From Acetohalobium arabaticum DSM 5501 (GTDB lineage: Bacteria > Bacillota > Halanaerobiia > Halobacteroidales > Acetohalobiaceae): DNA of 64,000 bases. Below, piece by piece: positions 1-64,000 of the stretch (position 1 is the first letter of the stretch; every line of letters begins with the position of its first letter). The stretch spans positions 1,090,781-1,154,780 of the forward strand of contig NC_014378.1 in NCBI RefSeq assembly GCF_000144695.1, written 5' to 3'. The position numbers and the translations under genes were made by a program. The notes under the pieces were generated by a model. The model made no database searches. It was not told the origin of the DNA and was given only the letters and a program-made list of their open reading frames with translations.

Positions 1-450
1 TATAATTACGGCCATGAAAATCCTGATAGAATGAAAAAGACCATTAGATATGGTTTAATAATCGGTTTTCTCTTTACTTCGCTAGGAGGAGTTATCTTTC
101 AGTTATTTCCGCGTGAACTAATTAGTCTCTTTAATAATGATCCTGCCTTACTGGATATTGGTGAAACTGCTTTAAAGAGAATCAGTTTTGCCTTTCCTAT
201 TATGGGATTGGTGATTGTAGCTTCTACTACTTTCCAGGCTATCGGGGAAGGAATTCCCAGTTTAGTTCTCTCTTTTCTGCGCCAGATATTACTATTGCTG
301 CCTATTATGTATTTATTAGGTAGATTATATGGTCTATCAGCTTTATGGTATGCTTTTCCCATTTCGGAATTAATTACAGTTATTTTAATGGCCTTCTGGT
401 TAGCTTCAACCTTACAGGAAGCATATCAAGAATTAGCAACTGAAAATTAA
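1..450 (+). CDS. MATE family efflux transporter, C-terminal part (5' truncated by window edge)
   Basis: The reading frame is open from the first base, so the gene begins upstream of the window; about 149 codons remain before TAA. The opening residues (NYGHENPDRMKKTIRYG) resemble the loop that precedes the second half of MATE transporters. They are followed by at least three hydrophobic segments and a short polar tail ending TLQEAYQELATEN. MATE proteins are inner-membrane cation/drug antiporters of about 450 residues, so this would be roughly the last third. Substrate unknown. An internal ATG at 31 is not a credible start because homology-like sequence lies before it. About 135 bp of AT-rich spacer separates it from pta. 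Confidence 0.75.
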   Translation, partial: YNYGHENPDRMKKTIRYGLIIGFLFTSLGGVIFQLFPRELISLFNNDPALLDIGETALKRISFAFPIMGLVIVASTTFQAIGEGIPSLVLSFLRQILLLLPIMYLLGRLYGLSALWYAFPISELITVILMAFWLASTLQEAYQELATEN

Positions 451-585
451 TTATATTCAGAAAATATAGTTTTTAATTTGATGCGTAAAAAAACAAGGAA
501 AATAGACGTAATATATAGTAATATTTATATTGGCAGATGAAATTAACAATTCTAAATTAATTCAATAGTTAGGGAGGCATAAGGG

Positions 586-1596
586 ATGGATTTTGTTACA
601 GAAATTAAAGAGGAAGCACAAGCCGCAGGAAAGACAATAGTCTTACCTGAAGGTGAAGAACCGCGGATGATCAAGGCTGTTCCACAGATATTGGAAGAAG
701 AATTAGCTGATATTATTCTGTTAGGTGAAGAATCTAAGCTGCAGGAAATAGCTGATGAAGAAAGTGTGGATATTTCCGGAGCTGAGATAATCGATCCTAA
801 AGAGGCAGATAGACTGGATGAATTCGGTTCTACTTATTATGAATTACGGAAGCATAAGGGAATTTCAAAAGAAGAAGCTCTAGAACAGATGGAAGATCCG
901 CTTTATTTTGGTGCTATGTTGGTTAAGGAAGGAATTGCAGACGGCTTAGTTGCAGGTGCTTTAAATGCTACAGCTAATGTTTTACGTCCTGTAATTAAGA
1001 TTATTGGAACTGAAGAAGAAGTTTCAATAGTTTCTGGTTCCTTTTTGATGATTGTACCGGACTGTGAGTATGGTGCCGACGGTAAGATGTTATTTGCTGA
1101 CAGCGGTGTCTTTCCAGAAGGTTCTCCAGAAGAGTTGGCTGAAATAGCTATTTCATCAGCCGATACTTTTGAAGCCCTGACAGGAGAAGAACCAAAGGTA
1201 GCTATGTTATCCTTCTCTACTAAAGGAAGTGCTGAACATCCATTGGTAGATAAGATGAGAGAAGCAGCAGAGATCTGTAAAGAGAAGGCTCCTGATCTAG
1301 AAGTAGATGGTGAGATGCAGGGAGATGCAGCTTTAGTACCAGAGATTGGAGCTAAAAAAGCACCTGATAGTGATGTAGCCGGTAATGCCAATGTTTTAAT
1401 CTTTCCTGATTTAAATGGAGGAAATATTGCTTATAAGTTGGTTCAAAGATTGGCTGGCGCTGATGCCTTTGGACCGTTAATCCAGGGTAGTGCTCTACCT
1501 GTTAATGATCTGTCGAGGGGCTGCAGTGTATCTGATATAGTTACTGTGACAGCAATTACAGCAGTACAGGCTGCTTTTAAAGATAAGCAAAAATAA
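586..1596 (+). CDS. pta: Phosphate acetyltransferase
   Basis: Cytoplasmic enzyme interconverting acetyl-CoA plus phosphate and acetyl phosphate plus CoA; with the next gene it forms the acetate/ATP branch of fermentative or acetogenic metabolism. At 336 residues it has the length of the single-domain Pta family. The C-terminal half carries typical Pta blocks: GEMQGDAALVPEIGAKKAPD, then NVLIFPDLNGGNIAYKLVQR and GPLIQGSALPVNDLSRGCS. A GGGAGG ribosome site precedes the ATG. ackA starts 27 bp downstream, so the two are almost certainly co-transcribed. The protein is strongly acidic, in keeping with a salt-adapted cytoplasm. A phosphate butyryltransferase is the main alternative, made less likely by the adjacent acetate kinase. 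Confidence 0.95.
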   Translation: MDFVTEIKEEAQAAGKTIVLPEGEEPRMIKAVPQILEEELADIILLGEESKLQEIADEESVDISGAEIIDPKEADRLDEFGSTYYELRKHKGISKEEALEQMEDPLYFGAMLVKEGIADGLVAGALNATANVLRPVIKIIGTEEEVSIVSGSFLMIVPDCEYGADGKMLFADSGVFPEGSPEELAEIAISSADTFEALTGEEPKVAMLSFSTKGSAEHPLVDKMREAAEICKEKAPDLEVDGEMQGDAALVPEIGAKKAPDSDVAGNANVLIFPDLNGGNIAYKLVQRLAGADAFGPLIQGSALPVNDLSRGCSVSDIVTVTAITAVQAAFKDKQK

Positions 1597-1622
1597 ATTA
1601 AATTAGAGGAGGAAGATAATAG

Positions 1623-2819
1623 ATGAAAGTTTTAGTTTTAAATTGTGGTAGTTCATCTCTTAAGTATCAATTAATCAATATGGAAAATGAATCGGCTTTA
1701 GCTAAAGGCTTAGTGGAAAGAATCGGAATCGATGGTGCTTTTTTAGAACATGAACCAGCTGGAGGAGAAGAGGTTACAGTTGAGAATGAAATTCCTGATC
1801 ACAGTGTAGCAATTAAGATGGTAATCGATGCTTTGTTGGATGATGATTACGGTGTAATTGATGATATGGATGAGATCAATGCAGTAGGCCACCGGGTAGT
1901 TCACGGCGGTGAAGAGTTTGCTGAATCTGTTTTGATTGATGATGAGGTATATGAAGGAATTGATAGCGTTAAGGATTTAGCACCGCTACATAATCCACCT
2001 AACTTATTAGGAATTGAGGTTAGCCAGGAGTTAATGCCTGAGACACCTGATGTTGCTGTCTTTGATACTGCATTCCACCAGACAATGCCGGCTAAGTCTT
2101 ATATGTATGCGCTGCCTTATGAATGGTATGAGAAGTATGGCGTTCGCCGTTATGGCTTCCATGGAACTTCCCATAAGTATGTTTCCCAGCGAGCAGCTGA
2201 AGTTGTGGATGAATCGGCTGAAGATTTAAAGGTAATTACTTGTCATTTAGGAAATGGCGCCAGTGTAGCTGCAGTTGACGGCGGTAAAGTAATAGATACT
2301 AGCATGGGCTTGACTCCATTAGAAGGTTTAGCTATGGGAACTCGCTGTGGAGATATTGACCCAGCAATTATTCCGTTTATGATGGAGAAAGAGGATCTAG
2401 ATGCTAGTGAAGTTGATACAATTTTGAATAAAGAAAGCGGAGTAGCTGGAGTTTCAGGTGTTAGCAGCGACTTTAGAGATTTAGAGCAGGCTGCTAATGA
2501 TGGTAATGAAAAAGCCCAGTTAGCTATTGATCTCTTCTGTCAGCGCGTTAAGAAGTATATCGGTTCTTATGCAGCTGAATTAGGCGGAGTAGATGTGATA
2601 GTTATGACTGCTGGTATTGGTGAGAATGGTATCGAGATTCGAGAAGATATATTAGAGGGATTAGAATTTTTAGGCATTGAAGTTGATTCTGAAAAGAATG
2701 ATATGCGCGGTGAAGAACAGGTAATTACTACTGATAGCTCTGAAACTAAAGCTGTAGTAATACCTACTAATGAAGAATTAATGATTGCTCGCGATACTGA
2801 GCGGTTAGTTACTGCTTAA
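1623..2819 (+). CDS. ackA: Acetate kinase
   Basis: Converts acetyl phosphate and ADP to acetate and ATP. The 398-residue protein opens with the family signature [11 protein letters not shown]. It contains the second signature block ([12 protein letters not shown]), a phosphate/adenosine-binding stretch ([16 protein letters not shown]) and the [10 protein letters not shown] region, all expected of ASKHA-fold acetate kinases. RBS AGGAGGAAG lies just upstream of the ATG. It forms an operon with pta. Besides acetogenesis it can harvest ATP from acetyl phosphate made by the glycine/betaine reductase encoded about 52 kb downstream; that link is an inference from shared chemistry, not from proximity. 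Confidence 0.97.
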
Positions 2820-2837
2820 ATTAAATATTCCTAATAC

Positions 2838-2866
2838 TTGACAAGACCACACCTCTATATTATAAT
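2838..2866 (+). promoter_or_regulatory. Sigma-A type promoter upstream of yceD/rpmF
   Basis: A perfect -35 TTGACA at 2838-2843 and perfect -10 TATAAT at 2861-2866 are separated by exactly 17 bp. Transcription should start near 2873, about 22 nt before the preferred yceD start codon. This rules out a translation start as far upstream as 2838. Confidence 0.85.
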
Positions 2867-2894
2867 TAATATGGTAAATCATGAGGTGAAAAAT

Positions 2895-3380
2895 ATGAAG
2901 ATTAATGTAGAAGATATCAAGGAAAACCTCGGAGAATTTAAAGAATTAAGCTTCAAAGAACAGATTGAAGACCTCAAGTTCCAGGGGCGGGATATTAAGG
3001 TAGTTAAGCCGGCCCAGATGGAGTTTCAGGTATTCAATACTGATGATTCCTTTTTGGTAACTGGAAGTATTGAATTGGAGCTAAATGTAGCCTGTAGTAG
3101 GTGTTTAGAAAGGTTTAATCTGCCAGTAAGTATTGATCTTGAAGAAGAAGTGGATAAAGAAGAGGTTGAATTAATCGATAATCAGGCTATGATTGATATT
3201 ACAAAAGAGATTGATGACAGTATTATGTTAGCGATTCCGATGCAGCCGGTCTGTGATGAAGACTGTGCCGGGTTGTGTCCTAGTTGCGGCCAAAATTTAA
3301 ATGAAGCAGACTGTGACTGTTTTATGCATACTGTTGATCCGAGGTTAGCCAAGTTGGAAAAATTATTGGATAAAGAGTAG
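2895..3380 (+). CDS. YceD/DUF177 family protein
   Basis: A 161-residue member of the YceD (DUF177) family, widely found immediately upstream of rpmF and linked to 23S rRNA/ribosome biogenesis. Two cysteine pairs are visible, CSRC near residue 67 and a cluster [13 protein letters not shown] near the C-terminus, suggesting a metal site. The start at 2895 is chosen because GAGGTG sits at the right distance and an upstream in-frame start would overlap the -35 box. rpmF follows 41 bp later with its own strong RBS. Exact biochemical role not established by the sequence. Confidence 0.85.
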
Positions 3381-3421
3381 TCTTTAGAAGATGTTGTAAC
3401 GGTTTAAAGGAGGTGTTAGGA

Positions 3422-3589
3422 ATGGCAGTACCTAAGCAGCGGACTTCAAAAAGCAGAAAGAGAAAGAGAAGAACTCATTGGAAATTAAATGCACCTAACT
3501 TGGTAGAATGTTCTCAGTGTGGTGAATTTAAGTTGTCCCATAGAGTATGTAATGAATGTGGATATTATAAAGGTAGACCTGTTAAGTAA
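3422..3589 (+). CDS. rpmF: 50S ribosomal protein L32
   Basis: A 55-residue basic protein beginning [20 protein letters not shown], the diagnostic L32 N-terminus. It is the zinc-binding form: CSQC (residues 30-33) and CNEC (43-46) make a four-cysteine ribbon. AAAGGAGGTG is positioned ahead of the ATG. Forms a dicistronic unit with the YceD gene and is closed by a strong terminator. Confidence 0.97.
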
Positions 3590-3602
3590 ATAGATTTGAT
3601 TC

Positions 3603-3642
3603 TTAAGAGTTCAGGGATTTTCTCCTGAACTCTTAATTTTTT
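3603..3642 (+). terminator. Rho-independent terminator after rpmF
   Basis: A 13-bp perfect stem (3603-3615 with 3624-3636) closes an 8-nt loop and is followed by a run of T residues. It separates the yceD-rpmF unit from the fapR operon. Confidence 0.9.
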
Positions 3643-3650
3643 AAATTGGC

Positions 3651-3679
3651 TTGCATATTAGTTAAGTTTAATATATAAT
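3651..3679 (+). promoter_or_regulatory. Promoter of the fapR-fab operon
   Basis: -35 TTGCAT (3651-3656), 17-bp spacer, -10 TATAAT (3674-3679). The predicted start point is near 3686, immediately before the candidate FapR operator and about 50 nt before fapR. Confidence 0.75.
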
Positions 3680-3692
3680 ATCAACAGTGAAA

Positions 3693-3711
3693 ATTAGTAG
3701 TAGGTCTTAAC
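3693..3711 (+). promoter_or_regulatory. Candidate FapR operator
   Basis: The imperfect palindrome ATTAGTA-GTAG-GTCTTAAC resembles the known FapR box shape (TTAGTA and TCTTAA-type half sites) and lies just downstream of the predicted transcription start of fapR, where bound FapR would block the polymerase. In Bacillus and Staphylococcus, FapR represses fap/fab genes until malonyl-CoA releases it; autoregulation here is inferred. Confidence 0.55.
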
Positions 3712-3736
3712 ACTAGATATAAATCAGGTGATAATT

Positions 3737-4333
3737 ATGGGAAAGAAGCTATCTAAAGCAGAAAGACAGAAAGCCTTAAAAGAGAAGATTGAAGAAAATC
3801 CTTTTCTAATCGACCAGGAATTGGCTAAGATATTTGGAGTAAGTATTCAGACGATTCGGTTGGATAGATTAGAGCTTAATATTCCGGAAGTTAGAAAGAG
3901 GATTAGAAATTTAGCTAAGGATTCCTATTCTAAAGTTAAGTCTGTCAGCAATTCTGAAATCATCGGTGAATTAATAGATATCGAGTTAAATAAATCCGGT
4001 ACATCTATTTTAGAGACTAATGAAGATATGGGATTGACTGATAGTAGGATTGTCAGAGGACATCATATATTTGCTCAGGCTAACTCCCTGGCAGTTGCTA
4101 TTATAGATACGGATCTGGCCTTAACCGGCTTAACAAAGACCAAATTTGAGTGTCCAGTCCATGTTGGAGAGAGATTAATTGCAGAAGCAGTAGTTCAAAG
4201 CAAAAAAGATGAGAAATTCCAGATTGAAGTAACGACTAAAGTAAAACAGGACCGCGTCTTTAATGGAGAATTTATTATCTTTTCCGGTGGGAGACTGAAC
4301 GGGGAGGTAAAAAAGCGTGCAGATAGCCGTTGA
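3737..4333 (+). CDS. fapR: Transcription factor FapR, malonyl-CoA sensor
   Basis: A 198-residue repressor of fatty-acid and phospholipid synthesis genes. The N-terminal ~60 residues form a DeoR-like helix-turn-helix (LIDQELAKIFGVSIQTIRLDRLELNIPEVR). The remainder is a hotdog-fold effector domain with VRGHHIFAQANSLAVAIID, the region that binds malonyl-CoA in studied FapRs. The start at 3737 follows CAGGTG; a GTG three codons upstream overlaps the RBS. The gene overlaps plsX by 17 bp, and all downstream genes through rnc are closely spaced, matching its expected regulon. Confidence 0.92.
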   Translation: MGKKLSKAERQKALKEKIEENPFLIDQELAKIFGVSIQTIRLDRLELNIPEVRKRIRNLAKDSYSKVKSVSNSEIIGELIDIELNKSGTSILETNEDMGLTDSRIVRGHHIFAQANSLAVAIIDTDLALTGLTKTKFECPVHVGERLIAEAVVQSKKDEKFQIEVTTKVKQDRVFNGEFIIFSGGRLNGEVKKRADSR

Positions 4334-5324
4334 TGTAATGGGAGGCGATTATGCTCCTGATGAGATTATTAAAGGGGCAGTTGAATCTATATCAGAGATA
4401 GAAGGTAAGATTCTATTAGTAGGCCCTGAAGATGTAATTGAAGAAAAGTTGAAAGATTATAATTATAATTTAAATAGATTGGAGATTATCGATGCACCTG
4501 ATGTAATAGAGATGGATGAGACTCCGGCTAAAGCTGTTAGACAGAAGACAGATTCTTCTATTGCTGTTGGGGTAAGATTAGTCCGTAGTGGCAAGGCAGA
4601 TGCTTTGGTTTCAGCAGGAAGTACAGGTGCCGTTATGGCAGGTTCACTTTTGAAATTAGGTAGAATTAAAGGCGTTAAACGGCCGGCAATTGCTACTGTG
4701 ATGCCTGCTTTAGAAGGGGAGACACTGGTTTTAGATGTAGGAGCTAATGTTGATTCTACTCCAGAAAATATGGTTCAGTATGCTTTAATGGGTAACATTT
4801 ATGCTGAACAGATTCTTCATAAATCTAAGCCTAAAGTTGGTTTGTTAAGTATCGGAGAAGAAGCAAAAAAAGGTAATGAATTAACTAAAGAGACTTATCA
4901 ATTACTTAAAGAACTTGATATTAACTTTATTGGAAATGTTGAAGGAAGGGATATATTTACTACTGACTGTGATGTAGTAGTCTGTGATGGTTTTGTAGGT
5001 AATACTATTTTAAAGACAGCAGAAGGATTAAGTAAGACTGTCTTTGAGATGATGAAAGAAGAGCTGGAGGCAAGTTTAATTGCCAAGTTAGGATCTTGGT
5101 TTATGAAGTCCAGTCTGAAACGGCTAAAGAAGAAGATGGATTATGCTGAATACGGCGGCGCTCCTCTATTGGGGGTTAACGGAGTAGTGATCATTGGCCA
5201 TGGTAGTTCTAAAAATAAAGCAGTGAAGAATGCCATTAATGTAGCCTGTGAATCAGTTGAACGGCAGGTATTGGACCAGATTAAGGAAAATATAAATGAA
5301 AGGACTGGTAGAGCTGATGAGTAA
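4317..5324 (+). CDS. plsX: Phosphate acyltransferase PlsX
   Basis: Makes acyl-phosphate from acyl-ACP, the first step of the PlsX/PlsY route to lysophosphatidate. The 335-residue protein opens with the family signature IAVDVMGGDYAPDEIIKGA and contains ALVSAGSTGAVMAG and DGFVGNTILKTAEG blocks. It starts with GTG inside the fapR 3' end; GGGGAGG upstream supports this. PlsY, the partner enzyme, is at 37.7 kb in this window. Peripheral membrane enzyme. Confidence 0.95.
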   Translation: MQIAVDVMGGDYAPDEIIKGAVESISEIEGKILLVGPEDVIEEKLKDYNYNLNRLEIIDAPDVIEMDETPAKAVRQKTDSSIAVGVRLVRSGKADALVSAGSTGAVMAGSLLKLGRIKGVKRPAIATVMPALEGETLVLDVGANVDSTPENMVQYALMGNIYAEQILHKSKPKVGLLSIGEEAKKGNELTKETYQLLKELDINFIGNVEGRDIFTTDCDVVVCDGFVGNTILKTAEGLSKTVFEMMKEELEASLIAKLGSWFMKSSLKRLKKKMDYAEYGGAPLLGVNGVVIIGHGSSKNKAVKNAINVACESVERQVLDQIKENINERTGRADE

Positions 5325-6309
5325 GGAACTGAGAAGAGCAGGAATTACTGGAGTTGGTTCTTATGCTCCTGATAAGGTATTGACAAACCGTGATTTAGAA
5401 GAAATGGTAGATACCAGCGATGAATGGATTAAGAGTAGAACCGGAATTCAAGAACGAAGAATTGCTAAAGAAGAGACTACTACTTCTGATTTGGCTTATA
5501 AGGCAGCAGAGGCTGCACTGGATGATGCTGATCTAGCACCAGAGGAGTTAGATTTAATTTTAGTGGCGACTGTAACTCCTGATATGGTATTTCCGGCTAC
5601 AGGCTGTCTTCTGCAGGACAGACTAAATGCTACAGATGCAGCTGCCTTTGATCTAGAAGCCGGTTGTTCAGGCTTTGTATATGGAATTTCAGTGGCTACT
5701 CAATTTGTCAGAACCGGAGCTTACGATAATGTATTGGTTATTGGAGCGGAGACATTATCTAAAATCATAAATTGGGAAGATAGAAATACCTGTGTATTAT
5801 TCGGAGATGGTGCTGGAGCTGCAGTAATACAGCCAGTAGAATCCAGAGGTATCTTATCTACAGTTTTAGGATCTGACGGCTCAGGCGGTGATGTATTACA
5901 GATACCTGCTGGCGGTTCAAAACAGCCGGCTTCGTTAGAAACTGTTGAAAATAACTTACATTGTATTCAGATGGAAGGTAATGCTGTTTTCAAGTTTGCT
6001 GTTAGAGCAATGGGGAAGGGAGCAGTGGAAGCCTTAAACGAAGCAGGCTTAGAAAAAGAAGATGTAGACTTCTTGATTCCTCATCAGGCTAATATTAGAA
6101 TTATAGATGGTGCTGCTAAACGCTTGAATCTAAGTGATGATGAGGTCTTTGTTAATCTCGATAAGTACGGCAATACTTCGGCTGCTTCTATTCCGATTGC
6201 TCTGGATGAAGCTGTTGAGGCAGGTAAGATCCACAGCGGAGATAGAGTAGTGATAGTTGGCTTTGGAGCCGGACTTACCTGGGCAGCAAGTGTTATAGAA
6301 TGGTCATAA
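5296..6309 (+). CDS. fabH: Beta-ketoacyl-ACP synthase III
   Basis: Condenses acetyl-CoA with malonyl-ACP to begin fatty-acid synthesis. The Cys-His-Asn triad is visible: C about 124 in EAGCSGFVYG, H in IPHQANIRI and N in KYGNTSAAS. Length 337 is slightly above the family norm because the first seven residues may be extra: ATG at 5296 has AAGGA eight bases upstream, while ATG at 5317 has a weaker site. It overlaps the plsX end by 29 bp if the first start is used. Straight-chain versus branched primer preference cannot be read from the sequence. Confidence 0.95.
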   Translation: MKGLVELMSKELRRAGITGVGSYAPDKVLTNRDLEEMVDTSDEWIKSRTGIQERRIAKEETTTSDLAYKAAEAALDDADLAPEELDLILVATVTPDMVFPATGCLLQDRLNATDAAAFDLEAGCSGFVYGISVATQFVRTGAYDNVLVIGAETLSKIINWEDRNTCVLFGDGAGAAVIQPVESRGILSTVLGSDGSGGDVLQIPAGGSKQPASLETVENNLHCIQMEGNAVFKFAVRAMGKGAVEALNEAGLEKEDVDFLIPHQANIRIIDGAAKRLNLSDDEVFVNLDKYGNTSAASIPIALDEAVEAGKIHSGDRVVIVGFGAGLTWAASVIEWS

Positions 6310-6320
6310 GGAGGAATAAT

Positions 6321-7268
6321 ATGTTAAAGACAGAATTATGTAAACAATTGGAGATAGAATATCCTATCATTCAGGGAGGAATGGCCTGGATTGCCACTGG
6401 AGAGTTAGCAGCTGCTGTTTCGAATGCTGGTGGGTTAGGTATTATTGGAGCCGGTAATGCTCCAGCAGAAGTGGTTAGAGAAGAGATTAAGAAAGCTAAG
6501 GAGCTAACTGATAAGACTTATGGTGTTAATGTAATGTTACTTTCTCCTCATGTAGATGAAGTAATTGAAACTGTTTATGAAGAAGAAGTGCCTGTAATTA
6601 CCACTGGAGCTGGAAATCCCGGTAAATATATCGATAAATTGAAGGAAGTAGGTACCAAGATTATTCCTGTAGTTCCTTCGGTAGCTTTGGCTAAAAGAAT
6701 GGCTAGACTGGATGTAGATGCTATTATTGCTGAAGGAACTGAGGCTGGAGGACATATTGGAGAGGTAGCTACAATGCCTCTGATTCCCCAGATAGTAGAT
6801 GCTATTGATCTGCCGGTGATTGCAGCTGGAGGAATCGGCGATGGACGCGGTTTAACTGCTGCTTTGGCTTTAGGGGCTGAAGGAGTTCAAGTAGGTACTA
6901 GATTCGTTTGTGCTGAAGAATGTACAGTTCATGAAAATTATAAAGAAGCTATTATCGGAGCTAGAGATAGAGATGCTATAGTTACTGCTCGGTCTACGGG
7001 ACATCCAGTACGGAATTTAAAGAATAAATTAACACGGCAGATAGATAAATTGGAGAATAAAGGAGTCAGTAAAGAAGAACTAGAAGAACTAGGTATTGGT
7101 AGATTACAGAATGCTGCTAAAGAAGGAGATGTAAAAGAAGGAAGTGTTATGGCTGGTCAGATAGCCGGAATGGTTAATGAAGAAAAGCCGGCTGCTGATA
7201 TTATTCAAGAGTTTATTCAGGAAGCTGAAACAGTGTTGAAAGAAAAGGTGGAATTAATAGAAAAATAA
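6321..7268 (+). CDS. fabK: Enoyl-ACP reductase II (FMN-dependent)
   Basis: Final reduction step of the elongation cycle, using the FMN TIM-barrel FabK type. No FabI-type reductase is seen in the cluster. The 315-residue protein starts at 6321 after a perfect AAGGAGG; an upstream in-frame start at 6300 lies inside fabH. Motifs: PIIQGGMAWIA, VDAIIAEGTEAGGHIG and AAGGIGDGRG, typical of the nitronate monooxygenase/FabK fold. Its place between fabH and fabD supports FabK over a nitronate monooxygenase. Confidence 0.9.
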   Translation: MLKTELCKQLEIEYPIIQGGMAWIATGELAAAVSNAGGLGIIGAGNAPAEVVREEIKKAKELTDKTYGVNVMLLSPHVDEVIETVYEEEVPVITTGAGNPGKYIDKLKEVGTKIIPVVPSVALAKRMARLDVDAIIAEGTEAGGHIGEVATMPLIPQIVDAIDLPVIAAGGIGDGRGLTAALALGAEGVQVGTRFVCAEECTVHENYKEAIIGARDRDAIVTARSTGHPVRNLKNKLTRQIDKLENKGVSKEELEELGIGRLQNAAKEGDVKEGSVMAGQIAGMVNEEKPAADIIQEFIQEAETVLKEKVELIEK

Positions 7269-7288
7269 TTGTAAGAAGGAGGATTAAG

Positions 7289-8221
7289 ATGTCAGGAAAA
7301 ACTGCATTTCTCTTTCCCGGGCAGGGAGCCCAGAAAGTGGGGATGGGAGCTGAATTAGTTAAGGAGTTTTCAGCAGCTAAAGAGGTATTTGATGCAGCTG
7401 ATGAAGCTTTAGATTTGGATATATCAAAATTATGTTTTGAAGGACCGGCGGATGAATTGAAGCAGACAGAGAATACACAACCTGCTATTTTGACAATGAG
7501 TATAGCCGTTTATGAAGTCTTAAAAGAGAAAGGAATTCAGCCTGATACTGTAGCCGGCCATAGCCTTGGAGAGTATTCTGCTTTAGTGGCGGCTGGAGCC
7601 CTGGATTTTAAGTCAGCAGTTAAACTGGTTCGCAAGCGGGGCCAATTTATGGAAGAAGCAGTTCCGGCAGGTGAAGGAGCTATGGGAGCTGTTATTGGTC
7701 TGAAAAGAGAAGGAGTACAAGAGGCTGTTAAAGAAGGAAGCCGGTTTGGTATAGTAGAGCTGGCAAATTATAATACTCCGATTCAAACAGTGATTTCAGG
7801 AGAAAAAGAAGCCGTAGAGAAGACGCTTGAATTGGCTGAAGATACTGGAGCTAAGAAGACAGTTCTACTTGATGTCAGCGGTCCTTTCCATTCCAGCTTA
7901 ATGAAGTCGGCCGGTGATAAATTGGCAGCTGAGTTGGAGAAGATTGAGATTTCAGAACCTGAGCTACCGGTGATGGCTAATGTAACGGCCGATTATGTTG
8001 AAACACCTGATGAAATTAAGAAAGCACTTATTGATCAGCTCAGCGGTTCAGTCTACTGGGTAGATATTATTGAACTTATGATAGATAATAATCTTGATAG
8101 AGTTATTGAAGCAGGACCGGGAAGAACTCTAAAAAGCTTTATGAGACGGATTGACCGCAGTATTACGGCTTTAAATGTACGGAATTTATCATCTTTAGAA
8201 AAAACGTTACAGAAATTATAA
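7289..8221 (+). CDS. fabD: Malonyl-CoA:ACP transacylase
   Basis: Loads malonyl onto ACP. The 310-residue protein has the active-site serine in GHSLGEYSAL (about residue 92), the N-terminal FPGQGAQ motif, and the GPFHSSLM histidine. An AAGGAGG site precedes the ATG, 20 bp after fabK. Soluble cytoplasmic enzyme in the same operon. Confidence 0.96.
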   Translation: MSGKTAFLFPGQGAQKVGMGAELVKEFSAAKEVFDAADEALDLDISKLCFEGPADELKQTENTQPAILTMSIAVYEVLKEKGIQPDTVAGHSLGEYSALVAAGALDFKSAVKLVRKRGQFMEEAVPAGEGAMGAVIGLKREGVQEAVKEGSRFGIVELANYNTPIQTVISGEKEAVEKTLELAEDTGAKKTVLLDVSGPFHSSLMKSAGDKLAAELEKIEISEPELPVMANVTADYVETPDEIKKALIDQLSGSVYWVDIIELMIDNNLDRVIEAGPGRTLKSFMRRIDRSITALNVRNLSSLEKTLQKL

Positions 8222-8276
8222 GATTTAGAATAAATTATATTTGGTTTAATGATACTAGGTAAAGGAAGGTGAGAAG

Positions 8277-9026
8277 ATGGAATTAGAAGGTAAAACAGCA
8301 GTTGTAACAGGTAGCTCGCGAGGAATTGGAAAAGCAATTGCTCTCTCTTTGGCTGAAGAAGGTGCATCAGTAGCAGTAAATTATCCTGTTGAAGCAGAAA
8401 AAGAGAATGCCCAAGAAGTTGTAGATATGATAAAGAATCTGGGCCAGGAAGCTGTTACAGTGAAGGCTAATGTTGTTCAGTTAGATGAAGTAAAAAAGAT
8501 GATGAAACAGGTTAAAGACGAATTTGATTCTATAGATATTCTGGTTAATAATGCTGGTATAACTAATGATAATCTCTTACTTAGAATGAAAGAAGAAGAT
8601 TGGGATTCTGTAATTGATGTTAATCTAAAAGGTGTCTTTAACTGTACTAAGGCAGTAACTAAGATAATGATGAAGCAGCGAAGCGGCAAGATTATTAATA
8701 TTGCTTCTGTAGTGGGAAGAATGGGAAATGCCGGTCAGGCAAATTACTCTGCTTCTAAAGCCGGGGTGATTGGACTTACTAAATCAACGGCTAAAGAATT
8801 GGCCAGCCGCGGTATAATGGCCAATGCTGTTGCTCCTGGATTTATTCAGTCCAGGATGACTGATGAATTATCCGAAGAAGTACAAGAAGAGATGTTAGAG
8901 GCTATACCATTAGATGAATTTGGCACACCAGAGGATGTAGCCAATGTAGTATCCTTTTTAGCTTCCAGCAAAGCAGATTATATAACTGGGCAGGTTATTA
9001 ATGTTGCTGGCGGAATGGTAATGTAA
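8277..9026 (+). CDS. fabG: 3-oxoacyl-ACP reductase
   Basis: NADPH-dependent short-chain dehydrogenase reducing 3-ketoacyl-ACP. The 249-residue protein shows TGSSRGIG (cofactor), NNAGIT, catalytic Ser in NIASVVG and YSASK (Tyr-Lys). RBS GGAAGGTGAG sits upstream of ATG. It lies 55 bp after fabD, in the operon order typical of Firmicutes. Confidence 0.95.
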
Positions 9027-9117
9027 ATTAATTACCTGCATTATTATGAGATGTACTTTATAATGTGGGAAATATAGATTCCTTGGTAGCTAAACTTTGA
9101 AAGGGGGTGAAGTAAAT

Positions 9118-9348
9118 ATGTCAGTTTTAGAACAGGTTAAAGAGATTGTTGTAGAGGAATTAGCAGTTGAGCCAGAGGAAGTAACAGAAACTGCTTCTTT
9201 CATTGATGATTTAGGAGCAGATTCTTTAGATATTGTTGAGCTAGTTATGGCTTTTGAAGAGGAATTTGAGATTGAGATTCCTGATGAAGATGCAGAAGAT
9301 ATTGGAACAGTAGAGGATGCTGTTGAGTATATTAAAAGCCATAATTAA
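9118..9348 (+). CDS. acpP: Acyl carrier protein
   Basis: A 76-residue acidic carrier protein. The phosphopantetheine serine lies in [13 protein letters not shown] (about residue 36). The start at 9118 follows AAAGGGGGTG; an upstream ATG at 9097 would place the ribosome site inside the coding region. A TATAAT at 9059-9064 could give extra ACP transcript, but its -35 (CTGCAT) is weak. The 91-bp gap to fabG is larger than elsewhere in the operon. Confidence 0.96.
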
Positions 9349-9360
9349 TAATTATTTATT

Positions 9361-9392
9361 AGAAGGAAGGTCTCTTTAGAGGCTTTCCTTCT
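9361..9392 (+). other. Intercistronic hairpin after acpP
   Basis: AGAAGGAA (9361-9368) pairs with TTCCTTCT (9385-9392), with further pairing inside the loop (GTCTCT/AGAGGC). There is no T-run, so it looks like an mRNA-processing or stabilising hairpin that could raise acpP message relative to downstream genes, rather than a full terminator. Confidence 0.5.
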
Positions 9393-9422
9393 CAAATTAT
9401 AAATATCTGTGGAGGGATTAGC

Positions 9423-10397
9423 TTGGATTTACCACGATTGAAAATAGGAGACTTAGTAGCAGAAATTCCAATTGTACAGGGAGGAATGGCTGTTAAAGTA
9501 TCGACGGCCCCTTTAGCCGCAGCAGTGGCTGAAGAAGGCGGTATCGGTTTAATAGCTGGTTCTGGAATCTCTACCGATGAATTGAAGGCTGAAATTCGGC
9601 GGGCTCAAGAGTTGACAGAAGGAATTTTGGGCGTTAATATTATGGTAGCTGCCAGCAAGTTTAAAGAATTAGTGGAGGGTTCGATTGCAGAAGGAATTGA
9701 TTTAATTGTAGCCGGAGCAGGCTTTTCTAGAGATTTATTCGATATGGGTAAAGAGAGCGGAGTAGAGATTGTACCAATTGTTTCTTCAGCCCGATTGGCT
9801 AAAATTTCTGAAAAATTAGGTGCTTCAGCTGTAGTAGTTGAGGGTAAGGAAGCTGGAGGACATTTAGGAACTGACCGACCAATGAAGGAGATATTAGAAG
9901 AAGTTACTGATGCAGTTGATATTCCAGTAATTGCTGCCGGTGGTATCATCGATGGCGCTGACATTGCTGAGACTCTACAGTTAGGTGCTGATGGTGTACA
10001 GATGGGTTCTCGTTTCGTGGCTACTGAAGAATGTGAGGTAGATGATAGTTTTAAAGAGTTATATATAGATGCAGAACCTGAAGATAGTGTAATGATTGAA
10101 AGTCCTGTAGGTCTGCCGGGTAGAGCTTTACGTAATGAGTTTTATGAACGGCTCGGTTCAGGTGAAGTAAAGACAGGCTTTCATTGTGACTATATCTGTC
10201 TAAAGGACTGTTCACGTGTTTACTGTATTATTAAGTCTTTAATTAAGGCGAAAGAGGGAGATATGACCAATGGTTTAGTCTTTGCCGGGGAAGAAACATA
10301 TAGAATTAATGATATTCTGCCGGTTAAAGAGGTAATTAATAACTTGGTTGATAAGGCAAAAAGTTTATTAAATCAGGAGGAGTCTATAGATGAGTAA
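9423..10397 (+). CDS. FabK/nitronate monooxygenase-like flavoprotein
   Basis: A second FMN TIM-barrel protein (324 residues) paralogous to fab[37 protein letters not shown] and [11 protein letters not shown]. It differs from FabK by a C-terminal cysteine cluster ([15 protein letters not shown], spacing C-x3-C-x3-C-x4-C) seen in the YrpB-type subgroup. It could be a nitronate monooxygenase or an auxiliary enoyl reductase; position between acpP and fabF hints at lipid metabolism. Start is TTG at 9423 preceded by GGAGGG. It overlaps fabF by 8 bp. Confidence 0.75.
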
Positions 10398-11631
10398 TCG
10401 GGTTGTAGTGACAGGAATGGGAACTGTTTCTCCTGTGGGTATTGGCTTAAAGGATTATTGGGCAGCATTGGAAGCAGGAGAATCAGGAATCGATAGAGTT
10501 ACAAACTTTGATGCAGCCGAACTTGATTCTAAAGTCGGCGGTGAAGTAAAAGACTTTAATGCACAGGATTATATGAGCCGCAAGGATGCTAAGCGGATGG
10601 ATAAATTTGCTCAGTTTGCTGTAGCAGCAGCAAAAATTGCTGTAGAGGATTCAGATTTGAAGATTGATGATAGTAATGCTGAAGATGTAGGAGTCTTAGT
10701 CGGCAGCGGTATCGGCGGAATGGAGACTTTTGAGAATCAGACTAAACGGTTAATTGAACGTGGTCCAGGTCGAATCAGTCCTTTCTTTATTCCTAAGATG
10801 ATCTCCAATATGGCTGCCGGCCAGGTTTCAATCCAGTTAGGTGCTAAAGGACCGAATGCAACTACTGTTTCAGCCTGTGCTTCAGCAACTCATGCTATTG
10901 GTGATGCTTTCGATATTATTCGCCGCGGTGATGCTGAGGTTATGGTTACTGGCGGTTCAGAAGCAGCAATTACAGAGCTATCTTATGCTGGGTTCTGTGC
11001 TATGAAGGCCTTATCCACTAGAAATGATGAACCTACGAGAGCTAGCAGACCTTTTGATGAAGAGCGGGATGGATTTGTAATGGGGGAAGGTTCTGGAATA
11101 TTAGTTTTGGAAAGCTTAGATAGTGCTCTTGAACGCGGAGCTAAAATCTACGGTGAGGTAGTAGGTTATGGTATGTCTGGAGATGCCTATCATGTTACAG
11201 CACCTGATCCTGAAGCTGATGGAGCAGCTAGATCTATGCAGATGGCTATTGATAATTCAGGTTTAGATCTTGAAGACATAAATTATATTAATGCTCATGG
11301 TACATCTACACCACAAAATGATAAACTGGAGACCAAGGCTATTAAAGATGTATTTGGCGACTTAGCTTATGATGTAGCAGTTAGCTCCACTAAATCAATG
11401 ACAGGCCATCTATTGGGAGCCGCCGGAGGTATTGAGGCAATTGCTTCTTTGTTGGCAATTGAGAAGGGGGTAGTCCCGCCAACTATCAATTATGAAAATG
11501 AAGATTCTGAATGTGATCTAGATTATGTTCCCAATGAAGCACGTGAATTGGAGGTTAAGGCTGTATTATCCAATTCTTTAGGTTTTGGCGGCCATAATGC
11601 TACATTAATTTTTGCTGAGTATCAACAATAA
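10390..11631 (+). CDS. fabF: Beta-ketoacyl-ACP synthase II
   Basis: Elongating condensing enzyme, 413 residues. The nucleophile Cys163 lies in [12 protein letters not shown]; the two histidines are in [11 protein letters not shown] and [20 protein letters not shown] lies upstream of ATG within the end of the previous gene, so coupling is likely. Standard length for FabF. Confidence 0.96.
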
Positions 11632-11649
11632 TTTAAGGTTGTGAGAAGT

Positions 11650-12354
11650 ATGATTACTGCAGAATACAAGGAAAAATTAGAAGAACTACAGAGTAAGATA
11701 GATATTTATTTTGCTGATCTGGATCTGCTCCAGAGAGCATTGACTCATAAATCCTATGCTAATGAGAATAGAGATTTAAATTTAAAAGATAATGAACGTC
11801 TGGAGTTTTTGGGGGATTCAGTATTGGATATCGTAGTTAGTGAATATATGTTCAATAGATATCCTGATTATCCCGAAGGGAAGTTGGCTAAGATGAGGGC
11901 TTCGGTAGTCAGTGCTCCTACATTAGCTGCTAAAGCAAGGGAGCTGGATTTAGGCAGGTATCTGTTATTAGGACACGGCGAAGAGATGACCGGCGGCCGT
12001 AAGCGAAGTTCAATTTTAGCCGATGCTTTCGAGGCCTTAGTTGGTAGTATCTATCTTGATCAGGATCTGGATATAGCTGAAGACTTTATTATGAAGCTGA
12101 TGAAGGTTGATATCGAAAGTGCAGAGGCCGGTGAGCATATTAGAGATTATAAGACGACTCTCCAGGAGATGATTCAGAAAAGGTCAAATGCTCGACCGGA
12201 GTATTATGTAATCGAAGAAAAAGGTCCTGATCACAGTAAAGAGTTTACAGTAGAGGTTAAGTTTAATGATCGTTCTTTAGGTGAGGGGACTGGATCCAGT
12301 AAGAAGGAAGCTCAGCAGCAGGCGGCCAAAAATGCTTTGAAGAAATTAAAGTAG
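11650..12354 (+). CDS. rnc: Ribonuclease III
   Basis: Double-strand-specific RNase (about 234 residues). The catalytic signature NERLEFLGDSVLDIVVSEY is near residue 45, and the C-terminal dsRNA-binding domain ends with GTGSSKKEAQQQAAKNAL. The start is ambiguous: GTG at 11641 or ATG at 11650; TAAGG lies upstream of both and the ATG is preferred. rnc after acpP-fabF is the common Firmicutes order and ends the operon here at the nested hairpin 12373-12432. Confidence 0.94.
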   Translation: MITAEYKEKLEELQSKIDIYFADLDLLQRALTHKSYANENRDLNLKDNERLEFLGDSVLDIVVSEYMFNRYPDYPEGKLAKMRASVVSAPTLAAKARELDLGRYLLLGHGEEMTGGRKRSSILADAFEALVGSIYLDQDLDIAEDFIMKLMKVDIESAEAGEHIRDYKTTLQEMIQKRSNARPEYYVIEEKGPDHSKEFTVEVKFNDRSLGEGTGSSKKEAQQQAAKNALKKLK

Positions 12355-12372
12355 CTCGTGGTTTATCTAAAA

Positions 12373-12445
12373 TGCCTCAAGAAAACTCCATCTAAATCTT
12401 TAGTTTGGTTTAAGTGGAGATGAATTGAGGCGATTTTGTTCTTTT
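12373..12445 (+). terminator. Nested hairpin terminator after rnc (repeat copy 1)
   Basis: An outer stem GCCTCAA (12374-12380) pairs with TTGAGGC (12425-12431). Inside its loop sits a second hairpin, CTCCATCTAAATC (12386-12398) with a GTTTAAGTGGAG partner (12408-12419). T-rich sequence follows. The same inner hairpin with a different outer stem occurs at 14363-14430. Confidence 0.7.
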
Positions 12446-12563
12446 TCCCTTGACTTTGGATATATTTCTCAATCATTTCAATAATAGCTTATCCAGTCAG
12501 AGAATGATTATGATTGATGAAATTTCAAGTATTATTTCTCAATACTTTTTAAATATCTATCTA

Positions 12564-12949
12564 TTATTTTTTAATATTATCATTTGATTTTTCTCTTCCA
12601 GTAGAAATAACACAATAACTTCTAGACCAAAAAGGTGATTTCCAATAATAGTTTTTCAAATGTTCTTCATAGTCTTTTTAATAAGTCTAGAAGATACAGT
12701 TTTTAAAGTATTAACTAATTTCGATAATTGTATTTGTGGTGGAGTTTCAAATAAAATATGGATATGGTCTTCTTCTCCTCCAAATTCTAAAACTTCGCAA
12801 TCTTTGTCATTGAGTAACCTAGTAAATATTTTTTCTAGTTCGTCAAGCATTTTAGGAGTAATACATTTGTGTCTGTATTTTGTAATTACAACTAAATGAT
12901 ATTTAAGACTGTAAACAGAGTGACGATTGCTGTTAATTTCCCTACTCAT
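12564..12949 (-). pseudogene. tnpA: IS200/IS605 TnpA (Y1 HUH transposase), frameshifted and truncated
   Basis: The minus-strand frame from ATG 12949 (MSREINSNRHSVYSLKYHLV) matches the start of Y1 single-strand transposases and keeps the HUH motif in EDHIHILF. It is lost after ~97 residues at 12656. The next frame continues the family sequence (DYEEHLKNYYWKSPFWSRSY) if one A is restored in the A5 run at 12675-12679. The restored frame ends SNDNIKK then TAA, exactly where the family's catalytic tyrosine (KKY) is expected. AGGAGG precedes the ATG on this strand. So it appears doubly inactive: one frameshift and loss of the Tyr codon. A sequencing slip could explain the frameshift but not the stop. 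Confidence 0.85.
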
Positions 12950-13032
12950 AAGGTTTTAACCTCCTAAATATTAATTTACAACCAAATAAAACCATGGTAT
13001 AATTTATCAATAAAGAAAGGAGGTGTAAACCT

Positions 13033-14283
13033 ATGAAATTAGCATTTAAATTTAAACCTAATTTTAGCCATAAACAACTAGAAATAGTTAAAGAACTGTC
13101 TTGGCATTGTTCTAAACTCTATAATACAGTTAACTATGAAATTAAAAATAATGAAGAAATTAAACCTGTCTATACTAGATTAGAAAATAATTTTAAATCT
13201 AATTGGCATACTGAATATTTACATAGTCATAATAGACAGCAACTTTTTAAACAATTAGCCCAAGATTGGAAGTCATATTTTAATTCAATAGAGGATTACA
13301 ATAATAATCCTAACAAATATAAAGGCAAACCAAAACCACCTAACTTCAAATACTTAGATAGTAATCCAAGTGAAATAATCTTTACTAATTTGGCTATCAG
13401 AGTTAGAGAGGATAATCTTCTTTTGTCCTTATCTAAAGAGATTAAATCTAAATTTCAGGTGGACAGTCTTAAATTTCAGTTACTTCCAATAATTGAAAGC
13501 CTGACTAATTTAGATAATCTCCAGCAAGTGAGGATAAAAAGAGATAACCTTTCTGATAACTGGTATTTAATCATCATTCACAAAGTAAATGAAAAAAATA
13601 AAGCTAAAGGAAATAATATAATGGCTATAGATTTAGGTTTAAATAATCTAGCAACTTTAACCTTTAAAGATAATCCAGAAAGCTATATCATTGATGGTAA
13701 AGTAATTAAATCAGAAAATAGGTACTATAATAGAAGAATTACTAAACTTCAAAAAATCAGAATGAAACAAATAGGTAATCAAAAATTTAAAGATACCAAA
13801 CAAATTAAAAAGTTAAGATTAAAAAGAAGGAATTTTGTTGCTGACTATCTACATAAAGCTAGTAAGGAAATAGTTAAATTAGCAACTAAAAATAACGTAG
13901 ATACTATGGTAATTGGTGATATAGCAGGTATTAAGCAAAATAATAAGCATAATAAACATTTTGTAGCTGTTCCCATCCAGAGACTTAAAAATTTAATAGA
14001 GTACAAAGCTAAATTAGAAGGTATTAAAGTTGTTTTTGTAAATGAAGCCTACACTTCTGGTTGTTCTGCAATAGATGAAGAAAAATTAAATAAAAATAAC
14101 TATGATAAATCTAGACGGATTAAACGAGGACTGTTTAAAACTGGCAATAAAGTGATCAATGCTGATGTAAACGGTTCGCTAAATATAATGAGAAAGTATA
14201 TTAAAAATGGTACTCCCAAAATGGTAAAACAGATTAGGGATATGGGAGAAGTGAACACTCCCGAAAGATTAAGGGTATCCTAG
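13033..14283 (+). CDS. tnpB: TnpB-family RNA-guided endonuclease-like protein (IS605 OrfB)
   Basis: An intact 416-residue TnpB relative. RuvC-I Asp200 lies in MAIDLGLNNLATL and RuvC-III Asp378 in NADVNGSLNIMRK. The usual RuvC-II Glu position reads VIGD (Asp296). A glutamate in NEAYTSGCS (Glu338) could take its place, as in TnpB subgroups with rearranged catalytic sites. The C-terminal four-cysteine zinc ribbon is absent; only Cys344 remains there. AGGAGG precedes ATG. Lysine- and asparagine-rich composition differs from the acidic housekeeping proteins around it, consistent with mobile origin. Activity unproven. Confidence 0.85.
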   Translation: MKLAFKFKPNFSHKQLEIVKELSWHCSKLYNTVNYEIKNNEEIKPVYTRLENNFKSNWHTEYLHSHNRQQLFKQLAQDWKSYFNSIEDYNNNPNKYKGKPKPPNFKYLDSNPSEIIFTNLAIRVREDNLLLSLSKEIKSKFQVDSLKFQLLPIIESLTNLDNLQQVRIKRDNLSDNWYLIIIHKVNEKNKAKGNNIMAIDLGLNNLATLTFKDNPESYIIDGKVIKSENRYYNRRITKLQKIRMKQIGNQKFKDTKQIKKLRLKRRNFVADYLHKASKEIVKLATKNNVDTMVIGDIAGIKQNNKHNKHFVAVPIQRLKNLIEYKAKLEGIKVVFVNEAYTSGCSAIDEEKLNKNNYDKSRRIKRGLFKTGNKVINADVNGSLNIMRKYIKNGTPKMVKQIRDMGEVNTPERLRVS

Positions 14284-14362
14284 GTTTTAACTAGGAGGGA
14301 ACTTAAAAATCAAACATCTTTCAAACTAATCTAGTAATATAGATTGAACTTTAATCTATATG

Positions 14363-14436
14363 AAGCAGTTAGAAGCTCCATCTAAATCTTGTTTTTGATT
14401 TAGGTGGAGAGGTTCACAAACGGGCTGCTTTTAATT
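14363..14436 (+). terminator. Nested hairpin terminator downstream of IS605 (repeat copy 2)
   Basis: Outer stem AAGCAG (14363-14368)/CTGCTT (14425-14430) encloses CTCCATCTAAATC (14376-14388)/GATTTAGGTGGAG (14397-14409), 13 bp with one G-T wobble. TTTTAATTTTT follows. The inner hairpin repeats that at 12386-12419 while the outer stem differs. Confidence 0.65.
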
Positions 14437-14732
14437 TTTATATGTTAATTATTCTTTATTGTGAGGTTGTTTTTTGAAATATATCAACAATATTTAAACA
14501 GAATTATCTGAGCTGCGTTTTAAAATTCCAATAATAAGTTTTGCATTGAAGCAGCATACTCGTAAGCAGCGGGTATGCTGCTTTGCTATTAAGCAGGAAA
14601 AATTTAGGTGGTAAGCAAGGATAATCGGTGTTAATTAGCGAACTACTTTAATGAGCTTTATGTAAATTAAGTACATTAATGTTAAATACTAGATACTACA
14701 AAATTGAGCGGCTAATGAAGGAGGCTTACATT
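14437..14732. other. Intergenic spacer with one strong hairpin
   Basis: No credible gene was found. An AAGCAGCATAC/GTATGCTGCTT hairpin at about 14550-14584 is followed by only a short T run and is the single structured feature. The rest is AT-rich sequence without recognisable motifs, leading to an AAGGAGG before the decayed gene at 14733. Confidence 0.5.
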
Positions 14733-15388
14733 ATGAAAAAGGGAGCAGTCTTAGTGGTGGTAACGGCGGCGGTGCTGACTACTGCGGATACGGCTACTAA
14801 GTTAGAGAGACATCAGATAGAGATGAAAGTTCACAACAAGATTCTACAACTAAAAGTGATCAAGCCGATAATCAAGCTCCAAAAGATACGGAGTCAGGTG
14901 GTCAAGAAGGTCAAAATCAAGCAGACCAAGGAGAGCAAGCTCCGAGTGGGAATAATGAACAAGGAAAGGATAGTAAAGAAGATACTTCAGATAAAGAGCG
15001 AAAAGAAAATAAACAGGAAAAAACAGGTGATAGCTGGGATACTTTTTCAGATTTAACTGTAGAAGATGCTAAAGAATATGCTAAAAAAGAAAGAAGCAAA
15101 ACGAGAATTAGCACAAGAAAAACAAGAAACAGCACAGCTGCAAGCAAAATTAAAAAAGATTGAACAAAATATTAGAGACTTAAAAGAAAAAAAGAGAAGT
15201 TATTAGTTCAGTTAGAAAAAAGAATTGCTTCTTATATCGATCTAATTCAAAATGGTGGGCAACTTGATCAGAAGGTAGTTAAAGGTTTGATTAAGTTTAT
15301 GGCTCAAAATGATTTTGTATATGAAGATAATCAGGATAAAAGAGAAAAGTATATAAAGATATTGAATGAAGAGCTAGATGAGCAATGA
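14733..15388 (+). pseudogene. Decayed gene for a Gly-rich then Gln/Glu-rich coiled-coil protein
   Basis: AAGGAGG and ATG (14733) are intact, but the sensible reading needs several repairs. Adding one A to the A5 run at 14736-14740 gives a Gly-rich start (SGGNGGGADYCGYGY). This runs into TAA, after which the same frame continues as a Gln/Asp-rich linker (DESSQQDSTTKSDQADNQ) and SWDTFSDLTVEDAKEYAKKE. Two further single-A indels near 15090 and 15185-15195 restore a coiled coil (LAQEKQETAQLQAKLKKIEQ) and a C-terminal domain ending NEELDEQ. Function unknown. A 125-residue open frame through the 5' half is out of register with this reading and has no sensible composition. Confidence 0.6.
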
Positions 15389-15450
15389 ACTTCTAAAGTG
15401 CAGATGGCTACTTTATACAGATGGCTATAAGTATCTGAAGCTATATTCTT

Positions 15451-15479
15451 TTGAGTTTAATGATATTTTCAGTTATAAT
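15451..15479 (+). promoter_or_regulatory. Promoter of the HI0933-family gene
   Basis: TTGAGT (15451-15456), 17-bp spacer and TATAAT (15474-15479). The start codon follows about 55 nt later behind AAAGGAGG. Confidence 0.6.
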
Positions 15480-15537
15480 TAATGAGTAATCAGCTATAAA
15501 CTATACTTGGTTTTGAAATCATTTAAAGGAGGCAATT

Positions 15538-16773
15538 ATGAAAACAGAAATAGTTGTTGTCGGCGGTGGTCCGGCAGGAATGATGGCTGCAGGTACTGCT
15601 GCTCAGAATGGAGCAGAAGTTTTATTATTAGAAAAGAATGAACAGCTAGGTAAGAAGCTATTGATAACCGGTAAGGGTAGATGTAACTTAACCAATGACT
15701 GTAGTATCGAAAGGATGATTGAGAACTTTCCTGAGACAGGCTCCTTTCTCTACAGCGCTCTCTATACTTTCCCTAATCATCAACTGCGTAACTTCTTTGC
15801 AGAATTGGGAGTTCCAACTAAAGTAGAAAGAGGGGATCGAGTCTTTCCTGAATCCGATTCTGCTCGTGATGTAGTTGATGCTCTTAAGGGCTATCTAAAG
15901 GATAAAGGAGTAGAGATTAGGTTAAAAACGGCTGTTAATGAAATTTTGGTTGAAGAAGGTGCAGTTAAAGGAGTTATGGATAGAGATGGTAACTCTTATT
16001 TAGCCGATAAAGTAGTCTTTACTCCCGGTGGAGCCAGCTATCCGACTACAGGTTCTTCTGGCGATGGATATGAAATGTTAGAGACAGTAGGCCACAGAAT
16101 AAAGTCTATTAAGCCCTCCCTAGTTCCGCTGCAGGCTAAAGAAGGCTGGGTGGCTAGCTTAGAAGGACTGACTTTAAAGAATGTAGAAGCCGGATTATAT
16201 CTGAATGAAGAAGAAATAGATTCAGAATTCGGCGAACTCTTATTTACTGATGATGGAGTTTCAGGACCGATTGTTCTGACTTTAAGCCGCGATGTAGTTA
16301 GTAGATTGGGAGAGGGCAGCCTCAAGCTTAAGATTGATCTCAAACCGGCTCTTGATGAACAGACACTGGATAATAGACTCCAGCGTGATTTTGAGAAATA
16401 CAGTCGAAAACAGTTCAAAAATAGCTTAGGTGATCTATTACCCAGTAAATTAATTCCAGTAATTGTTGATTTAGTCTCTATCCCAGCAGATAAAAAGGTG
16501 AATCAGATTACTGTTGAGGAAAGAAGAGAATTAATGCAGCTCGTAAAGGAGTTGGAAGTAACGATTATAGGCACCAAGGGACTGCGCCAGGCTATAGTAA
16601 CCAAAGGTGGAGTTATGATAGATGAAATAGATCCGCAAACTATGGAATCAAAGCTGGTTTCTGACCTTTACTTAGCCGGAGAAGTAATAGATATTGATGC
16701 CTATACCGGCGGTTTTAATCTTCAGGCAGCTTTTTCTACCGGGTATCTGGCAGGAATAAATGTCGTTGATTAA
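15538..16773 (+). CDS. HI0933/BaiN-type NAD(P)/FAD-dependent oxidoreductase
   Basis: A 411-residue flavoprotein. The N-terminal Rossmann FAD motif GGGPAGMMAAGTAAQNGAEV is followed by the family-specific KLLITGKGRCNLTN and a C-terminal FAD closure (LYLAGEVIDIDAYTGGFNLQ). The HI0933 family includes flavoproteins of uncertain substrate; some members are annotated as BaiN or RdsA. A perfect AAAGGAGG precedes ATG. It appears to be a single-gene unit, followed by the repeat cluster at 16.8 kb. Confidence 0.88.
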   Translation: MKTEIVVVGGGPAGMMAAGTAAQNGAEVLLLEKNEQLGKKLLITGKGRCNLTNDCSIERMIENFPETGSFLYSALYTFPNHQLRNFFAELGVPTKVERGDRVFPESDSARDVVDALKGYLKDKGVEIRLKTAVNEILVEEGAVKGVMDRDGNSYLADKVVFTPGGASYPTTGSSGDGYEMLETVGHRIKSIKPSLVPLQAKEGWVASLEGLTLKNVEAGLYLNEEEIDSEFGELLFTDDGVSGPIVLTLSRDVVSRLGEGSLKLKIDLKPALDEQTLDNRLQRDFEKYSRKQFKNSLGDLLPSKLIPVIVDLVSIPADKKVNQITVEERRELMQLVKELEVTIIGTKGLRQAIVTKGGVMIDEIDPQTMESKLVSDLYLAGEVIDIDAYTGGFNLQAAFSTGYLAGINVVD

Positions 16774-16801
16774 AATTATAGGAAATTCATACTTACCATA
16801 T

Positions 16802-16888
16802 ACGGAGTGAAAGTTGCTCTGTTCAGCCTGGGAAGTTTCTCCGTTCCAGATCTTTTTTCTCTTCTGCTGTTGATTGGAAATAATTTAG
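16802..16888 (+). repeat. Intergenic repeat A, 5' portion (copy 1)
   Basis: Starting with CAGCCTGGG at 16824, this stretch repeats for about 40 bases, almost base for base, the left part of the element at 57918-58070, including GTTTCTCCGTTCCAGATC and the following T6 run. Its right half, with the matching CCCAGGCTG, is missing: the sequence passes directly into repeat B. An ACGGAG/CTCCGT stem (16802-16807 with 16839-16844) brackets the conserved start. Confidence 0.7.
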
Positions 16889-17010
16889 ACTCTTAAGATT
16901 AGTCCGGAACCATGGACGGTGGAGGACTAATCTTCGAGAGTGAGTGAGACAGGATGTCGAACGAACGGCAAGCGTAAGAGATTTGTTGACTATAATCTGC
17001 AATATCTTAA
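16889..17010 (+). ncRNA. Candidate structured RNA, repeat B copy 1
   Basis: Contains the conserved core GGAACCATGGACGGTGGA (16906-16923) capping a hairpin GATTAGTCC (16897-16905)/GGACTAATC (16924-16932) with a lower ACTCT/AGAGT stem. A small hairpin GAC-aggat-GTC (16948-16958) and the 3' arm TGTTGACTAT (16984-16993) follow. The 5' arm found in copies 2 and 3 is absent here, replaced by repeat A. Base pairs differ from the other copies in a compensatory way. No protein frame is conserved. Confidence 0.6.
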
Positions 17011-17123
17011 ATGAACAGTAAGTTGAAGATATATTCATGTAAAATTTACCTATGATTGGGATATTATTCCCCGGGAATACATAGTATTTAATTAGAAATT
17101 ATCATATATGAGGTGATGAAACT

Positions 17124-17690
17124 ATGTTCCGGGGATTTTATAATTTCATTTTACGGTTAATAGAACGAATTGAAAGCTTATTAATTAAGGGGACTATTTC
17201 TTTACTCATCTTATTGATTACAGTCCAGATTGCCCTAAATGATCCCTTAAGTGCTAAACTACAGTTTGAGAATTCATATTTACAGCAGCTAAAGGAAATT
17301 CCAGTAGTCCAGCAAGTTGTAACTTATCTACAGAGAAATAATTCGGGGGTTAAGCAGACGGCTGAATTGAAAGAAGTAACCCAGTCGGAATCGGTAACGA
17401 CTGATAAACAGGGCATTGTGGAGCTTAAAGTATTAAATTCAACTACAGACCAACAGATAAAGGTATTTATAAATAAGAAATTACGCAAAACATTTAGCAA
17501 AGGTCAGGCCCGTATTTTGGTAGAACCGGGGGATAAGATTATTCTGGATACAAGAGGAATTAATAAGGGGCTCTGGTTCCAAGTGACTGCTTTATCAGAT
17601 AACCTACAGAACTTTAATGGCGGAGAGCGGTTCTGGATTAAGAATGATTTATATACTTTAGAAGAGGTAAAAGTTAGAAAAAGGTATTAA
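17124..17690 (+). CDS. Conserved membrane-anchored protein of unknown function
   Basis: 188 residues. A short amphipathic N-terminus (MFRGFYNFILRLIERIESLL) is followed by one transmembrane helix at about residues 22-40 (GTISLLILLITVQIAL). A largely beta-rich extracytoplasmic domain of about 140 residues then ends EEVKVRKRY. No catalytic motif or cysteine is visible and I do not recognise a named family. GAGGTGATG precedes the ATG at 17124. It stands alone between the repeat cluster and the hutP leader. Confidence 0.65.
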   Translation: MFRGFYNFILRLIERIESLLIKGTISLLILLITVQIALNDPLSAKLQFENSYLQQLKEIPVVQQVVTYLQRNNSGVKQTAELKEVTQSESVTTDKQGIVELKVLNSTTDQQIKVFINKKLRKTFSKGQARILVEPGDKIILDTRGINKGLWFQVTALSDNLQNFNGGERFWIKNDLYTLEEVKVRKRY

Positions 17691-17735
17691 TCCAGGGTTG
17701 TAAAAGAGGAGACTTTATGTTAACATAATAAAAAG

Positions 17736-17778
17736 TAGTAATTTGGTATTATGGTAGTATGGTAGGATAGTAGAAGAG
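17736..17778 (+). promoter_or_regulatory. hutP: UAG/GAG-triplet-rich leader, candidate HutP binding site
   Basis: Five TAG triplets occur at 17736, 17755, 17763, 17768 and 17771, followed by GAG at 17776. HutP of Bacillus subtilis recognises spaced NAG triplets in RNA. The placement ahead of a terminator and a hutP homologue makes this a reasonable binding region. Spacing between triplets is irregular (16, 5, 2 and 0 nt), so the match is suggestive only. Confidence 0.4.
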
Positions 17779-17867
17779 CTATTATAACTTAATAATTTAA
17801 GAGCTTGATCGATCGGTATGGTTGAAACGGTAGGAGTATCAAGTGGGGGCTAGCTATGCCTAAATTT

Positions 17868-17895
17868 AACACTCCTTCCGGGAGTGATTTTTTTA
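17868..17895 (+). terminator. Leader terminator/attenuator upstream of hutP
   Basis: CACTCC (17870-17875) pairs with GGAGTG (17881-17886), followed by ATTTTTTTA. AGGAGT at 17832-17837 can instead pair with ACTCCT (17871-17876), giving a mutually exclusive structure as in transcription attenuation. It lies within the leader of the hutP-aro operon rather than after a gene. Confidence 0.7.
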
Positions 17896-17924
17896 TTTTA
17901 ATCTAAGCTAAGGAGGATTGATCG

Positions 17925-18341
17925 ATGAAGGATGATCAGGCTAGCAAAGAAGTAGCAACAGCAGCAATTAAAATGTCGCTGACGGATCGAAAAGAAGAAA
18001 AGGAATTAAAAAAAGAGTATGCTGCAGAGGATTTAAAAGTAGCAGCGGTTGATTTTGGCGGTGAATTTACTTCCTCTGTAAAGAAAGTTATTGAACGAGC
18101 AATAGTGGCTGCTAAACGAGAATCAGTAATTAAAGATACTCATACCGATCAAGGGGCGGTAGCTGGCGCTACTAAAGAAGCTCTATCCCAGATTACTGAT
18201 AAGGCTATAGGTTTTAATGTTGGAGGAAAGATTGGAGTTGCCCGCCGGGGAGATCATATCAGTGTAGCAGTCTTCTTTGCCATTGGTTTATTACATCTTA
18301 ATGAGATGGCAATTGGTCTTGGGCATAGAGCTGTTCCCTAA
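17925..18341 (+). CDS. hutP: HutP family RNA-binding antiterminator
   Basis: A 138-residue HutP homologue. The C-terminal half (GAVAGATKEALSQITDKAIG, then FNVGGKIGVARRGDHISVAV and GLGHRAVP) carries the characteristic HutP core with histidines that in B. subtilis HutP bind Mg and L-histidine. HutP normally activates histidine utilisation by melting a terminator in the hut leader. No hut gene is nearby; instead it heads an aromatic amino-acid operon, 23 bp before aroH. AAGGAGG precedes ATG. It may sense an aromatic amino acid or histidine; the ligand is not readable from sequence. Confidence 0.85.
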   Translation: MKDDQASKEVATAAIKMSLTDRKEEKELKKEYAAEDLKVAAVDFGGEFTSSVKKVIERAIVAAKRESVIKDTHTDQGAVAGATKEALSQITDKAIGFNVGGKIGVARRGDHISVAVFFAIGLLHLNEMAIGLGHRAVP

Positions 18342-18364
18342 AGAACTAAGAGGAAGGTGTTATA

Positions 18365-18733
18365 ATGAGTAGTGAGGTTGTTGCAATTCGAGGTGCGATT
18401 ACGGTAGATAAGAATACTAAGGAGGATATATTAACTTCAACTCAAGAATTATTAACTGAAATTTTAGAACGAAATCAATTAGATGAAGAAGATATTATCT
18501 CAATCTTCTTTACTGTAACACAGGATTTAGATGCTGCTTTTCCTGCTCAGGCTGCTAGAGAGTTAGGACTGGACTTTATCCCTCTATTATGTGCCAATGA
18601 GATAGATGTTCCAGGAGCAATTTCTAAGTGTGTTAGAATATTAATTCATATTAATGCTGGTGAGAAGCTAGAAGAAGTAGAACATATTTATCTAAAGGAT
18701 GCTAAAAAATTAAGACCTGATTTAGTTGACTAA
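18365..18733 (+). CDS. aroH: Chorismate mutase, AroH class
   Basis: Converts chorismate to prephenate. The 122-residue length and sequence (VVAIRGAITVDKNTKEDI, FTVTQDLDAAFPAQAAREL, KCVRILIHINA) match the trimeric Bacillus AroH type, not the helical AroQ type. AGGAAGGTG is upstream of ATG. It lies between hutP and hisC, feeding prephenate to TyrA in the same operon. Confidence 0.93.
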   Translation: MSSEVVAIRGAITVDKNTKEDILTSTQELLTEILERNQLDEEDIISIFFTVTQDLDAAFPAQAARELGLDFIPLLCANEIDVPGAISKCVRILIHINAGEKLEEVEHIYLKDAKKLRPDLVD

Positions 18734-18746
18734 GGAGGAATAGATA

Positions 18747-19826
18747 ATGATTAGAGAAGATATTTTGGATATTAAGCCTTATGTACCAGGAAAACCGATT
18801 GAAGAGGTTAAACGGGAGTTAGGGATTGATGATGTAATTAAATTAGCTTCCAACGAGAATCCGCTTGGACCATCTAAAAAGGCTGTAGAGGCTATGAAGG
18901 AAGCTGCGTCAGGAGTACATATTTATCCTCACGGAGACTGTTATGTTTTAAAAGAAGCTTTAAGTGATAGGTTAGGAGTCAGTGAAGAAGAATTAATGTT
19001 TGGAAATGGTTCTGATGATATTTTGAAATTCATCGGTGAAGCCTTTGTTAATACTGGGGAAGAAGTTATTGTCGCTGAACCATCATTTAGCGAATATGAG
19101 TTTGCTACTAATATAATGGGCGGAGATGTAGTTAAGGTTCCTCTAAAGGATTATACTCATAATTTATCTGCAATGTTGGAAACTATTACTGATCAGACTA
19201 AGTTAGTCTTTATCTGTAATCCCAATAATCCAACAGGTACAACTGTAACTAAGCAGGAAGTAGACAGCTTTATGGCTGAAGTTCCTGATGATGTAGTTGT
19301 TGTCTTTGATGAAGCTTATAAGGAGTATGTAACTTCGGATGATTATCCGGAAACTATTAATTATCTAACTGATTATGATAATGTGATTATTCTGCGTACT
19401 TTCTCTAAGATTTATGGTCTGGCCGGTTTACGCATCGGCTATGCTATATCGAATAAAGAATTAATCGGTTATTTAAATCGGGTACGACCTCCTTTTGAGG
19501 TGAATTCTATGGCTCAGACGGCTGCTTATGCTGCTTTGCAGGACCAAGATCATTTAAATAAAAGTAAAGAGATTAACACTGAAGGAAAGAAATATCTATA
19601 TCAAGAATTTGAGCGGCTAGGGCTTGAATATGTACCGACAGAGACTAATTTTATTTTAGTTGATGTTAAAAAGGATGCCAGTGAGGTCTTTGCTGATATG
19701 CAGAAACAGGGAGTAATTATCCGTAATGCTCAGGCTTTTGGTTATGAGACTATGATTAGAGTAACTATAGGTACTGACGAGCAGAATCAACGTTTGATCA
19801 ATACTTTAGAACAGGTTTTAGCTTAG
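18747..19826 (+). CDS. hisC: Histidinol-phosphate/aromatic aminotransferase
   Basis: PLP-dependent class II aminotransferase of 359 residues with SNENPLGPS, NPNNPTGT, FDEAYKEY and the PLP lysine region RTFSKIYGLAGLRIGYA. HisC works in histidine synthesis. In this operon, between chorismate mutase and prephenate dehydrogenase, it most likely also transaminates 4-hydroxyphenylpyruvate or phenylpyruvate, as B. subtilis HisC does. No other his gene is adjacent. AAGGAGG precedes the ATG, 13 bp after aroH. Confidence 0.92.
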   Translation: MIREDILDIKPYVPGKPIEEVKRELGIDDVIKLASNENPLGPSKKAVEAMKEAASGVHIYPHGDCYVLKEALSDRLGVSEEELMFGNGSDDILKFIGEAFVNTGEEVIVAEPSFSEYEFATNIMGGDVVKVPLKDYTHNLSAMLETITDQTKLVFICNPNNPTGTTVTKQEVDSFMAEVPDDVVVVFDEAYKEYVTSDDYPETINYLTDYDNVIILRTFSKIYGLAGLRIGYAISNKELIGYLNRVRPPFEVNSMAQTAAYAALQDQDHLNKSKEINTEGKKYLYQEFERLGLEYVPTETNFILVDVKKDASEVFADMQKQGVIIRNAQAFGYETMIRVTIGTDEQNQRLINTLEQVLA

Positions 19827-19848
19827 AAATTTAAGGAGGTAGATTAAT

Positions 19849-20862
19849 ATGGTAATTGTAATGGAAGATAATGCTACTGAACGGCAGATTGAAAATGTAA
19901 TTAAGCGGGTAGAGGAGTTAGGTTTTGAACCTCATCTTTCGCAAGGGGATGTAAAGACAATTATTGGTGTTATTGGTGAAAATAAGTATGAAGCAATGGA
20001 ATCAATTGCTTCTCTGCGGGGGATTGAAAAGGTAGTAGAGATTACAAAGCCTTATAAACTATCAGGAAAGCAGTTTAAGAAGGAACCAACAGTAGTTGAT
20101 GTGGATGGAGTTAAGGTCGGCGGCGAATCCGTAACTGTAATGGCTGGGCCCTGTGCAGTTGAAAGCAAAGAGCAGCTATTTGAAGCAGCTGAGGTAGTTA
20201 AGGAAAATGGAGCTCAGATTTTGCGCGGTGGAGCTTATAAACCCCGAACTTCTCCTTACAGTTTTCAGGGTTTGAAGGAAAAAGGGTTAAAGTTTTTGGC
20301 TGAAGCCAGAGAACGAACCGGGCTTAAGATAGTTACGGAAGTAATGGATACTCGCAGTGTAGAGTTAGTAGCTAAGTATGCTGATATTTTCCAGATTGGC
20401 GCCCGGAATATGCAGAACTATCCTCTGTTAAGAGAAGTGGGCAAGGCAGATAAACCGGTATTGTTGAAGCGGGGTATGACAGCAACTTATAAAGAACTCT
20501 TATTATCTGCTGAGTATGTAATGGCCGGTGGGAATCATGATGTTATTCTCTGTGAACGAGGAATTAGAACCTTCTCTGAATACACCCGGAACACTGTTGA
20601 TATTTCCACTATACCGGTAATTAAGGAATTAAGCCACTTGCCGATTATTGTAGATCCTAGCCACGGTACTGGAAAATGGAGTTTAGTTGATTCAGTATCC
20701 AAGGGTGCAATAGCAGCTGGGGCTGACGGTTTATTGATTGAAGTACATCCCGATCCAGCTACAGCATTAAGCGATGGACCGCAGTCTTTGACTCCAACTA
20801 ATTTTGCTAAGTTAATGGATGAAATGCAGCCTATTGCTGAAGCAGTAAATAAGAAATTATAA
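19849..20862 (+). CDS. aroF: 3-deoxy-7-phosphoheptulonate synthase
   Basis: First step of the shikimate pathway: PEP plus erythrose 4-phosphate to DAHP. The 337-residue protein has an N-terminal ferredoxin-like regulatory domain (about 1-70) and a TIM-barrel with [47 protein letters not shown] and [11 protein letters not shown]. This is the type I-beta form with an N-terminal extension as in Thermotoga, where that domain mediates feedback inhibition. AAGGAGG upstream of ATG. Confidence 0.95.
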
Positions 20863-20875
20863 AGGGCTGGATTTT

Positions 20876-21982
20876 ATGAACAGGATTGATCGGATAGCAA
20901 TTATTGGAGTAGGACTGTTAGGCGCTTCTTTGGGACTGGCTTGCAAACGTTTTACATCGGTAACTGAAATAGTCGGTTATGACCAGAATAAAGATCACTT
21001 AAAGGAAGCATTAGAAATTGGAGCTATTGATGGAATAATTGATAATTTGGAGAATAATTCTTTACTGGGAGAAGTTGATTTAGTTGTGTTAGCTACTCCT
21101 ATAAGTGTGATCCCTGATATTTTAAATAAGATTCAAAAACAGGTAAGGCCGGGGACTATTATAACTGATGTAGGGAGCACTAAAGGCTGGTTAATGGAAA
21201 AAATCAATAATCAATTACGGTCAGATATTACCTATATTCCCGGCCATCCAATGACCGGTTCAGAGGTCAGCGGTCCTGGGGGAGCAGATGCTTATTTATT
21301 TGAAAATGCTGTTTATGTATTGACTCCTTTAGAGCCTACGCCAGAAGATAGGCAGCAAGCATTAGTGGAATTGTTAGAAGAAATTGGAGCCAAACTACTC
21401 TTTATGTCGCCGGCAGAACATGATAGAATTGTAGCTGCTGTTAGCCATCTACCTCATGTAATGGCCTGTACTTTAGTTGAAGCAGTAGGCCAAGCAGCTA
21501 GAGATGATGATCATGTATTTTCTCTAGCTGCTGGTGGCTTTAAAGATACTACCAGAATTGCAGCTGGAAGTCCTAGAATGTGGACGGATATCTGTCTTAG
21601 TAATTCCGAAGAAATTTTAGAGATGATCAGAACCTTCAAAGGAGAGCTGGCAGAATTTGAGAGAGTATTGGCAGCCAATAAGGGAGAAGAGTTATTTAAC
21701 CGTTTTAAACAGACTCAGGCTCTCCGCCAGGAAATTCCCGAAAAAAAACGCGGTTTGATTGCTTCAACCTATGAGCTGGTAGTGACCATTCCTGATCAGC
21801 CCAAAGCAATCGGTAAGGTCACATCTTTACTAGGGGAAGCAGGAATTAATATCTCTGATATTGAACTGCTGCAGGTTAGAGAAAGCGGCGGAACTTTGCG
21901 ATTAGCCTTTGCTGACGGAGAAGCGCTTAAATTAGCAGAGGATTTATTAAGAGAAGCTGGATATAAATTGAAGGTAAAGTAG
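20876..21982 (+). CDS. tyrA: Prephenate dehydrogenase with ACT domain
   Basis: Oxidative decarboxylation of prephenate to 4-hydroxyphenylpyruvate. Of 368 residues, the N-terminal Rossmann domain (IAIIGVGLLGASLGLACKR) binds NAD, and the middle shows TDVGSTKGW, GHPMTGSEVSGP and HLPHVMA. A C-terminal ACT domain from about residue 296 (YELVVTIPDQPKAIGKVTSL) suggests allosteric control by an amino acid. The RBS is weak (AAAGGGCTGG). It sits 13 bp after aroF. Confidence 0.94.
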   Translation: MNRIDRIAIIGVGLLGASLGLACKRFTSVTEIVGYDQNKDHLKEALEIGAIDGIIDNLENNSLLGEVDLVVLATPISVIPDILNKIQKQVRPGTIITDVGSTKGWLMEKINNQLRSDITYIPGHPMTGSEVSGPGGADAYLFENAVYVLTPLEPTPEDRQQALVELLEEIGAKLLFMSPAEHDRIVAAVSHLPHVMACTLVEAVGQAARDDDHVFSLAAGGFKDTTRIAAGSPRMWTDICLSNSEEILEMIRTFKGELAEFERVLAANKGEELFNRFKQTQALRQEIPEKKRGLIASTYELVVTIPDQPKAIGKVTSLLGEAGINISDIELLQVRESGGTLRLAFADGEALKLAEDLLREAGYKLKVK

Positions 21983-21998
21983 ATTAAGGAGTGAAAAT

Positions 21999-23282
21999 AT
22001 GGAATTAAAGATTAAGCCTAAAGATAAATTACAGGGGACAATAAAGGTGCCTGGCGATAAATCTATCTCCCATAGATCAGTAATGCTGGGAGCATTGGCC
22101 GAAGGAAAGACAGAAGTAACCGGCTTTTTAACAGGCGAGGACTGTCTCAATACAGCCCGCGCCTTCCAGAAGATGGGGGTTGAGATTGAAGGTTTAGGCT
22201 CGGAAGAGATGGTGATTCACGGAGTAGGTTTGAATGGCCTTCAGGAGCCTGAATCAATATTGGACTTAGGCAATTCAGGGACTTCTATGCGTCTGATGCT
22301 GGGAATCTTGGCCGGGCAGGACTTTTATGCAGTTGTTACTGGTGATGAGTCACTATCGAAGCGTCCAATGGCCAGAGTAGTTGAGCCGTTAGGTGATATG
22401 GGTGCTGAAATCTACGGCCGGGACGGCGGGAATTTAGCTCCACTAACAGTAATTGGACAGAATCTAACTAACCAGGAATACCAGTCACCTGTGGCTAGTG
22501 CCCAGGTGAAGTCCTGTATTCTATTGGCTGGATTATATGCTGACGGTACTACTACAGTAATTGAACCTGCTAAGTCCAGAGACCATACAGAACGGATGCT
22601 GGAATACTTTGGAACTGAACTTAATATAGATGGTTTAGAGGTTAGCGTTATAGGCCAACCTAAGCTGAAAGGACAGAAGGTTGTAGTACCCAGTGATATA
22701 TCTTCGGCCAGTTTCTTTTTAGTTGCTGCTTTAATCAATCAGCAGGCAGAATTGATTCTGGAGGATGTAGGACTGAATCCAACGCGGGCCGGAATCTTGG
22801 AAGTGTTGACAGCAATGGAGGCAGACTATGAATTGTTAGATAAACGGCTGGAGAACCAGGAGCCGATAGCAGATATCAAGGTTAACTCCAGTAATCTACA
22901 GGCTACAACAATCGGTGGGGCAGTAATTCCTAAGTTAATTGATGAATTACCGATACTGGCCGTGGCTGCAACACAGGCTGAAGGTGAGACAGTAATTAAG
23001 GATGCTGAAGAACTACGGGTTAAGGAGACAGATAGAATTTCGGCAATGGTAACTGAATTGAGGAGATTGGGAGTTGAAGTTGAAGAACGAGAAGATGGAA
23101 TGGTGATTCCGGGTCCTCAGTCAATTAAAGGAGGCTGCAGCTGCCGCAGTTATGATGACCATAGGATAGCTATGTCTTTAGCAGTTGCTGGTCTGATTGC
23201 CCAGGAAGAGATAGAGATTACTAATGCTGACTGTATTAAGACTTCATTTCCTAATTTTGTCGAGTTATTGAAGGATATTTAA
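21999..23282 (+). CDS. aroA: 5-enolpyruvylshikimate-3-phosphate synthase
   Basis: Adds enolpyruvyl from PEP to shikimate 3-phosphate. The 427-residue protein shows PGDKSISHRSVMLGALAEG, LDLGNSGTSMRLMLGIL, GDESLSKRPM, SAQVKSCILLAGL and ELRVKETDRISAM. The family glyphosate-region residues (GNSGTSMR) are present; resistance class is not assigned. AAGGAGTG precedes ATG. Fifth aromatic gene of the hutP operon. Confidence 0.96.
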   Translation: MELKIKPKDKLQGTIKVPGDKSISHRSVMLGALAEGKTEVTGFLTGEDCLNTARAFQKMGVEIEGLGSEEMVIHGVGLNGLQEPESILDLGNSGTSMRLMLGILAGQDFYAVVTGDESLSKRPMARVVEPLGDMGAEIYGRDGGNLAPLTVIGQNLTNQEYQSPVASAQVKSCILLAGLYADGTTTVIEPAKSRDHTERMLEYFGTELNIDGLEVSVIGQPKLKGQKVVVPSDISSASFFLVAALINQQAELILEDVGLNPTRAGILEVLTAMEADYELLDKRLENQEPIADIKVNSSNLQATTIGGAVIPKLIDELPILAVAATQAEGETVIKDAEELRVKETDRISAMVTELRRLGVEVEEREDGMVIPGPQSIKGGCSCRSYDDHRIAMSLAVAGLIAQEEIEITNADCIKTSFPNFVELLKDI

Positions 23283-23367
23283 TTTAGCTGAAGCAGGAGT
23301 CTTATCTTCTATCTTGAATTATTTAGTGAGCGGTATGATAGAATATAGAAGAGGGGACTAGATAATT

Positions 23368-24039
23368 ATGCAATCAGATATAGTTATTACTATTGATGGA
23401 CCAGCAGGAGCAGGAAAGAGTACAGTAGCTAAGAGAGTAGCTGAACAATTAGGAATTATCTATATAGATACAGGTGCTATGTATAGGGCTTTAACTCTAA
23501 AGGCTTTACGGGAAGATATAGATTTAAATAATGAAGATGAATTAGCCCATCTGGCCCATCGGACTGAAATTGAGTTAGAAAAGATTGATGGAGAGGATAA
23601 GGTTCTGCTGGATGAGGAAGATGTTACTGAGGAAATTAGAAGCCAGAAAGTGAGTAACTATGTTTCGGTAGTTGCCAAAGTATCATCAGTTAGAGAAGAA
23701 TTAGTTAATCTCCAGCAGGAAATGGCTTCTAATAAAGGAGTCATTATGGATGGTAGGGATATTGGAACAGTAGTCCTGCCTGATGCTGATCTGAAGATTT
23801 TTCTTACTGCTTCAGTAGAGGAGCGAGCTAGACGCAGGTATGAGGAATTAAAAGAGAAGGGGAAGGATGTTGAGTTTGATGAATTAAAGGATGAGATTCT
23901 GCGCAGAGATAGACTGGATCAGGAACGGAAGGTAGCTCCCTTAAAGAAAGCAGAAGATGCTATTGAATTGGATTCGACTAATTTAACAGTGGAGGAAGTT
24001 CTCAGACAAGTAATAAAGCTCTGTCAGGAGGAATTATAA
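23368..24039 (+). CDS. cmk: Cytidylate kinase
   Basis: Phosphorylates CMP/dCMP. The 223-residue protein has a Walker A (IDGPAGAGKSTVAKRVA), the IYIDTGAMYRALTLKAL block and MDGRDIGTVVLPDADLKIFL. Its TAA stop overlaps the ATG of plsC (TAATG), implying translational coupling. It is 85 bp after aroA, so it may share that transcript or have its own promoter. aroA-cmk order is common in bacteria. Confidence 0.95.
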   Translation: MQSDIVITIDGPAGAGKSTVAKRVAEQLGIIYIDTGAMYRALTLKALREDIDLNNEDELAHLAHRTEIELEKIDGEDKVLLDEEDVTEEIRSQKVSNYVSVVAKVSSVREELVNLQQEMASNKGVIMDGRDIGTVVLPDADLKIFLTASVEERARRRYEELKEKGKDVEFDELKDEILRRDRLDQERKVAPLKKAEDAIELDSTNLTVEEVLRQVIKLCQEEL

Positions 24040-24635
24040 TGAGGAGTGATAGTGCTGTCTATAATGTAGGACATTTTCTAACCAATATCTTTTTTAGGTT
24101 TGTAACCGGATGGCAGATAGAAGGAAGGGGTAATATCCCTCAAGAAGGGCCGTTAATTGTCGTATCAAACCATATCAGCAACTGGGATCCGGTGATTATT
24201 TCCAGTGCCTTAACTAGACGAATTCAATTTGTAGCCAAAAAGGAATTATTTGAGATACCGGTAGTAGGAGGCTTTTTGGATTATATCGATACTATTCCTA
24301 TTCGCCGTGGACGACCTGACCGTAAGGCTCTTAAGAGGGCTTTTGATCTTTTAGAGTCGGAAGGATGTTTAGGTCTTTTTCCAGAAGGAACTAGAAGTAA
24401 ATCTGGAAAATTAAAGAAGGCTAAACGCGGGATTGTAATGATTGCCTTAAAATCTGAGGCTCCTATTCTGCCGTTAGGATTAAGGGATACTGATAATCCT
24501 TTTAGTCAGAAAGTTCAGATTAATATCGGTCAGCCTTTTACATTGGAGCAGTATTATGGAAAAGATTTGGATAAAAAAGAAATGAAGGAAGTTGGCTCTG
24601 AAATTATGGATGAAGTTCGTCAATTAATAGAGTAG
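24039..24635 (+). CDS. plsC: 1-acyl-sn-glycerol-3-phosphate acyltransferase
   Basis: Makes phosphatidate from lysophosphatidate at the membrane. The 198-residue protein has the HX4D active-site motif (SNHISNWDPV), the FPEGTRSKSGKL block and a single hydrophobic N-terminal stretch. With PlsX (4.3 kb), PlsY (37.7 kb) and GpsA (38.4 kb) the window carries a full glycerolipid initiation route. The start overlaps the cmk stop. Confidence 0.9.
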   Translation: MRSDSAVYNVGHFLTNIFFRFVTGWQIEGRGNIPQEGPLIVVSNHISNWDPVIISSALTRRIQFVAKKELFEIPVVGGFLDYIDTIPIRRGRPDRKALKRAFDLLESEGCLGLFPEGTRSKSGKLKKAKRGIVMIALKSEAPILPLGLRDTDNPFSQKVQINIGQPFTLEQYYGKDLDKKEMKEVGSEIMDEVRQLIE

Positions 24636-24676
24636 AATATCTTGGTTTAAGTCTAGTTTAGAAGGTAGGTGCTGTT

Positions 24677-26359
24677 GTGATACTTGATTTATTAATTACT
24701 CTATTAAAGAATATGTCAGTAATTGCTGTCTTTGCTTATTTATTGAGTAGAACAGATACCTTCAAGAAGATTGTTTATGGAGAGCCAAGTCTCAAAATTA
24801 AGTTTTTTTTAATTCTTTTTTTTGGAATTCTTTCGGCTTTAGGAACCTTTTTAGGAGTTTATATCTTTAATGCTTATGCAAATATTAGAGCTATTGGCGT
24901 AGTAGTCGCCGGATTTTTAGGGGGACCATTTGTTGGTTTAGGTGCTGGATTGATCGGGGGATTACATCGGTATACTCTAGGTGGATTTACTGCTTTTGCC
25001 TGTGCAATAGGAACTATTACTTCCGGATTAATTGCTGGTTTAACCCGAAAGTATCGCTCTTTTGATCAGATTAATACAGAGCTTGCTTTTTGGGTAGGAA
25101 TTGGAGTCGAAATTATTGAAATGGGATATGTTTTATTTCTAAGTACTCCATTTGCTGAAGCTCAGCAGTTAGTAACAGTGATTGCTGTGCCTATGATTCT
25201 TAATAATGCTATTGGAATTGCAATCTTTGTTAATATTCTTCAAACTGCCAAGAAGGAAGAAGAGAAGGTTAAAGCTTTGCAGTCTCAGAAGGCCTTAGAG
25301 ATTGCTAATCGGACTCTACCTCATCTGCAGGAAGGGCTGAATTATGATTCTGCTGAGAAAACGGCAGATACAATTTTAATGATGACTAATATTAAGGCTG
25401 TATCGATTACTAATCTCAGTGAGGTATTAGCCCATAAAGGGTTAGCTGAAGATCACCATCAACCCGGAGAAGATATCTTGACTGATGCTACTAAAAGAAC
25501 ACTTGAAACCGGCGAGGTTTCCGTTGCTGAAACTGCTTATGATATCGGCTGTCCAGTGGTTGATTGTAACTTGGCTGCAGCAGTGATGGCTCCGCTTAAA
25601 TTCCAAGATGAAATTATTGGAACTTTGAAGTTTTACAAGGATAGAGAAGAAAGTATTAAAGAAGTAGAGATTGAATTGGCTACTGGTGTAGCCAATCTTT
25701 TATCGACTCAGATTAAGATAGCCCGGCTTAAGAAAGAAGCCCAACTTGCTACGCAGGCTGAACTTAAGGCTTTACAGGCTCAAATTCATCCTCATTTTCT
25801 ATTTAATGCCTTAAATACTATTAGTTCTTTCTGTCGTACCCGTCCTCAGCAAGCCAGAGATTTATTAATTAATCTTTCCCAATTCTTTAGAAGAACACTT
25901 AAATCTAATAAGAAAATTATTAGTTTAGCAGAGGAGCTAGAACATATTGAAAATTATATTGCTATTGAAAAGGCTAGATTTGGTGACCAGTTGGAAGTTA
26001 AGATAGATATCGAGGATGAATTATTAGAAGTACAGCTGCCTAATTTTATTTTACAGCCGTTAGTAGAGAATGCCGTCCGTCATGGTGTTTCACCTCAGCC
26101 AGGTGGAGGAAAGGTTGAGATAATCGCTCAAGATAATGATGATGAGGTAGAGATTGTAATTAAAGATAATGGGATTGGTATTGAAAATGAGAGGTTAACT
26201 GAAATTTTACAAGAAGGAACCGGTGAAGGAATGGGCATCGGTTTGGCTAATGTGAATTCCAGATTAGAGAAGATATATAATTCCAGTTATGGCTTGCAGA
26301 TAGAGAGCCGTCTGCGGAAGGGAACTGAAATTTACATTACAATTCCTAAGCAGAGCTAA
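24677..26359 (+). CDS. LytS-family sensor histidine kinase
   Basis: 560 residues. The N-terminus (about 1-190) holds five or six membrane helices with LGGPFVGLGAGLIGGLHRYT, the 5TM-5TMR_LYT domain. A GAF-like domain spans about 210-345. The His kinase dimerisation block has the phospho-accepting His in QAQIHPHFLFNALNTIS and the ATPase domain has LQPLVENAVRHG and IKDNGIGIEN. The GTG start follows GGTAGGTG. The response regulator lies 13 bp downstream and a CstA transporter after that, so the likely cue is a carbon source such as pyruvate, as for the BtsS/YpdA kinases; the ligand is inferred. Confidence 0.9.
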   Translation: MILDLLITLLKNMSVIAVFAYLLSRTDTFKKIVYGEPSLKIKFFLILFFGILSALGTFLGVYIFNAYANIRAIGVVVAGFLGGPFVGLGAGLIGGLHRYTLGGFTAFACAIGTITSGLIAGLTRKYRSFDQINTELAFWVGIGVEIIEMGYVLFLSTPFAEAQQLVTVIAVPMILNNAIGIAIFVNILQTAKKEEEKVKALQSQKALEIANRTLPHLQEGLNYDSAEKTADTILMMTNIKAVSITNLSEVLAHKGLAEDHHQPGEDILTDATKRTLETGEVSVAETAYDIGCPVVDCNLAAAVMAPLKFQDEIIGTLKFYKDREESIKEVEIELATGVANLLSTQIKIARLKKEAQLATQAELKALQAQIHPHFLFNALNTISSFCRTRPQQARDLLINLSQFFRRTLKSNKKIISLAEELEHIENYIAIEKARFGDQLEVKIDIEDELLEVQLPNFILQPLVENAVRHGVSPQPGGGKVEIIAQDNDDEVEIVIKDNGIGIENERLTEILQEGTGEGMGIGLANVNSRLEKIYNSSYGLQIESRLRKGTEIYITIPKQS

Positions 26360-26372
26360 AGGAGGCAGCTTA

Positions 26373-27146
26373 ATGAAGTTGGATGTTGTAGTTGTAGATG
26401 ATGAACTACCGGCTAGAGATGAACTAAAATTTTTATTATCTGAGACTGATGAACTGGAGGTTATTGCTGAAGCAGCAACTGGGCAACAGGCTCTTGAATT
26501 AATTGCAGATAAGGATCCAGATGTAGCCTTTTTAGATATTCAAATGCCGGGGAAATCAGGCATTGAAGTAACTGAAGAGATCTTAACTTGGGATCAAAAG
26601 CCGTTAATTATTTTTATAACTGCGTATGATGATTATGCTATTAAGGCATTTGAATTGAATGCTATTGATTATTTGTTAAAACCTTTCTCTAAAGAGCGGT
26701 TTGAAAAGACAATCGAACGAATATTAACTAAACAACAGACGGAAAGTAAAGAAGCTATTGATCAGCAGTTAAACCAATTAATTGCATCAATGGAATCGGC
26801 AGAAGACTCATTGATTAGGATTCCGGTTCATTCTAAGCAGGGTAGGATTAAATTACTTGATAAAGAGGATATTATTGCTGCCTATACTAAAGAAGGGGAT
26901 GTTTATATTAAAACTAATACTGAGGAATATTGTAGTGATTTTACGCTATCAGCTCTAGAAGATACACTACCTACTCCATATTTTTTTCGAGTGCACCGCA
27001 GTTATTTAGCTAATTTAAAAGAAGTTAGTGAGATTATTCCTTGGTTTAAAGGAAAATATAGATTAGTTATGAATGATGAATTAGAGTCTGAGCTTCCTGT
27101 TAGTCGTAATAAAATTAAAAGATTAAAAGAAATTATAAATTTATAA
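26373..27146 (+). CDS. LytTR-family response regulator
   Basis: 257 residues: receiver domain (acidic pair in VVVDDELPARDEL, phospho-acceptor Asp in DVAFLDIQMPGKSG, KPFSKERF switch lysine) and a C-terminal LytTR DNA-binding domain from about residue 145 (IIAAYTKEGDVYIKT through FRVHRSYLANLKEV and LPVSRNKIKRLKEI). AAGGAGG precedes ATG. Forms a two-component pair with the upstream kinase. Its probable target is the cstA promoter, where two LytTR-spaced direct repeats are present. Confidence 0.92.
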   Translation: MKLDVVVVDDELPARDELKFLLSETDELEVIAEAATGQQALELIADKDPDVAFLDIQMPGKSGIEVTEEILTWDQKPLIIFITAYDDYAIKAFELNAIDYLLKPFSKERFEKTIERILTKQQTESKEAIDQQLNQLIASMESAEDSLIRIPVHSKQGRIKLLDKEDIIAAYTKEGDVYIKTNTEEYCSDFTLSALEDTLPTPYFFRVHRSYLANLKEVSEIIPWFKGKYRLVMNDELESELPVSRNKIKRLKEIINL

Positions 27147-27163
27147 TTCTTTAGCCTGATATA

Positions 27164-27234
27164 CTGCGGTTTGGGTATCGATTTCTGCAGTTTAACCTAT
27201 AAATATTTCGATCTGTCCTCTAATTAAGTATAAT
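27164..27234 (+). promoter_or_regulatory. cstA promoter with two LytTR-type direct repeats
   Basis: CTGCGGTTT (27164-27172) and CTGCAGTTT (27185-27193) are direct repeats 21 bp apart, two helical turns, the usual layout for LytTR regulators. A -10 TATAAT is at 27229-27234 with no good -35, as expected for an activated promoter; the repeats centre around -60 relative to the predicted start. Confidence 0.6.
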
Positions 27235-27266
27235 AGATTTGAAATAAAAAATTAGGGGGCGATAGA

Positions 27267-28697
27267 ATGGTATCTTTTATTAGTGGATTAATTATTCTAA
27301 TTGTAGGTTATTTAACTTATGGTAAATTTATAGGAAGAATATTTGGAGAGGATGAAACTAAGAAGACACCAGCAATTACAAAAGAAGACGGTGTCGATTA
27401 TGTGCCTTTAGGTTGGGCCCGAATCTTTCTAATTCAGCTGCTTAATATTGCTGGGTTAGGTCCTATCTTTGGGGCGATTTCGGGAGCACTTTGGGGGCCG
27501 GTAGCCTTTATCTGGATTGCTCTGGGTTCTATATTTGCTGGTGGAGTTCATGATTACCTAGCTGGGATGTTGTCAGTAAGGAATGATGGAGCAACAATTT
27601 CCGAAATTGTCGGTGAATACTTAGGAGAAGGTGCCCGCAAGTTTATGCGCGGTTTTTCTGTAATTCTTTTAATTTTAGTGGGAACTGTATTCATGACCGG
27701 ACCTGCTAAATTATTAGCTAATTTAACTCCGAATATGATTACCCTTAATGTATGGTTATCAATTATTATTGTTTATTATTTCTTGGCTACTATTCTGCCT
27801 GTAGATAAGATTATTGCTAAGTTCTATCCTGTATTAGGTGCTTCATTATTAATTATGGCTTTAGGAGTCGGCGGTGGATTAGTAATTGGCGATTATCAGA
27901 TTCCTGAAATTGCTTTTAATAATTTACATCCTGAATCTTTATCAATCTGGCCGCTTATGTTCGTTACAATAGCCTGTGGTGCTATTAGTGGTTTTCATGC
28001 TACTCAGTCACCATTAATGGCCCGTTGTCTTAAGAATGAACGGGATGGCCGTAAGGTATTTTATGGTGCCATGATTGCTGAAGGAGTAATAGCTATGATC
28101 TGGGCTGCTGCAGCTATGACTTTCTTTGGAGGGACTGGAGAGTTAGCTACTGCTATGTCTAATCTAGGCGGTCCAGCCGGAATTGTTAAAGAGATAAGCG
28201 ACAGTATGTTAGGTATCGTTGGTGGTATTCTGGCTATGTTAGGAGTTGTAGCACTACCTATTAGTTCGGGTGATACTGCTTTTCGTAGTGCTAGATTAAT
28301 TTTAGCTGATATATTTGATCTTGAACAGGTTGCAAGTAAGAATCGATTGAAGTTAGCTTTACCACTCTTTATGATTGGTACTTTATTATCCCAGATGGAT
28401 TTTAGTATTATTTGGCGTTACTTTGCCTGGTCTAATCAGACATTAGCCATGATAGCTCTATGGGCTGGAGCTGCTTATTTAGCTAAGCATAATAAGCTGC
28501 ACTGGATAGCTACTATTCCGGCTACTTTTATGACTGCAGTATCTGTTTCTTATATCATTACAGCTCCAGAAGGGTTAGGCTTAAGTGTGACGATTGCTAC
28601 AGTCTGTGGATTGTTAACAGCAGGCGGTGCATTAGTGTGGTTTTTAGTTAATAATAATACTGCAGTAGTTAGTAAAGAACAGGTAAAGAAAAATTAA
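27267..28697 (+). CDS. cstA: CstA-family transporter (short type)
   Basis: A 476-residue polytopic membrane protein of the carbon-starvation CstA family, known as peptide or pyruvate transporters. Family blocks seen: DGVDYVPLGWARIFLIQLLN, GLGPIFGAISGALWGP, HDYLAGMLSVRNDGATISEI, CGAISGFHATQSPLMARCL and ISSGDTAFRSARLILAD. It is the short form, lacking the long C-terminal extension of E. coli CstA. About 12-14 helices. AGGGGGC ribosome site. The genetic link to LytS/LytTR parallels the BtsSR-BtsT pyruvate system. Confidence 0.9.
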   Translation: MVSFISGLIILIVGYLTYGKFIGRIFGEDETKKTPAITKEDGVDYVPLGWARIFLIQLLNIAGLGPIFGAISGALWGPVAFIWIALGSIFAGGVHDYLAGMLSVRNDGATISEIVGEYLGEGARKFMRGFSVILLILVGTVFMTGPAKLLANLTPNMITLNVWLSIIIVYYFLATILPVDKIIAKFYPVLGASLLIMALGVGGGLVIGDYQIPEIAFNNLHPESLSIWPLMFVTIACGAISGFHATQSPLMARCLKNERDGRKVFYGAMIAEGVIAMIWAAAAMTFFGGTGELATAMSNLGGPAGIVKEISDSMLGIVGGILAMLGVVALPISSGDTAFRSARLILADIFDLEQVASKNRLKLALPLFMIGTLLSQMDFSIIWRYFAWSNQTLAMIALWAGAAYLAKHNKLHWIATIPATFMTAVSVSYIITAPEGLGLSVTIATVCGLLTAGGALVWFLVNNNTAVVSKEQVKKN

Positions 28698-28766
28698 GTA
28701 CAGTTAACTAACATAAAAAAGAGGTTAGTTTCTTGTATATGCTAACAGTTGTTTCCTGTTTATGCT

Positions 28767-28806
28767 AAAAAGTATGTCTTGATTCAAATCAAGACATACT
28801 TTTTTT
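28767..28806 (+). terminator. Terminator after cstA
   Basis: An 18-bp perfect stem (28767-28784 with 28787-28804) closed by a 2-base CA spacer merges into a T run. The A-rich 5' side makes it potentially bidirectional. Confidence 0.9.
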
Positions 28807-28954
28807 GGATTTAGGGAGGAATTATTTTATTGATGGCGAAGAAGTAAAAAGGGCTTTCTTTTAATTCCATAATATTCATGATTAAATTGGGAATAATATA
28901 AAAGGAAGTAATAGGAAGGTCGACTTGTATTTGTTGGTAGAAGGAGGAGTAGCT

Positions 28955-30985
28955 TTGGAGATAATCTTGGCTGATCATGCAGGATTCTGTTTTGGTGTAA
29001 GAAGAGCTATGAGATTAACAATGGAAGCAGGAGAGAATAAGGAGGAAAAGACTAGAACTTTAGGTCCCTTAATACATAATCCACAGGCAGTTGACAGGTT
29101 ACAAGAATTAGGAGTGGGAATTGTTGATACTATAGAGGAGGTTGAAGAGGGAACAGTTATCATTAGATCCCATGGGGTTCCTCCTGAAGTATTGGCTAAA
29201 GCTGAGGATAAAGATTTAAATATACTGGATGCTACGTGTCCTTTTGTAAAAAAGGCTCAAGAGAATGCATCTAAGCTGTATCAAGAAGGCTATCAAGTGA
29301 TAGTTAGTGGTGATAAGAAGCATCCAGAGGTAACTGCTATTTTAGGTTCAACAGATCATCAGGCAGTTGTAGTTGAAGAGGAAGAAGATCTTGAAAAACT
29401 GCCTAAAAATATGGACAAGGTAGGAGTTATTGCTCAGACGACTCAGTCGATAAAGAAGTTTAAAGAGTTAGTTACTAAGTTAATGGATAGGACAGAGGAG
29501 TTAAAGATTTATAATACTATCTGTACTACTACTCATGAACGGCAGGCTGCTGCTGGTAAGTTAGCAGCTGAAGTTGGTTTAATGATTGTAATTGGCGGTT
29601 ATAATAGTGCAAATACCAATCGCCTGGCTGAAATCTGTGATGAAGCTGGTGCTAAGACGTACCATGTTGAAACAGCTGAGGAGTTAAGTCGGGATTGGTT
29701 TTATAATATAGAAAAGGTAGGAGTTACAGCGGGGGCATCGACCCCAAATTGGATTATTAAGGAGGTTGTCAGTCGAATGGAAGATATTAAAAAAGAAGAA
29801 AATGTTGAAAAGTTGGATAGTAAGGCCCAAGATACTGATATTGAGCGAGGTGAAGCACTTACTGGAACTGTAGAACAGATTACTGATGATGAGGTTTATG
29901 TGGACATTGGAGCTAAGTCCGAAGGAATTATTCCGTCTCATGAATTAAGTAATCAACAGTTTGAATCCCCATCTGATGTAGTACAGGAGGGTGAAGAAGT
30001 TGAGGTTCAGGTTTTAAATCAGGAGAATGAGGATGGAAATATAGTTTTATCCAAAAAGAAGCAGGATCAGGAGAAGTCCTGGCAAAGAGTAGAAAAGGTA
30101 TATGAGAATGATGAGATTATTGAAGCTGAAATTACAAAAGAAGTTAAAGGTGGTTTAGTAGCTGATGTTGGTTTAAGAGGATTTATTCCTGCCTCTCATG
30201 TTGCTATTGAATATGTTGAAGATTTAAGCCAATATGTAGGTGAAACACTACAATTAAAGATAATAGAGGTAGAAAGAGATAATAATAATGTAGTCTTATC
30301 CCGAAAAGAAGTATTAGAAGAAGAGCGGGCTAAGAAGAAAGAAGAGATTTTTGCTTCTTTAGAAGAAGGAGAAGTAATTGAAGGAAGAGTAACTAAATTA
30401 GTTGACTTTGGTGCTTTTGTAGATATTGGAGGGGTTGAAGGATTATTACATATTTCTGAGATGTCCTGGGGCAGAATCGATCATCCTTCCGACGTATTAG
30501 AAGAGGCCCAAGAGACTGAGGTGAAGGTTTTAGGTGTTAAGCCTGAAGAAGAAAGAATTTCTTTAGGTTTAAAGCAGATACTGCCTGATCCTTGGGAGGA
30601 GTTTCTTGATAATTACAATGAAGGAGAAGTTATTTCGGGTAAGATCACAAAAACAGTTGATTTTGGTGCTTTTATGGAGATTGAATCGGGTGTTGAAGGA
30701 TTAATTCATATTTCACAACTTTCTCATCGCCATGTTGCTAATACTGAAGAAGTAGTAACTGCTGGAGATGAAGTTGAAGCCAAGATCATCAATATTGAAC
30801 CTGATGAGAGAAAAGTAGGATTGAGTCTTAAAGAATTAGAAGATAAAGAGGAGCAGAAGAGTCAGGATAAAAGTCAGGAGAAGAGTCAACAAAAAGATGT
30901 AGATGAATTTATTGATGATGATGATGAAGGAACCGGAGTTACTATCGGTGATATGTTCGGAGAATTATTTGAAGAAGAGCAGTAA
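28955..30985 (+). CDS. ispH: IspH-ribosomal protein S1-like fusion
   Basis: 676 residues. Residues 1 to about 280 are HMBPP reductase, the last MEP-pathway step, with three iron-sulfur cysteines (GFCFGVRRAM, DATCPFVKKA, ICTTTHERQ). About 300 to 640 holds four S1 RNA-binding repeats, e.g. GRVTKLVDFGAFVDIGGVEG and GKITKTVDFGAFMEI. An acidic Gln/Lys/Asp-rich tail ends the protein. The fused architecture is known in clostridia. The TTG start at 28955 is chosen because AAGGAGG lies 8 bases upstream; an in-frame start at 28925 has no such site. S1 part could tie to translation; dual function is by family only. Confidence 0.93.
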   Translation: MEIILADHAGFCFGVRRAMRLTMEAGENKEEKTRTLGPLIHNPQAVDRLQELGVGIVDTIEEVEEGTVIIRSHGVPPEVLAKAEDKDLNILDATCPFVKKAQENASKLYQEGYQVIVSGDKKHPEVTAILGSTDHQAVVVEEEEDLEKLPKNMDKVGVIAQTTQSIKKFKELVTKLMDRTEELKIYNTICTTTHERQAAAGKLAAEVGLMIVIGGYNSANTNRLAEICDEAGAKTYHVETAEELSRDWFYNIEKVGVTAGASTPNWIIKEVVSRMEDIKKEENVEKLDSKAQDTDIERGEALTGTVEQITDDEVYVDIGAKSEGIIPSHELSNQQFESPSDVVQEGEEVEVQVLNQENEDGNIVLSKKKQDQEKSWQRVEKVYENDEIIEAEITKEVKGGLVADVGLRGFIPASHVAIEYVEDLSQYVGETLQLKIIEVERDNNNVVLSRKEVLEEERAKKKEEIFASLEEGEVIEGRVTKLVDFGAFVDIGGVEGLLHISEMSWGRIDHPSDVLEEAQETEVKVLGVKPEEERISLGLKQILPDPWEEFLDNYNEGEVISGKITKTVDFGAFMEIESGVEGLIHISQLSHRHVANTEEVVTAGDEVEAKIINIEPDERKVGLSLKELEDKEEQKSQDKSQEKSQQKDVDEFIDDDDEGTGVTIGDMFGELFEEEQ

Positions 30986-31012
30986 AATTTAATATATAGA
31001 TTTTATTTCTTT

Positions 31013-31048
31013 AACCTCTGGCCTGATATCAGGCCAGAGGTTTTTTTA
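31013..31048 (+). terminator. Terminator after ispH-S1
   Basis: A perfect 30-bp palindrome (31013-31042, AACCTCTGGCCTGAT and its complement) is followed by a run of T. Confidence 0.92.
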
Positions 31049-31113
31049 GTTAAGTGAATATTTTATAGAAACTAGGAAAAAATACTTACCAATAAATATA
31101 TGGAGGTGATAAG

Positions 31114-31800
31114 ATGTCTTTTGGAATTTTATTGTTGGTGGCAGCAGGGATTTTAATCTATTTAGGTTTTGCAGAGCGTATTCTTGATAGAATGTATTTG
31201 ACGGATAGTCAGGCTCTAATATTTATCGGACTTTTAATAGCAGGTAGTTATATTGATATTCCAATTACCAACACCCCTCCGATTACTATCAATGTTGGAG
31301 GAGCTATCCTACCAGTAGTCTTAGGTATTTATATTCTGGTTCAAGCAGATTATAGAGAAGTAGTCAGAGCCTTGATTTCGATAATAGCTACCGGAGGAGT
31401 AATCTATGCTCTAACCCAGATATACCAGTTTGAAGAAGGCCATACTTTACTTGATCCTTCTTATCTCTTTGGAGTAATTGCTGGTATAACTGCCTATTTA
31501 ACCAGTAGATCGAGGAGAAGTGCCTTTCTTTCTGGTACGTTAGGATTTCTTCTATATGATTTAATCCATGTCTGGCAGATTACGTTTGGAGGAGTAACCG
31601 GCAGAGCTGATATCGGCGGTGCTGGTGCTCTGGATACTATAATCCTGGCTGGATTAATTGCTGTAGTATTGACGGAAATTGTTGGAGAATCCAGAGAACG
31701 GTTAGAAACTGAATTAACAGAGAATAATCAACAAGAAGATCGAAGAGATTTAGATAAAATGGAGGTTGGGGATTTGAATGGAGGTGAAGATGATGAGTAG
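31114..31800 (+). CDS. DUF1614-type membrane protein
   Basis: A 228-residue integral membrane protein with about seven hydrophobic segments and an acidic C-terminal tail (LTENNQQEDRRDLDKMEVG). The stretch FIGLLIAGSYIDIPITNTPP and the GGVTGRADIGGAGALDTII region resemble the DUF1614 family of spore-forming Firmicutes. It overlaps the start of spoIIP, and the cluster content points to sporulation. Function not known. RBS GGAGGTG. Confidence 0.7.
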   Translation: MSFGILLLVAAGILIYLGFAERILDRMYLTDSQALIFIGLLIAGSYIDIPITNTPPITINVGGAILPVVLGIYILVQADYREVVRALISIIATGGVIYALTQIYQFEEGHTLLDPSYLFGVIAGITAYLTSRSRRSAFLSGTLGFLLYDLIHVWQITFGGVTGRADIGGAGALDTIILAGLIAVVLTEIVGESRERLETELTENNQQEDRRDLDKMEVGDLNGGEDDE

Positions 31801-32896
31801 ATATTCAACTAAAGTTTCAGTTTTAGTTCTAACTTTCCTGCTTCTGTTCAGCACTTTAGCTTTAGCTGCAGAGGAGTCGCCGGATTACTTTACAGTGGTG
31901 GACCAAAAGGGTAATACTGTCTTTAAGACAGAAATGAAGGTCCATAAAGGCGATTGGTATATAGGACCGGATAATAAGAAGTATACTGTTGTTGAAGTCA
32001 AAGAGGATAAAGCAGTTGCTGAATATGATAGGGAAGTAGATCTGATTTCTGAGGATAGTAAATTACCTTCTGCGTTATCAGAATTATCAACTTCAGAAGC
32101 GCCATTAGCCAAAGGAAAAGATAAGAAAACAGTTGCTCTCTATCATACTCACAGTAGTGAATCATTTGTACCTACCAGTGGAACTCATAGTGAAAAAGGG
32201 TTAGGAGATATTCATAATGTAGTTAATAAATTAGCTACAGAATTGGAACAAAAAGGGGTTAAAGTTATTAATGCTGGTGAATCTAATGGACCACATGACG
32301 GTGGGGCTTATGCACGTTCGCGGAGAACAGCAAAGAAATTAGCTCAGAAAAGTCCTGATGCTATATTTGATGTACACCGGGATGGAGTGCCGGATAAATC
32401 ACAGTATTTGACTAAGGTTAATGGTAAGCAAGTAGCCAAAGTAAGGCTAGTTGTAGGGCGTCAGAATCCTGGAATGAAGGCTAATGATAAATTTGCTAAA
32501 CAGTTGAAGTATGTTACTGATAAGAAGTATCCTGGTTTAGTTAAGGGAATTTATTATGCTAAAGGAAGCTATAATCAGGATCTATCACCGCGGGCAACAT
32601 TATTAGAGTTTGGAACCCATACTATTACTGAAGATGATGCTAAAGAATCTACTGTTTTCTTCAGCAATGCTGTAACCAGTCTGATTTCAGCCCAGGCCCA
32701 GGGAGCTGAAAATGTTACAAATGAACAGAATTCTGGAGCTTTTCGGTCGCTGTTAATTATTTTGGGAGTAGTCATTATAGGTATGCTTGGTTATCTCTTT
32801 GCTAATGAGGGAAGCTTAAATGGAGTAATTAATCGGATCAAAGAATTCTTCGGCAGAGAGTTTGCTGGTATTTCTGATGGAAATGATGAAGAATAG
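31793..32896 (+). CDS. spoIIP: Stage II sporulation protein P
   Basis: Peptidoglycan amidase/endopeptidase that acts with SpoIID in engulfment. About 367 residues: signal peptide/N-terminal anchor (TKVSVLVLTFLLLFSTLALA), then the SpoIIP domain with TVALYHTHSSESFVPTSG, DVHRDGVPDKSQY and LLEFGTHTITEDDA, and a C-terminal membrane helix near residues 315-338. The ATG at 31793 is preferred because GGAGGTG ends 6 bases before it. Overlaps the preceding gene by 8 bp. Confidence 0.9.
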   Translation: MSRYSTKVSVLVLTFLLLFSTLALAAEESPDYFTVVDQKGNTVFKTEMKVHKGDWYIGPDNKKYTVVEVKEDKAVAEYDREVDLISEDSKLPSALSELSTSEAPLAKGKDKKTVALYHTHSSESFVPTSGTHSEKGLGDIHNVVNKLATELEQKGVKVINAGESNGPHDGGAYARSRRTAKKLAQKSPDAIFDVHRDGVPDKSQYLTKVNGKQVAKVRLVVGRQNPGMKANDKFAKQLKYVTDKKYPGLVKGIYYAKGSYNQDLSPRATLLEFGTHTITEDDAKESTVFFSNAVTSLISAQAQGAENVTNEQNSGAFRSLLIILGVVIIGMLGYLFANEGSLNGVINRIKEFFGREFAGISDGNDEE

Positions 32897-32931
32897 TAAA
32901 TAATTAAGGTTAAATAAAGGAGTTAATATGT

Positions 32932-33828
32932 ATGAAGTATGGAGCCATGATTATTATTAGTACCGTCTTAGGTACTTTAGCCCGGCTCTGGATGCTGAGA
33001 ATTGATTATCGTCAGTATCCAGGCTATCCTCATGGCTATGCTGTTCATCTGGCTTTAGGCTTTATAGCAGCTGGATTGGGCGGATTAGTGGTACCTGCTT
33101 TATTAGCAGATGAGTATGTAGCCATTACTTTTTTAGCTTTAGCTGCTCAGCAGTTCAGTAATATCCGGGATATGGAGCGGAAATTCTTAACTGAATTAGA
33201 AGAGACGGAGTTAGTTTCCCGCGGTAGTGCCTATATTGAAGGAATAGCTAAGGTCTTTGAAGCCAGAAATTATTTGGCCATGTTAGTAGCCTTTATATCA
33301 TCGATTGGATATAATTTTTTTTCTTGGCCTGGAGCAGTGGCTGCTGGAATAGCAACATCATTAATTTTACAGCAGGCTATGACGGAGGATATAATTCAAG
33401 ATATTGCTGAAGTTAAAGTAGTTGATCTGGAGTTTATAGGACCAGGAGGGGCTAATATTGCTATTGATGAAGTGGTTATTATGAATGTTGGTCTCAAAGA
33501 ATCACTTCAGCACTGGAAAGAGGGCGGTATCGGAATAGTTATTGATCCTAAAGATGATAATGCCCGGGCTACTTTAGCCAATATCGGTCAACGGCAGGCA
33601 ATTATACATGATGTAATTACTCAGTTAGGTGTAAAACTGGATACAGGAGTCCAGGATTATACACCTTTAGCTCGATTGAATCTGGATACAGGTAGAGTCT
33701 GTATTATTATTGTTCCTATTGAACCTGATGAGAAATGGGTTAAAGAAGCAGTGGAGAATACTCCAGTACTTGAAAGTTCAAAACGTAAACCTCTAGCAAC
33801 TGAAGCCGGTCAGTCTGCAGCCGATTAA
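32932..33828 (+). CDS. YIEGIA family membrane protein
   Basis: 298 residues with several N-terminal membrane segments and the name-giving motif in SAYIEGIAKVFEARNY. A cytoplasmic C-terminal domain (IAIDEVVIMNVGLKESLQHW, GIVIDPKDDNARATLANIGQ) resembles a periplasmic-binding or fluoride-channel-like small fold but is not assigned. The family is confined to spore formers. RBS AAAGGAG. The following small gene encodes its usual partner. Confidence 0.85.
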   Translation: MKYGAMIIISTVLGTLARLWMLRIDYRQYPGYPHGYAVHLALGFIAAGLGGLVVPALLADEYVAITFLALAAQQFSNIRDMERKFLTELEETELVSRGSAYIEGIAKVFEARNYLAMLVAFISSIGYNFFSWPGAVAAGIATSLILQQAMTEDIIQDIAEVKVVDLEFIGPGGANIAIDEVVIMNVGLKESLQHWKEGGIGIVIDPKDDNARATLANIGQRQAIIHDVITQLGVKLDTGVQDYTPLARLNLDTGRVCIIIVPIEPDEKWVKEAVENTPVLESSKRKPLATEAGQSAAD

Positions 33829-33840
33829 GGAGGTAATCTG

Positions 33841-34041
33841 ATGGATGTTAATTTAACCAATAATATTTTGGCTATTGTAACCTTAAAGGGGGATGAAGCC
33901 AAGGTTGACGGGGGTTATGCTCCTGTTTTTTATGCTGAAGATGAAGAGGAATTGGAATATATAGCTATGATACTTTCTCGCTTAACCTTTTCTATGGCCC
34001 ATAATTTAGGCAATGGTGTCTATATTTTAGTAAAACATTGA
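33841..34041 (+). CDS. Small capping partner of YIEGIA protein
   Basis: 66 residues, acidic, no membrane segment: VNLTNNILAIVTLKGDEAKVD, then FYAEDEEELEYIAMILSRLT. Small proteins of this sort directly follow YIEGIA genes and are annotated as a capping subunit. It is 12 bp after that gene with AAGGAGG before ATG. Confidence 0.75.
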   Translation: MDVNLTNNILAIVTLKGDEAKVDGGYAPVFYAEDEEELEYIAMILSRLTFSMAHNLGNGVYILVKH

Positions 34042-34061
34042 TTAGAGTAGAGGAGAGAGAA

Positions 34062-34529
34062 ATGAAGATAATATATTATGACAGTACCGGTAGATATTTA
34101 GCAGTAATAGCTGCTGCTATTCATCTAGGCCAGTTAGATAGTAATGGTGGTCTGCCTGAGTGGAATCAATTAGAGGAATTAACTTATTTCAATAGCGATG
34201 ATAGAATAAAGGCTGGGGAGATTATCTTTATCGGCAGAGATCAGCTGGGGAATGATATCTATATTTTAGGAAGTGAGGGGGTAGGAGGTGTAATCGAAAA
34301 AGCGATTAGCGGTATCAAGCGAATTTTTAATATTGAAGTTGAGGATATTTTTGTAGATTTGACTAAGTATGAGAATTGGCGATTTAATCTTGGGTTGGTA
34401 ATTAAGAGTCTGAACTTTTCTTTTTTGGCTAATAGACTAATTTATAATAATTTAACTGATTTTTTTTCTGAAGTAAAGGAGATAGTAAGTGAGATTAAAG
34501 GGAGACAAGTAGATGAAAGTAATTTATAA
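34062..34529 (+). CDS. DUF3189 family protein, copy 1
   Basis: A 155-residue soluble protein: MKIIYYDSTGRYLAVIAAAIHLGQL, then IFIGRDQLGNDIYILGSEGVGGVI. The start at 34062 follows GAGGAGAGAG; an upstream frame start at 34038 overlaps the previous gene. It is a diverged tandem paralogue of the next gene and overlaps it by 17 bp. DUF3189 has no known activity but travels with sporulation genes. Confidence 0.75.
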   Translation: MKIIYYDSTGRYLAVIAAAIHLGQLDSNGGLPEWNQLEELTYFNSDDRIKAGEIIFIGRDQLGNDIYILGSEGVGGVIEKAISGIKRIFNIEVEDIFVDLTKYENWRFNLGLVIKSLNFSFLANRLIYNNLTDFFSEVKEIVSEIKGRQVDESNL

Positions 34530-34977
34530 TTGTTATGGAAGTGCCCATTCTTCTGTTCTGGCTGCTGGAATCCATGTAGGTCTGCTGCCTGAAGATAGAG
34601 TTCCAACCTTTGGAGAGATTACTGCTCTGCCCCATTATGATCAGACTGAAACCGAAGAGATAGGAACTATTTATTATTTTGGGGAGGATGAGCTGGGTTC
34701 TCAAGTCTATATTCTGGGAATGAAGAGTTCACCTAAGGTAGTAAAGAGGGCTATCTTTAGTATGTTAGAAGAGTTTGATATCGATAGAACAGAGCTGGTC
34801 TTGGTTGATTCACTGCCCTATGTAAATAATATGACTCGCATAGGCGGCTTTTTATCGCGGGGGCTGGGGCTGGTTAAGATAGGACGGCCGCTTACAGTTT
34901 ATGGATTACAGAAGTCCTACTCTAGGTTTGTTAATTTGGTCCAGGGGGTAAAAAAGAGGTTAGGTTATATCTATTAG
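34513..34977 (+). CDS. DUF3189 family protein, copy 2
   Basis: 154 residues: MKVIYNCYGSAHSSVLAAGIHVGLL, then IYYFGEDELGSQVYILGMKS and VKRAIFSMLEEF. The two paralogues align along their length but share only scattered residues. The glycine/serine-rich opening (YNCYGSAHSS) could be a nucleotide or phosphate loop, which is speculation. Last gene before a terminator. Confidence 0.78.
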   Translation: MKVIYNCYGSAHSSVLAAGIHVGLLPEDRVPTFGEITALPHYDQTETEEIGTIYYFGEDELGSQVYILGMKSSPKVVKRAIFSMLEEFDIDRTELVLVDSLPYVNNMTRIGGFLSRGLGLVKIGRPLTVYGLQKSYSRFVNLVQGVKKRLGYIY

Positions 34978-34982
34978 CTGCT

Positions 34983-35012
34983 GCTCATCATAGGTAGAGA
35001 TGGGCTTTTTTT
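34983..35012 (+). terminator. Terminator closing the spoIIP-DUF3189 cluster
   Basis: GCTCATC (34983-34989) pairs with GATGGGC (34999-35005), one G-T wobble, followed by seven T. Confidence 0.8.
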
Positions 35013-35084
35013 AGTCTATAGCTTGACTAATCTAGTTTGATATAAGATAATATAAGGTAGATTAGAAATTAAGGTGGTATAATT

Positions 35085-36398
35085 ATGGAAGAAGAACCTT
35101 ATGTGGAAATAACTGATATTAGACCAGACAGTATAGCTGATGAATTGGACATTGAATCTGGAGATAAATTATTACGAATTAATGATCAACAGATTAGAGA
35201 TTATATAGATTATAGATTCTTGAGTACAGATCTCTATTTAGAGTTATTGATAAGAAAGAAGAATGGTGAGGAATGGCTTTATGAGATTGAGAAGGATTAT
35301 GATGAGGATTTAGGATTAGAATTTTCTAGTATTATCTATGATGGATTAAAGAAATGCAATAATAACTGCATCTTCTGTTTTGTTGATCAGTCGCCGGCAG
35401 GACTTAGAGAAACGCTGAATTTAAAGGATGATGATTACCGTTTTTCTTTTCTGCAGGGGAGCTATATTACGCTGACAAACTTAGCTGAAGAGGAGATCAA
35501 TAGAATTAAGCGGCTCCATTTAAGTCCTCTTTATGTGTCGGTACATACTACTGATCCTGAATTGAGAGTTAGGATGATGCATAATAAGAAAGCAGGAGAT
35601 ATCTTACCTAAGTTAAGGGAGCTGGTAGAAGCGGGAATTGAATTCCACACCCAGATTGTTCTCTGTCCTGAGATTAATGATGGGCAAGAATTGGATAGAA
35701 CAATTGAGAATTTAATAGAACTAACACCGGCAGTTAGGAGTTTAGCTATAGTCCCGGTAGGACTGACAGAGTATCGAAGCGGTTTATATTCGCTGCGTTC
35801 TTTTACTGCCCAAGAAGCTGAAGAAGTAATTGAGCAGGTAGCTAAGTGGCAAGAGAAGCTTGCGCAGAGAGGAGAGAACTTTATTTATTTAGCTGATGAG
35901 TTCTATCTATTAGCCGATAGAGAGCTGCCTGCTGTAGAAGATTATAACGGCTTTGTTCAGCTGGAGAATGGGGTTGGTATGATCCGTTTGTTCTGGCAGC
36001 AGTTTGAAGAAGCAGCCGATCAGTTACCTGCTTCTTTGAATGAAGAAGCAGACTTTACATTGATTACTGGAGAATTAGGGGCTGAGGCTTTAAGGCCAGT
36101 AATTGATAGATTGAATGAGATTGAAAAGTTAAGTCTTAACTTATTAATAGTAGAGAATAAATTTTTCGGCAGTCAGGTTACAGTAACTGGACTGTTGGCC
36201 GGAGAAGATATAATTAAGGCTATAGAAGAGGCGGAAGTAGCAGATAAGATAGTTCTACCAGCAGTCTTATTGAATGATGATGATCTATTTATTGATGACC
36301 TTAAGTTAAGTGATTTAGAGAATAGATTTCCGCAGCTTGAATTTATTCTTGTAGATAATGATGCAGAAAATTTAGTCAATAGATTAATGAATATCTAG
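35085..36398 (+). CDS. DUF512 family protein (PDZ plus radical-SAM-like)
   Basis: 437 residues. An N-terminal PDZ-like segment (about 1-60, ITDIRPDSIADELDIESGDK) is followed by a region with cysteines CNNNCIFCFVDQSP (CX3-CX2-C, radical SAM type) and a C-terminal DUF512 domain (TLITGELGAEALRPVIDRLN, VENKFFGSQVTVTGLLAGED, ILPAVLL-like). Conserved in clostridia immediately upstream of der, as here (17 bp). Biochemical role unknown; an iron-sulfur cluster is likely. Confidence 0.85.
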   Translation: MEEEPYVEITDIRPDSIADELDIESGDKLLRINDQQIRDYIDYRFLSTDLYLELLIRKKNGEEWLYEIEKDYDEDLGLEFSSIIYDGLKKCNNNCIFCFVDQSPAGLRETLNLKDDDYRFSFLQGSYITLTNLAEEEINRIKRLHLSPLYVSVHTTDPELRVRMMHNKKAGDILPKLRELVEAGIEFHTQIVLCPEINDGQELDRTIENLIELTPAVRSLAIVPVGLTEYRSGLYSLRSFTAQEAEEVIEQVAKWQEKLAQRGENFIYLADEFYLLADRELPAVEDYNGFVQLENGVGMIRLFWQQFEEAADQLPASLNEEADFTLITGELGAEALRPVIDRLNEIEKLSLNLLIVENKFFGSQVTVTGLLAGEDIIKAIEEAEVADKIVLPAVLLNDDDLFIDDLKLSDLENRFPQLEFILVDNDAENLVNRLMNI

Positions 36399-36415
36399 TT
36401 TGGAGGTGGCTTTTA

Positions 36416-37732
36416 ATGAGTAAACCAGTGGTAGCTATTGTTGGTAGACCGAATGTCGGAAAATCAACTCTCTTTAATAGAATTGTGGGCAATAGAATTT
36501 CGATTGTGGAGGATGAACCCAGCATTACTCGGGATAGGCTTTATGGTGAAGGTGAATGGTTGGATAATCACTTTTTAGTAGTTGATACCGGAGGATTGGA
36601 CTTAGATAGTGAAGCAGAATTAAAGGATGAAGTCAGACAGCAGGCAGAGTTAGCAATTGAAGAGGCAGAGGTTGTTCTCTTTGTAGTCGATGGACGGACT
36701 GGAATTAAGCCTATGGATCGGGAGGTAGCCAATCTGCTGCGGAGAAGTAACAAACCGATTATTTTAACTGTTAATAAGGTGGATTCTAAAGAATTAGAAG
36801 AGAAGGTTAAGTATGATTTTTATGAATTGGGCTTAGGGGAGCCGGTTGCTATTTCGGCTAAGCATGCTCTGAATACAGGAGACTTATTGGATGAAGTAAT
36901 TTCTCATTTCTCTACTGAAGAGACTGGAGAGTATGATGAAGATACAATCAGAATTTCAGTTATCGGTCGGCCGAATGTTGGTAAGTCTTCGTTAGTGAAT
37001 AGTATTTTAGGCAAAGAGAGGGTAATTGTCAATGATGTTCCGGGTACTACCCGTGATGCTATCGATACTTATTTTGAAGTAGGTGATAATCAGTTTGTTA
37101 TTATTGACACCGCTGGCATGAGAAAAAGAAGCAAGGTTGAAGCGGGGATAGAGAAGTATAGCGTCATTAGGTCTTTGAAGGCAGTGGATCGTTCCGATGT
37201 AGCTTTGATGGTTCTGGATGCTACTCAGGGAATTACTCAGCAGGATAAAAAGATTGCTGGTTATGCCCATGACCAAGGAAAGGCTATGGTAATAGCAGTT
37301 AATAAGTGGGATTTAATTAAAAAAGAGACTAATATTGATCAGAGATATGCAGATGAGATCAGGTATGAAGCAAGCTTTATAAATTATGCTCCGATTACTT
37401 TCGTTTCTGCTCTGACAGGACAGCGTGTATTAGAGATTCTGGATATTGTAGAATATGCAGCTGAGCAGTATTCACGCCGCATCAAGACCAATGTTTTAAA
37501 TAATGTAATTAAAGAGGCAATTTCTAAACATCAACCGCCTAGTCAGAAGGGTAGAAGGCTTAAAGTCTATTATGCTACACAGCCGCGGGTTAAGCCGCCG
37601 TTGATTATTCTTTTTGTTAATGATCCGACCTTATTAAGGCAGTCGTATAAGCGTTATCTGAAGAATAGTATTCGCAAGTCTTTCGGCTTTGATGGAACGC
37701 CGCTTAAGATTATAGCTCGAAATAGGAAGTAA
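36416..37732 (+). CDS. der: Ribosome biogenesis GTPase Der (EngA)
   Basis: Tandem-GTPase that matures the 50S subunit. The 438-residue protein has two G domains, P-loops [13 protein letters not shown] (about residue 8) and [13 protein letters not shown] (about 181), switch motifs DTGG and DTAG, and base-binding NKVD and NKWD. A KH-like C-terminal domain ends the protein. Standard length. GGAGGTGG precedes ATG. Confidence 0.97.
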
Positions 37733-37747
37733 GAGGGGGAAAATAGG

Positions 37748-38368
37748 ATGGTTAGTTATATATTTGTAATTTTAATCAGTTATTTATTGGGTTCGATTCC
37801 CTTTGGGCTGATAATTACTCGACTGGTTAAAGGAGTAGATATTAGGGAATACGGCAGCGGCAATATTGGAGCTACCAATGCTTATAGAGTGATGGGATTT
37901 GGAATGGGAATTATGGTAGCTCTCTGTGATATTGGTAAAGGCTATATTAGTGTCTTTATAGCGCAGCAGGTTTTTGGTTCACAAGCTGCTTTAATTCTTA
38001 TTTTAGCTGGTTTGGCTGCTATTGCCGGACATAACTGGCCTATTTTTCTGAAATTTGATGGAGGCAGAGGAGTAGCTACTTCAGTTGGAGTCTTAATTAG
38101 TTTATTACCTAAAGCAGTTTTGATTGCTTTCTTTGCCTGGTTGGTTATTGTATTAACTACCCGGTATGTTTCATTGGGTTCGATTATAGGTGCGGTTTTG
38201 ATTCCGATTTCAGCCTTGATCTTTAATAGTCCAGCGACTTATGTTGGTTTAGGCTTGGCTATTGCTATCTTTGTTGTTTATCGCCATCGGCCTAATATTC
38301 AGAGGCTGCTGGCTGGAGAAGAGAATAAGATCGGCTGGAATATGGATGTAGAAAAGAAAGAGGAATAA
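37748..38368 (+). CDS. plsY: Glycerol-3-phosphate acyltransferase PlsY
   Basis: Membrane enzyme transferring acyl from acyl-phosphate (PlsX product) to glycerol 3-phosphate. 206 residues, about five helices, with SIPFGLIITRLVKGVDIREYGSGNIGATNAYR, here quoted in two parts: SIPFGLIITRLVKG and YGSGNIGATNAYR; also GHNWPIFLKFDGGRGVAT. Typical Firmicutes order der-plsY-gpsA. Confidence 0.95.
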   Translation: MVSYIFVILISYLLGSIPFGLIITRLVKGVDIREYGSGNIGATNAYRVMGFGMGIMVALCDIGKGYISVFIAQQVFGSQAALILILAGLAAIAGHNWPIFLKFDGGRGVATSVGVLISLLPKAVLIAFFAWLVIVLTTRYVSLGSIIGAVLIPISALIFNSPATYVGLGLAIAIFVVYRHRPNIQRLLAGEENKIGWNMDVEKKEE

Positions 38369-38389
38369 TGGTAGAGGAGGGAATTGGAG

Positions 38390-39421
38390 ATGGATAAAGC
38401 TGCAGTTATTGGAGGCGGTAGCTGGGGAAGTGCTATTGCCATATTATTGGCCAATAATGGTTATAGAGTTTCACTAAGGGATATATCTAAAGAGCAGGTT
38501 ACAGAGATTAATGATAAGCGAACTAATTCTAATTACTTACCGGAGGTTAAGATCCCTGAAGCTATTACAGCTACTACTGATCTAAAGGAAGCTGTAAAAA
38601 AGGCTAAATTAGTAGTCGTAGTTGTTCCTTCGGATGCTATAAGGAAGGTAGCAGAGGAGTTATCTGGTTTATTAGCTGTTGATACAGTGATTATTAGTGC
38701 TACCAAGGGGATAGAAGAGGACAGCTATTATCGGATGTCAGAGGTGTTAGAGGATGAACTGCGGTCTGAATTACATGATAATATAGCAGTACTTTCTGGG
38801 CCAAGCCATGCAGAAGAGGTAAGTAAAGAACTTCCGACTACTGTAGTAGCAGCCAGTTCATCACGGCTGTTGGCGGAACAGATTCAGAATATCTTTATGT
38901 CTGATACGTTCCGGGTCTATACTAATCCTGATGTGGTAGGAGTAGAATTAGGCGGAGCCTTAAAGAATATAATTGCTATTGCTGCTGGAATCACTGATGG
39001 ATTAGGATATGGAGATAATACAAAGGCTGCTTTAATTACCCGGGGTATGGCAGAGATTAAACGCTTAGGGGTTGCACTAGGAGCCGACCCGATGACTTTT
39101 GCTGGACTTTCCGGGATTGGAGATTTAGTAGTAACCTGTGCCAGTGAGCACAGCCGAAACAGGCGTTTAGGATTTAAGATAGGCCAGGGTAAGAGTTTGG
39201 ACCAGGCCTTAGATGAGATGAAGATGGTTGCTGAAGGCGTTAGAACAGCCAAAGCTGCTTATCAACTGGCTGGACGTGAAGGAGTAGAAGTGCCGATTAT
39301 TAAGCAGGCTTATCAAGTACTTTTTGAGGATAAATCTCCGTGTAAAGCAGTTAATGAATTAATGATGCGCGGTAAGAAACATGAGATTGAGGAAGTAGTT
39401 CAGAATAAGGATAATTGGTAA
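38390..39421 (+). CDS. gpsA: Glycerol-3-phosphate dehydrogenase [NAD(P)+]
   Basis: Makes glycerol 3-phosphate for PlsY. 343 residues: IGGGSWGSAIAILLANNG (NAD(P) motif), LSGPSHAEEV, ELGGALKNIIAIAAGI with the catalytic lysine, and SEHSRNRRLG. The ATG at 38390 is preferred because GAGGAGG lies 9 bases before it; a TTG at 38384 is only 3 bases from that site. Confidence 0.95.
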   Translation: MDKAAVIGGGSWGSAIAILLANNGYRVSLRDISKEQVTEINDKRTNSNYLPEVKIPEAITATTDLKEAVKKAKLVVVVVPSDAIRKVAEELSGLLAVDTVIISATKGIEEDSYYRMSEVLEDELRSELHDNIAVLSGPSHAEEVSKELPTTVVAASSSRLLAEQIQNIFMSDTFRVYTNPDVVGVELGGALKNIIAIAAGITDGLGYGDNTKAALITRGMAEIKRLGVALGADPMTFAGLSGIGDLVVTCASEHSRNRRLGFKIGQGKSLDQALDEMKMVAEGVRTAKAAYQLAGREGVEVPIIKQAYQVLFEDKSPCKAVNELMMRGKKHEIEEVVQNKDNW

Positions 39422-39464
39422 AATAATCAATGTAGAATCAAATTGATATATTGTTGCAATTTAG

Positions 39465-39613
39465 AGTTGATATCTTGCAAACGCTCCGAAAATCAGCCCT
39501 AATTAATTAGCAATAAATTAACCTTAGAGCTATTGTTTGAATACCCTACTTTATATGTTAACCATTTTCTCTTTTGGGGCTGCTTTAAAGTCGCTTTTTG
39601 CAAGATATCAACT
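39465..39613. repeat. Palindromic intergenic element C
   Basis: A 17-bp perfect inverted repeat, AGTTGATATCTTGCAAA (39465-39481) and its complement (39597-39613), encloses about 115 bp. A second nested pair CAGCCC (39494-39499)/GGGCTG (39577-39582) lies inside. CTCCGAAA inside the left arm recurs in repeat A at 58051. No protein frame. It may be a structured RNA or a small non-autonomous element. Confidence 0.65.
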
Positions 39614-39689
39614 AATTATGCAAAATTATCTGAGGGAAAGCGTTAAAACCCAACCAAACCAATGAAATTTCTGTTCTGTAATACCTCAA

Positions 39690-39806
39690 ATAGTCAATAT
39701 ATGTTTATAGCTACTCCTATTAGTGATAACCCTAGTAATATATTTTATTAGCAATATTCAATATGTGTTTATAGTGACTCTCATTGGTGATAATAATTTA
39801 TTACAA
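39690..39806 (+). repeat. Tandem partial copies of the repeat B 5' arm
   Basis: ATAGTCAATATATGTTTATAG (starts 39690, quoted to 20 bases elsewhere) and ATATTCAATATGTGTTTATAG-type units (starts 39753) precede the complete unit at 39807. Each is followed by CTACTC, GACTC or GACTC and a short spacer; the offsets are 63 and 54 bp. They look like diverged duplications of the left end of repeat B. Confidence 0.5.
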
Positions 39807-39950
39807 ATAGTCAACATTTCTCTGAAGCGACTCTTAAAACTGATTCGGAACCATGGACGGTGGAGAATCAGTTTTTGAGAACGAATGAGGCAGGACGCCG
39901 AATGAGTGGCAAGCGTAAGAGATTTGTTGACTATAATCTGCAATATCTTG
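39807..39950 (+). ncRNA. Candidate structured RNA, repeat B copy 2 (complete)
   Basis: Closing helix ATAGTCAACA (39807-39816)/TGTTGACTAT (39925-39934), 10 bp perfect. Main hairpin AAAACTGATTC (39836-39846)/GAATCAGTTTT (39865-39875) capped by GGAACCATGGACGGTGGA, in which ACC pairs with GGT. Small hairpin GGC-aggac-GCC (39889-39899). The 3' flank TGCAATATCTT is shared by all copies. It lies about 180 bp upstream of the CdaR-type regulator gene and in its direction. Confidence 0.65.
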
Positions 39951-40008
39951 AAAGTGACACATAATATCAATATTCTTTCAAAAAATAGTAGAGTTAAATT
40001 TATAGAAG

Positions 40009-40030
40009 AATGGCTGATAGGCCATTTTTT
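40009..40030 (+). terminator. Short terminator-like hairpin
   Basis: AATGGC (40009-40014) pairs with GCCATT (40021-40026), followed by TTTT. It could end a transcript from the repeat B region or attenuate transcription into the regulator gene. Confidence 0.45.
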
Positions 40031-40129
40031 ATTATTTGGATAATATTATGTATTAAATACAGGACAATGTATTTTATTGACGAAAATAAATAATATAAGT
40101 CTATTTTTGAAGTAGAGAGGAGAATAGAG

Positions 40130-41323
40130 ATGGAGAATATACCGGAAATAAATTTAACTTCGGATCTTGCCCAAAAGATTGTAGACCGAACAATGGAAAT
40201 ATTGAACTATAATATAAATATTAGGGATTATAACGGAAGGATTATTGCTAGTGGAAACCAAAAGAGAATAGATACTATCAGTGAGATGGCAGCGCAGGCA
40301 ATTAAAGAAGAGGAAGTCTTAACAGTATCTAAACAGAAGGCTGAAGGAGATTCAGGTATGGAACCAGGCATTCAATTACCTATCTATTTTAACGGAAAGA
40401 TTATGGGGGCAGTTGATATTACTGGAGAGCCTAAAAGAATAGAAAAGTATGGCGGGTTAGTTAAAATGACAGTAGAGTTGATGTTACAACAGGCTTTCTA
40501 TTTGAAGAAATTACAGTTAGAGGAACAGGCGGAGGAACACTTTATTAAGGAATTATTGAATAAAAATTCAGAGCTTTCTAATGCTAATATACAGGATAGA
40601 GCACAAGTAATGGGGTACGACCAAAGACGCTCATATTTGGTAGCTATTCTTGAACTGACGAATCTCTGGGATAAGTTATTGGAAAATGTAGGGGATACAA
40701 GTAGTATGAAATTACAGCAGTATAAGATAAAGATTCAAGAGGGAATTCAAGAACTTTTTTACAACCAGTCAAGTGTTAAAGTTTTTCACTTAGATGGAGA
40801 AAGATTTATTATTTTAAAGTGTGAAGCTAATGATGACCTGAAAAATAAGGAAGATTTATTGGAGCTAGGTACGAATTTAGTCGGTAAACTGGATAAAAGA
40901 TTTAATTTTGATTGTAAACTTGGTATCGGCAAAATTAATCAGGGGTTAAGAGGAATTAGAAAGTCTTTTGAAGAGGGATTGGAGGCTTTGGATTTAGGAA
41001 TAAGGTTTTATCCTACTAAACAGGTTCATTATAGTGGGAATTTAATTCAGGAACGGATAGTTGAGAATTTAGCTCCGGAGGTTAGACAGGATTTAGCTGA
41101 GATATTTCCTCTAGATGATCAATATCAGCAGAGTTTAGAAGTCTATTTTGCTTCCAATTTAAATGTCAGTAAGACAGCTAACAAGTTGTGTCTGCACCGT
41201 AATTCGGTAATGTATCGGTTAAACCGAATAACTGAGATTACAGGTTTTGATCCTAGAGATTCAGAAGATATGGTAAATTTAAAGTTGGCTTTATTATGTT
41301 ATAAATTAGAAAGTTCCAATTAA
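40130..41323 (+). CDS. CdaR-family transcriptional regulator (sugar-diacid/PucR type)
   Basis: 397 residues. N-terminal putative diacid-recognition domain (about 1-135, SDLAQKIVDRTMEILNYNIN and PIYFNGKIMGAVDITGEP), a central GGDEF-like domain, and a C-terminal PucR/CdaR helix-turn-helix (SNLNVSKTANKLCLHRNSVM, YRLNRITEITGFDP). Relatives activate catabolic operons in response to small carboxylates. Its place at the head of the amine/betaine island makes it the prime candidate regulator of the downstream operons. RBS GAGAGGAG. Ligand unknown. Confidence 0.85.
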   Translation: MENIPEINLTSDLAQKIVDRTMEILNYNINIRDYNGRIIASGNQKRIDTISEMAAQAIKEEEVLTVSKQKAEGDSGMEPGIQLPIYFNGKIMGAVDITGEPKRIEKYGGLVKMTVELMLQQAFYLKKLQLEEQAEEHFIKELLNKNSELSNANIQDRAQVMGYDQRRSYLVAILELTNLWDKLLENVGDTSSMKLQQYKIKIQEGIQELFYNQSSVKVFHLDGERFIILKCEANDDLKNKEDLLELGTNLVGKLDKRFNFDCKLGIGKINQGLRGIRKSFEEGLEALDLGIRFYPTKQVHYSGNLIQERIVENLAPEVRQDLAEIFPLDDQYQQSLEVYFASNLNVSKTANKLCLHRNSVMYRLNRITEITGFDPRDSEDMVNLKLALLCYKLESSN

Positions 41324-41355
41324 TAGATTAATTGGTGATTAGTAATAAAAATTTA

Positions 41356-41439
41356 TGCAGATGAATAAAAAATCTTGTTATTTAGATTGTAAAATTTGTC
41401 ATTTTGCTAATTGATTTAATAAATAATAACATATATAAT
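41356..41439 (+). promoter_or_regulatory. Island promoter P1 with conserved upstream block
   Basis: TGCAGATGAAT (41356-41366), then TTGATT (41411-41416), 17 bp, TATAAT (41434-41439). The same block with the same 55-bp offset and the same 17-bp spacer occurs at 52571-52654 before grdX. The matching stretch includes interspersed conserved bases between the block and the -35. Confidence 0.7.
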
Positions 41440-41980
41440 GACAGTAAGATGAAATGATAAAACATTATAAAGATTTAGAACTTTATGAAATTATCAAAAA
41501 AGTGTATATAATTTATAAAAAAATTATACTAAAAATTTGCTATAGAATAAAGATATTATAAGTAATTAAAAGTTGATTCAAAGACAGTAATTGTTACTAC
41601 AATATATTTACTATTTCACTTCGAAATTAACTTGCCGCAATTTTCTTTAATACATTAACTAGTATACTGACGTTAAGTTGTCTTTTCTGAAAATAAATAG
41701 CTTTTTCATATTGTCATATCTAAACTTTCTCCTACATTTCCGTCTAGCTTTATATAATTTTTTAAATCTCCAATGTGCTTATTAGCCAATTAATGATTTT
41801 TTATAATTAAGTAGTTTATATTCTTCTGGTTTCTAATTTTCATAATTTAATAATTATTCAAAAAATTAATCCAAATAGTCAATAACAGCTAATTATGATT
41901 ATTTTAAAATTATAATTAACTATTATTAAATACTTTGTTGCAACAACTAAAAATCACTTTATAAATAAGGGGAGGATAAA
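41440..41980 (+). other. AT-rich 540-bp region before the first MttB-family gene
   Basis: If P1 is used, this is a very long untranslated leader. It is strongly AT-rich. A second possible promoter, TTGCAA (41938-41943), 16 bp, TATAAA (41960-41965), lies next to the GGGGAGG ribosome site and includes the palindrome TGTTGCAACA. No open frame of note; an antisense fragment around 41700-41770 has a protein-like reading (DLKNYIKLDGNVGESLD) but is interrupted by stops. Confidence 0.5.
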
Positions 41981-43399
41981 ATGATTAAACGTAATACTTT
42001 AGCTGGGGATGTTTTATCCGATAATGATGTAAAGATGATTCATCAGGAGTCACTGCAGTTATTAGAGGAAACCGGCGTAGAGATTATGCATGAAGAGGCT
42101 TTGGATATTTTTGAGGACAATGGAGCTAAGGTGGAAGGTAAGCGGGTTTACTTATCTGCGGAGTTGGTTGAGGATGCACTGGATCAAGCTCCTACTTCTT
42201 TTACTTTACATGCTAGAAATTCAGACAATGATGTAGTAATTGGAGGGGGTAATTCGGTTTTAGCACCTGGATATGGTTCTCCATACGTGACAAGTATAGA
42301 TGAGAGTAGACGGGATTCAACTTTTGAGGATTATAAGAATTTTACTAAATTAGCTTCGGTCAGTGAGAATATCGATGTACTTGGTGGTGTATTAGTTGAA
42401 CCGACAGATTTAGATGATAAAATTAGACATGTTAAGATGCTTTATGCAGCAGCAAAGTATTCTGATAAGTGTTTAATGGGTAGTGCCTTAGGAGCCAAGA
42501 AGGCACGTGAATCTTTTAAAATGGCAAGTATACTTTTTGGTGAAGATGAGATTATTGATGATAGGCCAATTACGATGAGTTTGATTAATACCATGAGTCC
42601 TTTACAGTATGATAATAGAATGGCTGATGCGTTGATAGAACATGCCAGATATAATCAAGCAGCAGTAATTGCTTCTTTGATTATGGCTGGTTCAACAGGT
42701 CCTATGTCCATTGCTGGTACACTTGTTTTGCAGAATGTGGAGGTCCTAACCGGTATTGTTCTGGCGCAGATGGTTAATTCCGGTGCTCCAGTAGTTTATG
42801 GTTCAGCTTCAACTATTATGGATATGAAAGCAGCAAGTTTAGCTGTAGGTAGCCCTGAGTATGCGAAATTTATAGGAGCTACATCACAGTTAGCTCGTTA
42901 TTATGGATTGCCTTCTAGGGCTGGAGGATCAATTACTGATTCAATTATGGTTGATACTCAAGCTGGCTATGAAGCAATGATGATGTTTATATCTTCAATT
43001 AATCACGGTATTAATTTCGTTCTTCATTCTGCTGGATTACTGGAAAATTATATGACGATGTCCTATGAGAAATTTATTATAGATGATGAAATATTGAGTA
43101 TGGTAACCAATTATCAGGCGGGTATTGAAGTAAATGAGGATACAGTGGCTACTAAAGTAATTGATGATGTAGGACCAAGCGGCCATTATCTTCAAGAACC
43201 TCATACATTACAGCATATGGAGGATTTTCGGGAACCTGAAATCAGTAATCGGGCTGGTTATACTTCTGATAATGATTTAATTCCTACTGTTGAGCGGGCT
43301 AATGAAAAATGGAAAGCAATTTTAGCAGATTTTGAATCGCCTTATCTTGATTCTGTTATTGAACAGAAATTAACTGATTATATAGAGGAATTAAAATAA
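41981..43399 (+). CDS. MttB-family corrinoid methyltransferase, paralogue 1 (non-pyrrolysine)
   Basis: 472 residues. The family TIM-barrel is seen in SFTLHARNSDNDVVIGGGNS and ALGSPEYAKF-like blocks, GLPSRAGGSITDSIMVDTQA, and a C-terminal EVNEDTVATKVIDDVGPSGHYLQEP quoted in part: EVNEDTVATKVIDDVGPSG. The region where TMA methyltransferases use a UAG pyrrolysine is read straight through with no in-frame TAG. It is therefore of the MtgB-like class, whose studied member demethylates glycine betaine. The most diverged of the three paralogues here. Next gene is the BCCT carrier. Substrate inferred as a quaternary amine. Confidence 0.88.
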   Translation: MIKRNTLAGDVLSDNDVKMIHQESLQLLEETGVEIMHEEALDIFEDNGAKVEGKRVYLSAELVEDALDQAPTSFTLHARNSDNDVVIGGGNSVLAPGYGSPYVTSIDESRRDSTFEDYKNFTKLASVSENIDVLGGVLVEPTDLDDKIRHVKMLYAAAKYSDKCLMGSALGAKKARESFKMASILFGEDEIIDDRPITMSLINTMSPLQYDNRMADALIEHARYNQAAVIASLIMAGSTGPMSIAGTLVLQNVEVLTGIVLAQMVNSGAPVVYGSASTIMDMKAASLAVGSPEYAKFIGATSQLARYYGLPSRAGGSITDSIMVDTQAGYEAMMMFISSINHGINFVLHSAGLLENYMTMSYEKFIIDDEILSMVTNYQAGIEVNEDTVATKVIDDVGPSGHYLQEPHTLQHMEDFREPEISNRAGYTSDNDLIPTVERANEKWKAILADFESPYLDSVIEQKLTDYIEELK

Positions 43400-43506
43400 G
43401 GATTAAGGAGGTGGTTGCCAAAATAAGTAATTAAAAAAGGGGTTGGAGATATCGGCTTAAGAGATAAGCGCAGCAATAAAATCTAAAAAAAGGAGCGATT
43501 TAGAAA

Positions 43507-45072
43507 ATGGCTCAACCTGAAAAAGAAGTAGAAGAGCGGGTACATAATTCAGAAAAGAAGATTGATCCAATTGTTTTTTGGATATCAGCTGTTATTTCCG
43601 GAGTTTTAATTATCTGGGGAGTAGTTGATAATGCCGGATTTGGAGATGTTGTTAATGCTGTGTTTGACTTTTTAGTCGGTAATTTTGGCTGGTCTTACCT
43701 CTTATTTGTATCAGTAGTATTAGTGGCAACAGTTGTAGTCGGATTTACTAGACTTGGAGATATTAAGTTAGGTAAGCCGGATGATGAACCGGAATTTAGC
43801 ACTCGATCTTGGATTGCAATGTTATTCAGTGCTGGGATGGGAATTGGACTTGTCTTCTGGGGTGTAGCAGAACCAGTTATGCATTATGCAAGTCCGCCTT
43901 TTGGTGATGGAGAGACTGCTAGATCAGCTATGATAGCTGCTCGCTATTCATTCTTCCATTGGGGTTTACATCCTTGGGCGCTGTATTCTTTCTTTGGTAT
44001 GGTGCTGGCCTACTTTGGTTTCAGAAGAGGGTTGCCTCAATTACCTAGTTCTACTCTTTATCCCTTAGTAGGAAAAGAAGGAGTCAAAGGATTCTGGGGT
44101 AAAGCCTTCGATATTTTAGCTGTATTTGCTACTTTATTTGGGATTGCTACTTCCTTAGGTTTAGGGGCGCAGCAGATTAACAGCGGCCTTCATACTTTAT
44201 TTGGAATTCCTAATAATACAATGATGGCTTTAGCAATTATTATCGTGGTAACTATAGCCTTTGTCATTTCTGCAGTTACTGGTTTAGATAAAGGAATCAA
44301 GATTTTAAGTAATATTAATATTACTTTAGGTTCTTTACTAATAGTATTAATGTTTATTGGCGGACCGACAGTATTTATCCTTGATTATCTTACTCAGGGA
44401 ATTGGCGGTTTATTCCAGAATTTCTTTGATATGAGCTTCTTTACTAGTCCAGTAGAGCAGAGTCCTTGGCCTGGCTGGTGGACAATCTTCTATTGGGCCT
44501 GGTGGATTGCCTGGACACCTTTCTGCGGCGGTTTTATCGGCCGAATCTCAAAAGGGCGTACCATTAAAGAATATGTCTTAGGAACGCTATTTTTACCATC
44601 AGTTATCGGCTTTGTCTGGATAGCAACAATGGGTGGTTCTGCTATCTGGATGGAACAGTTTGGCGCTGGAGGTATTGTAGGACCGGTTCAGAATGATGTA
44701 GCTTCTGCTTTCTTTGTCTCATTAGGTAAGTTTCCACTTGGTACTTTCATGTGTATGATAGCAACAGTTTTAATCAGTACTTTCTTTATTACTTCCGCTG
44801 ACTCTGGAACTTTTGTTATGGGAATGCTGACATCTCATGGAACTTTAGAACCTAAAACTGGAGTTAAAGTTACTTGGGGAGTACTTGAAGGATTCATTGC
44901 TGCCGTCTTACTCTTGGCTGGAGGATTATCTGCTTTACAGACAGCTTCAATTGCTGGGGCTTTTCCTTTTATGATCTTTATGGTCTTTACAGTATTTGCT
45001 TTCTTTAAAGCACTGAAAAAGGATAGAGATATGCTTGCTCAGGGAGAATTTATTGGTGAATTAGATTGGTAA
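43507..45072 (+). CDS. BCCT family betaine/carnitine/choline transporter
   Basis: 521 residues, 12 predicted helices. Signature region WTIFYWAWWIAWTPFCGGFI followed by GRISKGRTIKEYVLG, plus SAGMGIGLVFWGVAEPVMHY. These mark Na+- or H+-coupled carriers of quaternary amines. Placed among MttB-like and corrinoid genes it probably supplies the betaine-type substrate; it may also serve osmoprotection. The RBS AAAGGAG is 12 bases from the ATG, a long spacing. Followed by a hairpin. Confidence 0.93.
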   Translation: MAQPEKEVEERVHNSEKKIDPIVFWISAVISGVLIIWGVVDNAGFGDVVNAVFDFLVGNFGWSYLLFVSVVLVATVVVGFTRLGDIKLGKPDDEPEFSTRSWIAMLFSAGMGIGLVFWGVAEPVMHYASPPFGDGETARSAMIAARYSFFHWGLHPWALYSFFGMVLAYFGFRRGLPQLPSSTLYPLVGKEGVKGFWGKAFDILAVFATLFGIATSLGLGAQQINSGLHTLFGIPNNTMMALAIIIVVTIAFVISAVTGLDKGIKILSNINITLGSLLIVLMFIGGPTVFILDYLTQGIGGLFQNFFDMSFFTSPVEQSPWPGWWTIFYWAWWIAWTPFCGGFIGRISKGRTIKEYVLGTLFLPSVIGFVWIATMGGSAIWMEQFGAGGIVGPVQNDVASAFFVSLGKFPLGTFMCMIATVLISTFFITSADSGTFVMGMLTSHGTLEPKTGVKVTWGVLEGFIAAVLLLAGGLSALQTASIAGAFPFMIFMVFTVFAFFKALKKDRDMLAQGEFIGELDW

Positions 45073-45074
45073 AG

Positions 45075-45100
45075 AAAGTGTAACTATTTTGTTACACTTT
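45075..45100 (+). terminator. Hairpin after the BCCT gene
   Basis: AAAGTGTAAC (45075-45084) pairs perfectly with GTTACACTTT (45091-45100). The T run is within the stem end, so termination may be partial, with the corrinoid genes downstream. Confidence 0.6.
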
Positions 45101-45309
45101 GTTGATAGCGTAGGAATTGTCTAATTATTGGTTAAAATATAAGATAAAAATAAAGATTTAAATAGAAATTTGTGATAAGAGATACATTATATTAAATCAA
45201 ATTTATAAAAAGAGGGGGGTTGCGATTGCTGAAGGAGAAAGTATGAGATTTAAATTGAAATTAATTATTAAGTATTAAGTATTAATTAACTAAGGAGGGG
45301 GAATAATCA

Positions 45310-45942
45310 ATGGCAGATTTTGAGGAGTTAAGTAATAGTGTAATTGAAGGTAATGAAGAAAAGGTAGTTGAATTAACTCAAGAGTTAGTCGATGATGGAT
45401 TAGAGCCTAAAGAAATTATTCGTCAGGGATTAATTGGTGGAATTAATGTAGTAGGGCAGAGATTTAAAGATGGAGATATGTTTATTCCTCAGGTTATGAT
45501 GGCAGCAGAGTCTATGAAATCAGGAATGGAGATTGTTAATCCTCTACTAGCAGAAGGAGAGAGTTCTTCTGTAGGGAAAGTAGTTTTGGGAACAGTAGCT
45601 GGTGATTTACATGATATCGGTAAGAACTTAGTGGGAATGATGATGGAAAGTGCCAGTTTAGAAGTTATAGATTTAGGTGTAGATATAGATCCGGAAGAAT
45701 TTGTAGAAGCAGTGAAAGAGAATAACCCGGATTTATTGGGTATGAGTGCTTTATTAACAACAACTATGTTAGAGATGCAGAATACGATAGAACTTTTAGA
45801 AGAAGAAGGACTGTTAGATGGACTCAAGATTATGGTTGGCGGTGCTCCAGTAACACCAAATTTTGCTGATGAGATCGGTGCTGATCGTTGGGCTCAGGAT
45901 GCTGCAGCGGCTAAAGAAGCGGCGTTGGAATTAATCGAGTAA
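45310..45942 (+). CDS. Corrinoid protein, MtgC/MttC type, copy 1
   Basis: 210 residues. An N-terminal helical cap (EELSNSVIEGNEEKVVELTQ) is followed by a cobalamin-binding Rossmann domain with DLHDIG (histidine ligand for base-off cobalamin) at about residue 101, LLGMSALLTTTM and MVGGAPVT. It carries the methyl group from an MttB-like methyltransferase to MtgA. The nucleotide sequence is nearly identical to the copy at 47453. AAGGAGGGGG upstream of ATG. Between the transporter and MttB paralogue 2. Confidence 0.92.
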   Translation: MADFEELSNSVIEGNEEKVVELTQELVDDGLEPKEIIRQGLIGGINVVGQRFKDGDMFIPQVMMAAESMKSGMEIVNPLLAEGESSSVGKVVLGTVAGDLHDIGKNLVGMMMESASLEVIDLGVDIDPEEFVEAVKENNPDLLGMSALLTTTMLEMQNTIELLEEEGLLDGLKIMVGGAPVTPNFADEIGADRWAQDAAAAKEAALELIE

Positions 45943-45973
45943 TTTTTAATATCTTTTGGAAGGAGAGATAGTT

Positions 45974-47431
45974 ATGGAGAAAATGGTAAGGAGTAATTCA
46001 GTTGTTAATAAGTCGGTTAATTATTCTACCTTGAGTGAAAAGGAAAGAGAGAGAATTTTCTATGCAGCGCTCGAAATTTTGGAAAGAACTGGTGCTGTGG
46101 TCCATGACGAGGAGACATTGGATGTTCTTGAGGATGCAGGCTGTTGGATTGAAGATGGCAATCACGTTAAGATTCCTTCTGGCGTAGCTCAGGATGCAGT
46201 TAAGTCAGCACCTGAACGGGTGGTGTTTTATGATCGAAATGGTAATCCAGCTATTCATGCTGAAGGAAACAACAGCTATTATGGACCGGGACCTACTAAT
46301 AATTACCATAAAGATCCTTGGACTGGTGAGCGACGGGAGCCGTGTAAGCAGGATAGTGCTAATGTAGCTAAAGTTTGTGACTATCTGCCTAATATTGATT
46401 ATGTTATGGACTTAGGAACTGTTAAAGATGTACCAGCTCAGTTATCTGATGTTCATGCTTATCATGCTATGGTTAAGAATACTACTAAGCCTATCTTTCA
46501 CTGGGGCTTTGATATTGAGCAGTATCAGGCTATCATCGATATGGCAGCTACAGCAGTTGGCGGTCTTGATAAATTACAAAAGAAACCGACTTTAGCTCTT
46601 TATGCTGAGCCTACTCCACCGTTGATTCATTCAGAAGAAGGGATTGCAAAATGTGTTCATGCTGCTAAATATGACTTACCTGATATTTATACACCTTGTG
46701 TTATGGCTGGCGGTTCAACACCAGCAACATTGGCTGCTACTATAGCTACTGGTATTGCTGATAGTATAGTCGGTTTAGTTGCTAATCAGCATGTAAATGA
46801 AGGTAGTCCGTTTATTCTCGGTGGAGTTTATACAATTATGGATATGAAGAGTACAATCTTCTCTTATGGAGCACCTGAATTTTTAGCATTACAAGCTGGA
46901 ATTGCTGAAGTTGCTCATTACATGGGAATTCCAGTCTTTGGTACTGCCGGTTGTACTGATTCTTGTACCTTAGACGGACAGGCAGCAGGAGAGTCTGCTA
47001 TGAGTATCTTAATTAGTGCTTTAGCAGGGGCTAATGTAATTCACGATGTTGGTTATACTGAATATGCATCTACAGGCTCTTTATATCAGTTAGTGATGGG
47101 TGATGAAGTAATCGGTATGGTCAAGCAGTATACTAATGGAGTTGAGGTTAATGAGGATACTTTAGCCCTAGATGTAATAGATGAAGTCGGACCTGGTGGC
47201 GATTACAGTGGACATTCCCATACTAAAGAGCATTTAGAAGACTTCTGGACTCCTGATTTAATTGATCGAATGAAGCGAGAAGATTGGGAAAAAGATGGTC
47301 AAGAGATGGGAGATAAGATTATAGCTAAGACGCAGAGGATTCTTGAAGAATATGAGCCAGAGCCTCTCGAAGATGAAGTTGTAGAAGAATTGGATAGAAT
47401 AGCTGAAGAAGCAGAAGAAAAGTATCTGTAA
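45974..47431 (+). CDS. MttB-family corrinoid methyltransferase, paralogue 2 (non-pyrrolysine)
   Basis: 485 residues from the ATG at 45974, supported by AAGGAGAG; an in-frame ATG at 45956 lacks a good site. Blocks: YYGPGPTNNYHKDPWTGERR, HWGFDIEQYQAIIDMA, VFGTAGCTDSCTLDGQAAGE and EVNEDTLALDVIDEVGPGGD. No in-frame TAG. It belongs to the MttB superfamily. It lies between the two corrinoid genes and so could use either. Substrate may be glycine betaine, dimethylglycine or carnitine-type compounds. Confidence 0.9.
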   Translation: MEKMVRSNSVVNKSVNYSTLSEKERERIFYAALEILERTGAVVHDEETLDVLEDAGCWIEDGNHVKIPSGVAQDAVKSAPERVVFYDRNGNPAIHAEGNNSYYGPGPTNNYHKDPWTGERREPCKQDSANVAKVCDYLPNIDYVMDLGTVKDVPAQLSDVHAYHAMVKNTTKPIFHWGFDIEQYQAIIDMAATAVGGLDKLQKKPTLALYAEPTPPLIHSEEGIAKCVHAAKYDLPDIYTPCVMAGGSTPATLAATIATGIADSIVGLVANQHVNEGSPFILGGVYTIMDMKSTIFSYGAPEFLALQAGIAEVAHYMGIPVFGTAGCTDSCTLDGQAAGESAMSILISALAGANVIHDVGYTEYASTGSLYQLVMGDEVIGMVKQYTNGVEVNEDTLALDVIDEVGPGGDYSGHSHTKEHLEDFWTPDLIDRMKREDWEKDGQEMGDKIIAKTQRILEEYEPEPLEDEVVEELDRIAEEAEEKYL

Positions 47432-47452
47432 ATATTAAGGGGGGAATGATCG

Positions 47453-48085
47453 ATGGCAGATCTTGAGGAGTTAAGTAATAGTGTAATTGAAGGTAATGAA
47501 GAAAAGGTAGTTGAATTAACTCAAGAGTTAGTCGATGATGGATTAGAGCCTAAAGAAATTATTCGTCAGGGATTAATTGGTGGAATTAATGTAGTAGGGC
47601 AGAGATTTAAAGATGGAGATATGTTTATTCCTCAGGTTATGATGGCAGCAGAGTCTATGAAATCAGGAATGGAGATTGTTAATCCTCTACTAGCAGAAGG
47701 AGAGAGTTCTTCTGTAGGGAAAGTAGTTTTGGGAACAGTAGCTGGTGATTTACATGATATCGGTAAGAACTTAGTGGGAATGATGATGGAAAGTGCCAGT
47801 TTAGAAGTTATAGATTTAGGTGTAGATATAGATCCGGAAGAATTTGTAGAAGCAGTGAAAGAGAATGACCCGGATTTATTGGGTATGAGTGCTTTATTAA
47901 CAACAACTATGTTAGAGATGCAGAATACGATAGAACTTTTAGAAGAAGAAGGACTGTTAGATGGACTCAAGATTATGGTTGGCGGTGCTCCAGTAACACC
48001 AAATTTTGCTGATGAGATCGGTGCTGATCGTTGGGCTCAGGATGCTGCAGCAGCTAAGGAAGCGGCGTTGGAATTAATCGAGTAA
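47453..48085 (+). CDS. Corrinoid protein, MtgC/MttC type, copy 2
   Basis: 210 residues, differing from copy 1 by eye only at residue 4 (Leu for Phe) and at one Asn/Asp position near residue 141. About four nucleotide differences over 633 bp. The match continues about 30 bp past the stop into the next RBS. Same cobalamin motif DLHDIG. This implies recent duplication or ongoing gene conversion, in contrast to the diverged MttB paralogues on either side. Confidence 0.92.
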   Translation: MADLEELSNSVIEGNEEKVVELTQELVDDGLEPKEIIRQGLIGGINVVGQRFKDGDMFIPQVMMAAESMKSGMEIVNPLLAEGESSSVGKVVLGTVAGDLHDIGKNLVGMMMESASLEVIDLGVDIDPEEFVEAVKENDPDLLGMSALLTTTMLEMQNTIELLEEEGLLDGLKIMVGGAPVTPNFADEIGADRWAQDAAAAKEAALELIE

Positions 48086-48118
48086 TTTTGAATATCTTTT
48101 GGAAGGAGAGATCAGCTT

Positions 48119-49558
48119 ATGAGAAGCAGAAGTAATTATAAAGTTAATGGTTCGGCGGTTCAAGAGGTGCTGGCAGATGATCAATGTAAACAGGTTTTGT
48201 CAGGAGCTATGAAGATTTTAAAGGAGACAGGAGTTGCTTATCAAGACGAAGAAGCAGTTGAAATTTTAAAAGAAGCCGGATGTTATGTTGAGAATGGCCG
48301 CGTTTATATTCCGGTTAAGTTAGTAGAAAAGGCATTAAGAACAGTACCTTCTCAGGTAACTTTATATAATAGTAGAACAAAAGAAGCAGAACTTTATTTA
48401 GAAGGAGGTAATGCTTATTTCGGTACAGGGTCTGAAGCTCCTTGCTTCTTAGATCCTTATGAAGAAGCAATAGTAGATACTACTCAAGAGACAGTAGAGA
48501 TGGCTACTAAACTGGCTGATGCCTTACCTCGGATAGATTTTGTTATGTCCATGGGGAATATTCAGGATAAATCAGAATCAGTTCGAGATCGTTATCAGTT
48601 CTTAGCTCAGCTAGCAAATACTTCTAAACCAATTGTAACTACTGCTGTTGATAAGCAAGGCTGTGCAGATATTGTGGAGATGAGTGAAACTGTAGCAGGG
48701 GGAGCAGAAGAATTAAAACGACGTCCGTTCATGGCTCTATGTGTTAAACCGGATTCTCCTCTAAAGCCTGCTGCTGTAGATACTGAGAAATTAATGTATG
48801 CTAGTGAAAAATCACTACCTGTTACCTATACTCCTTATCTTAGTGCAGGCGCAAATGTTCCGGCTACATTAGCTGGAGCTGTAGCTGTTGGACTGGCAGA
48901 AGTACTTGCTGCTTTAGTACTTAATCAACAGATAGAAGAAGGAGCACCTTTCATTATGGGCGGTTACTTTACAATAGTTGATACAGAAAATGAAATTTGT
49001 TCTGATGGGGCTCCAGAAAGCAGTTTGATGCAGGCAGCTTTATCTGATATAGCTCACTATTTGGATATTCCGATGTTTGGTGCCTGCGGAGGTACTGATT
49101 CTAAAACTGTCGATGAGCAGGCGGCAATCGAAGATGCATTATCTATTTTAACGTCTGCTAAATCAGGTGCTAATCTAAACCATGGTATCGGCTCTATTGA
49201 ATATGGTAATGCAACAGCTTTAGAAAATCTGATCATCTGTGATGAGATGATTGGTTTTGCCCGTAGATCAATTAAGGGTATTGAGGTTAATGATGAAACG
49301 TTAGCTTTAGATATTATCCATGAAGTTGGTCCCGGCGGTCACTTTATTACTCAGCAGCATACTATGGATAACTTCCAGAAGGAAACTTGGTATCCTGATC
49401 TATTCCAGCGGAAGAATTATGTTGACTGGGAAGATGAAGGCAAGAAGACTTTAACTGACCGGGCTCACGAGAAAGCCTTAGATATCCTTGAAAGCCATGA
49501 ACCGGATGGATTAGATGATGAAATGATAGAAAAATTAGAAGCAATTGTTGAAGAATAA
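48119..49558 (+). CDS. MttB-family corrinoid methyltransferase, paralogue 3 (non-pyrrolysine)
   Basis: 479 residues. ILKETGVAYQDEEAVEILKE, YFGTGSEAPCFLDPYEE, MFGACGGTDSKTVDEQAAIE and EVNDETLALDIIHEVGPGGH are family blocks. No in-frame TAG in the catalytic region. Closer in layout to paralogue 2 than to paralogue 1. AAGGAGAG upstream. Last methyltransferase of the group, followed by a hairpin before the ASKHA ATPase gene. Confidence 0.9.
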   Translation: MRSRSNYKVNGSAVQEVLADDQCKQVLSGAMKILKETGVAYQDEEAVEILKEAGCYVENGRVYIPVKLVEKALRTVPSQVTLYNSRTKEAELYLEGGNAYFGTGSEAPCFLDPYEEAIVDTTQETVEMATKLADALPRIDFVMSMGNIQDKSESVRDRYQFLAQLANTSKPIVTTAVDKQGCADIVEMSETVAGGAEELKRRPFMALCVKPDSPLKPAAVDTEKLMYASEKSLPVTYTPYLSAGANVPATLAGAVAVGLAEVLAALVLNQQIEEGAPFIMGGYFTIVDTENEICSDGAPESSLMQAALSDIAHYLDIPMFGACGGTDSKTVDEQAAIEDALSILTSAKSGANLNHGIGSIEYGNATALENLIICDEMIGFARRSIKGIEVNDETLALDIIHEVGPGGHFITQQHTMDNFQKETWYPDLFQRKNYVDWEDEGKKTLTDRAHEKALDILESHEPDGLDDEMIEKLEAIVEE

Positions 49559-49583
49559 ATTAATTTTATTGATTTATCAAGTT

Positions 49584-49612
49584 AGAGGATGGTTTATTCC
49601 ATCCTCTGCTTC
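49584..49612 (+). terminator. Hairpin between MttB paralogue 3 and the ASKHA gene
   Basis: AGAGGATGG (49584-49592) pairs with CCATCCTCT (49599-49607), 9 bp perfect. The downstream sequence is not T-rich, so partial termination or RNA processing is possible. Confidence 0.55.
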
Positions 49613-49677
49613 TAACTTATAGATAGGACTGAATTGAAATTAGTTGTTGGTCCATCAGTTCTGAAGGGGGCCTACTT

Positions 49678-51648
49678 ATGTCAGTAACACTAGGGATTGA
49701 TACTGGAGGAACTTATACTGATGGAGTAGTAATGGACTTAGATGAAGGTAAGATTTTTGCAGAATCCAAGGCGCTTACTACTCGTCGGGATCTTTCAATA
49801 GGTATTAATGAATGTATTGATAATCTTGAAGAAATAGATTTCAGCGATATTAAAATGGTATCGTTATCCACAACTTTAGCAACTAATGCTACTGTGGAAG
49901 GACAGGGTTGTGAAGTAGGACTTATTTTAATTGGTTTTGAGCTTGAAGATAACTTACCAACGGAACACTATGTTAGCATTCAGGGCGGCCATGATATTAA
50001 AGGGAACCGTAAAGAAAGACTTGATGTTAAAGAAGTAAGAGAAGTAGTTAATTCTTTACAGAGCAAGGTGGATGCTTTTGCTGTTTCTGGTTATCTCAGC
50101 GTTCGGAATCCGGAGCATGAAAAGAAGGTTAAAGATATAATTCAGGATTTAACTGATTACCCAGTAGTTTGCGGCCATGAATTAACATCTTCATTAGGGA
50201 TAAGTGAACGAACGGCAACTGCTGTATTGAATGCTCGATTGATTCCGATTATAGCTGATTTAATTAATGCAGTTAAAGGAATGATGGAAGAACATAATAT
50301 CGATGCTCCTTTAATGATTGTTAAAGGAGATGGTAGCTTAGTAAGTGAAGAGGTAGCCCGGGAGAAACCGATTGAGACTATCTTATCAGGACCTGCTTCC
50401 AGTATTATTGGTTCGACTTATCTTACTGACCTAGAAGATGGAATTGTAGTGGACATGGGAGGTACTACTACTGATGTGGCTTTATTGCAGGATGGGACTC
50501 CCAGTTTAACTGAAAAAGGAGCTATGGTTGGCGGTTGGTTGACTAGGGTTAAAGCAGTAGATATGGCTACTATCGGTATTGGAGGCGATAGTTATATTAG
50601 AGTTTCTAAAGACCATCTGCTTCAGGTTGGACCCCAGAGAGTTTATCCACTCTGTTGGGCTGTGGCACAGCATCGTTATTTGTTAGATCAATTGTTAGAA
50701 ATTGATGCTGAGGAATACTTTCCGGTTAATTCTCAACCAACAGATATTCTATTCTTTATCAAAGAACCTCTCCATATCGATTTAACAAAAACAGAGGAAC
50801 AGATATTAGAAATAATTAGAGAGAAACCCCAGTCCTTATATCATATAGGTAAAAAATTAGATAAAGACCCTAATTTATTGCGCTGGAATAGATTAGTCAA
50901 TATCGGTTCTGTTCATCGTGCTTCTTTAACTCCTACTGATCTTCTTCATGTTACAGGTAGAATGGAGGAGTGGAATGTTGAAGCTTCTAAGGTAGGAGTA
51001 AAGATTGGAGCCAGAAGATATGGTGTAGAAGTAGAGAACTTTATAAAAGATGTTGAGGAAGAGATTTATTACAAGATTGCTCTTGTAATTACTGAAATGC
51101 TGCTTAAGGATAAAAAAGTAGAATTTGATTGGAAGCAGGATTCTTTAACTGAGTTTTTACTGGAAGCAATATTTAGAGAAAATAAAGAACAGGATGAATT
51201 AATCGAGTTTTCTACCACGATTAATTTACCAATTATTGCTATTGGCGCTCCAGTAGAAGCATATTTTCCAGAAATTGCTGATAGATGTAATGCTACTTTA
51301 GAGATACCAGAGCATTCTGAAGTAGCTAATGCAGTAGGTACGGTGACTGGTAAGGTAATAGAACAGGTTGAAATTTTGGTTAAACCAGGGGCTGAAAGCG
51401 GTTATTTAGTCCATGCTCCAGGGGAAAAGAAGATGTTTAAAGAATTGGAAGAAGCAGTTGAGTTTGCTAAAGATGTAGGAGAAAAGTACGTTAGGGAAAG
51501 AGCTAAAAGGTCGAAGGTTACTGATCTTAAAGTTAATATAGAGCATGAAGATGTATATAGTAGTTTTTCTCAATTAGAAGATAAGGATGACTTATATCTC
51601 GAGAGTAAAATTAAGGTAGTAGCTATGGGAAGACCTGAGTTGAATTAA
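49678..51648 (+). CDS. Hydantoinase/oxoprolinase-like ASKHA ATPase, possible corrinoid activator
   Basis: 656 residues. Phosphate-binding motifs GIDTGGTYTDGVVM at the N-terminus and VVDMGGTTTDVALL near 260 mark the hydantoinase/oxoprolinase ASKHA fold. There is no second-subunit gene as in hydantoinases. Such proteins are common in MttB clusters and may reactivate oxidised corrinoid proteins by ATP, by analogy with RamA/RACo. No iron-sulfur cysteine motif is seen, so it would need a partner reductase. RBS AAGGGGGCC with start at 49678. Confidence 0.75.
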   Translation: MSVTLGIDTGGTYTDGVVMDLDEGKIFAESKALTTRRDLSIGINECIDNLEEIDFSDIKMVSLSTTLATNATVEGQGCEVGLILIGFELEDNLPTEHYVSIQGGHDIKGNRKERLDVKEVREVVNSLQSKVDAFAVSGYLSVRNPEHEKKVKDIIQDLTDYPVVCGHELTSSLGISERTATAVLNARLIPIIADLINAVKGMMEEHNIDAPLMIVKGDGSLVSEEVAREKPIETILSGPASSIIGSTYLTDLEDGIVVDMGGTTTDVALLQDGTPSLTEKGAMVGGWLTRVKAVDMATIGIGGDSYIRVSKDHLLQVGPQRVYPLCWAVAQHRYLLDQLLEIDAEEYFPVNSQPTDILFFIKEPLHIDLTKTEEQILEIIREKPQSLYHIGKKLDKDPNLLRWNRLVNIGSVHRASLTPTDLLHVTGRMEEWNVEASKVGVKIGARRYGVEVENFIKDVEEEIYYKIALVITEMLLKDKKVEFDWKQDSLTEFLLEAIFRENKEQDELIEFSTTINLPIIAIGAPVEAYFPEIADRCNATLEIPEHSEVANAVGTVTGKVIEQVEILVKPGAESGYLVHAPGEKKMFKELEEAVEFAKDVGEKYVRERAKRSKVTDLKVNIEHEDVYSSFSQLEDKDDLYLESKIKVVAMGRPELN

Positions 51649-51679
51649 AATAATAACACAACAGGGAGGCAAGAATTTA

Positions 51680-52477
51680 ATGATAATTATTGGTGAATTA
51701 ATTAACACAAGTAGGGAAGAGGTTGAACCGGCTGTTAAGGATAGAGATAAAGAATTTATTCAGGAGCTGGCCAAAAAGCAGGAGGAAGCAGGAGTAGATT
51801 ATGTAGATGTTAACTGTGGAACATTAATTAGAGAGGAACCAGAAGCCCTGGAGTGGTTAGTTGAGACAGTACAGGAGGCTGTCGATGTACCGCTCTGTAT
51901 TGATAGCCCTGATCCTAAAGCTATTAAACAAGGATTGGAAGCCCATGAAGGTAAAGCCTTAGTTAATTCTATTACTGCCGAAGATGAAAGATATGATGAA
52001 GTTCTGCCATTAATTAAGGAGTATGATGCCAATATAGTGGCTTTGGTTATGAATGATAACGGTATGCCTGATGATGCTACTGATAGAATAGAGGTGGCTA
52101 CAGAGCTTGTTGATAACTTACTTGAAGATGGAATTCCGGCTGAGGATATCTTTGTTGACCCAATTATTCAGCCAATAGGTACTGATAGTGAAATGGGAGA
52201 ACATATTTTAAATGCAGTTGAGGAGATTTCTTCTAAGTATGAAGATATCCATATCACCTGCGGTTTAAGTAATATCTCTCATGGGCTACCACAAAGACAG
52301 CTTTTAAATCAAGCTTATTTGGTCTTAGCTATGAGTAGAGGTATGGATAGTGCTATTTTGGATCCATTAGATGAAAAGATTATGTCTCTAGCTCAAGCTT
52401 CTGATACTTTACTGGGCAAGGATCAGTACTGTAGTGATTATATTAAAGCATCTAAGAGTGGTGACTTAACTGTTTAG
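51680..52477 (+). CDS. mtgA: Methylcorrinoid:tetrahydrofolate methyltransferase (MtgA type)
   Basis: 265 residues of the pterin-binding TIM-barrel family: IIGELINTSREEVEPAVKDR, VDYVDVNCGTLIREEPEALE, PLCIDSPDPKAIKQ, ITCGLSNISHGLP and the AMSRGMDSAILDPLD end. These match MtgA/MtvA-type enzymes moving methyl from the corrinoid protein to THF. With MtgB-like and MtgC-like genes it completes the demethylation route. RBS GGGAGGC. Followed by a palindromic hairpin. Confidence 0.88.
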   Translation: MIIIGELINTSREEVEPAVKDRDKEFIQELAKKQEEAGVDYVDVNCGTLIREEPEALEWLVETVQEAVDVPLCIDSPDPKAIKQGLEAHEGKALVNSITAEDERYDEVLPLIKEYDANIVALVMNDNGMPDDATDRIEVATELVDNLLEDGIPAEDIFVDPIIQPIGTDSEMGEHILNAVEEISSKYEDIHITCGLSNISHGLPQRQLLNQAYLVLAMSRGMDSAILDPLDEKIMSLAQASDTLLGKDQYCSDYIKASKSGDLTV

Positions 52478-52491
52478 TGTCCTTAGTCTTA

Positions 52492-52535
52492 TTATAATCT
52501 CCTTGGGCTAGTCATATAGTCCTGGGAGATTATAA
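52492..52535 (+). terminator. Hairpin after mtgA
   Basis: TTATAATCTCC (52492-52502) pairs perfectly with GGAGATTATAA (52525-52535). It separates the demethylation operon from the grd promoter. No long T run follows. Confidence 0.65.
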
Positions 52536-52570
52536 GTGAGAAATTGAAGATATCTCTTACTTTTATTTTG

Positions 52571-52654
52571 TGCAGATGAATGAAATGGTTTGTTGTATTA
52601 AATCGAAAAACTGTTAATTTGCCAATTGATTCATAGAAGAATAATGAATATAAT
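52571..52654 (+). promoter_or_regulatory. Island promoter P2 upstream of grdX
   Basis: TGCAGATGAAT (52571-52581), TTGATT (52626-52631), 17 bp, TATAAT (52649-52654). Same elements and same offsets as P1 at 41356-41439. A start near 52661 leaves about 85 nt to the grdX GTG. Confidence 0.7.
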
Positions 52655-52746
52655 GAAATTAAATCATATAACAAGTTATGAATTTAATTAAATCTTCAGA
52701 ATATTTTGTTGATTTAATATAAAATTTAGGGAAGTGGTGGGGTAAA

Positions 52747-53121
52747 GTGAAATACTTCATTTTAAGTAATAATCCTATAGTGAGAGAGAACTTTGAACAG
52801 GTCTATTTTGTGAAGGTATCAGTTAAAGAGCTGTTAATTAAAGTGAGGAATTTAGTTCATAAAGGCCATGAACTAATTACCCATCCTTTGCCGGCGAGTA
52901 TGAAGATAATGTCTTCACCCTTTAGATCTATAGTATTAAGCAAAGATAAACAACAAAGAGTGGATGCTTTCCAGGTGGAGGTGATAGAGGAGAGTATCTT
53001 TAAGTTAAGATACCATATTCAGCAGCAGAGTATAGATAATGATAATGATGATGACTATCAAATGTTAGACTATCGTTTGCTACGAAGTGCTTTAGAAAGC
53101 AGTAATAAGATTGCGCTATAA
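52747..53121 (+). CDS. grdX: GrdX family protein
   Basis: 124 residues starting with GTG (KYFILSNNPIVRENFEQVYF; VHKGHELITHPLPASMKIMS). GrdX is a small protein of unknown role found at the head of glycine-reductase operons, here 13 bp before the Grd B-component gene. No catalytic motif visible. First gene after promoter P2. Confidence 0.85.
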   Translation: MKYFILSNNPIVRENFEQVYFVKVSVKELLIKVRNLVHKGHELITHPLPASMKIMSSPFRSIVLSKDKQQRVDAFQVEVIEESIFKLRYHIQQQSIDNDNDDDYQMLDYRLLRSALESSNKIAL

Positions 53122-53143
53122 ATATTTTTAGGAGGTGACTGTT

Positions 53144-54430
53144 GTGAAGCTTGAATTAGAAAAGATTGAAATTGAAGATATCCAACTTGGCAATGAAACG
53201 TATGTCGAAGATGGAGTATTGACCGTCAATGAAGAAGAGTTAGTTTCACTGTTAAAGGAAGATAATAGAATTGAAGGAGTTTCTCTTGATGTAGCTAAGC
53301 CAGGAGAAAAGGTAAGAATTATACCGGTTAAGGATGTAATTCAGCCTAGATTCAAAGTGGAAGGAGAAGGACAAGGCTATCCTGGTGTGACTGATAAGAT
53401 GGCTGGAGTAGGAGATGGTGTGACTAAAGTATTGGATGGAGCAGCAGTAGTAACTATTGGTGAGATTGTTGGTATTCAGGAAGGGCTTATTGATATGTGG
53501 GGTGAAGGGGCAGATTATACTCCTTTTTCCAAAACTAATAACTTAGTTGTGGATATTACGCCTGTTGATGATTTGTCAGGGCATGATCATGAAGAAGCAG
53601 TCCGATTAGCTGGGTTGAAAGCCGGAAAATATTTAGGAGCGGCAGGTGAAAAGGTGGAGCCAGATAAGACAGAAGTTTATGAGATGAATTCTATGGCTGA
53701 GAATATAGAAGATTATCCGGATCTACCGCGAGTAGCTTATATAGAAATGATGATCTCCCAGGGGCTGTTGCATGATACTTATATTTATGGTGTTGACTCT
53801 AAAGAAATTTTGCCGACTTTAATTCATCCAAATGAAATTTTAGATGGAGCGATGGTCAGCGGTAACTGTGTAGCTGCTTGTGATAAGATAACAACCTATC
53901 AGCATCAGAATAATTCAGTAGTTTTGGATCTTTATGACAAACATGGTGAAGAGATCAACTTTATGGGGGCAATATTAACACCAGAATTAGTAACGCTTGA
54001 AGGAAAGACAAGATCATGTAAGTATGCTACCAATATAGCTAAGATGTTGGGAGCAGAGGGAGTTGTTATTTCCGAAGAGGGATATGGTAACCCAGATGCT
54101 GATTTAGTTCAGAATTGTAAGTTTCTAGAAGATGATGGAATCAAGACAGCTTTAATTACTGATGAATGTGCTGGAAGAGACGGTATGTCTCAGTCTTTAG
54201 CTGATGCTAATTCAGCAGCTAAGGCAGTAGTCAGTACTGGTAATGTAAGCCATCCAGTTGAACTTGCTCCGGCTGAAAAAGTAATCGGTAATGAAGAAGT
54301 AATTGCTAATTTATCTGGAGGCTCTGAAGAGAGTTTAGGTGAGGACGGAAGCATAGTTTGTGAATTAAATGCAGTAATTGGTTCAACTTCTGAAATCGGT
54401 TATCATTCTGTAACTGCAAAATCATATTAA
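53144..54430 (+). CDS. grdI: Glycine/betaine/sarcosine reductase component B, alpha/beta proprotein
   Basis: 428 residues. Component B binds the substrate; this precursor is cleaved at an internal cysteine to leave a pyruvoyl group. The expected site is seen at Cys242 in GNCVAACDKITTY. The protein is the GrdE/GrdG/GrdI family. I call it GrdI (betaine) because of the BCCT and MtgB context, which is inference. The GTG at 53144 follows GGAGGTG; an upstream GTG overlaps that site. Confidence 0.85.
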   Translation: MKLELEKIEIEDIQLGNETYVEDGVLTVNEEELVSLLKEDNRIEGVSLDVAKPGEKVRIIPVKDVIQPRFKVEGEGQGYPGVTDKMAGVGDGVTKVLDGAAVVTIGEIVGIQEGLIDMWGEGADYTPFSKTNNLVVDITPVDDLSGHDHEEAVRLAGLKAGKYLGAAGEKVEPDKTEVYEMNSMAENIEDYPDLPRVAYIEMMISQGLLHDTYIYGVDSKEILPTLIHPNEILDGAMVSGNCVAACDKITTYQHQNNSVVLDLYDKHGEEINFMGAILTPELVTLEGKTRSCKYATNIAKMLGAEGVVISEEGYGNPDADLVQNCKFLEDDGIKTALITDECAGRDGMSQSLADANSAAKAVVSTGNVSHPVELAPAEKVIGNEEVIANLSGGSEESLGEDGSIVCELNAVIGSTSEIGYHSVTAKSY

Positions 54431-54451
54431 TTCAGGAAGGGAGGATATATT

Positions 54452-55759
54452 ATGTCTCAAAAGTTTAAAGTTGTATATTATTTAAATCAGTTTTTTGGCC
54501 AGGTCGGCGGTGAAGACGAAGCAGATATCGAGCCATTTACTGAGGAAGGGCCAGTAGGACCTGCTCAGGGCTTTGAAGGTATGTTAGAGGACGGAGAAGT
54601 AGCTGGTACTGTTATATGTGGTGATAATTATTTTAATGAGAATTCGGAAGCTGTAGATACTGTATTGGAAATGATTAACGAATATGATCCTGATGTTGTA
54701 GTAGCTGGTCCAGCTTTTAATGCTGGTCGCTATGGTATGGCCTGTGCTGGGGTCTGTAAAGCAGTAGCAGAGGAGTTAGGAATATCTGTTGTGACTGGTA
54801 TGTATGAAGAAAATCCCGGTTTAGATGTCTGTAAAGAGATTGCTTATGTTGTCGAGACAGCAGATTCAGCTGCAGGAATGCGAGACGCACTGCCAACTAT
54901 GGCTAATATCGTTGATAAATTGGTAAGTGGTAAACCATTAGGTCCGCCTGAAGAAGAAGGATATATTCCTCAAGGGAGAAGAAAAACTGTTTTCTCCGAT
55001 AAACGAGGTTCACTGCGGGCAGTAGAAATGCTTATGGCGCGATTGAATGGAGAAGAATTCGAGACTGAGCTATCGATGCCAGAGTTTGATGATGTAGATC
55101 CAGCAGATCCAGTAGAAGATATTACCGAAGCAACAGTAGCATTAGTTACCAGCGGAGGTATTGTGCCGGGAGATAATCCAGATCAAATAGAATCAGCCAG
55201 TGCAACTAAGTTCGGCTGTTATTCCATTGAGGGAGTTAATGATCTCAAAGAAGATACAGATTATATTACAATTCACGGTGGTTATGATCCTGTTTATGCT
55301 AATGAAGACTGTAATAGAGTAGTACCTTTAGATGTACTGAGAGATCTAGAAGAAGAAGGTGCTGTTGGTAATATTCATGATAAATACTATGTAACAACAG
55401 GTACCGGAACTGCGGTAGCCAATGCAGAAGAATTTGGCGAAGAGATAGGTGAAGAATTGAAGAATGACGGCGTGGATGCAGTTATCTTAACTTCTACATG
55501 AGGAACCTGTACTCGTTGCGGTGCAACGATGGTAAAAGAGATTGAACGGTATGGAATTCCAATTGTTCATATGGCAAGTATTATTTCCATTTCTCAGTCT
55601 GTAGGAGCAAATAGAATTGTTCCTTCTATAGCAATTCCCCATCCAGTCGGGAACCCAGATCTTGGTCTGAAAGAGGAAAAGGAACTAAGAAAAAGCATGG
55701 TTGAAAAAGCACTAGAAGCTTTGACTACTGAGATAGAGGATCAGACTATCTTTGAATAA
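54452..55759 (+). CDS. grdH: Glycine/betaine/sarcosine reductase component B selenoprotein
   Basis: 435 residues with selenocysteine at position 350: the frame continues through TGA (55499-55501) as [16 protein letters not shown], a UxxCxxC-type motif typical of GrdB/GrdF/GrdH. Upstream: [14 protein letters not shown] and [17 protein letters not shown]. Downstream: [20 protein letters not shown] and [14 protein letters not shown]. The 75 codons after the TGA are therefore part of this gene. It is the selenol partner of the pyruvoyl subunit. Betaine specificity is inferred only. Confidence 0.9.
55499..55535 (+). promoter_or_regulatory. Candidate SECIS element of grdH
   Basis: Directly after the UGA, CGTTGC (55514-55519) pairs with GCAACG (55523-55528) around a GGT loop; flanking ACC/GGT may extend the stem. 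Position and apical GGU fit bacterial SECIS hairpins that bind SelB. Confidence 0.7.
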
Positions 55760-55772
55760 AGGAGGAGATAAA

Positions 55773-56240
55773 ATGTTAGAAGGAAAGAAAGTAGCAATTA
55801 TTGGTGATCGTGATGGAATTCCTGCTCCTGCAATCCAAGAATGCATAGAAACAACAGGAGCTGAAGTAGTTTTTGGTTCAACTGAATGTTTCGTGTGAAC
55901 AGCTGCAGGAGCTATGGACCTGGAAAATCAAAAGAGGATCCAAGAGTTAGCTGAGGAACATGGAGAAGAAAACTTAGTAGTAATCTTAGGTGGTGCAGAA
56001 GCAGAAGCTTCTGGTTTAGCAGCTGAGACTGTTACTAATGGAGATCCTACTTTTGCCGGTCCATTAGCAGGGGTCCAGTTAGGACTCAGAGTTTATCATG
56101 TAGTAGAACCAGAGATTAAAGACGAAATTGATGAGGATGTCTATGAAGATCAGATAAGTATGATGGAAATGGTTCTCGAAGTTGATGATATTGTTGAAGA
56201 AGTTAAGAAATATAGAGAAGAGTATTGTCAGTTTATATAA
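55773..56240 (+). CDS. grdA: Glycine/sarcosine/betaine reductase selenoprotein A
   Basis: 155 residues with selenocysteine at position 42: the frame runs [14 protein letters not shown] through TGA (55896-55898), the conserved CxxU of GrdA. It carries the carboxymethyl-selenoether from component B to component C. The whole family sequence is present ([38 protein letters not shown]). Without recoding, only a 41-residue peptide and an orphan 3' frame would be seen. AAAGGAGG upstream. Shared by glycine, sarcosine and betaine reductases. Confidence 0.95.
55896..55918 (+). promoter_or_regulatory. Candidate SECIS element of grdA
   Basis: Just after the UGA, AGCT (55901-55904) pairs with AGCT (55910-55913) around GCAGG. 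It is short and weaker than the grdH element but in the right place. Confidence 0.5.
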
Positions 56241-56249
56241 TTTATAATT

Positions 56250-56291
56250 AGAGCTTCCCTATAAAATAAATACCTAGGGAAGCTCTTTTTA
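56250..56291 (+). terminator. Terminator after grdA
   Basis: AGAGCTTCCCTA (56250-56261) pairs perfectly with TAGGGAAGCTCT (56275-56286), followed by TTTTT. Separates grdX-I-H-A from trxB-trxA, perhaps partially. Confidence 0.88.
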
Positions 56292-56326
56292 AACTTAATT
56301 GAAAGCAATAAAGGAGGCAGTGAGGT

Positions 56327-57520
56327 ATGTCGAAGGAATATGATGTGATTATTGTAGGCGGCGGACCAGCAGGTCTATCAGCTGGGATGTATGCTTCTCG
56401 TTCCAAGTTAGATACATTACTGTTAGAAACAGGTGATGTAGGCGGGCAGCCAAAAAGCTATGAAGAGATGGAAAATTATCCTGGTGTGCTTGATGCTAGC
56501 GCTCCTGAATTAGTAGAAAACTTTAAAGAGCATGCCCAAGAGTTTGGAACTGAGATAAAAGAAGGCGAAGTAAAAGAGATAGATGCAGATGGCTTTGTTA
56601 AAACTGTAACTACTAAAGAGGGAGTTGAGTACAAGGCCAAGAGTATAATCCTAGCTACTGGGGCTGAGCCAAGAAGATTAGACGTCGAAGGCGAAGAAGA
56701 ATTTAAAGGTAAAGGAGTATCTTACTGTGCAACCTGTGATGCCGACTTCTTTGTTGATCTAGAAGTAGCTGTCGTAGGTAATGGTAATTCAGCTATCGAA
56801 GAAGCTCTATATTTAACTAAGTTTGCCAGCAAAGTAACAGTTATTGTCATCCATGAGGAAGGAACTATGGATGCCGACAAGATTTATCAAGAGAGAGCTT
56901 ATGAGAATGATAAGATAGAGTTTGTCTGGAATTCAACTGTAGATAGAATCGAAGGGGACGGCTTAGTAGATAAAGCAGTCCTTAAGAATATCAAAACAGG
57001 TGACTTAACTGATTTTGAATGTGATGGTATCTTTATCTTCATCGGTCGGGTTCCCAGCACAGACTTTGTAGAGGATACAGTGGAACTAACAGATAATGGC
57101 TATATTAAAGTTGATGATACATTAGAAACTAGTAAACCAGGCGTCTTTGCTGCCGGAGATGTAAGAGAGAAATATCTACGTCAGGTAGTAACAGCCGCAG
57201 CCGATGGAGCAACAACAGCTACAGCTGCCGGAGGCTATATTGAGGAAGAAGAATACTGGCAGGAAAATGTATTAGAAGCAGATGAAGACGTATTAGTAGC
57301 TTTTTGGAGTCCTACTAATGAGGAAAGCATGGACATGACAAATAAGTTAGAGAATATGGATTTAGATGCTAAGTTAGTTAAGATAGATACTTATAAGAAT
57401 ATGAGAATTTCTAATCGTTATGAAGTAACAGAGATTCCAACTCTGCTTAAGCTGCAGGATGGCGAAGTTGTAGAGAAGCTTATTCAACCTACAGTTGATG
57501 AATTAGAAGAGATTATTTAA
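56327..57520 (+). CDS. trxB: Thioredoxin reductase-like flavoprotein with degenerate C-terminal thioredoxin fold
   Basis: 397 residues, about 85 longer than ordinary TrxB. Residues 1-305 are TrxB: GGGPAGLSAGMYASR, redox pair CATC (YCATCDADFF), GNGNSAIEEALYL, and GVFAAGDVREKYLRQVVTAA. The usual NADPH 2'-phosphate motif (HRRxxxR) is replaced by VIVIHEEGTMDADK, so the electron donor may be NADH or another carrier. Residues about 315-397 resemble a thioredoxin fold without CxxC (VLVAFWSPTNEES; YEVTEIPTLLKLQDG). It should reduce the Grd system via TrxA, which follows 36 bp later. Confidence 0.88.
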   Translation: MSKEYDVIIVGGGPAGLSAGMYASRSKLDTLLLETGDVGGQPKSYEEMENYPGVLDASAPELVENFKEHAQEFGTEIKEGEVKEIDADGFVKTVTTKEGVEYKAKSIILATGAEPRRLDVEGEEEFKGKGVSYCATCDADFFVDLEVAVVGNGNSAIEEALYLTKFASKVTVIVIHEEGTMDADKIYQERAYENDKIEFVWNSTVDRIEGDGLVDKAVLKNIKTGDLTDFECDGIFIFIGRVPSTDFVEDTVELTDNGYIKVDDTLETSKPGVFAAGDVREKYLRQVVTAAADGATTATAAGGYIEEEEYWQENVLEADEDVLVAFWSPTNEESMDMTNKLENMDLDAKLVKIDTYKNMRISNRYEVTEIPTLLKLQDGEVVEKLIQPTVDELEEII

Positions 57521-57556
57521 ACCAAACTAAAATAAACTTGAAAGGGGCTGAAAATA

Positions 57557-57874
57557 ATGATTGAAGTAGACAAGGAGAATTATGAAGAGGAAGTATTAGA
57601 AGTAGAAGGACCAGTAATGGTAGATTACTGGGGAGAAGGTTGTGACCACTGTTTAGAATTAATGCCTGGAGTTGAGGACTTAGCTGAAAAGTATGGTGAT
57701 GATATGAAGTTCTGTAAGCTAAACATTAAAGGAAATCGCCGTTTAGCTATGAGCCAGCAGGTTATGGGCTTACCATCTATGGTATTCTATGTTGATGGAG
57801 AAAAGGTAGAACACTTAAGTGGCGACGACTTAACAATTGAAGAGATTGAGGAAGAGATTAAGAAGCATATTTAA
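57557..57874 (+). CDS. trxA: Thioredoxin, glycine-reductase type
   Basis: 105 residues. Its active site is GCDHC in WGEGCDHCLELMPG, not the common WCGPC; divergent CxxC motifs (GCVPC-type) are known in thioredoxins of amino-acid-fermenting clostridia with Grd. GLPSMVFYVDGEKV shows the cis-proline. It should donate electrons from TrxB to the Grd selenoproteins. AAAGGGGCTG upstream. Confidence 0.9.
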   Translation: MIEVDKENYEEEVLEVEGPVMVDYWGEGCDHCLELMPGVEDLAEKYGDDMKFCKLNIKGNRRLAMSQQVMGLPSMVFYVDGEKVEHLSGDDLTIEEIEEEIKKHI

Positions 57875-57917
57875 CATTAATTGATATCTAATTATTGTGT
57901 AATTACAGTGCATAATA

Positions 57918-58070
57918 CAGCCTGGGAAGTTTCTCCGTTCCAGATCTTTTTTCTCTCTTGCTGCTAATTGAGAATAACTTAGGTTCTCATGATTTGGAGC
58001 GAACTATTTTGAAGGTGATTAGTAACTTCGACGAAAAAATCTAGATTTCACTCCGAAACAACCCAGGCTG
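57918..58070. repeat. Intergenic repeat A, complete copy
   Basis: A 153-bp segment bounded by CAGCCTGGG (57918-57926) and CCCAGGCTG (58062-58070). Interior inverted similarity GGAGCGAA and TTCACTCC (about 57997 and 58048) can form a second stem. Its left 40 bp recur at 16824. No protein frame. The nature (structured RNA or small palindromic element) is unknown. Confidence 0.7.
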
Positions 58071-58093
58071 AAATTATAACATCATACTGCAAG

Positions 58094-58235
58094 TAGTCAA
58101 TATGTGTCTGGAACGACTCTTAAAACAGCCCGAAGCCATAGACGGCGAGAGGGCTGTTTTAGAGAATGAATGAGGCAGGATGCCGAATGAATGGCAAGTG
58201 GAAGATACATATTGACTATTCCTGCAATATCTTAA
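58094..58235 (+). ncRNA. Candidate structured RNA, repeat B copy 3 (complete)
   Basis: Closing helix TAGTCAATATGT (58094-58105)/ACATATTGACTA (58207-58218), 12 bp. Main hairpin AAAACAGCCC (58122-58131)/GGGCTGTTTT (58151-58160) with a lower CTCT/AGAG stem. Apical part GCC-atagac-GGC replaces ACC-atggac-GGT of the other copies. Small hairpin GGC-aggat-GCC (58174-58184). Followed by TGCAATATCTT as in copies 1 and 2. It lies about 80 bp before grdC, same direction. Confidence 0.65.
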
Positions 58236-58316
58236 ATGTTTAGTCAGTTTTTATTCTAGCGTAAGTCTGCGTCCAAAAGTGATTAATTCTTAAATAAAAT
58301 AATGGAGGTGCCAAGT

Positions 58317-59855
58317 ATGAATGAAGCAGTATTAAAAGGAAACAGTTATGTATTAGTTCATGCTGCTAATACTTTATTAGAACATGGATCCACACAAACA
58401 TCAGAGAGAGCACAGAATCCAGATAGTGAATATCTAAAGCAAGCACCAGAATTTTTAAGAAGTTATGAAGAGGTAGTAGGTTATGGTCCAAACCAGTCCT
58501 ATATTGGAAATATGTCAATAAAAGATTTAGAGGATATTGAACGTCCTTGGTATGAGAATAATGTTGATGATGCCAGCCGGTTCAGTGACTGGGGCGAGAT
58601 TATGCCTGAAGATGAATTTTATGGAGTAATGAAGATGGCTGACAGCTTTGATTTAGTACAACTAAGTGAAGACTTTGCCAAAGATGTAAAAGATAAATTA
58701 GCAGATCATAGTTTATTAGAAGATAATTTAGATCAAATAGAAGGTACAGCTGTTGATTCCATTCAAGAGATGGTAGATGAACATACTGCTGAACCTCTAT
58801 ACTTAGATGGAGAATTAATCGGCTGTGTTAAACAGGCCCATGATACAGATGTTAACCTCAATGCCCATACTATGTTAGAGAATACAGTAGTTAAGGCTTC
58901 AGGAATACTTTCTATGCTCCATCTAGGCAAGCAGGAAGGAATTGACCTAGCAGAAATAGACTACGTAATCGAAGTTTCCGAAGAAGCCTGCGGTGATATC
59001 AATCAGCGCGGTGGAGGTAATTTTGCTAAATCAATAGCTGAAATGGCCGGCTGTAAGCAGGCTACTGGTTCAGATACTAGAAGCTTCTGTGCTGGACCTG
59101 CTCATGGTTTAATCCATGCTGCTGGTTTAGTTAAATCGGGTATGTTTGATAATGTAGTAGTAGTAGCCGGTGGTTCGACAGCTAAGTTAGGTATGAATGG
59201 AAAAGACCACGTTAAGAATGAAATGCCTATTTTAGAAGACTGTTTAGGCGGCTTTGCTGTCTTGGTCAGTGAAGATGACGGTAAGAGTCCAGTTATCAGA
59301 ACAGATGCTGTAGGTCGTCATACAGTGGATACAGGTTCTTCTCCACAAGCAGTAATCTCTTCTTTAGTAACTGAACCGTTGGATAACATAGACCTAGGAA
59401 TTACAGATATCGATAAATATTCAGTAGAAATGCAGAATCCAGATATTACAGAACCAGCAGGTGCAGGTAATGTACCAGAATCTAACTATAAGATGATTGC
59501 TGCCCTGGGAGTTAAGCGGGGAGATTTAGAGAAAAAAGAGCTACCTAATTTTGTAGATGAACACGGTATGCCCGGCTTTGCACCAACACAGGGACACATT
59601 CCATCGGGAGTACCCTTTATTGGCCATGCTCGCCGTGAGATGTTAGCAGGCGAGATGGAGCGGAGCATGATTATCGGTAAAGGAAGTCTATTTTTAGGTA
59701 GAATGACTAACTTATTTGATGGTGTATCCTTTATTATGGAAGCAAATGAAGGACAGGACAGCAACGAGACAGGAGTCAGTGAAGACGAGATTAAAGGTAT
59801 CGTAGCTAAGGCAATGCGTAACCTATCTGATTCCTTACTAGCTGATGAAGAATAA
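58317..59855 (+). CDS. grdC: Glycine/sarcosine/betaine reductase component C, beta subunit
   Basis: 512 residues, thiolase/ketosynthase-like. Component C releases acetyl phosphate from the carboxymethyl-selenocysteine of GrdA. Family blocks: VLVHAANTLLEHGSTQTSER, EEVVGYGPNQSYIGNM, RSFCAGPAHGLIHAAGLV with the active cysteine, and PTQGHIPSGVPFIGHARREM. The ATG at 58317 follows GGAGGTG; an earlier in-frame ATG at 58302 overlaps that site. Its product feeds AckA. Confidence 0.93.
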   Translation: MNEAVLKGNSYVLVHAANTLLEHGSTQTSERAQNPDSEYLKQAPEFLRSYEEVVGYGPNQSYIGNMSIKDLEDIERPWYENNVDDASRFSDWGEIMPEDEFYGVMKMADSFDLVQLSEDFAKDVKDKLADHSLLEDNLDQIEGTAVDSIQEMVDEHTAEPLYLDGELIGCVKQAHDTDVNLNAHTMLENTVVKASGILSMLHLGKQEGIDLAEIDYVIEVSEEACGDINQRGGGNFAKSIAEMAGCKQATGSDTRSFCAGPAHGLIHAAGLVKSGMFDNVVVVAGGSTAKLGMNGKDHVKNEMPILEDCLGGFAVLVSEDDGKSPVIRTDAVGRHTVDTGSSPQAVISSLVTEPLDNIDLGITDIDKYSVEMQNPDITEPAGAGNVPESNYKMIAALGVKRGDLEKKELPNFVDEHGMPGFAPTQGHIPSGVPFIGHARREMLAGEMERSMIIGKGSLFLGRMTNLFDGVSFIMEANEGQDSNETGVSEDEIKGIVAKAMRNLSDSLLADEE

Positions 59856-59869
59856 AGGAGGTGGAAAAA

Positions 59870-61030
59870 ATGGCCAACAAAGAAGCAAAGAAGAAAGTAG
59901 CTAATGTCTTTAATCAAGTGGCAGATGCTATAGAGACCGGTCAGTTTGGAGCTAAAACTAAAGTAGGGATTACCACTTTAGGTAGTGAACACGGAGTAGA
60001 AGAGATAGTCAAGGGGGCAGAGATGGCCCACAATAAGCATCAAGACCTTGAAGTAAAGTTAATAGGTCCTGATGTAGATACAGAACTATCAGTAATTTAT
60101 GAAACAGACTGTGAAGAGACAGCCCATGATAAGATGGAAGAATTGCTGCAGGCAGGTAAGATAGATGCCTGTGTAACCAATCACTTTAACTTTCCCATCG
60201 GCGTCTCCACAGTAGGAAGAGTCGTAACACCCGGTTTAGGAAGAGAGATGCTGTTGGCTACTTCGACAGGTAGTTCAGCTACTAATCGGATTACAGCCAT
60301 GGTGAAGAATGCAATTTACGGTATCACTGCCGCTAAAGCATTAGGTAATGAGAATCCAAGTGTAGGAATTTTGAATGTTGACGGCGCTCGACAGGTAGAA
60401 CAGGCTCTTAAGGAATTAAAAGATAATGGTTATGAAATCAACTTCAGTGAAACAGTTCGTGCCGACGGCGGCTGTGTAATGCGCGGAAATGATCTCTTAC
60501 AGGGTTCAGCCGATATAATGGTAACAGATACTTTAACCGGTAATCTATTGATGAAAGTATTTGGAGCCTTCACCACTGGAGGCAGCTATGAATCATTAGG
60601 CTACGGCTACGGTCCAGGAGTAGGGGAAGATTATGACCAGATCATCAATATTATTTCCAGAGCCTCCGGAGCACCAGTAATTGCCGGAGCCATTCGCTAT
60701 GCAGCCGACGCAGCTCAGGGAGAACTTACTAAAGTAGCCCAACAAGAATTTAAAGCAGCCAAGGATGCAGGCCTAGAAGAGATTATTGAAGATATAGAAA
60801 GCAGTAATTCGGCAGCTGAAGAAGAAGTTTCAGCTCCGCCAGCTAAAACGGTAGATGAAGAAATCTCAGGAATAGATATCTTAACCTTAGATGATGCTAA
60901 GGCAGCTCTCTGGAAAGAAGGAATCTATGCCGAGACAGGCATGGGCTGTACAGGACCTGTAGTAATGGTAGCTAATGAAGATGAAGAAGAGGCTATGGAA
61001 ATTTTAAAAGAGAATGGGTTTATAACGTAA
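59870..61030 (+). CDS. grdD: Glycine/sarcosine/betaine reductase component C, alpha subunit
   Basis: 386 residues. Resembles PlsX/phosphate-acyltransferase-like folds: FGAKTKVGITTLGSEHG, GVSTVGRVVTPGLGREMLLA, GGCVMRGNDLLQGSADIMVT and a C-terminal MGCTGPVVMVANEDEEEAM with a conserved cysteine. It acts with GrdC to make acetyl phosphate. The ATG at 59870 is chosen because AAGGAGG lies 8-9 bases upstream. 14 bp after grdC. Confidence 0.93.
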   Translation: MANKEAKKKVANVFNQVADAIETGQFGAKTKVGITTLGSEHGVEEIVKGAEMAHNKHQDLEVKLIGPDVDTELSVIYETDCEETAHDKMEELLQAGKIDACVTNHFNFPIGVSTVGRVVTPGLGREMLLATSTGSSATNRITAMVKNAIYGITAAKALGNENPSVGILNVDGARQVEQALKELKDNGYEINFSETVRADGGCVMRGNDLLQGSADIMVTDTLTGNLLMKVFGAFTTGGSYESLGYGYGPGVGEDYDQIINIISRASGAPVIAGAIRYAADAAQGELTKVAQQEFKAAKDAGLEEIIEDIESSNSAAEEEVSAPPAKTVDEEISGIDILTLDDAKAALWKEGIYAETGMGCTGPVVMVANEDEEEAMEILKENGFIT

Positions 61031-61046
61031 ATAATATAGTTCAGTG

Positions 61047-61075
61047 GGGCTAGCTGTGAAGCTGGTCCTTTTTTT
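61047..61075 (+). terminator. Terminator after grdD
   Basis: A 9-bp stem (61047-61055 with 61060-61068, two G-T pairs) with GTGA loop and a T7 run. Confidence 0.85.
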
Positions 61076-61102
61076 ATTTTATGACTAAAAGTTTAACTAA
61101 TA

Positions 61103-61132
61103 GGAATATTTTAGTATTTAATTCATATACAT
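61103..61132 (+). promoter_or_regulatory. Possible sigma-E type promoter of spoIVA
   Basis: GGAATATT (61103-61110), 13-bp spacer, CATATACA (61124-61131) resembles the sporulation sigma-E pattern (GKMATATT and CATACAHT) with two mismatches in the -10. spoIVA is a sigma-E gene in Bacillus. About 125 nt leader would result. Confidence 0.4.
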
Positions 61133-61260
61133 GTATTGATATTGTTTTATTTCAAAATACTTGTTAGCTGTAATTATGTCAATTGAAAAGGATGGTAATT
61201 TAAATAATAAATATATTTACCTAGAGATTGGAAGAATTAATCTTTTAAGGAGGGGAAATA

Positions 61261-62739
61261 ATGGAGGAGTATAATATTTATCAGGATATTGCTGATAGAA
61301 CTGGCGGTGATATTTACATTGGAGTTGTAGGACCGGTTCGAACCGGAAAATCAACCTTTATCAAGCGGTTTATGGATTTATTGGTGCTGCCTAATATTGA
61401 AGACGAATATGAAAAAGAACGTACTCAGGATGAACTGCCACAAAGCGGTGCTGGACGGACGATAATGACTACTGAACCGAAGTTTGTACCTAATGAGGGG
61501 ATAGAACTTGGGCTGGATGATAAACTGAATTTTAGAGTTAGACTGGTCGACTGTGTCGGCTATCAAGTTGATGGTGCTTTAGGGTATGAAGAAGAGGATG
61601 GTCCTCGAATGGTTATTACTCCTTGGTATGAGGAGGCTATTCCATTCCAGGAGGCGGCTGAAGTTGGTACTAAAAAGGTAATTGATGAGCATTCTACAAT
61701 TGGACTAGTAGTAACTACTGACGGTAGTATAACTGAACTGCCAAGGGAAAGTTATATAGAAGCAGAGGAGCGGGTAATAGCTGAATTAGAGGAGATAGGT
61801 AAGCCTTATTTGATAACTTTAAATACGACTTCTCCTAATAGTCAGCGGACACAGCAGCTTAAAGGAGAGTTAGAAGAAAAATATAATAAGCCGGTAGTAC
61901 CTGTTGATTGTGAAAACTTAACTGAAGATGATATAACCTATCTTTTACAGGAGACTCTGTATGAATTTCCTGTTCGAGAAATTAATATTGATTTGCCGCT
62001 GTGGATTGATCAGTTAAACTCCGACCACTGGCTTAGTGAAGAGTTAAGTGCTAATATTAATGAATCAATGGAGGATGTAATTAGACTGCGTGATATTGAA
62101 GAGGGGCTGAATAATCTGGCAGATTATGAATATACCAAAGAGATTATTCTTGAGAATATGGATTTAGGTACCGGCAGTGCAGAAATTAATATTGCTATGC
62201 AGGATCAGCTCTTTTATAATGTTATCAAGGAAGAGACTGGATTAGAGATTGAAGGTGATCATCATTTATTCAATCTTATTCAGGAATTAAGTGAAGCTAA
62301 AGATAAGTATGATAAAGTAGCTCAGGCTTTAGCAGAGGTAGAAGAGAAGGGATATGGTATTGTTCAGCCGGAATTAGAAGATCTTGTTTTTGATGAACCG
62401 GAATTAATAAAGCAGGGAGGCCAATTTGGTGTTAAACTGAATGCATCTGCTCCTTCTATTCATATGATTAGAGCCGATATTAATACTGAAGTTTCACCGG
62501 TAGTAGGTACAGAAAAGCGGTGTGAAGAACTGATTGATTTTATGCAGGAGGAGTTTGAAGAGAATCCAGAGGCTATCTGGGATACTGACTTTTTAGGTCG
62601 TTCTCTACATGATTTAGTTAAGGATGGTATTCAGAATAAGCTATATCGAATGCCTGAGAATGCCCAGAATAAATTACAGGATACTCTTCAAAAAGTAGTT
62701 AATGAAGGCAGCGGAGGACTGATCTGTATTATATTATAA
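61261..62739 (+). CDS. spoIVA: Stage IV sporulation protein A
   Basis: 492 residues, the normal length. Coat-basement ATPase with an N-terminal Walker A (GVVGPVRTGKSTFIKRFMDL), RLVDCVGYQVDGALGYEE and TTDGSITELPRESYIEAEER. The C-terminus (GSGGLICIIL) is the conserved anchor region. AAGGAGGGG precedes ATG. Evidence that the organism sporulates. Confidence 0.96.
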   Translation: MEEYNIYQDIADRTGGDIYIGVVGPVRTGKSTFIKRFMDLLVLPNIEDEYEKERTQDELPQSGAGRTIMTTEPKFVPNEGIELGLDDKLNFRVRLVDCVGYQVDGALGYEEEDGPRMVITPWYEEAIPFQEAAEVGTKKVIDEHSTIGLVVTTDGSITELPRESYIEAEERVIAELEEIGKPYLITLNTTSPNSQRTQQLKGELEEKYNKPVVPVDCENLTEDDITYLLQETLYEFPVREINIDLPLWIDQLNSDHWLSEELSANINESMEDVIRLRDIEEGLNNLADYEYTKEIILENMDLGTGSAEINIAMQDQLFYNVIKEETGLEIEGDHHLFNLIQELSEAKDKYDKVAQALAEVEEKGYGIVQPELEDLVFDEPELIKQGGQFGVKLNASAPSIHMIRADINTEVSPVVGTEKRCEELIDFMQEEFEENPEAIWDTDFLGRSLHDLVKDGIQNKLYRMPENAQNKLQDTLQKVVNEGSGGLICIIL

Positions 62740-62760
62740 TTTATAGCAATGATTCCCATT

Positions 62761-62787
62761 AAATACCGGCTTTTTAGGCCGGTATTT
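62761..62787 (+). terminator. Terminator after spoIVA
   Basis: AAATACCGGC (62761-62770) pairs perfectly with GCCGGTATTT (62778-62787), T-rich after the stem. Confidence 0.88.
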
Positions 62788-62900
62788 TAATTTTTATAAC
62801 TTTTTTTTCCTAAAATAAAGGAAAATATTGTTGAGATGACGAATAAAATTGATGATATAATAAATATTGATGTGTTATACTATTAAGGGAGGTGATTGAT

Positions 62901-63200
62901 TTGACAAAGACTGAGTTAGTTGATAGGATAGCAGATAAAACTGGATTAACTAAAAAAGATACTAAAGAAACAGTAGATGCTTTTACTGAGGTAGTTACTG
63001 AAACTCTCCAAGAAGAAGCAAATAAGGATGAAGATGAGAGGGATAAAGTCCAGTTAATTGGATTTGGAAGTTTTGAGGTTCGTGATCGTAGTGCCCGTAA
63101 AGGACGTAATCCGCAGACAGGCGAAGAAATTGAAATTCCTGCTCGCAAGGTTCCTGCCTTTAAAGCAGGTAAAGGATTAAAAGAGGCGGTTGATCAATAA
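62901..63200 (+). CDS. hup: HU family DNA-binding protein
   Basis: 99 residues from TTG at 62901: [20 protein letters not shown], then [21 protein letters not shown] and the C-terminal [14 protein letters not shown]. The TTG is preferred because GGGAGGTGAT lies just upstream. It is about nine residues longer than usual HU, owing to an acidic stretch [10 protein letters not shown] before [10 protein letters not shown]. Nucleoid protein. Confidence 0.93.
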
Positions 63201-63240
63201 TAAGTTAAAGATTCATTTTCTCATAATGTTTGGTTTATTT

Positions 63241-63273
63241 GTAGAAAGAGCATTTTGCTCTTTCTACTTTTTA
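63241..63273 (+). terminator. Terminator after hup
   Basis: GTAGAAAGAGC (63241-63251) pairs with GCTCTTTCTAC (63257-63267), ATTTT loop, then TTTTT. Confidence 0.9.
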
Positions 63274-63331
63274 TAATAAAGATTCAAATATAATATTTAA
63301 GCAAAGTAGCAGAGTAGGAGGGAACAAAATC

Positions 63332-64000
63332 ATGAGTCAAAAGGTGTATTTAAATGGTGAATTAGTAGAAAAGGATGAGGCTAAAGTTTCGGTTTGGGAC
63401 CATGGTTTTCTTTATGGTGACGGCATCTTTGAGGGGATTAGAGCCTATAATGGACGAATCTTTAGGTTTAAGCAGCATATTGATAGGCTTTATGAGTCTG
63501 CTAAAGCAATTATGCTTGATATTCCCTTAACAAAAGAAGAGATGGAAGAGGCTGTAATCGAAACAATTCAAGCTAATGAATTAGAGGACTGTTATATTCG
63601 CCTGGTAGTTTCTCGCGGTGTAGGTGACTTAGGTTTGAATCCTACATCCTGCCCAGAGTCTAATGTGATAATTATTGCTAGTGATATTGAGCTTTATCCA
63701 GAAAAGTTTTATAAGGAAGGTTTAGAAGTAGTTACTGTACCAACAAGAAGGAATATTCCTGAAGCCTTAAATCCAAGAATTAAGTCGCTGAACTATCTTA
63801 ATAATATCTTGGCTAAACTGGAAGCTAATCGGGCTGGAGTATTAGAAGCAGTTATGTTAAATAATGAAGGATATGTAGCAGAATGTACAGGAGATAATAT
63901 CTTTATCATTAAAGATGATACGTTAATTACTCCGCCAGTTTCTGCTGGAGCTCTAAAAGGGATTAAACGTGATGTAGTATTAGAAATAGCTCCTGAATTA
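63332..64000 (+). CDS. ilvE: Branched-chain amino acid aminotransferase, 5' part
   Basis: 223 codons remain open to the window edge; the full family length is about 290. The start SQKVYLNGELVEKDEAKVSV and WDHGFLYGDGIFEGIRAYNG are typical of class IV PLP aminotransferases. SLNYLNNILAKLEANRAG holds the PLP lysine and YVAECTGDNIFII follows. A D-amino-acid aminotransferase is a close relative, but the pattern favours IlvE. AGGAGGG precedes ATG at 63332. Confidence 0.88.
   Translation, partial: MSQKVYLNGELVEKDEAKVSVWDHGFLYGDGIFEGIRAYNGRIFRFKQHIDRLYESAKAIMLDIPLTKEEMEEAVIETIQANELEDCYIRLVVSRGVGDLGLNPTSCPESNVIIIASDIELYPEKFYKEGLEVVTVPTRRNIPEALNPRIKSLNYLNNILAKLEANRAGVLEAVMLNNEGYVAECTGDNIFIIKDDTLITPPVSAGALKGIKRDVVLEIAPEL

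Follow-up and report, generated by a model that had tools for sequence, protein, structure and literature searches.

Probable CdaR-type promoters upstream of two predicted betaine catabolism operons in Acetohalobium arabaticum

Gene content of the locus

The region described here belongs to a 64,000-nucleotide window (the whole stretch of DNA that was analysed) of the genome of the salt-loving bacterium Acetohalobium arabaticum DSM 5501 (contig NC_014378.1, positions 1,090,781 to 1,154,780, forward strand). A gene for a CdaR-type regulator is followed by a methyltransferase operon and by a second operon that starts with grdX and encodes a sarcosine-type reductase, and each operon is preceded by a promoter block (Table 1). 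The gene assignments of the initial annotation hold, i.e. a Diacid_rec/HTH_30 protein is encoded at 40130, an MttB family protein at 41981 and GrdX at 52747.

Table 1. Coordinates of the features within the window.
Feature	Position	Strand	Description
cdaR-type regulator gene	40130..41323	+	Diacid_rec (residues 9-142), GGDEF-like, PucR C-terminal HTH_30 (334-389)
Block 1, distal box	41352..41359	+	TTTATGCA (consensus TTTGTGCA)
Block 1 (bounds of the initial annotation)	41356..41439	+	Ungapped comparison, pattern search
Block 1, proximal box	41402..41416	+	TTTTGCTAA, fused to -35 TTGATT (41411-41416)
Block 1, -10	41434..41439	+	TATAAT, 17 bp from -35
Leader	41440..41980	+	AT-rich, 541 nt, block 1 to mttB1; possible recombination junction
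Methyltransferase operon	41981..52477	+	MttB1, BCCT betaine transporter, MtgC, MttB2, MtgC, MttB3, corrinoid reactivation-type protein, MeTr
Hairpin between the two operons	52487..52541	+	Strong; -28.7 kcal/mol, z about -6
Block 2, distal box	52567..52574	+	TTTGTGCA
Block 2 (bounds of the initial annotation)	52571..52654	+	Ungapped comparison, pattern search
Block 2, proximal box	52618..52631	+	TTTGCCAA, fused to -35 TTGATT (52626-52631)
Block 2, -10	52649..52654	+	TATAAT, 17 bp from -35
grdX and sarcosine-type reductase operon	52747..61030	+	GrdX, GrdG-like, GrdF-like (SECIS 55502-55539), GrdA, TrxB, TrxA, GrdC, GrdD

The first operon combines a non-pyrrolysine MttB, an MtgC-type corrinoid protein, MeTr and a BCCT transporter, the set by which a betaine methyltransferase operon is recognised, the substrate itself being a prediction. 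Homologous operons of relatives have a similar content (MttB1, MtgC, MttB2/3, the reactivation protein, MeTr and BCCT), and the mttB operons of relatives adjoin genes for sigma-54 activators or TetR proteins, neither of which occurs in the window. When the named genome contigs were scanned with MttB3, only distant relatives in Desulfobacterota came up, and these did not help with the promoters. The hairpin between the two operons fits two separate transcription units.

The B component of the reductase is sarcosine-like. The GrdG-like protein scores 535.7 bits against a curated NCBIfam GrdG cut-off of 780, and the GrdF-like fragment, which is cut at the Sec codon, scores 475.8 against a cut-off of 800 and 408.2 with the betaine GrdH model; the two copies that lie beside BCCT genes in the genome reach 351-357 with the GrdG model. 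The GrdG and GrdF scores lie under the curated cut-offs, so that sarcosine is no more than a likely substrate.

Two promoter blocks of the same geometry

The initial annotation had proposed that the two operons share a promoter block of about 100 bp with identical geometry, and the comparison bears this out. In an ungapped alignment 59 of 84 bases are identical between the two blocks, as compared to 24.6 on average (sd 4.3) when every offset in the window is taken and 45 of 84 for the best unrelated stretch. The blocks share the 11-mer TGCAGATGAAT, a spacer length of 17 bp and TATAAT, and TTGATT is found 55 bp from the start of either block. The conserved unit is thus real, and only its extent needs to be amended: it starts about 4 bases earlier than proposed (TTTRTGCA) and is approximately 90-98 bp long.

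Searches of the whole genome (2,469,596 bp) set the two blocks apart from other promoters. With block 1 as BLAST query, block 2 is found at E=1.3e-6, and the next match (E=0.004) is partial and lies upstream of an unrelated M23-peptidase gene. The full pattern, with TTGATT at its set distance, occurs at two sites only when up to 3 mismatches are allowed (none for the reversed-pattern control); these are the two blocks themselves, and the spread over many unrelated promoters by which the initial annotation would have been refuted was not seen. The 11-mer TGCAGATGAAT alone has 4 exact copies in the genome, 2 of them outside the blocks, so the unit to be considered is the block and not the 11-mer. 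Two candidate third copies were rejected: C1:1351109, located upstream of the M23 peptidase, and C1:382590, located within an ORF. The former resembles a sigma-H-type GCAGGAATTT element. A plasmid collection gave only weak, scattered AT-rich matches to the block, and Rfam models detected no riboswitch at block 1 or block 2.

The two blocks differ in their distance to the downstream gene. Block 2 lies 92 nt from grdX, a normal distance, and block 1 is separated from mttB1 by the 541-nt leader, in which no ORF and no terminator was found. Because block 1 is this far away, mttB1 may have a promoter that is nearer to it. The leader may also be the scar of a join.

The same promoter between cdaR and the glycerate kinase gene of relatives

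BLAST of block 2 against the genomes of the order gave only weak matches outside promoters, so a profile search was needed. The only input to the first profile (R1) was the two blocks; it produced about 100 weak matches in the 59 genomes of the class, and two of them fall exactly between a cdaR relative and a glycerate kinase gene, glxK (G009, full length, E 0.11; G004, E 0.22). Note that this link to CdaR emerged from the search itself, the regulator proposed by the initial annotation not being part of the input. The cdaR-glxK gaps of G009, G004 and G002 have the same anatomy as the blocks: TTTGTGCA, 48-50 bp, TGCyAA abutting TTGAAT or TTGAAC, a 17-bp spacer and a TATAAT-like box.

A second profile (R2), to which these three gaps had been added, found one more site in the order, directly upstream of a glycerate kinase gene (G001, E=7.6e-6). 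It also matched, over its full length, the cdaR-glxK gap of a genome from another family (G019, 21.5 bits, E=1.2e-5), with a geometry of 49 bp, TTGAAT, 17 bp and TAAACT. Neither of these sites was in the R2 training set. The final profile (R3), built from all seven sites, recovered seven strong sites in the 59 genomes (49.7-63.8 bits, next best 17.9); these are all in its own training set, i.e. independence rests on R1 and R2. Five of the seven lie upstream of glxK and the remaining two are the window blocks; four of the five are directly behind cdaR (G002, G004, G009 and G019), the fifth being that of G001. Conservation is concentrated in the distal box (98%) and in the proximal box with the -35 (89%), as compared to the middle (65%) and the spacer (60%). 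Both blocks fit the pattern of the glxK promoters, TTTGTGCA - 48..50 bp - TGCyAA|TTGAwT - 17 bp - TATAAT. The more distant cdaR loci often keep the TTTGTGCA core alone, inverted in some of them; counted on either strand it is present behind 9 of the 13 other cdaR genes, as compared to a mean of 0.16 and a maximum of 2 in the null set.

The regulator and its sensor domain

The protein encoded at 40130 is the only one in the genome with a Diacid_rec domain. It exceeds the gathering thresholds of PF05651 (154.5 bits) and PF13556 (71.4 bits), and its best NCBIfam match is PRK11477 CdaR. The cut-off of the CdaR equivalog model NF008550 is not reached (164.3 bits against 612); the model is narrow, since the G004 relative beside glxK falls below this cut-off as well (210.5 bits). 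Judged by these matches the protein is a CdaR homologue, a term that we use with no claim as to the sensing of glycerate or diacids. As in the relatives, the promoter block is found directly behind cdaR; the next gene is mttB1, no glycerate utilisation genes adjoin cdaR, and glxK is located elsewhere.

The sensor domain departs from that of the relatives. In a comparison of 14 CdaR proteins, i.e. that of the window and 13 others, seven sensor-domain positions at which all 13 others agree are changed (M32R, H51S, V57A, V77M, N82Q, V94A and G96D), and K75S and K78E are found where 12 of the 13 agree. The HTH domain has no change of this kind, and the other CdaR proteins show 0-4 such departures each. 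The predicted structure of the sensor (pLDDT about 80) has a GAF-like fold (SpoVT, DevS), with the changed residues in the strands 29-32, 80-87 and 90-98, where helix 52-60 begins and in the loop ahead of residue 80. A sequence search of the PDB returned proteins with PucR-type HTH domains and no solved relative of Diacid_rec, and the fold search with the N-terminal domain found GAF domains nearby and no close ligand-bound relative; the location of the ligand pocket relative to the changed residues is therefore putative. Since the sensor is altered at residues that all compared relatives keep, a metabolite of the betaine pathway has probably replaced glycerate as the effector. We speculate that the loss of His and Lys together with the gain of Asp and Glu would suit a shift in ligand charge, from anionic to cationic or zwitterionic. 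M32R runs against this trend.

It could also be argued that CdaR binds both promoters and that its signal is still glycerate or some related hydroxy acid, used as a proxy, the sensor changes being mere drift. The relatives of CdaR do adjoin a glycerate kinase and a GntP-type permease, much of the sensor is conserved (54-66% identity to the four closest relatives), and the genome retains a glycerate kinase gene (C1:868578; its operon also encodes a solute symporter and an M20 peptidase). However, the seven changes are at otherwise invariant positions, are confined to the sensor and in part alter charge, and no block was found in the region of this glxK, which makes continued glycerate sensing rather unlikely in our judgement.

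The identity of the binding protein is a separate question. In G001, a near-complete draft, no Diacid_rec protein was found despite the promoter upstream of glxK, meaning that cdaR was either lost or missed, or that another protein binds the promoter there. An unlinked regulator might thus bind the promoter in all of the genomes, with the adjacency of cdaR being inherited synteny and CdaR having other duties. We consider this improbable: the TTTGTGCA core is present behind most of the other cdaR genes, and in A. arabaticum the promoter has stayed with cdaR and the downstream genes have changed, glxK being left without it. CdaR as the binder has strong comparative support, short of proof.

A predicted two-operon regulon and its origin

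Returning to CdaR as the regulator, we find it quite likely that each block is a promoter of the glycerate-regulator (CdaR/SdaR) type, that the two are probably bound by CdaR, and that they respond to a new effector and induce the two operons jointly. This is in line with the proposal that one regulator, probably the CdaR-type protein at 40130, coordinates both operons; the recurrence of the promoter behind cdaR and upstream of glxK supports it. The operator would consist of the half-sites TTTGTGCA and TTTGCyAA, 48-50 bp apart, the second abutting the -35 of an ordinary promoter with a 17-bp spacer. CdaR probably binds both and would recruit RNA polymerase once its sensor has bound the effector; activation from the two boxes is expected from their positions, the proximal one in contact with the -35 and the distal one about 4.5 turns upstream. 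The DNA between the boxes is possibly bent. The predicted outcome is joint induction of the demethylation of betaine via dimethylglycine to sarcosine and of the cleavage of sarcosine to methylamine and acetyl phosphate.

To our knowledge little is known about how anaerobic betaine demethylation and the grd reductase operons are regulated, and the present prediction offers a named regulator, a defined putative operator, a two-operon regulon and candidate specificity residues. It appears that a glycerate switch, composed of regulator and promoter, was captured for the catabolism of betaine-type osmolytes and that it probably answers to another effector now. In the fuller history, to which we give an even chance, remodelling of the GAF-like sensor alone gave the activator a new class of effector, a quaternary or methylated amine (betaine, dimethylglycine or sarcosine); cdaR with its own promoter came to lie upstream of the betaine/dimethylglycine methyltransferase operon; the promoter was then copied upstream of the selenoprotein reductase operon, giving a two-operon betaine regulon; and the ancestral target was lost. 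Copying from block 1 to grdX would be the simplest course, since each block resembles the other (0.69) more than the glxK promoters (0.53-0.63) and block 1 keeps the ancestral place behind cdaR. Such a history looks like a traceable case of regulon rewiring in which the promoter and the DNA-binding domain are unchanged, the target genes are new and the sensor is changed, with the states before and after present in living relatives. The regulator might also be a natural sensor for betaine, dimethylglycine or sarcosine.

The closeness of the blocks would also be expected if block 2 were a plain, decaying copy of block 1 and the two were not regulated together, but the boxes, the -35 and the -10 are conserved while the middle and the spacer have diverged. 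In addition, the distal box of block 2 is the canonical TTTGTGCA, that of block 1 being TTTATGCA, and block 2 lies at a normal distance from grdX, so that we regard simple duplication as very improbable. A chance likeness of two AT-rich sigma-A promoters is already refuted by the genome-wide BLAST match, the restriction of the full pattern to two sites and the clear score gap of the seven-member profile, even though promoter-like hexamer pairs are not commoner in the block regions than in shuffles of those regions.

Comparison with known systems

The preferred reading, a CdaR-type switch serving betaine catabolism, can be compared to three known systems. The first is the CdaR/SdaR regulon of gamma-proteobacteria (garPLRK, gudPXD, grtP-garK). 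E. coli CdaR is a transcription activator that responds to glucarate, galactarate and glycerate (PMC4551912), and in Shewanella SdaR adjoins grtP-garK, with a candidate site (PMC2996990). The regulator belongs to the same family (Diacid_rec and a PucR-type HTH), and the relatives of the window's cdaR have the same neighbours, a glycerate kinase and a GntP-type permease (PMC2996990). In A. arabaticum, by contrast, operons for corrinoid methyltransferases and for a sarcosine-type reductase are the putative targets, and the sensor is altered. No CdaR operator sequence was given in the open literature that we found. The E. coli garP-garD gap contains one ATTGTGCA, which is too weak for a claim.

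The second is 'Ca. Formimonas warabiya' DCMF, for which the sections of the report considered here propose a route from betaine via dimethylglycine and sarcosine to methylamine and acetate, with both clusters up on betaine (PMC9768040). The pairing of demethylation and reductive cleavage put forward for our locus fits this pathway. According to the same sections the gene content is as found here, i.e. three MttB-type MTI, two corrinoid proteins, one MTII, a hydantoinase-like protein, BCCT and trxBA-grdACD-grdGF (PMC9768040); neither a CdaR-type regulator nor a common promoter is mentioned in them, whereas in A. arabaticum the operons are adjacent and have one promoter type in common.

The third comparison is with the grdX loci of G001 and G008, which are led by glycine riboswitches and have the same grdX-grdG-grdF set as the window. 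Unlike these, grdX of the window gives no riboswitch match and is preceded by the CdaR-type promoter.

Additional features of the region

A second set of the reductase proteins TrxB, TrxA, GrdC and GrdD, 98-99% identical to that of the window, is encoded elsewhere in the genome, while the substrate-specific B subunits of the two sets share only 41-52% identity. The common components have stayed alike, and the specificity subunits have drawn apart. Between the grdX operon and the methyltransferase operon lies a strong hairpin (z ~ -6) that lacks a U-run.

Within the latter operon, two corrinoid-protein genes encode nearly identical products of 210 aa each, which suggests a recent duplication or gene conversion. 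The coding sequences of MttB2 and MttB3 contain sub-threshold PYLIS_3 matches that probably reflect common mttB ancestry, and despite these matches neither gene has an in-frame TAG.

In G001, a relative of the same genus, the CdaR-type promoter precedes the glycerate kinase gene, although no Diacid_rec protein was detectable in that genome. Finally, a dispersed intergenic repeat of ~500 nt lies between gpsA and cdaR; its pieces recur in ~10 other stretches of the same genome at 70-98% identity.

Coordinates of the features (window positions unless indicated)
Feature	Position	Further position
TrxB/TrxA/GrdC/GrdD sets	56327-61030	C1 (whole genome): 2380237-2384910 (= L080 238-4911)
Hairpin	52487-52541	
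Corrinoid-protein genes	45310-45942	47453-48085
Sub-threshold PYLIS_3 matches	46952-47051	49093-49190
CdaR-type promoter in G001	L194 2274-2372	
Dispersed repeat	39421-39960	16888-17011; 58090-58239
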